A program made the position numbers and the translations under genes. Source: Brachyhypopomus gauderio (taxonomy: Eukaryota; Chordata; Actinopteri; Gymnotiformes; Hypopomidae). From it: DNA of 64,000 nt. Below the pieces are notes generated by a model, which made no database searches, was not told the DNA's origin, and saw only the letters and a list, made by a program, of their open reading frames with translations. Numbering within the stretch: the first letter of the stretch is position 1; every line of letters starts with the position of its first letter. Positions 1-64,000 of this stretch are shown here, one piece after another. The stretch lies in NCBI RefSeq assembly GCF_052324685.1, contig NC_135212.1, positions 45,907,212-45,971,211 of the forward strand, read 5' to 3'.

Positions 1-2426
1 TGATGAAGTCTGTAAATTGTATATATATATATTACATAAAATTCATGGATATGAAAGCAACATGAATTCAGAGAGGAATTAACTTTGTTTAATTAACTAG
101 CTTTGTTTTGTGCTGGTGGCGGGGGCAACCCCCTTGCGCCGTTTGTGAGCGTTTGAATAATGCAAAAATAACCTCGATCAGCTTTCAAAGGACTTCAGCC
201 TGAGCTGCGGATGCAGTCAGATCACACTGTCCATCACCACCTGAACGAGAGGAAACGATGGTACCGTCCATCGACGTATAAACCTAGAGTCACACAAACT
301 ACAAACGATCTACCGTCATATTAGCTCGCGTATGCTGCACTAGATACTACGTAGGGGTCTAAAACACACAAGCTAAACTAGTACGCCTACATCTGTCTTA
401 CGGTTGATAAATCACGTGACTGCCGGGATTCTGGTGTATGTGGTGTCGCGTAAACTGCTATAGGCCTATTTTTGTTATAATGTATAAGAGTGTGATTTTA
501 TTGCTGCTGTTTTAAGCATGACCAAGACGGTCAAGTCAGGGAAAATCATGTTAAACATGATACGATTTATATTCCATGTACAGCCCCCGCCCTCAGTTCC
601 GCATTGACACGCCCACCAAGTGCCTCTGCTATTACTTTTCCACAGCTTGGTAAAGACAGCTGCTCTGTCTAGTTCTTGCAAGCGGACAGCAGAAACACAT
701 CGGACCCTTCACCACCTAAATCGTAAGTCCACACATATAACATTTGAGAAACATTTTTTTTCCATCTACGTAGTGTTAATGTGCAAACACATTCCTTCCA
801 AAAACCCGAAAAGCTCACTAAGTTATAGTAAAGAATTTATCTCTGTTCATATGAAGCATGTAGGAGATGGAAAGAACATTTGGATGTTAATGGTTGCAGG
901 AAAAAAAACTTGTTCTAAAAAAAGAAACAAAAAAGCCTCGGAAAGGCTTGGAGGTTGCTTCCTGGTTTTTGTGAAAGATTCGAAGCAGTGACACCTGGTG
1001 GTTTGCAGAAAGTATAGCAGTCGTATCATAAAAACACGCAGCATTGATACACTCCACAGATTTCATATTTGATTTAAAAAATATATATATGCTTAGTCAT
1101 TAAAGTGCTGCAATGAATGTATCTTTTTTAACCTATTGATATGAAATGCAGTGCAATAAAATGTTGCAAACTACTGGCTGCACACTGGGCGGCATCGGAT
1201 CACGTAGTAATAGTAGCTGCGATTCAAGCTTCAATGTACGGTGTCGAATCAGTGTGTTTTGTAATAGTGAAGCAATTTAATGTGAATTAAACAACTAAGT
1301 TAAACTATAAATATATTATTTTAGGCCGAGAGTCAGCAGCAGGCAATAAACCGATGTGGGAGAAAGCTAATGCGTTTCTCCCACAGTATAGTTGTATTGT
1401 GTCTGAGAAATTATCTAAATTTTATATAATACTAAAACCTATTTTATATAGATTGAATAATTTTTCCGTGTTCAACTTCTAATGTATTTTGCGGGCGTTC
1501 TGTCTTGACTGGATTACTGGAAGGGGCGTGTCATTAAAGCTGTTTCCGGTTGCCCTAACTACACCCGAAGGCTCGTGGCCTGTGTGATCGGACAGGTGCT
1601 GCGCGTCAGGTTCTCACATCCGTTTGCATAATATTTGGTTGCTACACGAGACGTAGGACGTGACAATAACAGCGAGCCTCGTCATCACGTCGGTGACGCC
1701 CACGTGAACACGTGAGGCAGATAGACTTCATAGCTTCATAGTTGTCTGCAGCGGCCTAAAACGCTGAACAGGCTGACTTTTGTCTGCTGGTCAAACACTT
1801 GTGATTATTTTAATAATTTTAGATAATGGGTGTTACGTTATTTAAAACCCCTCAGTGAACGGTGGTGGTGTTTATGCGTGGGTGGGGGGTGAAGCATTTG
1901 TTTGATTGGTCCTGGTAAGATGATGAAATATGACGGTACCAAAGTTCCAAAGTTGCACCACGGGAAAACACTCATATTGACCATCTGTATCTTAAAATGC
2001 CATAAAATTGAGCTAAATCTTAGCAACCTTATCAAAAATCTGCATGGTGGGAGATAAGAGGAGGAGGGGGTGTCACAGCAGCAAAGATTCTCCATATCTC
2101 CTCCTTTATTCTTGACAAAAGCAATATGGATTTTACTCACTCAGTAGGATTTAGTGTCTAAATGCCTGTACCAGGAGTCATGAAGTCCTGCAGTGTGAGG
2201 CCTTTTACTATCTCTGCTCTGCTCCACAAACCGATGTGACTCACGTCGTCCGATTTACAACAAAACATTTTGTACTCGCAGAACCCAAAGAATTTCCCTA
2301 GAAGTTAATCACATTCTAAGGTTATGCGCACGTGTATTTAAATTCCCTACTGATGTGTTTTTGCTTTAGGCTGGTCCTGACCCGTGTGTGTGTGTGTGTG
2401 TGCCATAACCCCCACCCTCCCCTCAG
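1..2426. other. Region upstream of mvp coding sequence
   Basis: No convincing coding exon is visible. A possible non-coding first exon of mvp ends near 722, where a good donor (GTAAGT) follows a stretch with no obvious long reading frame. Around 1680-1715 several CACGTG/CACGTC-like E-box or CRE-like words cluster, which could mark a promoter. Both points are inference. Confidence 0.3.
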
Positions 2427-5400
2427 ATGCTGTCGACGAGACCCGTGGGCTTCCAGGTGCAGGCTGGCGAGCAGACTGACGCCTCCATCATCAGGATCCC
2501 ACCGCACCACTACATCCATGTGCTGGATCAGAACACCAACATCGCCCGCGTGGAGATCGGGCCGCTCACCTACATCCGCCAGGACAATGAGAGGTGGGGG
2601 GGGGGGTGTGTGCGGTGCCCTGACCTCGCTGTCATTCAGTTCCTCATTAAAATTACTACTGGTTTCACAAGGAACAGCACCAGTGCCTGGTTCACTGAAG
2701 TTATGAAAGTTGAAGGTTACCCATTGTGCCTGCAGTTTTTGTATTATTACTGTAAATGCACTTTCAGATGTAGAGTTTGGTTTCTGAACCAAGAGTGATG
2801 CAATGCTGTGCTATTTGGGTCAGAGGCCAAGCATGAGCGTAACAGTACTGCTACTCTTCCTGCTCTTAAACCTCAACTGGTGCAGAAAACACTCTAGCAG
2901 TGCTGTATGTAAACAACCCAGCTGTTGTAAATCCCCTGAAGTGTAGCTCTCTTTACAAAGATATACGCCCTCCACCTTTCAGCTATGCAATCTTCACCTT
3001 TGACAGTATCGGCCCAGGGCCGACAGTATTGACAGTATCAATATGTGATTGGGCTCGGAGCTCTAATGCACGACAGTAAGAAGAGGGTGAATCGTGCACC
3101 TCTGTAGTCGCCCTCAGCCTGAGCAGTGAGGGGGATGACTTCTTATCAGCAGACTGATATTTTTCAATCTGCTTGGTTTGGTTTCACCAGTGAGTGATTC
3201 CCTTCTTTTGAGAGTGCAGTTTGTGTTGTGTTGCGTTAAACCATATGTTTAGTGGCAGGTCTGACTGAAATCTGGTGTTTTAGTGGCTTTAGTGACTCTC
3301 TCTCTACCTCTCTCTCTCTCTACCTCTACCTCTACCTCTCTCTCTACCTCTCTCTCTCTCTACCTCTACCTCTCAGGGTGCTCTTCCCCCCGACCCGCAT
3401 GACAATGGTCCCCCCTCGCCATTACTGTGTCATCTTAAACCCGGTTGCCCGTGACGATGAGGGCCAGGTTCTGTTCGACACCGCTGGCCAGGCTAAGCTC
3501 CGGCATGCTGACCTGGAGATCCGGCTGACCCAGGACCCGTTCCCACTCTACCCTGGCGAAGAGATCCAGAAGGTGGGTCTACGTCTCCCTCACCTCCCCC
3601 TCGTTAGGCTGTGGAGGTCCTGAGAACTGCCATCATGTGTGGCTGCGTGTTTACTCATGTGCACGATCTCAAATGATTACAAATTAGGTGCCCTGCAGGA
3701 AAACTTAAGACTTCTTGTGCTTCTGTGTCCACACTTTCTAATTCCTACATTCTACATTCTAATATCTCCCAGTTTCATTGTTTTTGCTCAGTTTTGTGTG
3801 TGTTTGTATTTTCTGTCACTCTCTGCTCATCTCTCTGTCCCGCTCACCGCATGTGTGTGTGTCTCGTAGGACGTGACTCCGCTCCAGATCGTGTATCCCG
3901 ACACTGCCCTGCGCCTGCAGGCTCTGCTGGACTTTGAGGGGGACGGAGAGAAGAGGGTGGCTGGAGACGAGTGGCTGTTTGAGGGACCAGGTGCCTCCCT
4001 CCCTCCACCTCATCCACTAGCCCCCTCTCTCCCTCCACCTCATCCACTAGCCCCCTCTCTCCCTCCACCTCATCCACTAGCCCCCTCTCTCTCTCCCTCC
4101 ACCTCATCCACTAGCCCCCTCTCTCCCTCCACCTCATCCACTAGCCCCCTCTCTCCCTCCCACCTCATCCACTAGCCCCCTCTCTCTCTCCCTCCACCTC
4201 ATCCACTAGCCCCCTCTCTCCCTCCCACCTCATCCACTAGCCCCCTCTCTCCCTCCCACCTCGTCCACTAGCCCCCTCTCTCCCTCCCACCTCGTCCACT
4301 AGCCCCCTCTCTCCCTCCACCTCGTCCACTAGCCCCCTCTCTCCCTCCACCTCATCCACTAGCCCCCTCTCTCCCTCCACCTCATCCACTAGCCCCCTCT
4401 CTCCCTCCACCTCATCCACTAGCCCCCTCTCTCCCTCCCACCTCATCCACTAGCCCCCTCTCTCCCTCCCACCTCGTCCACTAGCCCCCTCTCTCCCTCC
4501 CACCTCGTCCACTAGCCCCCTCTCTCCCTCCACCTCGTCCACTAGCCCCCTCTCTCCCTCCACCTCGTCCACTAGCCCCCTCTCTCCCTCCACCTCGTCC
4601 ACTAGCCCCCTCTCTCCCTCCACCTCGTCCACTAGCCCCCTCTCTCCCTCCACCTCGTCCACTAGCCCCCTCTCTCCCTCCACCTCGTCCACTAGCCCCC
4701 TCTCTCCCTCCACCTCGTCCACTAGCCCCCTCTCTCCCTCCCTCCACCTCGTCCACTAGCCCCCTCTCTCCCTCCCTCCACCTCGTCCACTAGCCCCCTC
4801 TCTCCCTCCCTCCACCTCGTCCACTAGCCCCCTCTCTTCCTCCACCTCATCCACTAGCCCCCTCTCTTCCTCCACCTCATCCACTAGCCCCCTCTCTCCC
4901 TCCACCTCATCCACTAGCCCCCTCTCTCTCTCCCTCCACCTCATCCACTAGCCCCCTCTCTCCCTCCACCTCATCCACTAGCCCCCTCTCTCTCTCCCTC
5001 CACCTCATCCACTAGCCCCCTCTCTCCCTCCCACCTCATCCACTAGCCCCCTCTCTCCCTCCCACCTCGTCCACTAGCCCCCTCTCTCCCTCCCACCTCG
5101 TCCACTAGCCCCCTCTCTCCCTCCACCTCGTCCACTAGCCCCCTCTCTCCCTCCACCTCATCCACTAGCCCCCTCTCTCCCTCCACCTCATCCACTAGCC
5201 CCCTCTCTCCCTCCACCTCATCCACTAGCCCCCTCTCTCCCTCCACCTCATCCACTAGCCCCCTCTCTCCCTCCCACCTCATCCACTAGCCCCCTCTCTC
5301 CCTCCCACCTCGTCCACTAGCCCCCTCTCTCCCTCCACCTCGTCCACTAGCCCCCTCTCTCCCTCCACCTCGTCCACTAGCCCCCTCTCTCCCTCCCTCC

Positions 5401-7502
5401 ACCTCGTCCACTAGCCCCCTCTCTCCCTCCCTCCACCTCGTCCACTAGCCCCCTCTCTCCCTCCCTCCACCTCGTCCACTAGCCCCCTCTCTCCCTCCCA
5501 CCTCGTCCACTAGCCCCCTCTCTCCCTCCCACCTCGTCCACTAGCCCCCTCTCTCCCTCCCACCTCGTCCACTAGCCCCCTCTCTCCCTCCACCTCGTCC
5601 ACTAGCCCCCTCTCTCCCTCCCACCTCGTCCACTAGCCCCCTCTCTCCCTTCCACCTCGTCCACTAGCCCCCTCTCTCCCTCCCACCTCGTCCACTAGCC
5701 CCCTCTCTCCCTCCCACCTCGTCCACTAGCCCCCTCTCTCCCTCCCACCTCGTCCACTAGCCCCCTCTCTCCCTCCCACCTCGTCCACTAGCCCCCTCTC
5801 TCCCTTCCACCTCGTCCACTAGCCCCCTCTCTCCCTTCCACCTCGTCCACTAGCCCCCTCTCTCCCTCCCACCTCGTCCACTAGCCCCCTCTCTCCCTCC
5901 CACCTCGTCCACTAGCCCCCTCTCTCCCTCCCACCTCGTCCACTAGCCCCCTCTCTCCCTCCACCTCGTCCACTAGCCCCCTCTCTCCCTCCCACCTCGT
6001 CCACTAGCCCCCTCTCTCCCTCCCACCTCGTCCACTAACACACTACTGAGTGTGTGTCTGTGTGCAGAATTTCTTGTCATGTTGGAGTGCCACTCTCACT
6101 AGCATGGTTTCGTCTCAACCCCTGGCAGGGACGTACATCCCCAGGAAGGAAGTGGCTGTGCTGGAAACCATTAAGGCCACAGTGATCCGTGAGAACCAGG
6201 CAATTCGTCTCCGAGCTCGCAAAGAGGGCGTGGACCGCGGTGGAGTGCGCAGAGTAACCGGTTAGACACTTGCACATGCAACACAATGAATATTTTCACA
6301 GACGCCCGGCCATCTGTCCTATGGTCATTGTTTCCACTGCAAACACGGTCCCATTGCAGTTATGAGCAAACATTCAATTACTGATTCAGCTGAATGTGTG
6401 GAATAGGGACAGGGAGAGAGAGAGGGATAGAGGGAGGGAGTGAAAGAGGGAGGGGGCGAGCGAGCAAGTGGGAGAGGGAATGTCTACTGGTCAGTAGTCA
6501 TTGGTTCCTTATGTTATAACTAGACTCCATACCTAAAGGTCCCTCAAATTGTAAATAGATTCAGTCTTATCATGAATTTAATTGCAGCAGTCTCAGAGTA
6601 GTGTTGCCATGTGTGTGGGTGTGTGTTGTAGGTGAGGAATGGCAGGTGTGTAAGGTGGGAGCATACCTGCCTGGAGCTATCGAGGAAGTCATTGATATTG
6701 TCAACGCTTTCATCCTTACTGACAAGGTAACTCATCGTTACAGTTAATTCATTAGTTCTGCCCTTTGTCTCCTCTTTTCTTCATTCTCTCTTTCTCCCAC
6801 CCTTTCATTCTCTCTCCCTCTGTCACTCCCTCATTCATTTCTCTGTCCTGTGCAGCTCTTGTGGGACGGGCAGTAAATTGGTTTATTGTTTTGGCCCAAA
6901 GGTCAGTTGGCCCAAAGGTTATAACTGCGAGACAAATGCATTAAGACTGACTTAAGTGGCATCCTGCCAGTGTGGTCCGGGCCTGACTCCGCCCTCGTCT
7001 CTGCAGAACGCGCTACACGTGCGTGCGCTCCGCCCCTTCCGTGACGCAGGGGGGCGGGAACGACGCACGGGCGAGGAGTGGCTCGTGACGATCGCCGACC
7101 GGGAAGCCCACATCCCGTCTGTGGCGGAGGAAGTCGTCGGGGTGGTCGACGTGACGACACTGAACAGCAGGCAGTACTGCGTCATCCTGGACCCGGTGGG
7201 TCCAGACGGCAAACTTCAGCTCGGACAGAAGAGAGTGGTGAAGGTGCTCCTCTTCCTCCTCCTCACAACATCTCCATGCACAGAACCAGCTCCGAAAACA
7301 CTACCACAGTGGGATAAGGGTGCAGCGAGAAATATGTTCTGAAACCTTCACAGGCTTCACCATTTATAGTCTTCAGTGCACTTAAATCATTCTTAGACCA
7401 GTTCATAGTGGCAAACCGCTCTGATTGGAGAGGACGGTCAATATGGGACTGATACTGATGAGCAGAGTGTGAAACCACACGTTTCCAACATTTTATTTGT
7501 TG

Positions 7503-7536
<34 letters not shown>

Positions 7537-9421
7537 GGGGAGCTGTCATTCTTCCTCAGACCTGGAGAACATTTGGAGCAGGGCATTCAGGATGTGTATG
7601 TGCTGTCTGAGGAAGAGGGCCTGGTCCTGCGCGCTGTTGAGGCCTTCAGCGACACCAAAGCGGTGAGACGGGCCGAGCCCGGGCGAGTGCAGAAACATGT
7701 CAGGCACACTTAACAGCGCACAGAGTAGGAAGACCTCAGGCATTCTGTGGGGAAACCCGAACTAGACCCGACTAGACGAGCAGCAGACCCGATGGTTTCA
7801 TGTCTCACCATTGTTCAGCCAACAACCTGTTCAGCCGGACTCGTACACACGGGTTTATTTGCACATGTCCGCAAGCACTGTGCTCACACAGCATGCACAC
7901 TCCACACACACACTCCACACACACTCCACACCCTCATGAAACATGCAGCACTACCACACCAGGTGCGATAGCTGCAAGAGGCAAAGTTCACTACGTATGG
8001 TCACAAAAAAAATAGAATAAAGGGGAGATTTGGGAGATTGAGTGTCTGTCTGACCTCTCCAGGGCCTGGTTCATTAACTCCCCCTCCTCTTTGTCCCTCC
8101 CTCCCCTTTCCTGAATTATTTCACCCTCATCTTCTGTTGTCATTGATTTTTTTATTTTATTTTTATATATCTCTTTACGTTGGGGTTGGATTTGATGCCT
8201 TTTGTTGACGTTTATCACATCACTCTCCCCGCACGCCTCCACGCACACGCTCAGTGTGTTATACACACGTGTCCATCCCCGCCCGTCCCTGGGCCCTGTC
8301 TTTGCTCCCTGTCCCTCTTTCTCCCTCTCACCCCTTCTCTCGCCCTCTCTCTCCATCAGCAAGAGGAAGACGACGATGACTATGAGGAGGAAGAGGAGGT
8401 GCCTGCCAAAAGGGCTCACATGCTGCGTCGCCCGGGCGACCGCTGGATGCTGCGTGGGCCCATCGAGTATGTCCCGCCCGTCTCCGTGGAGGTCCTGCTG
8501 AGACGGAACGCCATCCCGCTGGACGAGAACGAGGGCATCTACGTGCGAGACATCAAGACCGGGAAGGTGCGTCATAGGCCGCCAAAGTATTTCTGCCTTG
8601 TGTTGTGTAGGGGGCGGGGCTTGAACTGGGTATTTTTTAGGCGTGTCCGTGGTAGGAGGATTTTTGCAGGTGTCTCGGAATGAGCACACAATGGAAGTGT
8701 TTGCTGATCTGTTTCCACCCACAGAGTGCTTGTGAAATCCACCATTCTTTTTAAAAAGTACTGGGCTTGACCACGTTTAGCGGTGGGTGGGTGGCTGATG
8801 ACTGCCAAACAGGTTTCTTCACATGTTTCATGAAGCTTATCGGCTTATCAAAGAGATGAAGAAACATTTGAAACTTTTAAAGCCTTCGAAGAACTTAACA
8901 AGTATACAAATGTCAATCTTTTTTTTTTTTTTTTTTTTTTTTACGATTTGAGTAAATTCCATTACAATTGAAATATTAGTAATAATAATAAATGGTAATA
9001 TATAATGTAAAACATTAAAGCAACACCCAAAATGCAGGTTTAACATAGAATGTGGCATTCAGCCTGACCCTCGATTTCTGTTTGGTTATTCTGTGCTATG
9101 GTGATGCGTGCAGGTGCGGGCAGTGATTGGCCAAACCTACATGTTGACCCAAGACGAGGAGCTGTGGGAGAAGGAGCTCCCCGCCAACGTGGAGGCTCTG
9201 CTGGCCAGCACACGTGACCCGCTGGCTGGCCGCTCTGAGCGGGACCAAGGGGACCGAGGCGCGCCCAGGGACAAAACCAGAGTGGTGTCCTTTCGCGTTC
9301 CCCACAATGCCGCAGTGCAGGTGTACGACTACAGAGAGAAGAAAGCCAGGTGACTGCACAGTCCCATCACACCCTCTCCTCCCTCGCTCGTGTAGGGAGG
9401 GTGTCCTTCCATCACCCATAG

Positions 9422-9456
<35 letters not shown>

Positions 9457-9915
9457 ACATTTTTCAGAGGGGGGGTGCTGATTTTTTGCAAGTAATCCGG
9501 ATTTTCTCCTTGTGCTTATGCACTATTCCACACCGGAGTGCTTAGTAAGGTCTTCTTTTAACCTGACCCTGTTTGCTGAGTCCCGCAGTGGGTGTTGAGA
9601 GAGGAGCCACTGCATGTTGGCCTTCGCCTCCTCTTTCAAATCCTGCTGATTCAGAATAACCACCATGACTAAACCGTTTAGAGAGAAGGCTTCACAGACG
9701 CTCTTGTCGCCCAATCAGGGTGGTGTTTGGGCCGGATCTGGTGATGCTGGGCCCGGACGAGCAGTTCACCGTACTCTCGCTGTCTGGCGACAAGCCCAAG
9801 CGCGCCAACGTCATCAAAGCCATCTGCCTGCTGCTCGGCCCGGACTTCTGCACGGATATCATCACCATAGAAACCGCCGACCATGCCCGTCTGCAGCTCC
9901 AGCTCTCCTATAACT

Positions 9916-9978
<63 letters not shown>

Positions 9979-10248
9979 ATGTGTGTGTTATTTAAAATAC
10001 TGCTTAGCAGTGCAGTAAAAGTCCTGCACCGCCAGCAGTGCTATAAAGCAGGATGTGTCTGGTGACTTTTGCTCTTCTAACATCTGTGAGAGTCAGACAT
10101 TACTACATAAGTCTCAGCAGACACACACCAGAAGCTGCCATCCATTAGTGAAGTGATTTGTTGCCTCTCCCGGTCCAAATGGCCATGTGGCTACAAAGTC
10201 CTGCCCATCCTCTTGGATCAGTGAATCAGTGTCTCTCAGGCTCCATTT

Positions 10249-10346
<98 letters not shown>

Positions 10347-10381
10347 CTTCTCTCTCTTTCTCTCCTTCTCTCTCTTTCTCT

Positions 10382-10412
<31 letters not shown>

Positions 10413-11932
10413 CTTCTCTCTCTCTCTCTCTGCATGTGTTCACTGATTCAAATTAGATCAAGCCGGGCTTCTAATTATCCTATTACAGTAAAGAAGCTTG
10501 TGCAAAATGAGAGGTCAGGCAGAAAGAAGCAGACCCAATGCGAGCACACCAGGATCTGTCCCGCAAATGTTAATGTGCGGTGTAATGAAGCACTGTCTCC
10601 GCCCCCACCGCAGGCACTTTGATGTGAAGAGCCGCACGGACGCGGCGCAGGCCGCCGCCCTGTTCTCCGTGCCCGACTTCGTGGGCGACGCCTGTAAGGC
10701 CATCGCCTCCAGAATCAGAGGGGCCGTGGCCTCCGTGCAGTTCGACGACTTCCACAAGGTGCGTGACCTCTTGGTCCTAATGTACTGCACGACTGTGTCT
10801 TCAGTGGCTTCTGATGATGGATGATGGACCTGTTTGAAAAATAGGTCAGGTGTGTGTGTCGATATATGCATCGGTTATACATAATTAATAAAGTGTTTGT
10901 ACAAACAGTATGTTTGTGCAGTTGAAATATAAGTGTATATTAAAAGCATTCGGCTAATGATTCCCTTGTGGTCGAATACCACAACATGCACCAGTCTCAA
11001 GCTAACGTCAGATATACAATACAATATTGGTGCTACAACTGCTGGATCACAGCTAACTGTAGATGCAGTTAGTAGTCGGGGGTTGGGGGATCTCGCGCGC
11101 TGCTCCCCTGTGACCCCACCGCGACCTCCCCCACTGCAGAACTCCAACCGGATCATCTGCTCGGCCGTGTTCGGCTTTGACGAGAAGCTGGCGGTGCGCT
11201 CCAGTCTGCGCTTCAGCCAGAACGGCCTGGTCATCAGCAGCGTGGACATCCAGTCGGTGGAGCCCGTGGACCAGCGCACGCGGGACGCTCTGCAGAAAAG
11301 CGTGCAGCTCGCCATCGAGATCACTACCAACTCGCAGGAGGCCGCTGCTCGGTCAGGACTCCGCCTCCTCGCCCCGCCTCCTCTCCCATCTCCCTCTCCC
11401 ATCTCCTCGCCTTACCTGTGCAGCTAACCTCCTCATCTTGCCCCCCCCCCCCCCCCCCCCCCCTCTCTCCTCACCCACCTCTGCTGGCTTTCTGGTTTTG
11501 CTGAGCTGGTTTCTCTGTTCCTGCTCTGTTGTGTTCAGTGCTGCAGATTCACATTAAAAGGTGCTTCCTCTCTCGGTGTGGTGAGTTACTGCATGGGGAT
11601 TAACTTTCTGTTCAGGCTTTATTATTAATTTTTTTTCCCATTATTCATTCATTTATTTACCCCCCCCCCCCCCCCCTTTTTCTAACAAGAGCTGAACAAG
11701 CGGGACAGAGTACCCGAGTACTGACTCTTGTCCCGAGTACTGACTCTTGTCCCGAGTACTGACTCTTGTCCCGAGTACTGACTCTTGTCCCGAGTACTGA
11801 CTCTTGTCCCGAGTACTGACTCTCGTCCCGAGTACTGACTCATGTGCTGTTCTCCTGTCAGTACACTTGGATAAGTTGCTGGATCATTGTCTGCAGTACA
11901 GCTGTATTGCTTACTCATGTGATTGATTACTC

Positions 11933-12014
<82 letters not shown>

Positions 12015-12509
12015 GCACGAAGCAGAGCGTCTTGAGCAGGAAGCTCGGGGCCGGCTGGAGAGGCAGCGCATCACTGACCAGGCGGAGGCTGAGAAAGCCA
12101 GGAAAGAGCTCCTGGAGCTGGAGGCTCTCAGGTGAAAACACCCCCACCGCCCCACACACACACACTCACTGTGCTCTGAGGAAAACTGGAAGACGGTGGT
12201 GAGATCATCTGCTGATTTCATTAGATTATAGGCTAGAACAGATGGGAAGGGCATAATCTCCTGGAATGATGTCATGTAATCCAGAACACATACAAATTCT
12301 CATGGGGGGGGGGGGGGGGGGGGGGGCAGCTTCCAGGTTACAGCATGGGTGACATAGAATGTGTAGGAATTAATGATAATTAATAATTTATACAAATATG
12401 AATGATTTATGCAACTGTATTGTAACAATAAGGATGATGATGATGATGATTCCTGTAGGTCACTCCACTTCTTGTGGCTAGAGTTCTAGAGCTAGTTGCT
12501 CGCTGTACT

Positions 12510-12579
<70 letters not shown>

Positions 12580-13735
12580 TGCTGCAGTGGAGAGTACAGG
12601 AGCAGCGAAGGCGGAGGCCCAGTCCAGAGCAGAGGCAGCGCGTATTCAGGGAGAGGCAGCGGTCAGCGAGGCCAAGCTCAAGGCTGAAGCTCAGAGAATA
12701 GAGGCGGTGCGTTGGTCTGTGTGCCCTCACACATCTCACTCTTCACCACTCCTCACACATCTCACTCTTCACCACTCCTCACACGTCTCACTCTTCACCA
12801 CTCCTCACACGTCTCACTCTTCACCACTCCTCACACGTCTCACTCTTCACCACTCCTCACACGTCTCACTCTTCACCACTCCTCACACAATCTCATTCCC
12901 CGTCTCTCTCAATATCTCTCGCAATTTGAGTCAAAATTCAAATCACCCATTTTGTTTCATCTTTCTTTTGCACTACATCTCTCCCTTTGTAATGGGTTGA
13001 TGCATTTCTTTATATCACTGCAGTGCTGGTCAGCATCTCTCTTGGACAGTTTAAAATAACAGACAGTACTGTCGTCCGGACCCTTCCATGGAAGTTTGTC
13101 TGTCTGTCTTAACCCCACCCCACCGCAGGAGGCGGAGATGGAGCGCCTAGCCAAGGCACGGGAGCAGGAGCTCCATTATAAGAAGGCGTTGGACTCCCAA
13201 GATATCGAGAAGCAACAAAAGTTGGCGGAGATCGAGAGCCAGCGGTTCAAGCAACTGGTGGAGTCCATCGGCAGCAGCACCCTGACGGAGATGGCCAGAG
13301 CCGGGCCGGAGCTGCAGGTACACCCACACCTCCCGACTCAAACACGCATGCTCTCCTCCACCCGCTCCACAGGCTCAGATGGACTGACTCTAGATGTAGC
13401 CTAGTCTGGTTTTACTGGTATATGTTGGCCTTTATATTTTTTTGTATATGGGCCGTCAGGGTGGAGTCAGGGAGTTTTTCCACTGTGCAGTCTCACTGGT
13501 CTGGTCCCATCTGAGCTGGAACCACTGATCTAGTCGTAGGCAGCCGCTGCACACCACAATTTCTCTCTCTGTTGAATGAATCACAAATCTGTGGTCCTCT
13601 CTCCCCCTACAGGTGAAACTTCTGCAGGCTCTGGGCCTCAAGTCCACTCTGATCACAGATGGCTCTTCACCCATCAATCTGTTCACTACCGCTAATGGTC
13701 TGCTTGGAGCAGTGAAGGCTAGCGAAAACCAGTAA
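2427..13735 (+). CDS. mvp: Major vault protein, 16 coding exons
   Basis: Encodes the main structural protein of the cytoplasmic vault ribonucleoprotein particle. Exons read from GT-AG boundaries: 2427-2593, 3377-3572, 3870-3990, 6129-6260, 6632-6726, 7007-7243, 7537-7662, 8360-8566, 9114-9349, 9719-9916, 10614-10758, 11140-11351, 12015-12131, 12580-12706, 13129-13317, 13613-13735. Phases agree at every junction and give 875 residues, close to the human length of 893. Recognisable family segments include [16 protein letters not shown] near the N-terminus, repeated [15 protein letters not shown] motifs of the MVP repeats, [20 protein letters not shown] in the shoulder domain, and the Glu/Arg/Ala-rich cap helix (about residues 640-800) that ends before [18 protein letters not shown]. 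Exon 8 opens with an acidic run (about residues 359-371). The start is the least certain point: ATG 2427 lies directly after an acceptor AG, so a real start in an upstream exon is possible. The C-terminus is shorter than in mammals. Confidence 0.96.
3997..6037. repeat. Minisatellite, 30-31 bp unit, about 67 copies
   Basis: Fills most of mvp intron 3. The unit reads CTCATCCACTAGCCCCCTCT plus a CCCTCCAC-type remainder. It has 30 bp, 31 bp (extra C) and 34 bp (extra CCCT) variants, and an A/G change (CTCATCC or CTCGTCC) grouped in blocks. Because 30 is divisible by three, the minus strand shows long repetitive open frames ([10 protein letters not shown]-type); these are not genes. Confidence 0.97.
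7508..7534. repeat. (TC)n microsatellite at mvp exon 7 acceptor
   Basis: A pure TC run that directly precedes the CAG acceptor and also serves as its polypyrimidine tract. Confidence 0.9.
8921..8942. repeat. Poly-T tract
   Basis: A run of 22 T in mvp intron 8. Confidence 0.9.
9428..9454. repeat. (AC)n microsatellite
   Basis: Short AC repeat in mvp intron 9. Confidence 0.9.
9917..9976. repeat. (GT)n microsatellite at mvp exon 10 donor
   Basis: About 30 GT dinucleotides. The first GT is also the donor of exon 10, which ends in TG of a split Trp codon (completed by G at 10614). Confidence 0.95.
10252..10431. repeat. (CT)n microsatellite
   Basis: About 180 bp of CT repeat with regular CTTCTC interruptions in mvp intron 10. 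Confidence 0.95.
11441..11462. repeat. Poly-C tract
   Basis: Homopolymer C run in mvp intron 12. A second poly-C run lies near 11660. Confidence 0.85.
11713..11840. repeat. Tandem repeat, 19-bp unit, 7 copies
   Basis: Unit CCCGAGTACTGACTCTTGT, nearly identical in every copy, each carrying the palindrome AGTACT. Located in mvp intron 12. Confidence 0.95.
11936..12013. repeat. (CT)n microsatellite before mvp exon 13
   Basis: About 39 CT dinucleotides ending in the CAG acceptor of exon 13. Confidence 0.95.
12305..12326. repeat. Poly-G tract
   Basis: Homopolymer G run in mvp intron 13. Confidence 0.85.
12512..12577. repeat. (GT)n microsatellite abutting mvp exon 14 acceptor
   Basis: About 33 GT dinucleotides run straight into the TAG acceptor of exon 14, with no separate polypyrimidine tract. 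Confidence 0.95.
12735..12890. repeat. Tandem repeat, 26-bp unit, 6 copies
   Basis: Unit CTCACTCTTCACCACTCCTC followed by ACACRT, located in mvp intron 14. Confidence 0.95.
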
Positions 13736-14490
13736 AGGAGCCAAGAACGGAAGAAGAGTTTACTGGCATTTATATCAAGATGTGCCTCAGTATGACCTCG
13801 TATGCTGTGTTTAGCTAGGTGCAAGTTGCTGATGTTTGGTTCATCTCTCTAGTCTTCTGTTCCGCTGCTTTAATCTGACTTTGAGTGGCAGTATATTACA
13901 GCGTGAAGGGCTCTGTTGTCTGTCTTTTACTTGCTTTATTTTGCCATATCAGCTGTGCTCAAAATAGATTTATTGCCACTCGTGTATTGATTAGGCCCCA
14001 AATCTAAAATATTTTCCGGTACGTGAAGGACACCTAGATGACTCACTACTTCTGACTAATATTCCAGTATGTGACCAGAGCCATCTTCATGTCTATTGCA
14101 TCCTGTTATACAACCGTGGCAGAAAATGCGTTCATATGTTTACATGAACTCATAGTATGATTTGCGTTTGTCGCATACTGGATACTATAGTGCATATTAC
14201 TATGGGGACCACTATTCAGTGTATATTAAATATATTCTGAGTGTAGTATGCAGTGTACAAACAAACCATAGCCAAGTTTATACCTCGGCTACTGTCAATG
14301 TGGTGAGACCTCTGCTCACGTCACTCTTAAGGCCCTCTAGTGTCCAGGTTTGGTACATCCCCTCTGAATTTAGACTAATCTGACTACATCAAAATAACTT
14401 GCACCCAGACCTTTTTATATATGCAGTAAACCCACTAAGCAATGTATTTTGCACTTTTCAGCAATAAAAATTGAGATGAATGTTAAAAAA
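13736..14490 (+). other. mvp 3' untranslated region
   Basis: Non-coding sequence after the mvp stop. A canonical AATAAA at 14463-14468 is the likely polyadenylation signal. Transcript end position is inferred. Confidence 0.6.
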
Positions 14491-17162
14491 TGTTTGAACT
14501 CGTTACTGTTGTCCACCTGGCGTCCCTCTCCCGACGTAGCGGCCGTGAAGATTATAGGATTTACAAACCAGTGATCCATTGAGGCTGTGAGTGAAGTCGT
14601 CAGATGTTCTCGATAGTAGGAGACCTGCGGTGCAGTTGAAGTTTCACACGTTACAAAAGCAACGATCACGTGAATGACCTCTCCAGTTAGATAAATAATA
14701 ATTTAAAAAACGTATTCTATTAAGTTAATTTCAAGCTTTAAAAAAGGCCATTTTACAAACTCCGTTATGGTTTATTGAACAATCAAGTTTACATCCTGTA
14801 AGAATTAAACTTAATTTCTTCCAAGAGGTTCAAATGGATCCACTCTACACTCAGGCTGAATTCCTGACTGGGTGACACAGATTAATAATCTTGCATCTTG
14901 CATGCTCTTGCAAAATTATCTTAAACTACTAAACGAGTTTAGGCAACGCTTTGATAAAATAAACGCTGATTTTCACACTGTATTGTCGGTGTATGTCATT
15001 AAAAACGCAATAATTCGGTTTTTAAAGCTTGCGGATTTATGCTTGCCTACTCAGCAGATTGCGGGAAATGTGAAAGGCGCGAGAGCGTCGCGCCTCGAGT
15101 GAAATGAGTTGCCATAGCAAGCGCAATCCCTCCTTCCTACACCCCACCCTCACCCCACCCTCACCCAAACACCACACATACACACACAAACACACACACA
15201 CACACCGGCTCGCACAGCGCAGTGAGAGGACCGCTGAGCTGGACCGTCAAGCTGAAATGCAGTAGTGTCTCACATTTTCTAAAGATTTATATGTATAAAA
15301 AAAATTATCGTCATTAAATTTAGAATTGTTAATTGCGCATCAATCTCTTTGGATTTAACGTCTGCCAGTACGTTTTATTCAACATGATTATCGGAATATT
15401 TTTTCTTGTCTCGCTTTAGATAAGGTGGGTACTTCGTGGTTGCATGCTGCCAAACTCTTATTTTCTTTGCGCATCGTGATGTTCACGAGAGGGACGCAAA
15501 CGTGTAGCCTAACGTGGGTGTGTCACTCTTTATTTATCGCTCCTGCGTGTCTGCGTAAACTATTCCCAAGTGTATCGTGTTGTATGTTGTCATTCCCACT
15601 AAAATACAGCCTAATACAACGCGCGGTGCTGGTGATTGTAGGGGGGACACTGCACTGATGTAGCCGTCATTTCATGTAGCACATAATACGAGTCAAAGAG
15701 ATGCGAGATTATAAAAAGTTAACATAAATCACTGATATTAAATAAGTGTATGATTACCGTACAATCTGTAAAGAACTTTATGCCATTTTTCTCTTAGTGT
15801 CTTGTTTATTGAGCTTGTCAAATGCGTGTGAGTGGTTTCAGCCTTATGGATTTTATCTGTTTCATCCAGAAATGATGGTTGCGTCGGGTGTGTCCTCTGA
15901 TTCCTCGTCTCCCCCCCCCCCCCCCCCCCCCCATACCACCCCCCTCCCTTTTGCACAAATACAATGAAAAAAAAAATGTGATATTTGGGAAAAGACTCTT
16001 TCAGGCAGTGCTTGCGTCTCCTTGCGAGCATAACTGTTTATCTGTGTGTTGAGGAAAAGGTGGGCAGGTGGAATGAAGTTGCCATAATTTCTGAGAAATG
16101 GTGCATAAATTGTCTTGTGGCAGTGGCTGGTCTGTAGCGCAGTACATTTCACCAAAACCTGTCACATGAAACCCAGTGGGAGTGTAATGAACCGCTGATA
16201 ATTTAAGTGGTGAACCAGTCAAGGGCTTTAAAAAAAAGAAAATCAATGTGTAATTGAGTTATGATGGTGTTTTCAGGTATAGGCAGCATCACTGTCAAAA
16301 CGGACTCCGTGATCTAGTGGTGCTAAACAGACGGTCTTTGTAGGAGACCGTGGGGCCGCTGTGGATGCAGTCAGACTGCTTAGGGTTCTGATCTGCATCA
16401 TCTGGGTTTTGGAGCACAGAGAGGGTGGGAGGAGAACACCGCCGGCTCTCTCATCTCCACAGGACTCCCCGTTTGTCTTTAATCTAGACGCAGATTTCTT
16501 CTCTCAACATATTGCGACGCTGGCACGTGTTGTGACCACGGTGTCTGGGGAGTTAAAAGGCAAGCAGAGTCAATGAGAGAGAGCCGTTGCTCAAGTCCCT
16601 TTCTTTAAAGTCTCTTCAGTGAGCCTGGCACATGGCCTCACGTTTAGGAACTGCTGGAACAGCTCTAAAGACACCTCGGTATTGCATTTTAGTTTACGGC
16701 TGTTGGCTATGGCACATATAGCCTACATAATGTCTTTTAAACTGTTTTAACCCATTACTGAAACCAGTTGCATTCTACTGTATAGTCTCATTTCAGAGTC
16801 TCTGTGCACTTTATATCTAATTAATAGGTATAGAAAGGCTAAATGTTGTAAAACATTCTCAATGCTCTAATTGCTAGACCTTCTTTTAGAAGAATTCTTA
16901 TGTAAAGTAGAATCTAAACATTAAAGAACCACATTAATTTGACATTTGAAGTCAGTATACATTGTATTTCTAATTAATAGGTATAAAAACCACTTATTGA
17001 GGCTAAATGTTCTACAATTGGAAAACATTCTCAATGCTCCACTTGCTAGACCTCATTCTAAAGGCTATCTTTGCAAAGTAGAATCTAAAGTAAAAAAAAT
17101 CACATCAATTTGACATTTGATTTCTTTGACAAAATGACATTCTTGTTTTCATTCTTTTACAG
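14491..17162. other. mvp-prrt2 intergenic / prrt2 5' region
   Basis: No coding exon recognised. AT-rich DNA with a more CpG-containing stretch near 15060-15260 that could hold the prrt2 promoter and a non-coding first exon. A poly-C run lies at 15911-15932. A non-coding upstream exon is suggested because the first coding exon of prrt2 starts after an acceptor (TTTTACAG at 17162). Confidence 0.35.
16807..17122. repeat. Imperfect tandem duplication, about 155 bp unit
   Basis: Two adjacent diverged copies share TCTAATTAATAGGTATA, AAAACATTCTCAATGCTC, TTGCTAGACCT, GCAAAGTAGAATCTAAA-like and AATTTGACATTTGA blocks in the same order. They lie just upstream of the first coding exon of prrt2. Confidence 0.85.
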
Positions 17163-17257
17163 TTATATCATACATAGTCACTCTCTACCTCGAAAGAAAC
17201 AGTATCATAAAATAACCAGAAGCACATTGGACCTTCCTGAAATTCTGCATTATCAAG

Positions 17258-19143
17258 ATGGCTCTGAACTCAGAGGCCAGCGAGCCCACGACCACGCAGA
17301 ATGTAGGGGAGGAGGACGAACAGCAACAGACAGAACAAGGGACCAATCAGCAATCAAATGGTGATGTTGGTCACACCCCCATCTCCTCTCAGCCAGAGAA
17401 GACTGAGCAAGATCCAGGATCTGTTTCAGAGTCCACTCCCGGCCCAGAAACCTCCCCTAAGTTGAATGGACCACCCAAAGACCACCTGACGGTCATCAAC
17501 GAAAACATGGAGACAAGTAAACACAATCCTAGAAGTGAAATATTATATTGATAAAATTAAATATCTGTCCTGCTTTTTCACCCAAAGTGTAATGTAATTA
17601 ATTACCGCATGATGCTGTCTGAATCACCCTCATGATGTTTATGAGAGAAATTATGTCTCAGCGATTTCTTCATTTCCCTGACTATCCTTTTTTCAACCAC
17701 CATGGCCTATAAAATGATTTAATGTCTTTGTCTTTCACTGTCTCTCTCTCTCTCTCTCTGTCTCGATCTTGCAACCTCCGTCTTTCTTTAACCATTCCAT
17801 TTATTTTGCTGTATCCACCTCCTTTCACCTTAACTCCCTGCGTAGGTAACGGAGTCTGCCCTACCAGTGTGGAGGTCTCTCCTCCGACCTATACACGCGC
17901 CTCCTCGCCTCGTCACGCCAAGCCTGGCCACGCCCACATCAACGGACACGCCCGACTGGGCAGCCGCTCGGAGTCGCTGAGCCACGCCGGTTCTCCTCGC
18001 CCGTCGCTTACACGCCAGCCCAGTGCCACCACCACCGAGGGGGCGGACGGCTCCAAGCCCAACGATTATCTCATTCTAGCCATCCTCAGCTGCTTCTGCC
18101 CCCTCTGGCCCATAAACATCGTCGGCCTGACCTTCTCTGTTATGGTGCGTGTTGTATTTAAACGGAGAGGGTGCAGAGAGGGTGATCAATCTCTTAACAA
18201 TTTCTGCAAAGCAGGGGTGGTGATTTTTTACAAGTGGTTGCAATTTGCTAGCATGATACATACATTAATGTCCAATTTGTTGATGCAGTCGGAATATTAG
18301 GTCTGCTTTGCTCCTAATTAAATTACACACTTAATGCCTTCCTTGTTCCTCCTTCGTATGTGTACTGATACCAGTTGTTTGTCGTGTTCTCCTTCCACCA
18401 TCCTATCTTCTTTCTTCTCTTCTTGGCCACGCCCCACCTCAGTCTCGGTACAGCCTGCAACAGGGCAACGTGGACGGGGCGCGGCGTCTAGGCCGCAACG
18501 CTAAGGTCCTGTCCATCGTCTCCCTCGTGGGTGGAGTTCTCATCATCAGTGCCGCTATTTTCATCAACTGGGGACGTAAGTTCCGCCCAGTTCCATCTGG
18601 AACTTAATGTGACACAGGTGGTTTTATGGGGCTCACATAGGGTCACGTAATAGTTTAATCCTGGCTTTATATTCATGATTAATCCTGGCTTTATATTCAC
18701 GATTAATCCTGGCTTTATATTCTCGATTGCTGTGACTGCAGAGTGTGTAATAGTTTGTTTTAAGAGTACTTAGGAAGGACATATGTTCACGTTGTTTATG
18801 AAAACCTAAAGCATTTTACAGTAAATTTGTGATAATCAGCATATAGTTACTGTACAATGGGTACAATGCCTACTGATGGGTATACGTTTCTGTCATAATC
18901 GCCTTATTGTAGCTATACTTTCTTTTTTTCATAACTGTTTGAATTAACAACAACAACAATATTTTAATACTCATTATTATGATTGTTGTCATGGGTGATA
19001 TCGGTATTTTGGTGATTTTGCATCTGGTCATTATTTGTGCATTTTTATTTTTATGTTTTGCATATTCATTGTTTTGTTTTTTGTGTTGTGTGCTATATCT
19101 AACAGACATTTTTCCATCTGTTTCAGCTATATTAAAGTCATGA
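17258..19143 (+). CDS. prrt2: Proline-rich transmembrane protein 2-like
   Basis: Coding exons 17258-17516, 17846-18144, 18443-18575 and a short last exon, most simply 19127-19143; phases agree and give 235 residues. Residues 1 to about 155 are a low-complexity Pro/Ser/Thr/Glu-rich N-terminal region. The C-terminus has the Dispanin/CD225 signature: a first hydrophobic segment (about 159-186) with [20 protein letters not shown], a short polar loop with a [14 protein letters not shown] element, then a second hydrophobic segment (about 206-228). In mammals PRRT2 is a presynaptic regulator of SNARE-dependent release and of sodium channels. The paralogues TRARG1 and TMEM233 share the C-terminal domain, but the N-terminus and position beside mvp favour PRRT2. 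The last exon is uncertain: an alternative acceptor near 19105 keeps the same stop but adds residues. Confidence 0.87.
18658..18728. repeat. Tandem repeat, 24-bp unit, about 3 copies
   Basis: TTAATCCTGGCTTTATATTC recurs three times, separated by short ATGA/ACGA/TCGA words, in prrt2 intron 3. Confidence 0.9.
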
Positions 19144-22100
19144 GAGATGCTATGATAATGGAGTCACGAGTTTCTAACCAACCAACCAATCCACGATCAT
19201 CGTCATTCTTCCAGATCTTTCTGAAGCACCTGAAGCTTTGTCCAGTTCTTTTCTACTCTTTCTCAAGACTCTGAGGCTAAACACTCCATTTTTCTCCTTC
19301 ACAAAGTCAACAATGTAGACCTACCCAACACTCTGAATGCAGGTATAATGACTGAAGCCAGCAAAGCAGCAGGACTAATCTTTCTAAATGATGTCAGCAA
19401 GGAAGCTTCCGATATGATCATATTTCCTGTCTCAGTTATCGGTCACTTGTCAGTCATTTGTTGGTGTGTGTGTGTGGGGAGGGGGGCGTTGAATGAAGAG
19501 ATCAAATGAATTTATAGCGGGTATTTTGTTTAGAGACCACATAAGAATTAAAAACTCAAAGAGAAACACAGGGAAGAGGTGAGGTCTAAAGCTGGACAAT
19601 CCCTGCAATTCCTTACCAATGAAACCGAATCACGAAGCACTAAATTGGAACCTAATAAGGACTAGGTTTGAACACAGACCTCTGAGTCAGGCAGGCAAAA
19701 TCTCTATCCAGCATGTTTAACTATTAGACATGCTAAAAGTCCCAAAGCAGCTATTTCTTTGAAAAAATGTAGCACAGAGCCTGCTACAACACCTCTTCCA
19801 TTGTATTTGTGTCTCTCTGTCTGTCTGTCTGGCCATCTACATTACTGTTTTCCCCATCCTCACTATCTCTTTGCTTACTAGTCGTTGGCACATGAGCATT
19901 TAAACACAGTCCTCTTGTGAGAAGGAAAACAATGAGAAAGAGAGAGAGAGAGAGAGGGAGACGCAGGAGACGCTCATTGGCTGAGATGCTAGCTCAAGCG
20001 CATTGGAGGATGGAGTGTGTGGAGCTCGGCGGTGGGGGTTGGGGTGCAGGCTGTGCTGCAGTCTTTTGTTTCCCAGAGATGGAAAGATGAAGGAGGAGGG
20101 AAGAGAGAGATGAGGGGGAGAGAAGGAGATGAGGGAGAGAGGGAGGTGTCAAACTGCTGAACAGATACTCCAGAAATGGCGAGATATAGGTACTGCAGTA
20201 GTGTAATGAAGGATGCAAAAAAGAATTGAGTATGTATATTAGTACGTAGTCATTATACAGTACAGCCTGACGCTGTGTAGTGTATGCCTTAACGTTTACA
20301 ACAACAGTGGAAACCAATATTGGCCTATACAATCAGACAACAAATGATGACCCTCTCAGTATGGAGAATCAACGCAGCTGAATCTGTTTGTGATGGACTC
20401 TTTTAATTTCACCCAACAGAGTGACACGTTATTCACTTCTGTTTAGATAGCTTTGCATAAACAAAAACTGTGCCAAATGTTTGAATGACAGGTTTTGGCT
20501 TAGTAGGCGTTTATGTTTGTGTGCACTAGCTGAGACAGACAATTAGCGTATGAGATGGAGGTGGTAAGTGTTTGCTGACACTTGAGTTTTAATTTAAAAA
20601 TATCTCAATCCCCAAATTTCCCCAGAAACACTTCTTACATATGCATCTTATTGTGGGAGGTCTTAATCTGCATTTTGGATAAACATTTTCACTCCTGTCA
20701 TTCAGCAAACCAATTCCTTATGGAAACATTCAAAACTTGTGAAAATGCTCTCTGGAGAATCATGCATTCTCGTGCTTGGTTGATGTTTACAGTATGATGG
20801 ACTTTTGAAATGGAGGAGATGAGTTTGAGGAAGGCGAGTCCTTCTTTAGTAGCACTTTGTAAATATGTGAAATTGAAGAAATCTACTGGACATGACAACG
20901 TTTACAGCATTGTGAAGCACCCAGACCCCCTTTGGTGGGTTCAGTATTATGTGGGTTACATTAGTGACTAGAAATGTCTATAGTCACTAGTGATTAGTGA
21001 CTATAGACATTTTGTGCTTTAAAGCTGCAATGGTGTTGTCGTCCATTGAAGGGCAAAGTGACAGTACAGTAAGTACTTCGATGTTTCATCGCATCCTTTC
21101 ACACACAGTAATCTGGATCTGAGCCTAGACTTGAATGAGATTTGTGGTCTTGGGCACACTAATGATGATGATGCCCGTTTACATATTAGCACAATTTTTT
21201 GCCAATTCTTCTTTTAGTATAACTTGTATATCTAGTATAACTTTAGGTCTAACTTGCTAGACAAAAATCTTAAATGTGTGTAACTGACTATAAGATTGGG
21301 AAGCAGGTTTTAAAGCACGCATGGATCGAGGTTACCCTATTGGGTTCATGTAAGACCACTTCTGTGCTTTTCAGATACCAGTCTTATTTAAACATTGAGA
21401 AACTGCTCTCCTCTTAGTTCAATGTCTGCATTTTGATCACTTCCTTTTCATTCCCCAAATATAAGTAAACTGTAGCATGCCTTTTTTATTATTATTCGTA
21501 TAAATCCCAAATTCGTGGTCTGTGCAGCCGTGTGAAAACCGCGGCTTGGTCTGTTCATTTGAAATGCTCTAACTAGTTAAAGATATTTACTCTGTCTGCA
21601 CTGCTAGCTTTCTTACTGTATATAACAATGTATATATGTGTATGTATAACTTTGTACTGCTGCCTATGCGTTACTCTTTGATTAATATTAGTAATGCAAA
21701 TTATTGACTGTTACCACTGCAGTGCTTTCACAAATTTCACAAACATATTACATGTTACATGTATTTTTATGGTTAAGTATTTTAGAATTATGCTTCTGAG
21801 TTCAACATATGCATATTCAATGCAGCTTTTAAAATCTACAATTGCCTGTTTGGCTGTGATTGCTTTATTGGTATATTACCGAGGTCTGAACTTTGACCCC
21901 ACATGTTTACACTTTATTATCAAATCCACATGCTGCTCAGTGAACTGCTGAAAGAGGAACCGTCTAATCTTTCAGTGACACCAGCAGAGTTCTGATCTCT
22001 GAGGTTCATCTGGTTCCACAAACTTAGTAAATCCAGTTCTTGATCACTGTCTTTTTTATGCTCTTCATTAAAGCTCTCTCTCTCTCTCAGTCTCTCTCTC

Positions 22101-22854
22101 TTTCTCTCCCTCCACCATTTCTTCTGCTTCTCCTGTTCTTCTCACTTCATAATTCCACCCTTGTGTTGGCTGAACTGCCATTGCTGGAGGTTGATATTTT
22201 TCCTCTATGAACGTAATGTTTGTGGCATTCTGCTAAGCCCTGTCGCTCCTATAATCCTGACCTTGTGCAGACCTGCCTGTGCATGCCTTAATGGATTGCT
22301 TTGAGCCAACAATGTGATGTACACACTATGTAAGACTTAAGTGTTTGATAGAGCTCTCTGTATTGATCTTCTTTCAGACCTGCACTGATATTGACAATGT
22401 TTCAATGAGATTTGTGAATAAATTCTTCCTCATCAAAGAAATCCCTGTGTGTTTTCTGTCTGGAACACAAACTCTCAACCCAAAGAGAGCGTGTGTGTGT
22501 ATTTATGTGTCTCGAATTCTTGAATCAGTAAAATGAATGTGTACTGCCAGACCGCTCTGTCTCCCCACTGTCTTTATTTGCTGGTTCCACTACACCGTGT
22601 GCTTCTAGAATGTTTAGTTTCCAGGGCAACAGTTGGTAAGGAGCTGACGAGAGTGAAGGAGGATGGGGAAAGGTAGTGTGCTCTGCCTTCAGTCTTTTAA
22701 TAAAAAAAAAATCCTCATTTGAATTTTAAAGCAGCTTGAATTATTTAAAGATTTTGCCAGTGTGGCTGGAGGAGAGGACAAGGAGGGACGGTACTCAGGG
22801 AGGTTGTAAAAGCAGTGGCTGGAGGGTGAATCAGACGTTTAAAATGGGGTGTGA
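19144..22854. other. prrt2 3' UTR and intergenic sequence
   Basis: No coding sequence recognised in either strand. AT-rich sequence with short CT and GA runs (19938-19955, 22073-22103). Part is probably the prrt2 3' UTR, but I cannot place its polyadenylation site. Confidence 0.4.
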
Positions 22855-22860
22855 TGCAGA

Positions 22861-23205
22861 CTGAGATGGAGAAGGGAGTGAGATGGCGAAGGGAGTGAGA
22901 TGAAGAAGGGAGTGAGATGGAGAAGAGAGTGAGATGGAGATGAGAGTGAGATGGAGAAGGGAGTGAGATGGCGAAGGGAGTGAGATGGAGAAGGGAGTGA
23001 GATGGAGAAGGGAGTGAGATGAAGAAGGGAGTGAGATGGAGAAGGGAGTGAGATGGAGAAGAGAGTGAGATGGAGATGAGAGTGAGATGGAGAAGGGAGT
23101 GAGATGGCGAAGGGAGTGAGATGGAGAAGGGAGTGAGATGGAGAAGGGAGTGAGATGAAGAAGGGAGTGAGATGGAGAAGGGAGTGAGATGGAGAAGGTC
23201 GATCG
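22861..23205. repeat. Minisatellite, 17-bp unit, about 20 copies
   Basis: Unit GAGATGGAGAAGGGAGT with five sequence variants arranged in a higher-order pattern (see findings). The open frames it generates on both strands are repeat artefacts. Confidence 0.95.
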
Positions 23206-23264
23206 CACAGGCGTGTGCTCAGGCAAAGGAAGCACCTACTACCCACAGCAGAAGCTCAGCTGTC

Positions 23265-23508
23265 AAATTATACTGCCATATCACACTAGTGAAATTATAC
23301 TGCCATATCACACTAGTGAAATTATACTGCCATATCACACTAGTGAAATTATACTGCCATATCACACTAGTGAAATTATACTGCCATATCACACTAGTGA
23401 AATTATACTGCCATATCACACTAGTGAAATTATACTGCCATATCACACTAGTGAAATTATACTGCCATATCACACTAGTGAAATTATACTGCCATATCAC
23501 ACTAGTGA
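23265..23508. repeat. Tandem repeat, 27-bp unit, 9 copies
   Basis: Nine virtually identical copies of AAATTATACTGCCATATCAC plus ACTAGTG. Since 27 is divisible by three, open frames appear on both strands; these are not genes. Confidence 0.97.
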
Positions 23509-24799
23509 ACAGTACACAGATTTTTAACTGTTATTGCTACTGGGTAATGAATAATCAGTAATGAGGATAATGGAGGAGAAAGCATGTCGAGAGAATCCCC
23601 CTGTGGATGAGAATTAGATAGCCGGAGTGTGACAACCTCACAGCAAGCAGGGAACATGAGTCTCATCCATAGAAGGACCAGGTCTCAGTTCAGGCACAAT
23701 GTCTGATACAAAAGTAGGATACATCTCTTGATATAACTGTAGCTTTATATTAGGGTGAATAAAAAAAATTCAAAAGTGCAGTTGAAGCAACATCAGATTT
23801 CATCATTCTGAAACTGTGTGTGGTGTTAAGGAGTGCCACTTGTAACCAATGTACATAAAACTACAGAGATGCACGAGTTCAAACATTTTACATCCAGTCC
23901 ATCCAAAATGAATGATTTACTAGTACTCTGTCTTGAGTTTGAACTAGTAACCAGAAGTATAGGAGTCAGCTAAGACAAAGAAGAACTACAAAGCTCCCCC
24001 CCCCCACCCCCATTCAAATAAACTAGTGTGTGCTTCATCAAGCTGAAGGGAGAGAGAATCAACGATTAGCAAATGTCACACAACGGTGGAGAAGAGAAAT
24101 GAGCTGCAGGAGAGAACACCAAAGTTAACCTTGAGGGATCTAATTATGCATTCTAATCAAATTACCCAATTGATGAATCTGATCTAAGTGGGAGGGGCTG
24201 CATCCCGGCTCTGGCCCTTGGCAAGATTCAAGTCTCTGGTCTGGCCGTGATGGTAATGGAAGCTGAAGACTACGGGTAGGTACAGAACGATTACTCTCAC
24301 GGAGCAGACTCTCCTCTCTGCTGGACTCCATGTCCAATCCTGCACGGGCTTCATCAAATAAAACGCCGCTGATCTGATAACCTTTAGGTCCTGATCCGCT
24401 TGCACTGAATTAATATTAGGTAGAGATAGACCTAATGGCTGGAAGTGGGGTTAAATATGATCACTAAGATAGCCAGTTATGAAAGATATAAAGTAATTGT
24501 CATTGTATTTCAGGCCCTTGCCCTATCCCCTGTACCCCAAGTCCATAAGTCTCATTTTCATGGCCTTTTCTGTATGCATGTGTGATCGATATTTTATTAG
24601 ATAACCGTATAAATGGCAATGACAATATATAAAATAAAGGCCAAAACATAACCACAGTACATGCAGCAAAACATAAGTTTACACATTTCCCAATCACTGA
24701 CCAAGACAGTTGTCCTTGTTCTGTCCTTGTTTATGCTAGCTGTCATACCATCCAGCAATACAGTGAATGTAAGCAAGCCAGATAAGATGAGCGGGAGTA
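23509..24799. other. Intergenic sequence
   Basis: Nothing recognisable apart from a short poly-C run near 23997-24006. Confidence 0.4.
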
Positions 24800-25758
24800 A
24801 ACCACAGTTTAAGACACGAGTCCAGGACAGTTCAGAAACCATTTTGAAGACTGAGATGATTCATGCTTTATGACATGACGTGTTATCCTGCTGGAAGTAG
24901 CCATCAGAAGATGGCAAACTGTGGCCATAAAGGGATGGACATGGTCAGCAACAGTACTCAGGTAGGCTGTGGCATTCACATGATGCTCAGTTGGTACTAA
25001 TGGGATCCCTCATACCACTGCACCACCATCACCAGCCTGAACCGTTGATACAAGGCAGGATGGATCTATTCTTTCAGGTTGTTGACATCAAATTCTGACC
25101 CTGCCATCTGAATGTCGCAGCAGAAATCGAGACTCGTCAGACCAGGCAACGTTTTTCCAATTTTATATTGTCCAGTTTTGGCAAACCTGTGAGAATTGTA
25201 GCCTCAGTTTCCTGTTCTTAGCTGACAGGAGTGGCACCCGGTGTGTTCTTCTGCTGCTGTAGCCCATCCGCCTCAAGGTTCGACGTGTTGTGCGTTCAGA
25301 GATGCTCTTCTGCATGCCTCAGTTGTAACGACTGGTTATTTGAGTTACTGTTGCCGTTCTATCAGCTAGAACCAGTCTGGCCATTATTCTCTGACCTCTG
25401 GCATCAACAAGGCATTCACGCCCACAGAACTGCTCACTGGATATTTTCATTTTTTTGGACCATTCTCTGTAAACCCTAGAGATGATTGTGCATGAAAATC
25501 CCAATAGATCAGCAGTTCCTGAAATACTCAGACCAGCCCGTCTGGTACCAACAACCATGCCACGTTCAAAGTCACTTAAATCACCTCTCTTCCCCATTCT
25601 GATGCTCGGTTTGAACTGCAACAGATTATCTTGGCAAAGTCTACATGCCTAAATGCATTGAGCTGCTGCCACGTGACCATGTGATTGATTGGCTGAATCG
25701 ACATTTGCGTTAATGAGCAGTTGGACAAGTGTACCTAATAAAGTAGCCGATGAGTGCA
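24800..25758 (-). mobile_element. Decayed Tc1-like transposon
   Basis: On the minus strand a broken Tc1/mariner transposase is readable, with the N-terminal helix-turn-helix region (MGKRGDLSDFERGMVVGTRR, then LSISGTADLLGF and RVYREWSKK). Frames are disrupted further on. The transposase 5' flank ends at + strand 25758 in the typical terminal sequence GTACCTAATAAAGTAGCC. The far catalytic end and its terminal repeat are missing, so the element is 3'-truncated; the left limit (about 24800) is approximate. Confidence 0.88.
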
Positions 25759-25909
25759 TATGTGTGTGTGTGTGTAGCATACCTGTCAAGTTTTGTATTT
25801 TAAAATACGGGACATTTCCCGTATATGACGTAATCGCCTAATTTGCATAATCAGTTATTTGCATATAGCTGCAATAGAGGCTGTAGGAGAAACGAAAACA
25901 TCTTTGGAG

Positions 25910-27091
25910 TAGGGGTGCACGATATGGACTAGAATTACGATGTGCGATAACATTGTTGGATATCCCGATATCGATGTGAACCACGATAAATTAAGATTAA
26001 AATACAGAGATGTAGTGTCTCTCTGAACAGCAGCACGTTAATTAGTTTTTTTTTTTTTTTTTTTTACTGTGTAATGAATCCAGAATAATTCCAAATATTT
26101 TGCAGGTTTATTCAACAATAGATTCAATCTAGGATTATACTTTCACGAGTGACCGTAGCGCGACTCCGCACACCTCGCGTAAACCTCCGCGAACGACGGA
26201 AGCGTTTAATCTTGCCGTCACATTCTTTGCAGTGTTGTCCGAAACGATATGTAGGCCTAGTAGTATAGAAAAAACACCCCTCAAATACAGGGGAATGAAC
26301 ATTTACCTGACCAATTTTAATGTTGCTTTGTGTATCAGGTTTGAAAAGTGCTGGAATTTAGGCTAAAGTACTTGAAATTGTAACTACTTCGTTTCACAAC
26401 AAATATCTGTCTGACTGAAGAGTTCTCTTGTAATTACATTAACAAATACGAGCCTCTTGTAATTCCAGGACGAAACATGAAAGAACGTGAAGACGTTAAG
26501 ATTGGGCGTTTTGAAAATAAACAGCCATTAAATAATGTGATAAAAAAAGCGAATTATTTCGAATCATTTAGAGTATATGTATAAATATTTAACTCAATTA
26601 AGTTTAACAAGCTGGAAATTATTGAAATGGACCTTGAAAGTGACGTACAAGTGCTTTAATTCCACCTTATATAGGTGTATGAACCCGGCAAACATGACTG
26701 TTCTCATTGCGCTGAGACGCGGCGCGCGCGAACTTACAAAATTCGAGAGGTGCACGACCTCGTGAATCGACAGCGCGCGAGACCATCGCGCACGGGCGAA
26801 GCCACCGTGATTACGTTATTTTCGCCTTGCGGACCCTCGCGCTGCGTCAAGTGTAAACCAGGCTTAAACCAAAACACGTGTCTGATGAGCGTGTTCACCT
26901 CACTCTGCCTCTTGCCTACTTACGTCACGTGATCATAGTCTGCAGCGCGAATAGCTCCCTCTATTGCTGGACGAGGATAATGCAATTTGAGTTTGCTGTT
27001 ATTCAAGGAGTTATCGTGGCTCTTTCGATGTGTTTATCGTGAAACTTCACATCGCGATAACGATAAAAATACGATTCATCGTGCAGCCCTA
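25910..27091. mobile_element. Nested hAT-type non-autonomous element (inner)
   Basis: Termini TAGGGGTGCACGAT at 25910 and ATCGTGCAGCCCTA at 27091, with an 8-bp target duplication CTTTGGAG at 25902-25909 and 27092-27099. Termini and 8-bp duplication are typical of hAT elements. The interior is CpG-rich in places and encodes no recognisable protein. Confidence 0.87.
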
Positions 27092-27493
27092 CTTTGGAGT
27101 GGCAAAAAGTGAAGAAAAAACACCCCAAATATGTTTTGAACTACAAATGAATAAAACATTTTTAATTTTCTAGTGGTATTTCTAGCTACAAATGGGGACA
27201 TCTCCTGGGCATATTTCTGTGCCTTTAGCCCCCGTTTGTGCTTGGCAGATTGTTCGTGCTGACGGACATCGTTCCTTCCCCCATGAGAGACACTAAAATC
27301 ACAGCTACATATCTTACAGAATGAGTAGCTATGCCCCTTCATGCTCCTCTTTAGGAAAGTAAATTCCCTGTCCCATTCGTCAAGGTACTCACACGTACGC
27401 TTAGCTTTTTAGGCAGGACTGCCTTCTCTCGTTAAACCCATCTTTGATTTGTTGTTCCAGGTTTGCTCCCACTGTCGACACTAAACCCGCGAG

Positions 27494-27660
27494 TTTTTAA
27501 TTTATTTTTTTAAAGCATTCACGTGCCGCTCCAAACAGAATTCTGTCACTAGCCTCGCGAGAACTGCCACCTGCAGTAGTCTGGGTAGCAGTTCTCGCGA
27601 GGCTAGTGACAGAATTCTGTTTGGAGCGGCACATGAATGCGTTAAAAAAATAAAAATTGA
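27494..27660. repeat. Long inverted repeat (hairpin), about 52-70 bp arms
   Basis: Arms 27516-27567 and 27588-27641 are near-perfect reverse complements around a 20-bp loop, and weaker AT-rich complementarity extends outward to about 27494 and 27660. It lies inside the outer hAT-like element. Confidence 0.92.
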
Positions 27661-28139
27661 AAACTGAAAATACGGGACAAATACGGGAAAATAAAAATAC
27701 GGGACGACGCCGGGGCAGAGCGGTAAAATACGGGACTGTCCCGGCCAAAACGGAACACTTGACAGGTATGGTGTGTAGTCGCTCTGGATACTTTGTAATT
27801 TAAACTATGCACCAAGTTAACATTGTTGGACGACTCTTTCTTTTAAGTCTATGTAACGTTCAATTATTAATCGATTTAAATAGTGTACGATTTAAGTTGA
27901 GCATATCTGATCTCCGTTTTTCCTAGTCTTAACACAGGGGATCAATGCTGCCTCCTTGCGGCGGTTCTGTAATACTAACCTCGCTCAGTAGGATTCTGGT
28001 CTACGCCAGAGATTTTGCTGACAACCGGAAGTCGGTCTGTACAGCTTTCCATTTACCTTCTTCTGGTTATACGAGGGCACGTTGATTCAGCTGCCGTTTT
28101 CACAGTCGTGTGTCTTTAAATCTTTAGATAAAATATAAA

Positions 28140-30821
28140 ATGTCGAAGCTAGACATGTTAAATTCGTATTTGTCGGAACGTTTGGCTGTAGCCGTTCGGG
28201 AAATTTTAGAAGCTGTGGAAGCCACGGTAACGGAATACCAACAAGAGACCGCCCAGACACGGATCGAAAACGAAACCCTCAAACAGCAGCTGCGGGATGT
28301 TTTGCGTGTAGCTGAGACTACCGTGCGAGGTAAACCCGCTATAGGTCGCTGTCTGCCACGCACTGTGTCTGATGCTGGACACAAGTTGTAAGGTAACTGG
28401 GAAATATAGCTAACGCTCAAACTAGCCTCGCAGAATTGGAGCCCAGATAGTGTAGAAGCTTTCGGCTGGGGTCCGAGTAGGCTCTTCGTTCTAGAACTCT
28501 GGGTTCCAGTTCTGGAATCTACTAGTAGAACCAATTAAGTCTCTCAGTTATGTCATATGACTCTGCGGCTACGTTAAAGATAAATAATCGTGCTAAAATA
28601 AAAGTCCCCCATCAAAATTCGAAACGTCGCCTGCTTGAGATAAAGTTGTAAAGAATCGCCTGAAAAAAAACACACATATCGAATGTGTTTAAATCACCAA
28701 TTGTAATCCTGTAATTTCAAATCTAAATGTTAGGAAACGTTACTTTCTCTTAGTATTTCTTTAAGGAAAAACACTCATGGGCAGTTCTAATTTGGGTTTC
28801 AGAAATATCATAGCATATAATAAGCTACTGCTGACTCCAAGGTCTTGGAGTGCTCTTGGGTCTAAGTACAAGTGCAGTGGACCATTGACATTTCTATTGT
28901 ACAGATTTTAAAACAGGGTTTTTGCCTTGATTGGATTTTAGTTGACAAGCTGCCAACTGCCAACACAACTTTAAAAGCTTCTAGGATGCTGCTGGCTTTC
29001 ATTTTTACATTGTTGATAGGACTGTCTAGTGGTTGAGACATATTCTATGTGTAGGCAAGTTTCTGGGTGACCAAAAATGTACTTTTAAAATTGTAATTTA
29101 TGGAAAAGAAGAAGTAACCTAATATGGTCTTAATTTTCTTTTCCATATAATATCTCTAAAACTCCATTTTGACATTTAAGAAAACATCCAAATGAAACTT
29201 CCAATTCCCTTCCGATATGATACAGTGAAAACCTGAATTATTTTCTAACTGCTAGAATGGATTGTGCTCCTGTCTCTTCAAGTAAACTTCAATTGGTTTG
29301 CAATGCAGCATCCCAAGCGCTTACCAGAAAAAACATAGGCTAGTCAAAGCCTATTACTCTGGGATTATTCAATTTACATTGGCTTCCTGTTAAGTTTCCC
29401 ATTGACTACAAAGTCTTGCTTGTGACGTTTAAAGCCCTTAATGGCCTTGCTTTGGCATATCTTGCTGATCTCTTGAAGCATTAACGTCCATCTCAACCAC
29501 TTTGCTGAGCAGAGGCAGATCTGCTGCTAATCCCTGGCTGCTCGCCGCTGGACAACCCTTTTCTTATATACTACTTCAGGCTGAAATAGTATTCCATAGA
29601 ATATGAATGTAAGATGTATAGGTCTTTTTAAATTCATATTTAAAAAATACTGTTTTACATTAAAATACAGTTTACATTTACTTTAATTTTATTGTTTTGT
29701 TGACATTGCGATATTATGGGTATTCTAATATTGTGCTTTTTATGGAATCATACACTTTAATGTTATCAGTCGTAACAAAATATTTACTAGCGACTAGTAG
29801 CTAAATTCATGACTAGTCTTACAAAAAGTCCCCCTTCCTGTCCTTTTCCTCTTTTGTCCATCCAGAGCCAGTCCACGATGTCTCTGACTCAGAAGAAATG
29901 TCTCAGTGTGAGGAACAGGAGTGGAGCTGTATCCTGCGTCAGCAGGCCAAACCTGCAGAGCGAGAGCAAGCCACGGGACAGAGGGAAGCCTTGCGGGATA
30001 ATGGGAGAACTGATATACCAGACGTGACATCGGTTTACAAAAAAGAGTTGGACTCTGAGGTGGCAAAAGTCGTCTCCCGCACGGAGTCTCCACCTTCTGC
30101 AGGCACTGAAGACCACAACTCGCAACATGACACGGTCAAATCTTTGCCTGTCGTGAAACTGCACAGAGTGAAGGTTGAACCAGAGGAGACCGAAATCACA
30201 GTTTCACTGCTGGATCCTGACCTTCCCACGGATACAGGCCTGTCCTACAGCCCCAGGGCCACCCACAGCGCACTCGGCCCCAGCGGGGGGCCCCCGCTTC
30301 CAGACGCAGCAGATAGAGGCGTGGCCCCTCCTCCCCCGCCCCTCCCTCTGCACCCGGAGAAGACTCCCGAGGAGATCTGCGGGGAAGTATCGTACGAGTG
30401 CCCGCAGTGCCGGAAGTCCTTCCAGGACCTGCGGAAGCTGCACACGCACCAGCAGGCCCACGAACGGACGTTCGGCTGCAGCTGGTGCAGCAAGGCCTTC
30501 TGCCAGTCGGCGGACCTGCGACGGCACATGCGCACGCACACGGGCGAGCGGCCCTACTGCTGCACCTGGTGCTCCAAGAGCTTCAGCCAGCGCAGCAACC
30601 TGAGACGACACGTGCGCATCCACACGGGCGAGCGGCCGTACAAGTGCCCACGCTGCGAGTGCAGCTTCAGCGACGGCCACACGCTGAAGAAACACCAGCG
30701 CAAACACGAGGAGGAACGCCACTGCTGCTCCCTGTGCGAGCAGAGCTTCACGCTGGCACGCTCCCTGCAGCTGCACCTCATAAAGCAGCACCTGGTGGAG
30801 AAGGCCAGCGTCTACACGTGA
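28140..30821 (+). CDS. C2H2 zinc-finger protein, coiled-coil exon plus 5 fingers
   Basis: Two coding exons, 28140-28329 (phase 1) and 29866-30821, give 381 residues. Exon 1 encodes the cluster's shared short N-terminal helix ([15 protein letters not shown], then [20 protein letters not shown]), heptad-like and probably a dimerising coiled coil. Residues 64-235 are acidic and Pro-rich, with a SUMO-acceptor-like VKVEPEE. Five C2H2 fingers follow (about residues 240-375), joined by TGERPY linkers between fingers 2, 3 and 4, as in DNA-binding arrays. It is probably a nuclear sequence-specific transcription regulator; its target is unknown. The intron holds a LINE fragment. A non-canonical ATTAAA at 31102 may be the polyadenylation signal. 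Confidence 0.88.
29265..29575 (+). mobile_element. Degenerate non-LTR retrotransposon (LINE) fragment
   Basis: Within the intron of the first zinc-finger gene the + strand reads, with one stop, as the C-terminal end of a fish LINE reverse-transcriptase protein: [48 protein letters not shown]. Family is probably L2/Rex-like; exact family not determined. Confidence 0.8.
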
Positions 30822-32443
30822 GGGAGAGGGCGGCCCGTCGTCCGCCCCGCGCCCGTCATCACGGAACCCGGAACACTGGAGTTGCGCGTCAACGTTAAAA
30901 CGTGTCCCTTTATGCCCAGTTTATGACTGCTAGAACAACGGAAAGAACGTGAGAACCACGAGGATGCAATGTTCGGTAAGGTCACCAAACAGACGTGGAA
31001 GGCAAGGTAGCCAAACGTGAACTATGCATATTTTGTTACCGAGTTGACTTGCTGAAATGCTGAATTGTAAAAATGATGACTATCTTTTTGTTGTTGTTTT
31101 TATTAAAGATGCTTTTACCCAACTAAATAGCTTATCTGCTACAAAATTAAAGCTCCCAGTTTGACTATGTGATAAGAAAGATGGTACACTTCTGGTAAAA
31201 CATTGTTTTATGTATGTATTGACATATGGATATCTGATCCTGACGTCGGGTCCATCAATGCATTAATGTGATTTCATTTAACCAATAACAGAAAACAATA
31301 ATAACTAATTGTTATATATCTATTAGCAAAAATAAATGGAAGTGTGGTTACAGTTGGAAAAACAACTATACCTCTGACTGGTGCTGTTTCTAGTGGTCAG
31401 TGTTTGGAAAGTCAGGCATGTTGCAGTGATTGAATGGAGTTATTCACCTTTCTTGCCACAGAAACATCAACAAGTTGTGTTTTCCTTTGCAGTCCTCTTA
31501 GAGTTTTTGAATCTTGGATTGCTTTGACCCCCACATTCATGGTTAAACTCACACTAGACCAGGTCTCACCTCTTTATATAAAGCAAACTGCTCTCTGATC
31601 ACACTACCCACATGTCTGTCTTGTGATTTTTTTAATTAAATATGTGTTTTGTTTGTTGAATAAAAACATTCAACAGTGTATATTTTCACTTATTTTCGAT
31701 GATGTTAAATTGAATCCATTGACAGCTGTGAAAGGAGATCAGGCATGTACGCATCCATATACGCTGAATAAAAGCAGATTGTTCTCCATCATAGTATTCG
31801 TGTTCACATAGTGAGCATTTATGTGCATTTTGGAAAATGACAACTGTCTTGGAAATGAGGATTTGGTACTTTCAATAATCTTGGGTCAAGGGAAATGGGA
31901 AAACCAAAATGCCTAAATCAACGTGGACCTTTAATATTTTAAATGTGTGTGTGAAAGCTGCAAGGTCTAGGGAGGAAGAGCAAGTCTTTGTTTTCCACTG
32001 GTAGGAAACTTGGTTTGACAGCTTAGAAGTTTTTCAGTTAAACTTGAAACAACACTGCACATTGACCTCACCAATACAATATAATTATTAAAATCTATTA
32101 TAGTTTAGAAAAATAGAAAATAAAAAACTTATTAAAATTGTTTATTGAAGCACAGCCTTGATTTTAATAATTGTATTGTTGGCGGTCTTAAGCTCAACCT
32201 GCATAAAGCACACTTTAATAAAGACTACCTACTGCTAGTAGAAACACTATAGAAAGTTTTCATTTAAATGTTCCACCAGTTATGTGTTGCTTTAGGAAGA
32301 AAAGCCAGTAAAAATGCAGTGTCAAAACCAGTTTAGAGTCGACAGGTGGCAGTAGTCTAGTCGAAATTACATGGATAGCATGCTTAGAAGAAAACCAACA
32401 CCAGCAAGAAAACAGTTCAGATTTCTTAAAGGAAGACATAAAA
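30822..32443. other. Zinc-finger gene 3' UTR and start of a duplicated segment
   Basis: No coding sequence seen. From about 31200 the DNA is a diverged copy of 33770-34800, sharing for example GTGAAAGGAGATCAG and TAAAAGCAGAT. Confidence 0.6.
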
Positions 32444-33370
32444 ATGACAAAATTACAGTGTTTGCACGTCTCACTTAACGAGCGCTTGATGATGTCCGGT
32501 GTTGAGTACGTAAAGAAAACGAAATTCTGTGACGGAGGTTACGATGGAGGGCGAAAATCCCACCGAGTGGCCAGGTGCCCTAGGCTGGCTATTTGGTTAA
32601 AAATAAAAAGTTATTTAGCTAATGTTTTGGTTGGAAGATTGTAGGATTTGTGCTACAACTGTCACAAAGCTGTTGGCTACAGCACAAATACAATGATATG
32701 TTGCAATTGCAATAAATCGAGTAAATCGACACTCCTTGTGTTTCTATGGTCCAACTCTTTCTATGGCTGACAGAAAATGGCTTCTCCTGTTTGCTTTGCC
32801 AGATATTCACGAAAATAAAGAACAATACTAGTTTCTGGTCATCACTTTCCCTACGCTAGTTTCTGGTCATCACTTTCCCTACGCTATATAACATATGCAG
32901 GTGTGTGAATGAATGTATAGTATATTAAGTAATGTATGTATGTATTAGTGCTAGTACGCATTAGTGCCAGTTTAATCTGGTATATAACTTGATTCATTTC
33001 ACTCTAGTATGTTCATGCTTTCAAGTGATTATACAGGGAATTGTTCTGGGAGTCCTGCTCAAAGTTAGAGTTCAGCAAATGTGTTATCCATTTCAAAAGT
33101 ACCGTTAAAATAGTAAGTATACTTCATTGCTTCCTTCTACATCTAGCATCTCGTCTATTATCAGATAGATGAGCTATGATATGCCTTATAGACCAGGATG
33201 CAGGGGAATGTCTTGCTGGGTTTACCCTGATTTTAGAATAAGGTTTTTGCACATGAGGGGTGATTAGGCCCTCACATAAGATGCCACAAAAGAGTAAGAT
33301 TTTCCCCGATAACATACCTGGCTCTGCTCAGAGAAGGACCCGCCGTGCCATCCTTTCACAGCTCGGTTTC
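32444..33370 (+). pseudogene. Decayed copy of the neighbouring zinc-finger gene
   Basis: Begins with MTKLQCLHVSLNERLM, matching the shared first exon (closest to the gene at 34815), but internal deletion and frameshift destroy the coiled coil. At 33147-33205 a block resembles the start of exon 36734-37099. At 33238-33370 a block resembles exon 39161-39388 (KVFAHEG, LGPHI, then [13 protein letters not shown]), with a TGA at 33261 in place of a Trp codon. The intervening exons are missing, so this is an internally deleted, non-functional duplicate. Confidence 0.85.
32830..32885. repeat. Direct repeat, 28-bp unit, 2 copies
   Basis: CTAGTTTCTGGTCATCACTT followed by TCCCTACG occurs twice in tandem. 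A related sequence lies near 35539. Confidence 0.9.
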
Positions 33371-33448
33371 TTGTGCTTAATTCCAACCACTCACCAGCCT
33401 CCATGTCCAGCCCCCTGTACCACACACACAAAATATGCTCACCCCTGC

Positions 33449-33449
<1 letters not shown>

Positions 33450-33492
<43 letters not shown>
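33450..33492. repeat. (GT)n microsatellite
   Basis: About 21 GT dinucleotides. The DNA from here to 34814 holds no coding sequence and is largely the second copy of the duplicated segment. Confidence 0.93.
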
Positions 33493-33494
<2 letters not shown>

Positions 33495-34814
33495 ATGCAT
33501 CGCTCTGGAAATGTAAATAATTCCCTGTATTGTGTAAATTCTAATTGGGTTTATTTATATATTGCTACTTTTTGTGTGAATGGACAATAAAGGTGCAGAG
33601 TGTAAACGGGGGAGTGTGCATCTACACAAGTAGGCCGCCAAACACAGCCTGACGGGCTACAGCAGTGCTACAGATCTAAGCAGCGTTGTTGATGTCTGGT
33701 TTGTTTGCTACAAAAGAAAAGCCTCCAGTTTGGCTGAGAGAGACTTCATTATATTTTTTCTATGTATCATGTGGATATCTGACCATCATCATGTAAAATC
33801 TATCAGTGGATTAATGTCATGTAATGCACATTAACAAACATTTGGACAAATAACTTTTTCCCGGTTCAATGTGTGGGTAGTCAGGCATGTTGCAACGACT
33901 GCACTATTAGCCCTCCTAGACACAGAAGTCTGGTATATTCATGCTTGTGTCTTCCGCAAGCTTTTTTGATCTTGGATTGCTTGTCCCTCATTCAGGGTTA
34001 AACCCTCACTTGACCAGGGATTGCCTCTTTATGTAAAGCAAGCTGCTTTCTGATCACACTACATACTTTTCTCTCATGTGAAACTTTATTGCGTGTGTTT
34101 GTTGAACACAAGAGCTGTGAAAGGAGATCAGACATGTATGCATACATATACGCTTAATAAAAGCAGATCGTTCTTCTGGCAGATTATTCACGTTCATACA
34201 ATGTGCACCTTATTTGGACTTGCACGTGCATTTTGGAAAATGACAACTATCTTGGAAACAAGGATTGTTTAGTGCTTTCTTTAATCTTGGGTCATGTAGG
34301 AAACGGAAAGGCCACAATGCCTAAGTCAACCAGGACCTCCAATATTTAGGTTATATCTGCATACCAGAGCTCCAAGGTATGTGTACACTGACTTACCTCC
34401 TTTTTTTTCCATTTAACGACAGTCTAATATGTTCAACATTCCTAGGCTTAACACTTCTAGGTTCAAACTGTAAAACACATTTCATTAATAATAATTGATA
34501 ACCTGTTATAAACCTGTTATAACCCTGCTGCTTTTAAAAAACACAAGTTAGTGTTATCATTTGAATGTTTAATTTGAGGTTTTTTTTACTCGTTGCTGTA
34601 GTACGAGAGCCAATAAATACAGAAATAAAACCTAGTTTAGATTCCCCCGAGCACCAGTCGGCAGGTGGCAGTAAGGTGGTGTGCTTGCGTGGCTGGCAAA
34701 CTTTAGAAGAAGACCCACGCTAACAAGAAGATGGCCCGCTAGCAGTTTCCCGTGCTTCAGTTCAGATACATACATTTATCTGTAGAAAGAAGACACAATA
34801 TATATTTTTAAAAA

Positions 34815-35221
34815 ATGACCAAATTACAGCTGCTGCACCGCGCGCTAAACGAGCGCTTGATGGCGGCGGTGGAGCAGATCATGGAGATGGTGGGCGGCAC
34901 GGTGTTGGAGTACGAGGAGGAGACGGTCCGAGCGCGGAGAGAAAACGAAGTACTGAGGCGGAGGTTACGGTGGGTGGAGGGCGAGAACCCCACCGAGTGG
35001 CCCGGTACGTAGACGCGGCCGCTGGGCCAACCTGCCCGGCTACGCGCTGTGGTAAAATGGTGGGAGTCGCGTTGGGCCTGTAGTAGAAACACTGGTGAAG
35101 TCGGTGGGGGTTTTAAAAACACATTTATAGAGGTACGGCGTGAAGAAATGGTGACATTTGTGAGGCTGGTTTTTGTGTATCTAGCTAAGGTAGTTAGCTC
35201 GTTACCGTTAGCCTGTCTGGC

Positions 35222-35267
<46 letters not shown>

Positions 35268-38200
35268 CCGTTTCGTCTGGTTACGTTTTTAAAATGCGTC
35301 TGGTTTAGTCGGCCTCGTCTTTGCACAATCTGCACCACGACATCCTACGATTATTAAGAGCCATCGATGCTGGGGATAAAATGGTATTATCTTGTAGTTC
35401 CTCTTCGACTACGGGGTCGTTTTTGGCTCCAAAACGCTTCTTGTAAGTTTCCATAGTCTCACCCCTCAAGAAGAACTTCTCCCCATATGTTGCCAGTCAA
35501 ATACTGAACCACGTAACAAAATAACAGTATAGTTTGTCCGTGGCCATCACTTTCCCGATGTTATATAACATTAACTCTTATTTGCTTGCAGATAATTGAT
35601 CCAAACTGTTTTGTTTGTTAGTTTTGTAAAAGCAGAAGGAATACTAGTAGTGGAAATGGGAGATATCTCTGTACTGTCCAGTAGAAGTAGTAGGGGATAT
35701 TCCTGCGAAATGTTTCACTCCCGTCCTGTGAAACTACACAAAGATTAATCACCGACCTAGCATATCAATGCTAGGATCTCTTGCATTTCTGTGCCCTACA
35801 CAGTCCAGTGCTCTTTCTGTCCCAGGTGAGGCAGAGCCCTCCGGACTTCAGCAGCAACCCGTGAGCCTAGCAGACGGTCCAGCACTGGAACCCATGGCCA
35901 TCAAAACGGAGCCCATCGACACCTGTGACTCGCAGTCGTTCACACCCGACAGCAGCCTGGTGACCCCTGGCCACACCGCCGACCTGGAAGCAGTCGAACC
36001 CGCGACCAGCACTCCCGCCGACAGCGGCCTCCACGGCGGGGCGTCGTGGGACTCCGCTTACAGCTACATGGCACCCCTGGACTTTGACCCCACCCTGCCC
36101 AGCGTGGTGAGGCACTGGAGGGGCAGGAGCCGCAGCCAGAGGATGTCCTTCGCCTGTCCGGACTGTGGAAAAGTGTTCGGCAGAGAGCACAGACTGATAA
36201 TACACATGCGCGTCCACTCTGCCGAGAGGCCTTACGCATATCGCAGGCGCAAAGCCTGTTTCTACGGAGACAAGAAGCGTAAGAAGAAGTTACACAAGAA
36301 CTCCAAGGTATGCGAGCCTCCGAAGACTCGTATCCGTCAGGTTTATGTATTGATAGCTTTTTAAAAATAACGCATGGCAAGTACCCTGCCATGCTGTTTG
36401 GTCAGGAGCACTATGAACATATTTTGGTAGTTCATTTTCCATGTGACTTTAAGTAGTGCATATGGGTTTTGGCTTAGGTGCTGTAAGTTAACAGCAAACA
36501 ACCTGAAAGGTCATTCTAGTACACAACCTGTATAACCAGTGTGATCTTTTATCTGGTATCGAACTTCACTCTAGTGACGTGATGCTTTCAAATGATTATA
36601 CAAGGAATTGTAGCTTTCTGGGAGACATACTCGAGGTTAAAATTCAGCAAATGTGCTATACACTTCTATGTAGTTCTATACATAAGCACGTTTAAAAGAA
36701 TATGAACGCTTAATCGCATCCTTTCACATTTAGACGTCTCAAGAGATCACAGACGAGCTATCGGATGCCTCGGAACAGACGGAACGCAGCACTGGATTGG
36801 ACGACATAAGTGCTCCAGCAACTCCTGCTCCCAGCGCTCCAGAGGCGGAGCCTGACGAGGCAGTGGGTGGGGCCAGTGAGCAGCGAGAGGGCAGTGCCGG
36901 CAAGCCCGTGGGCCTCCGCGCCAGGCAGGGAGGGGCCAGCAAGATGCCCCGTTGTCTGCAGTGTAAACGAGTCTTCACTCACGTGTCACGGCTGGCCATT
37001 CACATGAAGACCCACAGGAAACCGCTTCCTGCTCCAGAGAAACGTGAAGCGCATGGAGCCACTTACAAGCCAGACCGGAGATCACGGCAGCATCCCAAGG
37101 TAGTGTGCCGCTCCAAGGTACCACGGTAACTAGGCGTACGTGGAAATGATTGGAGAACCTCAGACAGGTCCTGCGTTATTCATAGATATACACGCATAAG
37201 CACGATCTAGGAGTGTGACAAAATGATGACAAACTAGCAAAACCTATAAAATATGTGATCAGACTGGTGGTACTGGTGAGGCAGAGGAGGGCACTGATGA
37301 ATAAATGCCTGGAACCCAAACTAAGAAATGGCAGATACTGACATCTGTCAACAGGTTTTGATTATTAGAATAAAGCGAGAGCGTCGATATCGTGGCTCTC
37401 CCGCTCCTGGGTGTTTTAAAGAAGGGATCAGTAACTGGGTGACACAGCATTGTGGGAAGGTTTCCACGGATATAAGAATACAGCTATGCCATGAGTGCTG
37501 TCGTACAGAAGAGGCACCAAACAGAAGCATCATCATCATCATCATCATCCACAGACCTGTGCAATGGTAAGCATCTCCATGTTGTTTAGTTTTGTCTAGT
37601 ATAGGATGCTGAGCCTGAACTGAACAGAGATTCACATTAACGGTATAGAATGTTGAATTTAAGAGATTCTCTTCTCTGTTACATGTGCTGAAGCTCTAAT
37701 TTGATTGCATGGAAAAATTTGTCATTTTTAAAAACATCAATATAATTTGCTTGTTGCATGGCTTGTTAATAACAGTGTGTGGACATGTCAATGTTTAACT
37801 ATTAAAAACGAGACCAAATGACCAAGTTGTCTGTTTTCCCCCGCAGGCCAGTGGCAGGTGGGGTGACCCGTGCCTGCAGTCAAATGGCAGCCTGTTTGAT
37901 CCTGCCCCCAGTGTACTTGTGCAAGTAGCACGCAAGCACCGCGTCTTTGGAGGCAAGACCACATGTAACAGAATCGCTCAGCTAATCGGCATGTTTCAAA
38001 GGTGTAACTATCAGAGTGGATGACCGTTGTGGTTTAAAAGTGTATAAAGCTTCATCACAACATATGAAGCACAATACAGCCAGTCACAGACATTAAGGTC
38101 TTGTCATTTTGTTGTTCCATCAACACTTTTAATTGGAATAAAGGTGCTTTAATTAATTTTGTTTTAGAGCAGATGGCCGTTTCTTACCATTTTACCATCA

Positions 38201-41200
38201 CAGGATATCAAAGAAGGAAGATGTTAAATGCCATTGTCTATATTATTGTGTATATATTTTTTAAATATTATATTCAATAATATTATTCTACACTTTCAAA
38301 AAGGAAAAATATTATTTTGACCAATAAACTGCATTTTGAAAACTAAGCATTGTACTGTTTTATGTTTTGTGCGGCAGTTTTTGTAAAAGTAAAAACAACA
38401 AAACACAATGTACTTGATTGATGTGGTATTGGTAGGGAAAATGCCCTCTGTTTCCCCTTTCATATATTTATTAAAATGTTTAGAAGAATGTATATTGGTT
38501 CCATCTGTTTACTAAACCTTTTTTTGGCATGACTTTGTATGAATAGTGTAGCCTTTAAAGTACAATAATTTAAGTCTGTACTTTAATTAATATCAATATT
38601 TGCCCCTGCTAGATGGATTTAATGACTACATAGAACCATTTGCTGGTCTCATTATCTCTTTGTCCCAGGGTTGGCGTTTTTCAATTGCCCCGTTTACCTT
38701 TTGAAACTCCTCCCAGAAATCAGCGATGAGGAACAACGAGACGGAGGTGGAGAGGGCGAGAGCGGGCGGCCAGACGCTCTTCCAGTGCTCCGAATGCAGG
38801 AAGGTGTTCGCCCGCTCCTGTTGGCTGACCTTTCACCTGAAGTCTCACGAGCGGGAGCGCGCCTTAGCCCGCAAACAGCTGAAGCAGAGACAGCCCCCAG
38901 CCAGCAAGACGCAGAAGGGTGTCCCGCCCGACTCTCCAGAGGTAGGGACGCTGCTCTGGCATCTGGTGTTGGCCAGAGCTTCCAGTCTGAACTCTTCGTT
39001 TTCAGATTAATTCACCGCTGTGAATTTCCTTTTGAGTGGCAAGGGGTTCTGATGTCCCAATGAGGTGCATTTTTGAATAACTAAAACTTGATCTATGCAT
39101 CTAGCGATTGTTTGAATGTTCTTCAGATTATTTTTGAAATCTTTAATTTGTTCCATGTAGCCAACAAAACAGAGTTCAAAGGAAGTGACTGGTGAGGACG
39201 ACAAAGTTCCTGTCCTGAAGAAGATCTTTGCCTGCCCATATTGTGATAAGGTTTTTGCTCGTGAAGGATGGTTGGGCCCACATATTCGAAGTCATACATC
39301 TAAGACACCACAAAATAGTGGGATTTTTGCTGATAACATCATATCTGGTTCTGCTCAGAGAAGAACCCGCCGTACCATCATCTCCCAGGTTGGTTTAAGT
39401 TGGGTTGGTTAGATTTGTCTGATTGGGTTCACTTATGTATAGCACGTTTTGCGTTGATGGGTAATTGTGATTTATGTTATAGCTTACTCTATTATTAGAG
39501 CAGTCAAATTAGATGTACCCAGGGCAAGTCATTGTGATTGGATAGTAATTATCTTTTTTTTAATTTTTTTATTTCAGTCCTTCCAACAGTTAAAAGACGG
39601 CACCAAGGAGGCAACAACAAACAAACAAACAAACAAAGTCTCAGAAGATTCAAAAAGAAAAATCGAAAAGCCAGAAAAAGTCACAGAGCAACCAAAAGCA
39701 AGTAATGTTGAGACCACCAAAAATGATTCGGAATCAAAAAGAAACTCGGAAACCAAAAGAATCAGTAATGATGAATCTGAAAAAAACCCTGACGAAACAA
39801 ATCAAATCCCAGATGATTCAACAACGACCCCCAAAGAATCATCTGGAGGAAAAGATGTGGTCAGAGCAAAGAAAAGGTACACTTGTCGACAGTGTGGCAA
39901 AGTTTATTTACTTTTCGGTTGCCTAAAAACCCACAAGAGGATGCATAAATTGGAGAAGAAGAGGATGCGCCTGAAGCTGTTGGAGGAGCGAAGACGATTG
40001 GAGGAGAGCTTGAAGGGGAGTCTTGAGGAGGAGAAGAGCATCGCGGAAAGGAGACCGAAGAGGAGCACGAGAGTCCTGGAGATGCAGCACAGGCAGGACG
40101 GCAGGAGACTCCCCAAGAAGCCACTCTTCGATGAAGTGGAGTTTAGAGTACGTTTTCCCTTCTTCAGTTCCGGAATGAGCTCTGAATAAATTAACAGTTT
40201 AACGTTCTTTATTTCTTTCTATCGGTCTATCGATCGATCGCTGTAATGAATAGGCTGCCAGTGGTAATTGTAAGCCATTAATTTTGGGGGTGATTTCACT
40301 GTAGAGAGTGATGTGTTGTTTTGTGCTTCATAAAGAATTAATGTTGTACACTCGCCACCTGTTTTTTTTTTTCTTTAGGAGCAGTTATAATGCCTTATAT
40401 GAGTGTAATTACAGTTGATAATGTCACATTCCGTCTTGTTGGATATACTACCAACTCTTCATGGGAGCACCCGGCCAGTCTTAGCTGGATATTTTCAGGT
40501 GGAAGACTAGATGTGTATTGACGACAACGTGTGAAAACTCCAGTAACTTGGCTTTGCCTGATATTTACATGCCACTGTAATGCCCACTTCTGTGCCACGT
40601 TCATGTCATTCCCACTGCGACGTTGAGAATGGTCTCCCGTCTTCTCCAGAACTGTAGTCTTATGTGTGCACCTTAAGAACAGCAGTGTACCCCAAAATGA
40701 GTGTGGTCAGGAGGTGGAGGTGCCAGGAAGGTGGCGCTCTCTTAGAGTAGGTGGTGAGTGTGTGTCAAATATTTTAGTGTGAGCACTGTATTTGGTAAAA
40801 TAGTCTGTTTTTGATTGGAAGACATGCATGCGGAATGCTCAGAGGTCTTGGATTAAATAAACAAATGAAAGATCCTTGAACACTTTACTGGCTGGTTCAT
40901 GGGGTTTTTTTCTCACTTCCAAAGCTTAAGACACCAAAGAACGAGGATAAACCATCTGACATCCAGCCGGCAGAAGCCAAAAGCAAAGAGGCCGCCCCTA
41001 AAACCCCAGGCCGGTGCATTTGCAAGCACTGTGGCAAAGTGTACGCCAGGAGGAACTGGCTGAACCTGCATATACTGGGGCACAGGAAGCGAACGCTCGC
41101 CCTGCAGCAGGACAGTGACGAGACCTGTAAAAACGACGACGAGCAGGTATTTTTCGTCCTCGCTAAATTGCATTGGAGGTTTCGTTACATTTGCGCAAGT

Positions 41201-44200
41201 AAATTCTCCCCCCCCCCCCCCCCCCCCCCCCCCCCTTTCTGCTCTATTTCAGACATCACAGGGAGGCTCGTCCGCCGATGATTCTGCGGTTCAGAAAGGA
41301 AAAGACAGAGGTAAAGCGTTTCCCTGTCCCTTCTGTGAAAAAGCCTTTCCACGAGCGATGCAGCTGATGGGGCACGTGCAGATCCACTCGGGCGAGAAAC
41401 CGTACCCCTACCGACAGCGTAAAGAACAATTTTATGGTGACCTGACAAGGCCCAGAGGCCCCAATTCCGACAGCCAGGAGGTAGGAGAATTTATGATGAA
41501 ACCCATGATGCCTACAACAGACTGCATGTCAAACAGTCATGTGTGAGAAATGAGGGGTTTTTTTGTTTGTTTGATTGTTTGTTTGTTTTTAATAATTAAT
41601 TCAATATGGATTTGTTCAACATGTAAGAACACTAGTTGTGAAGTAGCATTTGGTTCTTACTTCTTATAGCTTTTAAATGTTAGTAAAAGTGCCTCGGTTA
41701 CTTTGTAAAGACAGCATACACATATGCTTGACACTGACAATTTGACAAATTTTTACTGCAGTTTTATTACAGCATTTTTTAAATGTGCCCGCATTTTTAA
41801 AAACACATTCTGTTAGAATTAATTTTAATGAATGTTTATGCATTTACTATTACGTGATTATCAATACACATTAATACTGAAGGCCAGCAGGCTACTACAC
41901 ACAGATCTTTTGCGATTTTTGCTTCCTCAATAAAGGGTTGTTTTTACCTGCAAATTGAGTGCCTTGACATCTCTGTTTGTTCCCTGTTTTGTTTTAGTTT
42001 GTTTTTGTTTGTCTGTTTTGTTTACTTAATAATCAGTTGCATGGGCTAATGCTTTTTTTTCTTTCCAACATTGTGTGTGTGTGGCTAGTAGTCTTCTCTT
42101 GTAAAGAATGACTAACTTCCGATTCTCCTTCCTGCAGCCTGCGATAGAAAACACTGATGAAAGGGGGAAGGATGATGGAGTCGCGGTCTCTAGGAATCAG
42201 ACCTCTGCAGTGTCTCAAGACCACACAAGCACTACAGAGCCCATGGAAACCGTTCAACCTCAATCAGTTTGCACTGGCAGAAAATTCAGCCCACTACCTC
42301 TGCAGTCAGCTGGTGCCACAACCAGCCAGAGCACAACTCATTCAAAAACTGATCCCAAATCAGTCGGCAATGCCATAAGCCACTTCAGTTTGCAGCCTAG
42401 AATTGTTCTAGAACCAATTACTGCTGAGCCCAAGCACTGGACTGCATCTGGAGAGGATGGTTTTAGTACAGTTAGTGCTGGAACGAGTGATGTTGAGTTG
42501 CACCAAAACTCTGAATTAGCCGATGCTGCTATAGTAAATGCTATAGACTACCAAGTCAGTCCGACTCAAATTACACTTGAAAACTTTAACACTTATGGCT
42601 GCCATGATGGCCAAAACCCACTGTCTAGCATAAGCTACACTGTTCTATCAGAGACAGATGATTCAGATATCGTTTGTGTTAAATTAGGTTCGTTTTGTAA
42701 TTCTCGTGAAAATACCTCCTACCTTCCTAACCTGATGAAAGGTGACGTAGAACTTGTGGAAATAGAAGGAGAGCCAGATTCTCCAGGATCACAAATTAAC
42801 AGCCCCAGTGTGAATCCAAGCTTTACTGGGACAGTTAACTCTGTTGCCAGACACACACTCCCTTTCTCTGAATCTGAGATAGGCAGCAGTGATCAAGCAC
42901 TGATTTCTTATAGTGATTCTACTGACATGTTACTAACAGCTTCTGAAGTGCCCTTGGCAGAGACTAGCGCCGGGGCCACGCCCAAAGAAGCTGACATACA
43001 GCCGGTTTATACCATCATCTCAGATGCTGATGAGGATAATGATGAAGGTCATGATGATTGTGATTGGTTAAACGTGTCCAGTAACCTAGATGAAAAGAAA
43101 ACCTCAACAGAGGGCCAAATTCAGTTAGAACAGTCAGGTCTAAAAAGTACCTCTGTCAGTCAGCCTTTCCAGGACACTTCTGGCATAGAACACACAAATA
43201 GTCCTTTATGTGCTGATCCCCCACACCCTGCCATGGATAGGATTGAAGTGGCCAGTCCAGGTATAGTTGACAAAATCCCTGCCAGCTCCTCGGAACAAGC
43301 AACTGATTCCGATTCAGATGTGGTGTTTGTACCAAATAAGACCAGTGAACAGAGCGAACATGGTGGCCCGCTTGCTAACGAGGAGCAAACGGACGAAAGT
43401 CGCACAGATCCAAAGGTGCAGTTTACCTGTGTGCCCTGTGGTTTAAATTTTGACAGCGAGTCATCTCTGGCTCTGCACAAGAAGATGCACTCTCTCCCTG
43501 GAGGCACTGACGAGAAGTCATTGGCCTTTAAAAAGCTAAAGAAGAAGTTCAAGAACATGCAGATTAAGCAGCACGTTGCTCATATCCAGGTATGCATGTA
43601 TCAAAAGTGGAGAGTGCTGTAAAAGTGCACATTCGTTTTTAAGGGATATTTCTTGATATGAGAGAGAATATTGATGCATACATTTTCTTTGTATTCTTTC
43701 AAATCTTCCCCCTTTTGAAGACATCAGAAATAGGTAGAGAGGATTCAGCAGACATCGTTGAAATCTCAGGAGAGAGGAACCCTGCAACGTTGCTCAGATT
43801 GACCGTAGACGAGTTGTCTGACGTCTATCCGGACACAGACGCCAGCCGTAGCCCCAGAGCAGCCTCGACATCTCCGGCTGTTGGCAAAGAACCGAAGAAG
43901 GAAAAGAAAACTTTGTACTGTCGGTTCTGTGGGAAAGCATGTCGAAAAATAGAACTGCACCTCAAGTATGATCACTCAAGGGAGCCTCAGGTGATGGAAG
44001 CTTTGCGATTTAGCAAAACCTCAGAAGAGAGGAAGAAGCTATTAGGCCGTCTTTGCAGTAAGGAAAAGATGGGATGTGATACGATTGATGGTGTCCGGAG
44101 TGGTAAAGCTGAAGACCTTGTGCATTGTCTCTTCTGTAAAGGGTCTTACCTGAGAAATCAGTTTTGGAAACATGCTTTGATATGTGAGGAGAAAAAAACT

Positions 44201-47200
44201 AAGGACTTGACTGAACAGGACGGCGTTGTGCTTCAACCTACTTCCAGACCGACGCAGGAAACCTTTGAACCCGAATCTGAGAATGCCATTCAAGGCACCA
44301 TCTGCAACACAACACAGCAGACCCTTCCAGAGTCCAGCACTATACAGAACACCCTTGCATCAGTATCTCCTCTTCCAGAAACTGACAGTGCTTTAATAAA
44401 CCCGAACACCGGTCCGGAAACAGAGGATCCACCAGTTTTATATATTGGCAATGGAGCAGTAAAGATGAATATTGATTCAGAGTCTTCAGATCCACCTATT
44501 CTAGATTCTTTTCACAGTGCACATGTGCACAAGATTTCTGTTCCAGACACTGGCAACGGTATAGCAAAGAATCCTAACGTAGAGCCATTGAGTCCTCCTG
44601 TTCTAGACTCTTGCCACGCCGCACCAGAAGCCGCTCATTTAGAATTGGAGACTCCACTATCTCTAAGCATGGATGAGGGACGAGAACAGAACAAACCTGA
44701 TTCTGAGTGTTCGGACCCTCCCGTTTTGGAGTCTTGCCACGGTACACCACAAGACGTCGATGGAGGTGAATCCACCTGCCCCCTCATTGACTCAGGTGGG
44801 GTGCTAGATGCTGAACAACCCACCGCCGAATTGATGAGTCTGCCGCTGTTTGATGCTACGTTTGAGAATGCTGATCGGTTGCTTACTTCAGCTTTAAAGA
44901 GTCCTCCCCTTGCGGACCCTGACGAGGGTGACGTACAGCGTAACATCGGTCAAGATAGTCCGAACTCCTCACAAAATGTAGACTGTGTGGCAGAATGTGT
45001 TTCCCCTCCAGAATCAGTGGTCCCCTCAGACAATGACAACAGTGGTGTACCTGCTGATGCAACGGACACTACACTACCAACTACATACGGTGGTGATCTC
45101 CAGGAAACCTCGGACTATGAAACTCTCACAGTTGAGGCTGCCATGCCTAACCTTGAGTGCGTTGATTCTCAGCAAATCGCACATCAGGAATTGAATAGCG
45201 TTGCCAGTTCTGACCCAGTCAAAGATCCCCTTAACTCAGAATCGGCTAATTCTATAGTTCCAGAACATGTTGGCTATGAAACAGGAGACTCTTCCATTCA
45301 GGTCTTTGAAACCAATGAACACGTGGCTTCTGCCACAGAACCCGACAGTCCTGCGGTTTGGGATCACATTCCCAAAGAAACACAGCAAACGCCTGATCCA
45401 GAATCAAACGTAACATACAGTCCTACAAAGCAAATGTTTGATTCCGAAGGTCACATCAGAGCCAACATGGATGGGTTTGTTGAAGTTGCAAACCAGGACT
45501 GTGATTTTAAAAGTGCCCTTGATTCAGACTCCACTACAACAGTGAAGAGGAAACTGGACCGTCAAAGCGGTGCAGCCCACGAAGAACCAAAGAGATGTCG
45601 TCTAAATGACCCCTTACAGGTACACGCCATATCATCATTTGTCCTCTGTAATGACTATAGACAGGGTTTGATTTATGTGATCAATTGTTTTATTTGAAAT
45701 TTGGCTTTGGGATATTTTACATGGTGCTGAACTGCAGAAGAAAGTTATGTGGTGGCTAATAAATCACTGAAACGATCCGATGAAATGTATTTTGCAAGTG
45801 GTGTATATTTTTAACATAGTTTTATAAGCTGTTTCAATATCAGTAATCTTTAATGTGAACAGACCTCTCTACCATGACTGTTAATTTGCACATCACTTAC
45901 CTAATGTTTTGTTATGTAATGTTATGTTTTGCTGTTGTCAGACCTCTGTGTCACAGCTGAGGCAAATGCACTAGTGCCACAGTTGTTATACAGAACTGAT
46001 CATGGAGTGGATCCTAAAATGGAACACAAAATGGGTTTCATCTGTTTTCTCAATTCCTGCAGGGTTTATAAGCTAAGTAACTACAACTTTTCTCCACAGA
46101 AGACACCGTCAGAAGAGTGTGAAGCATCGACAAGCACTGCTCCAACATCAGAGCAGGAGCACAAACACGGACCACAACCGTGCAGCTCAAACCCCTCGAG
46201 TCCGGAAGATGGTGAAGGAAAAGCAAGGCTATATAAAACGCATTACTGCTTCTACTGCAGAAAGCCTTGTGTCCGAATGGTTCCGCATCTCCAGTCGGTG
46301 CACGCTAATGAGCCCGAGGTGGCGAAGGCCCTTAGTTATGAAAAGAACTCAAAAGAAAGGAAGCAATTCCTGGACTTTCTCCGAAGCAAAGGGGACTTCT
46401 TGCATAATACAGACGTGGTTAGGAGCGGAGAGGGCTGCTTGGTGCCATCTAGACGGCTTGGCACAGCTTCCTCAAATGAGCACTATGAGCATTGTATTTA
46501 CTGTCTCGGGTTATTCAGTAAGAGGTCCCTTTCTAATCATGTGCAGAGATGCAAGCAGAAATACCCAGACAGAGCTGCAACCAGCTGCAGCGATCTGCTC
46601 CCTGTCGCTGCCTCCACATCACCAAGTTCAACGTCCAACATTGGCTGTACTGCAGAGAACCTAAATATTGCTCCAGTATCTCCAAGTGGCCCACCACCAG
46701 ATACCTCTTTAAGTGAAGAACTACTAAAGGCTAATCCTCAATCAGTAAATTGTACACCAGGAGATGAGGAGAATCCTCATGCTGAGCCTGATGGGTCCCT
46801 GGAGAGAGAACAGTCAGTTGGGTCCCTTTCAGAGACCGGTCACAGTGGAGCACAGCTTGACGGCAACACAGAACACGCACATTCTCCCCCTGAAGATATG
46901 AGCTCAAGTGTCGACCATGCCGATCTAGAAACGGGAAGCGACGTATCTCCGGACACCAGCTTCGTCGGTGTTCAGACAGGAAGTGATGTCACTCCAGACA
47001 CCAGCCTAGTAACTGGTCAAACAGGAAGTGATTACTGGCACAAGGGGTCACCATGCAATCAAACTGAACGTAATATGAGTGAGGAGGACAAGAAACCTGA
47101 AGCAGAGCAGAGCAGTCAGAGAGGGCTAGAAAGGAGGAGGAGAAGTTCCCGTCCGCATATTCAGGTGAACCATGTCTTCTCAGATATTCTCTTAACGGGA

Positions 47201-50200
47201 CGTGAATCATTTAATCCACCTTCAGACAAGTTCATTGAATGTTGGAGGGCATTATTGGGTGTGATTGTGTACACAGAGGAGCAGGCAGTTGTGGCCTGGC
47301 GGTTAGGGAACTGGTCTTGTGACCGGAGGGTCGTGGGTTCGATTCCCAGACCTGAGGCCATGACTGAGGTGCCCCTGAGCAAGACACTTAACCCTCAATT
47401 GCTCACTTGTATAAAAAATTTGATAAAAATGTAAGTCCCTCTGGATAAGGGCGCCTTCCAAATGCCGTAAATGTCTAATGTCTAAAATGTCAGGAGTTAT
47501 GTGCTACCTGGGGATACGAATGAATCCCTGTAAATGTTAAACTGTTTGTTGTGATTTTATTGATTTGACTGCTGTCTTTTTGCCATTTTGATCTGTGTCT
47601 GTTTCCACATACAAGCCAATGAAACTGGATGAGGACTCTGATGAAGAGAGTGTGTCACACAGCACAAAACTGCACGTGTGTGAACACTGCAGCGCCTCCT
47701 TCAGCAGCCCCTATCACCTGCGCCGACACGTGTACACGCACACAGGTAGGCACGTGCGTTTGCAGGATTGGACAAGGAACAATTTGTGTATTTCGGTGTG
47801 GAGCTATTGCAAACACTTTGTGTTTGGTGTCATCACTCGCAGGCGAAAGGCCATACTGGTGCAGCCAGTGCAATATGGGCTTCATTCAGAAATATCGCTT
47901 CCGAAACCATAGAATGACGCACCATGGTGAGTGAATATAAACATGAGCACGGAAGCACTACCTTTCGTCTTGGGTTGGTTATTGTGGGGGTGTTTTCTGA
48001 GCTCTGTCCTACAGTAGCAGTTCATCTCGAGTCCGATTCTGAAATATACCCTGGATTTCTTGAATACATTTCCAGGAGAGACGCAGTTAAGCCTGGACCA
48101 GGAACTAGCAAGACATCGCAAGAAACGATCTCACAACGTCGAGAAGCCAGCACACAGTGAGCCCCGCCAACAGGTATTGTATAAAGCGGCACTTCAGTTT
48201 TCTATTGAAAATGTAATATGAAATCTCTCTCAATTGTGGATGTGCCATCGTTTCTCGGCTTTCTCATGTGTGAACCTGTTCTTTATGCAGCCATCGGAAG
48301 AGTGCACTGCGGTGTCACCGGAGCCCTCCAATCCAGACCTGGAGAGACCTGCCTCCGCAGACAAAGGTAACAGGGCAGCACAGCGTGTGGTCCGAGAAGG
48401 CAGGTCGCCACACTGCCCAGAACACAGAGCACACGATATCTTTATGGAGGTGAGCCAGGCAGGTTTCTAGGGCTAAGCTCTCCACTGAGAGGAAGAAATT
48501 CCTACATCACCTCTTAAACGGAGGCAACTTAATTCACAACCTCAAAGTCATGAGAACTAAGATACAAGCCAAACCTGTCATATGTATCAAATCCAAAAGA
48601 AGTGTGCAGCTTGAGGACTAGAAGACCTTGAAATGTACAAACTGGATTCAAAAAAAGTTAGGGTACTAGACAAATTGTGAATAAAAACTGAATGCAATGA
48701 TGTGGAGGTGCCAACATCTAATATTTTATTTAGAATAGATCATAGATCAAAAGTTTAAACTGAGAAAATGCATGAGAAAATCATTTTAAGAGAAAAATAT
48801 GTTGTTTCAAAATTTCTAAATTTTTACCACTGTGTGGCATCCCCACTTCTTACAACACTCAACAGATGTCTGGGGACAGAGGAGACCAGTTTCTCAAGTT
48901 TAGAAATAGGAATGCTCTCCCATTCATGTCTAACTATTCAATCGTCTTGGGCCTTTGTTGCATCTTCCTCTTTTTCCAGCCACTTATTGCTACTTGTCAC
49001 AACTTTTTTGGGATTTGTTGACGCTGTGAAATTTTGAATCAACATATTTTTCCTTTAAAATGTTACATTTACTCAGATTCAACTTTTAATCTGTCATCTA
49101 TGTTCTATTACGCTAAAAATATTGACCAGTGTTAATTTCCTTGACGAAAAATTTTTGTCATAGTTTTCGTCAACAAACAATGATGAAAATGAGACGATAA
49201 CTTTATATAGTTTTTATTTAAAGATAAAAATGATTCCAAAATTAATGGACATTTTCGTCAACGAATAAAAACGAGACGAAAATATTGGCCAGCGACGACA
49301 TCCAATCAGACCTTAGTTTTGTGAAAGGTAGAGATAAGTTAAGAGAGCCAACCGTAACTACTTTAGCGTACACGGAGAGGCGGGACAAACCGGGTAACCG
49401 TCCAATCAGTACTAACGTCTTCACATTGCACAGAACCCGGGAAGACCATGCCAGACTGTGGACTATGGTCACTCATGAAATTCAACCCAAAGTTAACTCG
49501 ACAATGTCAGCAGGTAGAAAGATATAATCATGTGCGACGATGATGTCTGGAAAAATACGACAAATGAAACAACATCTGCGGGCTATGGCATTGCTGTTTT
49601 TACGGCATCCAGTTTTATATTGTATGTAATATGCATTGTTCATAAACTCCATATGCTTTTCAGGTAGAGCAGACCTACTGGTCATCAATGGTTTGTTATT
49701 GTTATGCTCACTAAGCATGAGTTCAGGTAAATAAAAATGAAACATTTATTAACCAGTTACAGAATATTTGTAAGTGTGTATATAATGACTATTACACCAT
49801 TTATATTTGTCATCTAAATTTTTTTGATAATTAGTCACCTTAAACTAGACTAAAACTAAAAATAACTCCAATGACTAAATTATGACTAAAACTAAATAAA
49901 AAATTGCAGTTAAAATTAACACATTTGCCACATCATTGCATTCAGCTTTTATTCACAATTTGTTTAGTGTCCCAAATTATTTTTTGGAATCCGGTTTGTA
50001 GGCACCAAAAGTTATATAAGGAAACCATGAAAACAGGGCGACTAAGCCTGAAGACACATCTTATGCATGTGGGTGGTTACTGATTGAATAGGTTTCAAGC
50101 AGATTAGAAAGAATATGGACTGTAAAATATAATTCACTCAACAATATAGAAACACAATCTAAAACTGGTTTAACAAAGAAGGTACCACCTTTGATCTGTA

Positions 50201-50341
50201 TTTGTCTTGAGGGGTTTGTCTTTGGTGGAACTCCAATCTCTGCTGTATTATTGACCCAACCAGGCAGTGCATTTGCACGGTTTATAGTGATGTTTGTGTT
50301 CTATTTCAGACAAGGAGGAATCTTCAGGAAGATCCGCTTGA
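34815..50341 (+). CDS. Putative giant zinc-finger protein, one finger per exon
   Basis: Sixteen exons with compatible GT-AG sites: 34815-35004, 35826-36307, 36734-37099, 38717-38941, 39161-39388, 39578-40147, 40925-41146, 41253-41480, 42138-43589, 43721-45619, 46100-47164, 47616-47745, 47843-47926, 48076-48173, 48291-48366, 50310-50341. They join in one frame to about 2448 residues; AATAAA lies at 50475. Exon 1 is the cluster's shared coiled-coil exon. Most later exons hold one C2H2 finger (for example [40 protein letters not shown]) and long acidic Ser/Thr-rich linkers. Exons 2 to 11 start and most end in phase 0. I recognise no named orthologue. It may be two or more transcription units: an alternative last exon at 37847 and AATAAA at 38137 could end a shorter transcript. 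Nuclear regulatory role inferred only. Confidence 0.55.
35221..35265. repeat. (ATT)n microsatellite
   Basis: About 15 ATT triplets in intron 1 of the putative giant zinc-finger gene. Confidence 0.93.
35826..36307 (+). CDS. Exon 2 of putative giant gene: acidic region, one finger
   Basis: Phase-1 acceptor continuing the coiled-coil exon. Contains a SUMO-acceptor-like IKTEPID, one C2H2 finger ([19 protein letters not shown]) and then a linker that should open a second finger. In place of the Cys pair it reads [12 protein letters not shown] and runs into Lys/Arg. Confidence 0.8.
37847..38023 (+). CDS. Possible alternative terminal exon
   Basis: After a good CCCCCGCAG acceptor an open frame of 58 codons ends at 38023, in phase with the preceding exon end at 37099. 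AATAAA follows at 38137-38142. It would give a short isoform made of the coiled coil and two fingers plus a novel tail ([19 protein letters not shown]). No family recognised; use of this exon is inference. Confidence 0.35.
   Translation, partial: ASGRWGDPCLQSNGSLFDPAPSVLVQVARKHRVFGGKTTCNRIAQLIGMFQRCNYQSG
39578..40147 (+). CDS. Exon 6: charged linker with one C2H2 finger
   Basis: 190 codons, phase 0 at both ends. A Lys/Glu/Asn/Ser-rich disordered stretch is followed by one finger ([19 protein letters not shown]) and a long highly charged helix-forming Arg/Glu/Leu segment that could be a coiled coil. Confidence 0.75.
41208..41235. repeat. Poly-C tract
   Basis: Long C homopolymer just upstream of exon 41253-41480. 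It may act as part of its pyrimidine tract. Confidence 0.9.
42138..43589 (+). CDS. Exon 9: large acidic exon with SIM-like motifs
   Basis: 484 codons, phase 0 at both ends. Mostly disordered Ser/Thr/Asp/Glu-rich sequence with short hydrophobic cores beside acidic runs ([41 protein letters not shown]), which look like SUMO-interaction motifs. One C2H2 finger near the end ([10 protein letters not shown], then LALHKKMH). Confidence 0.75.
43721..45619 (+). CDS. Exon 10: unusual Cys/His domain and disordered tail
   Basis: 633 codons, phase 0. Opens with another acidic SIM-like stretch (SADIVEIS). It continues with a two-part Cys/His domain: [20 protein letters not shown], a helical segment ([11 protein letters not shown]), then [20 protein letters not shown]. 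This layout recurs in many repetitive uncharacterised fish proteins. The remaining 450 or so residues are disordered, with diverged repeats around PPVLDSCH. Confidence 0.75.
46100..47164 (+). CDS. Exon 11: second copy of the Cys/His domain
   Basis: 355 codons, phase 0. Same two-part domain as exon 10: [20 protein letters not shown], a helical segment [20 protein letters not shown], a [13 protein letters not shown] element, then [20 protein letters not shown]. Near the end are three short repeats beginning TGSD ([28 protein letters not shown]). Confidence 0.75.
47285..47485 (+). mobile_element. tRNA-derived SINE
   Basis: In the intron after exon 11. The head is tRNA-like, with an A-box-like TGGCCTGGCGGTTAGGGAAC and a B box GGTTCGATTCC. 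The body includes GAGGTGCCCCTGAGCAAGAC and the tail TCTGGATAAGGGCG...AAATGCCGTAAATGTC, both typical of fish tRNA-SINEs. Not a functional tRNA gene. Confidence 0.92.
48367..48590 (+). pseudogene. Decayed third copy of the Cys/His domain
   Basis: Directly after the exon 15 donor the + strand reads, across frames, [13 protein letters not shown] and then [20 protein letters not shown]. This aligns with [20 protein letters not shown] in exon 11. A stop at 48468 and frame changes show it is not maintained. Confidence 0.65.
48638..49998. mobile_element. DNA transposon with long terminal inverted repeats
   Basis: Left end CAAACTGGATTCAAAAAAAG and right end, read in reverse, CAAACCGGATTCCAAAAAAT share about 70 bp, including AAATTGTGAATAAAA and TGAATGCAATGATGTGG. 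TA dinucleotides flank both ends (48636-48637 and 49999-50000), as for Tc1/mariner-type insertion. No transposase is visible, so it is a non-autonomous element in the last intron of the giant gene. Confidence 0.82.
49128..49922. mobile_element. Element nested inside the long-TIR transposon
   Basis: Ends GTGTTAATTT (49129) and AAATTAACAC (49922) are inverted copies. The interior has repeated CGTCAAC/GACGAAAA and ACTAAAACTA words known from fish DNA transposons. The right end lies just inside the outer element's right terminal repeat. Target duplication not resolved. Confidence 0.55.
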
Positions 50342-51033
50342 AGTAATGAATTACAAAGTAGTAGTTCAAGACAAGTATGTTTTGTTTTCTCTGAAGTGTT
50401 GCCTCTAGAAGCAACATAGGATGATCTCAAGTTAGGAATATTGACTCCGTATATTGTGAAACTATTTTTTTATAAATAAAGACATTCTTTGCTTGTTTTA
50501 TTTCTTTGTAAATATTTTTTTACATCAGATTTTATATCCTGTGCAATTTGATATTTTGATCAGAGGACATTACTGAACACTGACTAACAGTACATTCGAT
50601 TTACTGTTTTATCTAGATTATCTGACTTTCTTGCATAAGTGCAGGCTGAAAATAAAACAGTTATTTCAAAGTGTTATTTCAAGGGTGTTTGTGCTTTTGT
50701 AGTAGCAGATTCATTTTATCAGCTTTTGTGAGGCAAAGAAAATATATAATTTAATGACAGCATAGCACTAGATGTTTGACTGCAATCTTAAATTTGACTG
50801 TTAAACGATTTCTAAGACACCTTTGAATTTGTTGTCTTGTGGAACTGACGAAGGTCCTGTGTTCTGTCCCTCCTGGACTGGTTTTAGGCACAAAGGTCAT
50901 CTACACCGGTCCAGTAGGGGGCAGTAAAAAACAACTGCAGTATTGTTCCGCTCTTTCATTTATACTAGTGCGAATGTGTAATACTTCCAAGTGGCGAACT
51001 AAATTCACAGCTACATAACATCGAGAAAGAAAA
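50342..51033. other. 3' UTR and short intergenic spacer
   Basis: AATAAA at 50475-50480 is a good polyadenylation signal for the giant gene. The spacer before the next gene is only about 500 bp and shows no other gene. Confidence 0.5.
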
Positions 51034-52487
51034 ATGAATAAATTCGAGCGATTTGGCGCACTCTTGTCAGAGCGTCTCTCGGTCGTCGCGAGAGAGATCT
51101 TTGGAATGGTGGAGGACATTGTGTGCGAGTACCGGGAAGAAACTGCGCGCACGATGCAGGAGAACGATATTTTAAAACGTCAGCTGCAGGACCTCTCTCT
51201 GATAGATAACGATACAGACGTCTTCGGTAAATTATTAGTAACGACTGAAGTGTATGATGCACAAATTATCCTCTATAGGCTACTTTGATTTCACTCCCAT
51301 GAATCCCATCGTCGCTTAACCTAGCCGGATATCTTTCTTAAAAGTAAAATTTGTAGTGAACCTGCCCTTAAAATACTGTGCTGTATTGTATTATATAATG
51401 ATATATAATATAATAATATAATGAGGAGCAACATAGGATGATAACAAGTTAGGACTATATATGAGAGAGAGAAACAAACATTTTAGTGAAGAATGAGAAA
51501 CAGAAATTGGATGTGTTTAAGGACAGAGGTCCTTCATCAGCTGTGTGAGCATAAACACATCATCTTGTGCTTGCTCTCTTTCTTCATGTTTTAGAGGAGG
51601 AAACTCTTCAGCAGGAGGAGGGCCGTGCGGGACAGGAGGAGGGCCGTGCGGGAAAGGAGGAGGGCCGTGCGGGACAGGAGGAGGACCGTGCGGGACAGGA
51701 GGAGGACCGTGCGGGACAGGAGGAGCCTTTGGTCACTATTACCCTGGACAGGAAGAGCCAAACACTTCCTGAGGTCTCAGACCACAGAGCCCAGCTCAGC
51801 AGAGAGCCAGAAGATCCCTTGAGCCGCAGTTCAACACAGCCCGAGAAGAAGCGTGGAAAGAGAAGATGGTCTGTGATATGGAGGCCAGCGCAGAGCAATT
51901 CTTCAGGCTCTTCTCACAGCGATGCAGCCAGCGACCTCTCCGACAGGGAGGACTCGGCCGAGAGCGATGACACATACACACCCTCAAATGGAGAAGGACA
52001 AAAGAGGAAGCCAGCAGGAAAGGCCAGTACCCATGCCGGGGGTCCCCATAAGTGCCCCAAGTGTGACAAGTCCTTTAGTGAACTGAAGAACCTCAGGTCC
52101 CATCACCGGCTGGCCCACAGCAAGGTGATGGGCTGTAACATCTGTGGCAAGGCCTTCGCCCAAACCGTGGATCTCCAGCGGCACCTTCTCACGCACTCCG
52201 GCGAGAGGCCACACCGCTGCGACCGCTGCCCCCGCAGCTTCGCCCAGCTGGGCAACCTGCGCAAGCATCAGCAGACCCACCAGAGCGTCGAGCAGCACAG
52301 GTGCCCCCACTGCAACATGGGCTTCAGCGACCCGGACGCCCTGGGCCAGCACGACTGCGGCAGGGACAAGCCGTTTTGCTGCAACATCTGTCGGCAGTGC
52401 TTCTCTTCGACCAAAGGGCTGCAGGGCCACCTGCGCAAAACCCACCCCAAAGCACAAATACTGGGCAGCAAAGTCAAGGATAGATAG
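51034..52487 (+). CDS. C2H2 zinc-finger protein, coiled-coil exon plus 5 fingers
   Basis: Two coding exons, 51034-51226 (phase 1) and 51595-52487, give 361 residues. The first encodes the shared coiled coil (MNKFERFGALLSERL, then EYREETARTMQENDILKRQL). Exon 2 begins with five 7-residue EEGRAGQ-type repeats, then an acidic Ser-rich region, then five fingers (about residues 216-347): HKCPKCDKSF, MGCNICGKAF, HRCDRCPRSF, HRCPHCNMGF and FCCNICRQCF. Finger 4 is abnormal: it has one His, then Asp-Cys where the second His is expected. Architecture is closest to the gene at 28140, so the two are probably paralogues. Likely a nuclear DNA-binding regulator; target unknown. Confidence 0.88.
51612..51723. 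repeat. In-frame 21-bp coding repeat, about 5 copies
   Basis: GAGGAGGGCCGTGCGGGACA-type units encode EEGRAGQ, EEGRAGQ, EEGRAGK and EEDRAGQ variants at the start of exon 2 of the zinc-finger gene. Length polymorphism by multiples of 7 residues is likely. Confidence 0.93.
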
Positions 52488-53071
52488 AAATGCTCAGAAA
52501 ATGGGAAACAGCTGTTTTTTTTTTTCTTATTTCAGATTAGATGTGAAGTATGTTATTTTGGGGATCCAACAGATACAGATTACTCTGGAACAAAGGACAT
52601 AATGAATAGAAATCCTACTGATATTGTTCGGTGTAACCCTACAGGACACCAAACCGTTTAAATACAGTTGCATGTTCTTTGTAGAGACTCCTATACCAGT
52701 TTCATATTTCATTTTGAGTGTTCTTTGAACTCACGGTAACAGAATTATTGTAAACCCCAGACGACGCACCGGTTCATCCATTAAAGACAAACTCAAGATT
52801 TACAGGGGTCGTTGACTATTTTTGAGAGCTTCAGACTAAGTTTGAGATGTTTTCTGCTCCCACATTGATGGCCAGGTTTGTTTATGGTCTCGTTTCTCCT
52901 GTCCTGGGGTGGCAGTAGTGCACTTCTGTTTCCCATCTGGTCGTTGACCTGTTTCACATGCACGTAACCAAACATCTTCGGCGTGGCAGAAAGTACTTGC
53001 TCGGTACGAATAGCGACTATCGCCAATCAAGAATATTTTGAGAGTCAAGTTTCTCTTTTTTGAACAGTAAA

Positions 53072-54264
53072 ATGACCAAACTAGATCGTTTAAATTCATT
53101 CCTGTCTGAGCGACTATCGGCAGCAGTAAATGAGATAATATACACGGTGAGCATGACGATACAGGAATACGAAGAAGAGTCGGCACGGATACGCAAAGAA
53201 AACGACTATCTGAAGGAAATGTTAAAGGTTACAGGATGCGGCATTGCAGATGTTAATCCTGGTAAGATGTATATTAATGGTTAATTATACATGTATCACC
53301 TTTAGGAACATAGCGACACCGTTTGATATCCGTCATAGCTAGCTAACGTTAGCTAGCTAGCTATTTGTGGTATTAATTACACGAAGACAAATGTATTAAT
53401 AATATTGAGGTGCTGTCTGTTTTTTAAAGTCGTAATTATTGTAAACTGGTTAGTGTAACATCTCAACTTGGTTAAGTTAAACACGAGACAAGTTGCTTTC
53501 TTAAACGTTAATCTATTATGTGCCTTACAGGTGTGGTCTCCGTACAGCCAGACTGCAACCCAAGCTCGGAGCAGGAGTTGGAGCTCCAGCGGGCCGCAAA
53601 TCCACATCTAAAAGTGGATAAATCTTGTATTAAAACCGAGCAGCTCTATCACCCTACAGATTCTGACTCCGAGTCAGAAACCAGACAGACATGCTCATTA
53701 CAGACAGACAATGTTGTGGATCCTCCCCAGTCTGTCCACTGTACCACCCTCTTAAATACACCTGCAGTTGACAGTGAGATTATAGACTATGATTTCCCTA
53801 CAAAGATTAAAGTAGAGTCACTGAACACGGACTCCCGTTCGGTTGATGTCACGGACAGTATAGATGCCAGCAACCAGAGCTGGTCTCCACAAACTTGGGA
53901 CCGGAGTGCGGAAAACAGTGAGCAGAGCAGGGCCCAGCAAAGCAGTCAGAGGCCATGCGGCATTGACATTTCTCATTCTGCGTCAACAGCCACTCTAAAC
54001 AGGCCAGTGGAGTTTCGAGCAGCGTTCAGCTACTCAAACCGAATCATATGCACCAACAGGCTACACTGTACCAGCAGACACTGCGAGATGCAGAAGAGAA
54101 CCATAGCCAAATCAAGCCCGGTGTGGAAGTATTTCTCACTGAAGGAAGGAGACTGTAGTAAGGCAGTTTGTCTCATGTGCAAAGCAGTGATCTCTCGGGG
54201 TGTTAAAGAGTATACCACATCAGCTCTGTTAAAACACCTTCGTATGAAACATGGAAAATGTTGA
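53072..54264 (+). CDS. Coiled-coil exon fused to a BED-type zinc finger
   Basis: Two coding exons, 53072-53261 (190 bp, phase 1) and 53531-54264, give 307 residues. The first is the cluster's coiled-coil exon (MTKLDRLNSFLSERL, then EYEEESARIRKENDYLKEML). The linker is acidic, with SUMO-acceptor-like IKTEQ and IKVES. Instead of C2H2 fingers the C-terminus (about residues 259-306) is one BED finger: SPVWKYFSLKEGD, CLMCKAVIS, then TSALLKHLRMKHGKC, with the expected aromatic residues and C2H2 spacing. BED fingers derive from hAT transposases and bind DNA. I recognise no named orthologue. Confidence 0.85.
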
Positions 54265-54649
54265 TGATCAGACTGTTCTTTTTTTGTTTGTTTGTTTGTA
54301 CTTGTGAACCAGTCATTCATTTGATACCAATATTGCAAAGACAATGGAGATTATTTGAACATATCTGAGATCAAGAAGTTAAGATAACACTTAATCACAG
54401 TATATCACCAGCTTCAGGGACATCAATCAGTACAGTTAGGAAGTGTAAGTGATTTTGAATCAATCTGTTGCAAATGAAAGTAACAACGGGTGCGCTGTAG
54501 AAGCATCAGTGAAACAGCCCCCAAACAGGGAATGATTTTGCCACAATAACACACTCCTTATCCATCCTGGCTGATTTTTCTCCACAGTACTGTAGTTTTG
54601 CGTTTTGCTAGTGTCTGTCACTACTGGTACCAGTTCATATAGCACGTCT
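54265..54649. other. Intergenic / 3' UTR
   Basis: Nothing recognised. Confidence 0.35.
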
Positions 54650-55490
54650 AGGCTGCATGGGTAGTCCAGCTCCTTCAGGATGGTGCATCTGTATGTACCC
54701 TACATGCTGTCTCCCGGCCTAGCCTCAGGAGCATGGAGGAGATACCAAGAAACGGGCCATTACATGAGGATACCCGGACAGGGCCGTAAAAGGGCATCAC
54801 CCCAGCAGCAGGAGAGGTATCTGCTCCTTTCTGCAAGGAGGAACAGGAGTAGGATGTACAGAGCCTTACAAATTGCCTCCAGTGGGCTACTGGTGTGGAT
54901 ATTTCTAACCCAGCTACATGAAACAGGAGGGCCCAACATCCCATAGTGTGACCTGAGCTCACAGCCTATCAACATGCAGCATGACTGGTATTCACCACAG
55001 GACACCACAATTGGCAAGGCCACTGCTGGCACCCCATTACCCACATATGAGAGCAGATTTAACACTGAGTACATGTGACGTGTAAAAAAAAAAAAGAAGT
55101 CTGGAGATGAAATCCTTGGAGCCATTGTCGGGCCTTAAGCTGGTACAGTGTGTCCCGAGTTCTTCCTGGTGCAGGACAATGCACACCTTCGTGTGGCCAC
55201 AGTGGTTAGGCCGTTCCTGGATGATTATGATATTGATGCCATTGACTTGGCCCTCCTGTTCCCCAGATCGGAATCCAATTGTGAACCTCTGGAACATTTT
55301 GTATCAGTGTATCCAATGCAACCCAGTAGCACCACAGAGTGTCCAGAATCTCACCAATGCCCTCGTCCAGGTCTGGGAGGAGATTCTTCAGTCCACCATT
55401 CTCCATATCATCAGGAGTGCCTATGTGTTGTCAGGAGTGCATACAGGCACATGAGGCCACAGTCATGGGTCACATCATGAATTGGATCCG
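54650..55490 (+). mobile_element. Decayed Tc1-like transposon (second family)
   Basis: Fragments of a Tc1-type transposase read on the + strand in shifting frames: RRYQETGHYMRIPGQGRKR, QQQERYLLLSARRNRSRM, VQDNAHLRVATVVRPFLDD, YDIDAIDLAL and a C-terminal VQVWEEILQSTILHIIRSA. The QDN and IDAID blocks are the catalytic region. Multiple frameshifts and stops make it inactive. It differs from the element near 25 kb. Confidence 0.85.
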
Positions 55491-57200
55491 TCTGCGATTT
55501 CAGTATTTTACTTTGATTTTTGGTGTGATTTTGATTCCAGCACTTAATGGTTTGATGATTTTGGTTTCTATTAATTGTAGTTGCATCATTTTGTTCTCAA
55601 CCAAGTACATGATTTAAATGAGTAAAGATTTGTTCAACTCAAATTTTTTAGTTCACCCAGAGTGGTTTCGAGTTCCCTAAGTGGTTTTTATAGTGACAAA
55701 AAGTGCATAAAATCTGATGATGTGCACGGAACCAGAGTCACTTCATTCTGGAATAATGGCTCCCAACCTGCAGTCCTCACCTGGCTAAATTAATGTTCTA
55801 TAAAATAATCTCTGTGACAATACATCTACAAAAACAGATCGCTGATAATTTGGTACCTTCAGTGTTGTAATGAATATGGTATTATGGATTAGACCTGTTC
55901 CAGGACCATCATAGCCCCTAAAACAGTTTATTCAGTTCATATGGATCTAGACTGAGATTATTAGATGTTATTGACAAAAGGTGCACTATGTTGTACGAAA
56001 AAAAAAAACCCGTTTATTCTCTGCCGAGCACTACTTACCAAAAAATCAGAAGCTAAATGATTGGACTTGAGCATTGATAAGTTATGTGTGATTTTAAAGG
56101 TTGTTTTGTTTTCATGGTACTGATATGCTCATCTTTGCTATGTATTGATGACTGGTGTAATGAAACAAACGTCACTTATGTCATAAGTGTGTGCATAATT
56201 TTAATAAATTTCAGGATGTCACTGTTCTTTCACCTTTCAGTTCTTACCATTTTCTGGTAAGTAGAATAAATTAAAGGATTTGCTAAAATCAGAAACGTGA
56301 GCTAGATCTGGTCATAGCTAAAGGTTACCACAGGCACCATGCTCCTGAGATTGTAAAATTGCTCTCCCAGTTTTTAAATGGTCATCCAGTATTTATTGTT
56401 GTCAATACTGATTCATCCAGCTCTTCTCAGAATGCACAAACACCTGCTAGTGACTCTCGGGTTATCCAGACCAAACGTTCTTGATTTAGCTACATCTACG
56501 AAGCGAAGTTTGGACACATTATAATTCAAGCATAATTTGTAATGTGAATAGCAATTAATTAAACTTAATTCAAACGTAAAGAGTGGTACTACAGTGTAAA
56601 CAATTAACCATGGTCATTGCACGATTGATAAATTCGTTATTATTTATTGCCAATTAAATCTAGAGACTAAAGAAGTACCGTAATCGTTTTCCGCACGAGA
56701 TTCCCCTAGAAAAACAGTGCTTTTTCCATCCGTATTTCGTGACACCTGCTATAATTCACCTTTCATTCTATTGTATATTCAGATTCGGGTAGGTTAAATT
56801 GCGTAAATTGGTAGAAAGTGTGGATTGAGTTATTTTTATAACTCATAGTTAGTGTAGTGTGCATGCAGACGTTGCGGTTTCTGTACTACCATGCTACACG
56901 TTGGAGTCCTGCTGTCGAACGGGTCGGCGGTGCTGTTGCGCACTGTTAGCGCGCGCAGCCATATTTGTCCACGCGGAAGAGTTTTGTCACGTGATCAGAA
57001 AAAGTCGCGTGCGTACGAGGACAAAGCGGAAGCGTTTGTATTAGCAGCTGTGTTTGTAGCTGTGTGCACCGTGAAATCTGGTCGAAGCTGCCCGTTCCCG
57101 CTGCTCGCAAACGCATTAATCGCATTAAATAACGTAGCTAGAGATCATCGAGGGCAAAGCAGACGAGCAAAGTGACACTCCGTGAAATAATCTTAACAAA
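55491..57200. other. Intergenic; CpG-rich stretch before next gene
   Basis: AT-rich and featureless to about 56860. From 56870 to 57180 CpG dinucleotides become frequent, with no TATA box obvious, which fits a CpG-type promoter for the zinc-finger gene starting at 57201. Confidence 0.4.
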
Positions 57201-58723
57201 ATGACAAGGCTACAAACTTTAAACCTTTTTTTGACCGAGCGGTTCATGGCGGCACTGAACGAGATCATGGAGAAGGTTGGAGGAACTTTTCTGGAATACG
57301 AGGAGGAGGTGGATCGGGCACAGAGGGAGAACGAGTTCCTAAAAGGGCGACTGCAGGAGCTTGAGATGGTGCTTGCTTCAGCAGGTAAGCTGTGGTGTTC
57401 GTATTTCTCAAAACACAATTTAACCGACTGCGTGTAATGGAGCCGTTAGGTAGCCAAAGAAATGAGACCTGCAGTAGTTTGAGCCAATACTGATGATGCT
57501 GCCCTGGTAGAGATCAAAACACATGTTTGCTGCTGCTGTTTTAACTTAATTTTCTTCACGCATTAATATTGTATGTCTGTTTTTTGTTATTGTTTACGAC
57601 AAGTCTCGATAAATCATTAACATCTCTCATCTTTATAGGGTCGGGAGTTTTGTTTTCTCCAAATTTTCCAGAACCAAGCTCCCCTCCAATACAACAGGAA
57701 AGGAGATCGCTCCAGGACCCACCCGAGTGCGGAGAGCTCGAGCTGAACCAGAGCCAGTTACTGAGCGGGCAGCATGTCAACATCAAGACGGAAGCATCTT
57801 CACACACTCCTCACGTACAGCCGTTCATCGATAGTGAACCAGAGTCTGTGGACACCACTCAGTGCCCCACACATGCAGACCATGAGCGTGATCTTGATTT
57901 AGCTGTCGTGGACGAGACGAGTGACATGAAGACGGAGCCCAACGAAAGTACCGTACGGCAGATCTCCGCCACTGGAACCGTCCAGAGCCCAGTGCTTTCA
58001 ATCGTTGATTTAGAGTCGGGCAGCACCGCTGCTTGTAACATACCTAACCCACCTACTCTAAATGATGAAATTGTGTACAGTATACCACACGAAGACAGTG
58101 ATGTGGAATCGAGTAACTCTCCACAAGGCCCTTCTAGAACAATGCAGGAATCTGTGACCGCAAATGCTACCGGCTGTAATGTATTTCCGACCGCAGACCT
58201 TAAGCTGATCAGAGCAAACACTAGCTGCAATATATCCGCTCTGCCCACTGGGCCCCAGTCAAGGACCCTGAGCCACGGGGTGTCGGGTACCAGGGACCCA
58301 CCAAGTGCCCCGGGCAAATCCTCGTCCTCTGTCCCGCACAGCCACTTCATCGGCCTGGGGGGAGGAGTGGGAGGAGTCGGAGGAGGAGCCTTGCAGGGCC
58401 GAGCCACCCTCACGTGCCCCGAGTGCGGCCGGCCGTTCCTGCACCGCTCGCAGCTGAAGGTGCACATGTACATCCACACGGGCGAGAAGCCGTACGTGTG
58501 CAAGCAGTGCGGCAAGCGCTTCAACAACGGCGGCACGCTGAGCAACCACAGCAGCGTTCACCGGCAGGTGCGCATGTACAGCTGCCCCGTGTGCCATCGC
58601 CGCTTCAAGGACACCTACACCTGCCGCAAACACATGCGTGTGCACGCCAAAGCGGCCCACACCGCCGCTCAGCACGAGCTCAGCAGCGGAGCTTCAAGAG
58701 AAGCGCTGGCGAAGCATTTTTAA
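57201..58723 (+). CDS. C2H2 zinc-finger protein, coiled-coil exon plus 3 fingers
   Basis: Two coding exons, 57201-57384 (184 bp, phase 1) and 57639-58723, give 422 residues. Exon 1 encodes the shared coiled coil (MTRLQTLNLFLTERFM, then EYEEEVDRAQRENEFLKGRL). A long acidic region has SUMO-acceptor-like IKTEAS and MKTEPNE. A Gly-rich stretch precedes three fingers (about residues 319-400): LTCPECGRPFLHRSQLKVH, YVCKQCGKRFNNGGTLSNH and YSCPVCHRRFKDTYTCRKH. The first two are joined by TGEKPY. Probable nuclear DNA-binding regulator; no named orthologue recognised. Confidence 0.88.
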
Positions 58724-60268
58724 TTCCCACAGAGCCGAGGGGGGTTTTAATGGCTCGGTTGTTCTTGTTGGTCTTGTTTTTGTTGTTGTTTTGTTTTTAG
58801 GTAGGTCATAAATGATTTGTTGCATTAATGCTGTTGGCTCAGTAAAACCCATGGCGTCTCAGAGACTCGTGATGTATGGTAAGAGAAATATTATATTGTG
58901 TGATGTAGTAAATATGATTAATAGAAGCGTTTGTCTTGTTTTTTTGTGGAAATGGCTGGCACTGTACAATTGTAAATCAAATTATGCAAATTTTTTTGTT
59001 TTATATACAGTTGTTTTCAGACACTAGGAGGCAGTGTTGTACAATGTTTGGAGAAACCTAAGCCAGACTCCCAGCAGTGACTGTGTGTATTACTGTGAAC
59101 CATGCAATAGTTGCCTGCTTCTCTGTGATGGGTAGGCAGCAGACCCAAGGGTTCGTGTTAAGCCAGATTTTTGTTTTGGTTTACGGTTGAGAGGTTTTTT
59201 TTTCTCTCTTCACTTGTTTGGGATAAGGCTGGAGTCTTGGTAACAGTAACAGCGTGTGACTTGCTGAAATAGTAGTGCTGAATAACTGTATCAACAGTGT
59301 TCTTGTTAAAACAGTTGTGTTAACAGTATGACACTGCAGTTGAGAAGCTCACCATATAAGGGTAAAAAATACAGTTGACTTTTTTGCCTAAATAGAGTTA
59401 TGTGCACCCATACTCTCCTCTCTGATTAGTGTTAATAGATGTGGTAATTTGGCTAACACGGATCATTCTGCCATGTTGACGCGTTAGGGTAATATTTACT
59501 TCCTTTCATTTTCTTTAAGAGAAACAGTACTGAGGTCAGAGGTCAATGTTCCTCTGCCGTAAGATGAAGAACAGATCAAGAGAAAAGACACAGGGGTCTG
59601 GACCAGTACATACCAGTTGTATTTTCAAATTGTACGTAAACACTTCTTATAAATGTAGTAATCACAAATCCCCAAGAATACAACATTCAGTAAATACCAA
59701 GAGAACACAGCGATATAAACTCGCACTCGCACCACAGCATGCAGGCACATTCTCTGGATACTGCACGGTTACACAGAGCATTCCGACGAGTCGATCCTTT
59801 ATAAATTGGCTAGTGTATCACAGAATATCAATAGAACTCGTACAAATAATGGTAGCAAATGGAAACTCAAACCAGTAAGATCGGAAGCCCCAGAAAACAC
59901 TGTTGGGGCTAAAATGCTGTAAACATTGCATCATGCTACAAAACGAATGGTCAGTGTTGTTCGTACCGGAGACCCAGTATTTACAAAGAGTCTCATAAAC
60001 ATGAAGGCCATAAAGGAGCCTCATGTGTTGTCATGGCAATACTCTATAGTACACTATATGGGTGACTTTGCTGTAGGAGCAGGGCATGTTCTCCTATGGG
60101 CTGTTAATGTACGGTGTATCTCTTCTTAGCTCTGGCCAGAAGCACCGTGACTGAAGCTTTGACATAATGTATTTTCTACTACAGAAGGACAAAAGGTTGT
60201 TGTTCTATGTGGCATCCAGGAAGATAAGAATTCACTGTGATGTTACCAAAATATCTGTAAAACATGCA

Positions 60269-60305
<37 letters not shown>

Positions 60306-60627
60306 AGGAATGTTCCGTCAAGTCACAAAATCAAAAGGCAGCTGCTAGCTCCGCCCTCCCCTCTTGCAGGATGCACTCAAGTGATGCAGACCTTGTGCAG
60401 GTTTACTGATCTTCAAATCATCTTCTCCGCCCAAAAATCACCACACACGTGACACGAATGCAGCATGTGACGCACAAAGTCTGAATCGCTCCAGTGTGCT
60501 CCCTATAATCTCCAGGATCTTTGCCCTGTTTGGCATTAACAGATCCCCCCCCCCAGGCATATCAGTTATCTATATGCCAGCTGTATATCATGTAAGTCAT
60601 CTTCAGGTGGCCCAGCAGGCCCCTCTT
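58724..60627. other. Convergent 3' regions of zinc-finger gene and doc2a
   Basis: Genes converge here, so the interval probably holds both 3' UTRs. No coding sequence recognised. A (GA)n run lies at 60270-60300. Confidence 0.4.

Positions 60628-64000
<3,373 letters not shown>

Follow-up and report, generated by a model that had tools for sequence, protein, structure and literature searches.

As described in the cited portions of the literature, vertebrate poly-finger cluster genes such as the FiNZ and KRAB genes typically hold their finger array in one exon, which in FiNZ-ZNF genes, encoding a 28-residue FiNZ domain, is a single second exon (PMC10547256, PMC11603059, PMC9101882). The KRAB-like N-terminal domain of actinopterygian KRAB-like ZNF proteins binds TRIM33, according to the relevant excerpts (PMC11603059, PMC9101882). 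Dispersed fingers have also been published. WIZ is described in the part of its report cited here as carrying 12 dispersed fingers with long linkers and may act via protein or RNA contact (PMC13395409), and ZNF512B, in the corresponding passages, pairs C2HC and C2H2 fingers four times over, with a large disordered region separating off the first pair, and binds DNA, oligomerises and aggregates chromatin (PMC11602157).

The window analysed here is a stretch of 64,000 nucleotides from Brachyhypopomus gauderio (contig NC_135212.1). Judged from the sequence, it is about an even call whether a single protein-coding gene of approximately 15 exons and 2470 aa extends from E1 (34815) to a TAG at 48470, as a derived member of a tandem zinc-finger cluster sharing a helical N-terminal exon (Table 1). 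A sequence-only reading had proposed sixteen exons in one frame of about 2448 codons without giving exon coordinates; those used here are our own reconstruction matching its figures. The reconstructed frame comprises 7347 nt and 2448 aa plus stop, with zero internal stops. The reading is largely borne out; E16 is unsupported, and E5 and the E3-E4 join are weak links. An Rfam search returned no family at gathering scores.

Table 1. Features of the putative large zinc-finger gene, its decayed copies and the neighbouring N-terminal exons
Feature	Position	Strand	Description
Paralogous N-terminal exon	28140..28301 (tblastn limits)	+	tblastn match to E1; fingers downstream at 30399-30791
Decayed partial tandem copy	31504..33369	+	copies parts of 33963-39396; seven blastn pieces in collinear order, 71-87%
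E1	34815..35004	+	ATG; shared N-terminal helical exon, ends phase 1; tblastn and alignment
E2	35826..36307	+	linker, first C2H2 finger and degenerate half finger; acceptor 6.7 (phase 1) and donor 4.0 (phase 0)
E3	36734..37099	+	single C2H2 finger; Pfam zf-C2H2 0.0028, below cut-off
E4	38717..38941	+	one C2H2 finger with Trp in helix position 3; Pfam below cut-off; acceptor 4.0, donor 4.7
E5	39161..39388	+	one C2H2 finger (finger motif) with Trp in helix position 3; weakest of the internal exons
E6	39578..40147	+	single C2H2 finger, basic exon; acceptor 5.9, donor -0.1; 8/8 chaining lists
E7	40925..41146	+	one C2H2 finger with Trp in helix position 3; zf-C2H2 match (Pfam) at 0.0002, below cut-off; 8/8 chaining lists
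E8	41253..41480	+	single C2H2 finger and degenerate half finger; acceptor 7.1, donor 3.8; 8/8 chaining lists
E9	42138..43589	+	484-aa acidic exon bearing a weak C2H2 finger and three SIM-like cores
E10	43721..45619	+	633-aa acidic exon with C2H2(X9)+C2HC(X11) pair domain and recurring PPxLD-like motif
E11	46100..47164	+	355-aa exon with the second pair domain, matching the E10 pair by tblastn at 1.7e-13
E12	47616..47745	+	C2H2 finger, ends phase 1 within TGERP linker; 8/8 chaining lists
E13	47843..47926	+	second finger, 7 residues past that of E12; 8/8 chaining lists
E14	48076..48173	+	short exon; acceptor 4.3, donor 0.1; 8/8 chaining lists
E15	48291..48470	+	probable terminal exon, TAG 48468-48470; terminal in 7/8 chaining lists
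Decayed remnant of third pair-domain linker	48454..48558	+	frame differs from E15; tblastn 1.3e-04
E16 (sequence-only reading)	50310..50341	+	no support as exon; 0/8 chaining lists
Paralogous N-terminal exon	51034..51226	+	tblastn match to E1; fingers downstream at 52053-52445
Paralogous N-terminal exon	53072..53261	+	tblastn match to E1; upstream of open frame with BED finger
Paralogous N-terminal exon	57201..57384	+	tblastn match to E1; fingers downstream at 58415-58645

Introns 2-11 of the reconstructed model are phase 0, so E3-E11, nine of the 14 internal exons, are phase 0 at both ends, as had been claimed for most finger exons. Over E2-E11, and with the phase-1 acceptor of E2 not counted, the splice site that scored highest in the anchored frame was phase 0 for 13 of 19 (P=0.0019 against 1/3). 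Phase-blind exon chaining, which retrieves most of the 16 reconstructed exons, scored 480.0 on the forward strand versus 126.9 on the reverse strand and 83.1-123.7 in 10 shuffles. Its output consists of eight exon lists representing seven distinct settings. E4 is linked to E15 in all eight, with E5 shortened or dropped and E9 and E10 each split between retained outer ends, and E1 is linked to E15 in five. The underlying codon model, which splits E9 and E10 although both are open, was trained on 1613 codons; two of 14 training pieces had no open frame and were dropped, and a further piece (9700-9900) was apparently read in the wrong frame. Splice sites were scored with matrices, and finger residues were numbered along the helix. 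Poor splice sites comprise the donors of E3, E6, E7 and E14 and the acceptor of E12. A single large gene whose lone fingers stand apart is still the best reading.

Five intact cluster members, the large gene included, open with the same helical exon of approximately 55 residues, modeled for E1 by AF2 as a single helix (residues 3-54, mean pLDDT 96). A phase-1 donor is among the three best sites in all five exons, being the best in four and third best in the tested range for E1 (score 3.9). The neighbouring genes (28.1-30.8, 51.0-52.5, 53.1-54.3 and 57.2-58.7 kb) resemble the large gene in having this homologous first exon and phase-1 donor followed by a finger-bearing open frame. Unlike the large gene, each shows one such frame, with fingers mostly adjacent; in the gene at 53 kb one is a BED finger. 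Fingers of the large gene are spread over E2-E13 rather than confined to one downstream exon, and it is therefore a derived cluster member by its first exon only. A second N-terminal exon within the locus, which would indicate two cluster genes, was looked for and rejected: tblastn found one intact exon of this type between 33 and 51 kb and no other.

FiNZ-ZNF and actinopterygian KRAB-like ZNF proteins are zinc-finger proteins of fish that, as described, carry an effector domain at the N terminus (PMC10547256, PMC11603059, PMC9101882). Exon layout differs from that of FiNZ-ZNF, with many finger exons here in place of the single second exon described in the excerpts. The KRAB domain that marks KRAB-ZNF proteins was absent from E1, which gave no Pfam family at E<=1, and KRAB was not listed for the four neighbouring exons at E<=10. 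Pfam matches of two neighbours to TSC22 (0.0016) and Shugoshin_N (0.0045) fell below cut-off and, like the best PDB match of the helix (0.084), were not used. Relatives of the N-terminal helix and pair domain in viral contigs, and of the E11 pair in prokaryote contigs, were not confirmed; both collections hold no fish by design, and these nulls are therefore uninformative on fish.

A weak link in the chain is the E3-E4 join. A rather unlikely alternative has two genes, a short cluster member comprising E1-E3 (ending at about 37.1-38.0 kb) and a second gene from about E4 (ATG 38726) to E15. A break here occurs in three of the eight lists (2/7 settings), and the 1617-bp intron, the longest bar the one before E16, contains AATAAA at 37300, 37369, 38137 and 38323. 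Set against this, E4 has no N-terminal helix exon ahead of it by tblastn, an acceptor scoring 4.0 sits 9 bases before ATG 38726, and break and join differ by only ~0.7 score units. The decayed upstream copy also contains collinear E1- and E5-like pieces, which shows linkage though not splicing. All five joined lists insert a small exon at 37847-37862 (one also 37369-37566) and end E3 at 37125. The 3' end of E3 is uncertain between 37099, 37117 and 37125 (donors 0.5, -0.2 and 2.3), the first of which chaining never used. A sigma-70-type promoter scan of 37000-38800 concerns a bacterial pattern and was not used.

The upstream tandem copy, with a 16-base gap in its E5 copy, a stop in its E1 copy and repeats, decayed at ~17% divergence while the frame of the large gene stayed open. 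Assuming that the gene is as old as this copy, the probability of encountering no stop by chance is 0.23-0.68 for E2-E5, E7, E8 and E12-E14 at 10% neutral change, and 0.05-0.14 for E9-E11 at just 5%. A gene itself in decay, with exons such as E5 and E15 already skipped or dead and a shorter real protein, would agree with the decayed upstream copy, with the decayed third pair-domain remnant (score reached by 0/2000 shuffles) and with the weakness of E5 (codon score -6.5, acceptor 2.6, donor 1.6), which is reduced to a 30-base piece in seven lists and absent from one. We regard it as unlikely, given that E9, E10 and E11 are open far past expectation from base composition (chance 2e-12, 3e-15 and 3e-08, respectively). 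E11 is whole in 7/8 lists; its splice sites are not the best-scoring of its frame.

At the 3' end, the frame of the large gene more likely stops in E15 at 48470, yielding 2472 aa, than in E16; the lists end at 48470 in seven cases and at 49478 in one. Codon scores for E16 were 1.1-2.4 over three frames, scored from a start one base late, with 2.3 in the frame of the sequence-only reading. The figures of that reading need E15 to end at 48366, with the frame continuing into E16. An apparent kinship of the start of E15 with E11 through a common PSEEC had an alignment score reached by 208/2000 shuffles and was therefore rejected as evidence.

One C2H2 finger per exon, as initially proposed, holds for all eight exons E2-E9 (C-X2-C-X12-H-X3-5-H). 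Downstream, there are two zinc motifs in both E10 and E11, and E12-E13 form a classic adjacent two-finger unit near the C end. From one regular finger to the next, the gaps measure 103, 51, 55, 133, 99, 45, 461, 1042 and 7 residues. E2 is the sole lone-finger exon with a Pfam zf-C2H2 match above cut-off (3.3e-06) among those scanned, E5 being left out; E6 matched zf-C2H2_4 at only 0.14, and E12 fell just below cut-off (zf-C2H2, 3e-05; acceptor -2.0). E2 and E8 are homologous (tblastn 8.8e-14). Helix position 6 is polar in 1/8 lone fingers versus 11/14 others (P=0.006), the latter being E12, E13 and 12 fingers from three neighbours, with groups picked after viewing. The earlier suggestion that lone fingers are unlikely to read one long DNA site fits these residues. 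Separated fingers that each recognise a short DNA motif would make the product a multi-site binder of repeats, for which ZNF512-like binding of non-consecutive motifs offers a precedent, as cited in the available parts of two papers (PMC13395409, PMC11602157). This is unlikely, since position 6 is non-polar in 7/8 lone fingers and position 3 is Trp in 3/8. The rarity of a polar position 6 instead favours a chromatin scaffold with dispersed fingers, in which E12-E13 alone would read DNA, and the product looks more like such a scaffold than a classic DNA reader.

Long acidic linkers had been described between the fingers. Without fingers, E9-E11 carry net charges of -42, -59 and -15, whereas E2-E8 range from only -1 to +10, near neutral to basic. 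Five SIM-like cores were observed, a count attained in 7/1000 shuffles, which averaged 1.1, using a pattern defined after seeing examples, and the E2 linker carries IKTE, a SUMO-consensus match. Only the finger of E9 matched PDB (best 0.039). The pair domain was modeled poorly (pLDDT 57), with nothing near the Pfam cut-off and a best PDB E of 1.5, for the E10 pair only. Finger pairs resembling those of E10 and E11 occur in fish mobile-element proteins. An origin from Crypton or tyrosine recombinases was rejected and stays a tentative lead, with no matching domain in the best 12 of 16 Crypton-paper places.

Sequence homology or G9a/GLP binding would mark a WIZ-type protein. The large gene resembles WIZ, as partially described, in dispersed fingers and long linkers (45-1042 aa spacings bar the last pair), a likeness in finger spacing. 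Pair order in ZNF512B, from the passages cited, is C2HC then C2H2, and both pairs here are C2H2 then C2HC. The ZNF512B NuRD motif RRKQxxP had no match in the protein, a search that could miss variants; the excerpted ZNF512B paper terms its own motif a variant (PMC11602157). The view that no described family is alike must yield to WIZ and ZNF512B as regards dispersed fingers. This N-terminal helix exon combined with serial single-finger exons was absent among the literature matches listed, which is weak evidence of absence.

For origin and function, the single-gene reading, about an even call, suggests that the gene may have grown through gain and duplication of phase-0 finger exons. Going by sequence features, the N-terminal helix might dimerise with itself or with the neighbours' products, and the acidic middle with its SIM-like cores might bind SUMO-modified partners. 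Proteins or chromatin, not bases, would be contacted by the pair domains and by the lone fingers of E2-E9, E12-E13 would read a short DNA site, and the product could serve as a scaffold on chromatin or a platform for silencing. A bolder version, which we regard as improbable, starts from an ordinary two-exon cluster ZNF gene: serial duplication of symmetrical phase-0 single-finger exons would have built a scaffold whose fingers switched from reading bases to contacting proteins, and the shared N-terminal helix would allow co-assembly with the neighbours' DNA-reading products. If true, a cluster member growing by finger-exon gain would represent a different evolutionary route, splicing could tune finger number, and neighbours with the same N-terminal helix would allow fingers that read DNA to be compared internally with those that do not.

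Six-frame C2H2 motifs served as anchors, and splice sites were then scored around each open frame. The reconstruction reproduced the sequence-only reading of about 2448 codons in one frame, with 16 exons (E1-E16) totaling 7347 nt, 2448 aa and no internal stops. Phase-0 ends predominate, as that reading held: introns 2-11 of the reconstructed model are phase 0, 9 of 14 internal exons thus being 0-0, and 13 of the 19 top-scoring splice sites of the anchored frames across E2-E11 were phase 0 (P=0.0019 versus one third). A phase-blind exon-chaining script, its codon model trained on other window genes, was applied to ~33.8-51.0 kb and scored 480.0 with 6357 coding nt on the forward strand; the reverse strand scored 126.9 and 10 block-resampled copies 83.1-123.7. 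Its output comprised eight printed exon lists from seven distinct settings. In all eight, E1, E2, E6, E7, E8, E12, E13 and E14 had the same boundaries as in the model, E9, E10 and E11 kept their outer ends, and E4 kept its 3' end; E4 began either at the model's position or at an ATG 9 bases further in. None used the model's E3 end, and E5 was represented by a 30-base piece only (7/8) or dropped (1/8). E9 and E10 were divided in every list and E11 in one, splitting that we read as codon-model weakness because E9 and E10 run without a stop for 484 and 633 codons.

Coordinates of features in the window
Feature	Position	Strand
E1	34815-35004	+
E2	35826-36307	+
E3	36734-37099	+
E4	38717-38941	+
E5	39161-39388	+
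E6	39578-40147	+
E7	40925-41146	+
E8	41253-41480	+
E9	42138-43589	+
E10	43721-45619	+
E11	46100-47164	+
E12	47616-47745	+
E13	47843-47926	+
E14	48076-48173	+
E15	48291-48470	+
E16	50310-50341	+
Pair-domain linker remnant	48454-48558	
Interval before E16	48660-50000	
Decayed tandem copy	31504-33369	
Intact E1 matches	28140, 51034, 53072, 57201	
Broken E1 match	32444	
BED-finger gene candidate	53072-54261	
21-nt repeat	51612-51725	
31-nt minisatellite	3994-6037	
Short ORF	27076-27408	-

Three lists (two of seven settings) ended a gene after E3 plus an exon at 37847-38023 and began another at ATG 38726, as expected of two genes; the other five joined E3 and E4, each time via an additional small exon (37847-37862), and break and join differed by ~0.7 score units. 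Because the putative second gene lacks its own N-terminal exon and an acceptor lies directly before ATG 38726, we prefer a single predicted gene. At the 3' end, the claimed 16 exons stand as a joined open frame but not as regards E16, which no list found and which requires a 1943-bp intron for ~10 codons lacking coding signal; E15 was final, with a TAG, in seven lists, and the frame closed at 49478 in one. A decayed linker remnant of a pair domain (two zinc motifs), in a frame other than E15's and with a score reached by 0 of 2000 shuffles, points to the probable loss of a third pair exon there. The interval before E16 appears to resemble fish DNA-transposon remnants.

A decaying gene is a further rival reading. 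A decayed collinear copy of parts of 33963-39396 lies upstream, with a stop within its E1, a 16-base gap within its E5 and a mismatch fraction of 0.154 (Jukes-Cantor 0.17; 6 of 7 pieces). For the gene itself, the probability of no stop in E9, E10 and E11 would be 0.008, 0.002 and 0.017 at 10% neutral change, and 0.088, 0.046 and 0.139 at 5%, a test not decisive for most small exons.

Ten regular C2H2 fingers were found, one per exon in E2-E9, E12 and E13. Lone fingers in separate exons are thus confirmed for E2-E9, and one finger per exon extends to E12 and E13 but not to E10 and E11, each of which carries C-X2-C-X9-H-X4-H plus C-X2-C-X11-H-X3-C (36% identity between aligned regions). Pfam scans of the lone-finger exons other than E5 gave a finger match above cut-off for E2 only, and we therefore call the lone fingers divergent. 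E2 is homologous to E8 (tblastn 8.8e-14), degenerate half finger included. The E12 and E13 fingers lie 7 residues apart over a TGERP linker split by an intron. A multi-site DNA binder is a rival reading. A polar residue occupies helix position 6 in 1 of 8 lone fingers versus 11 of 14 others (P=0.006); the groups were set after the sequences were viewed, and the comparison excludes an irregular finger from the 52-kb neighbor. Trp is found at helix position 3 in E4, E5 and E7.

The claimed acidic linkers are confined to E9-E11 (net charge without fingers -42, -59 and -15), E2-E8 ranging from -1 to +10. E5 carries one SIM-like core, E9 three and E10 one at its start, five in total versus 1.1 expected by shuffling, or 1.3 within exons, a count of five being reached in 7 and 8 of 1000 shuffles; the pattern was drawn up after examples were noticed, and the apparent excess is a lead. 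IKTE of E2 is among four loose matches to the SUMO consensus.

E1 is predicted by AF2 as one helix (mean pLDDT 96), and tblastn located further intact and broken matches to it. The five intact N-terminal exons align over 55 residues with 13 positions invariant; in four of them the top-scoring site is a phase-1 donor, and in E1 such a donor ranks third. One cluster gene candidate couples this helix exon with an open frame whose finger is of the BED type (Pfam zf-BED 1.4e-10) instead of C2H2, and a neighboring finger gene contains an in-frame 21-nt repeat of QEEGRAG-like units. The short ORF appears to resemble a BED-type or transposon-derived finger fragment. Upstream pieces match Pfam MVP_shoulder (1.7e-17) and CD225 (6.7e-10), which fits well with mvp and prrt2; a downstream C2 match (0.0005, below its cut-off, in one of two pieces) fits weakly with doc2a. 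The mvp-like gene contains a minisatellite (~66 copies, 96% match).

The claim that no described family resembles this gene holds in part: no account of it was found among the literature matches listed, from queries seldom aimed at this gene, but the excerpts available describe precedents for dispersed-finger proteins in WIZ, with 12 dispersed fingers and possible action via protein or RNA contact (PMC13395409), and ZNF512B, with four C2HC-C2H2 pairs and with DNA-binding, oligomerization and chromatin-aggregation activity (PMC11602157). Fish ZNF families with N-terminal effector domains, FiNZ and KRAB-like, also appear in such excerpts (PMC10547256, PMC11603059, PMC9101882). Other annotations may well list the gene as an uncharacterized zinc-finger gene. 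We favor a product acting as a chromatin scaffold, in which the N-terminal helix would mediate dimerization, lone fingers and pair domains would make protein contacts, the acidic middle with its SIM-like cores would form part of the putative scaffold, and E12-E13 may read a short DNA site.
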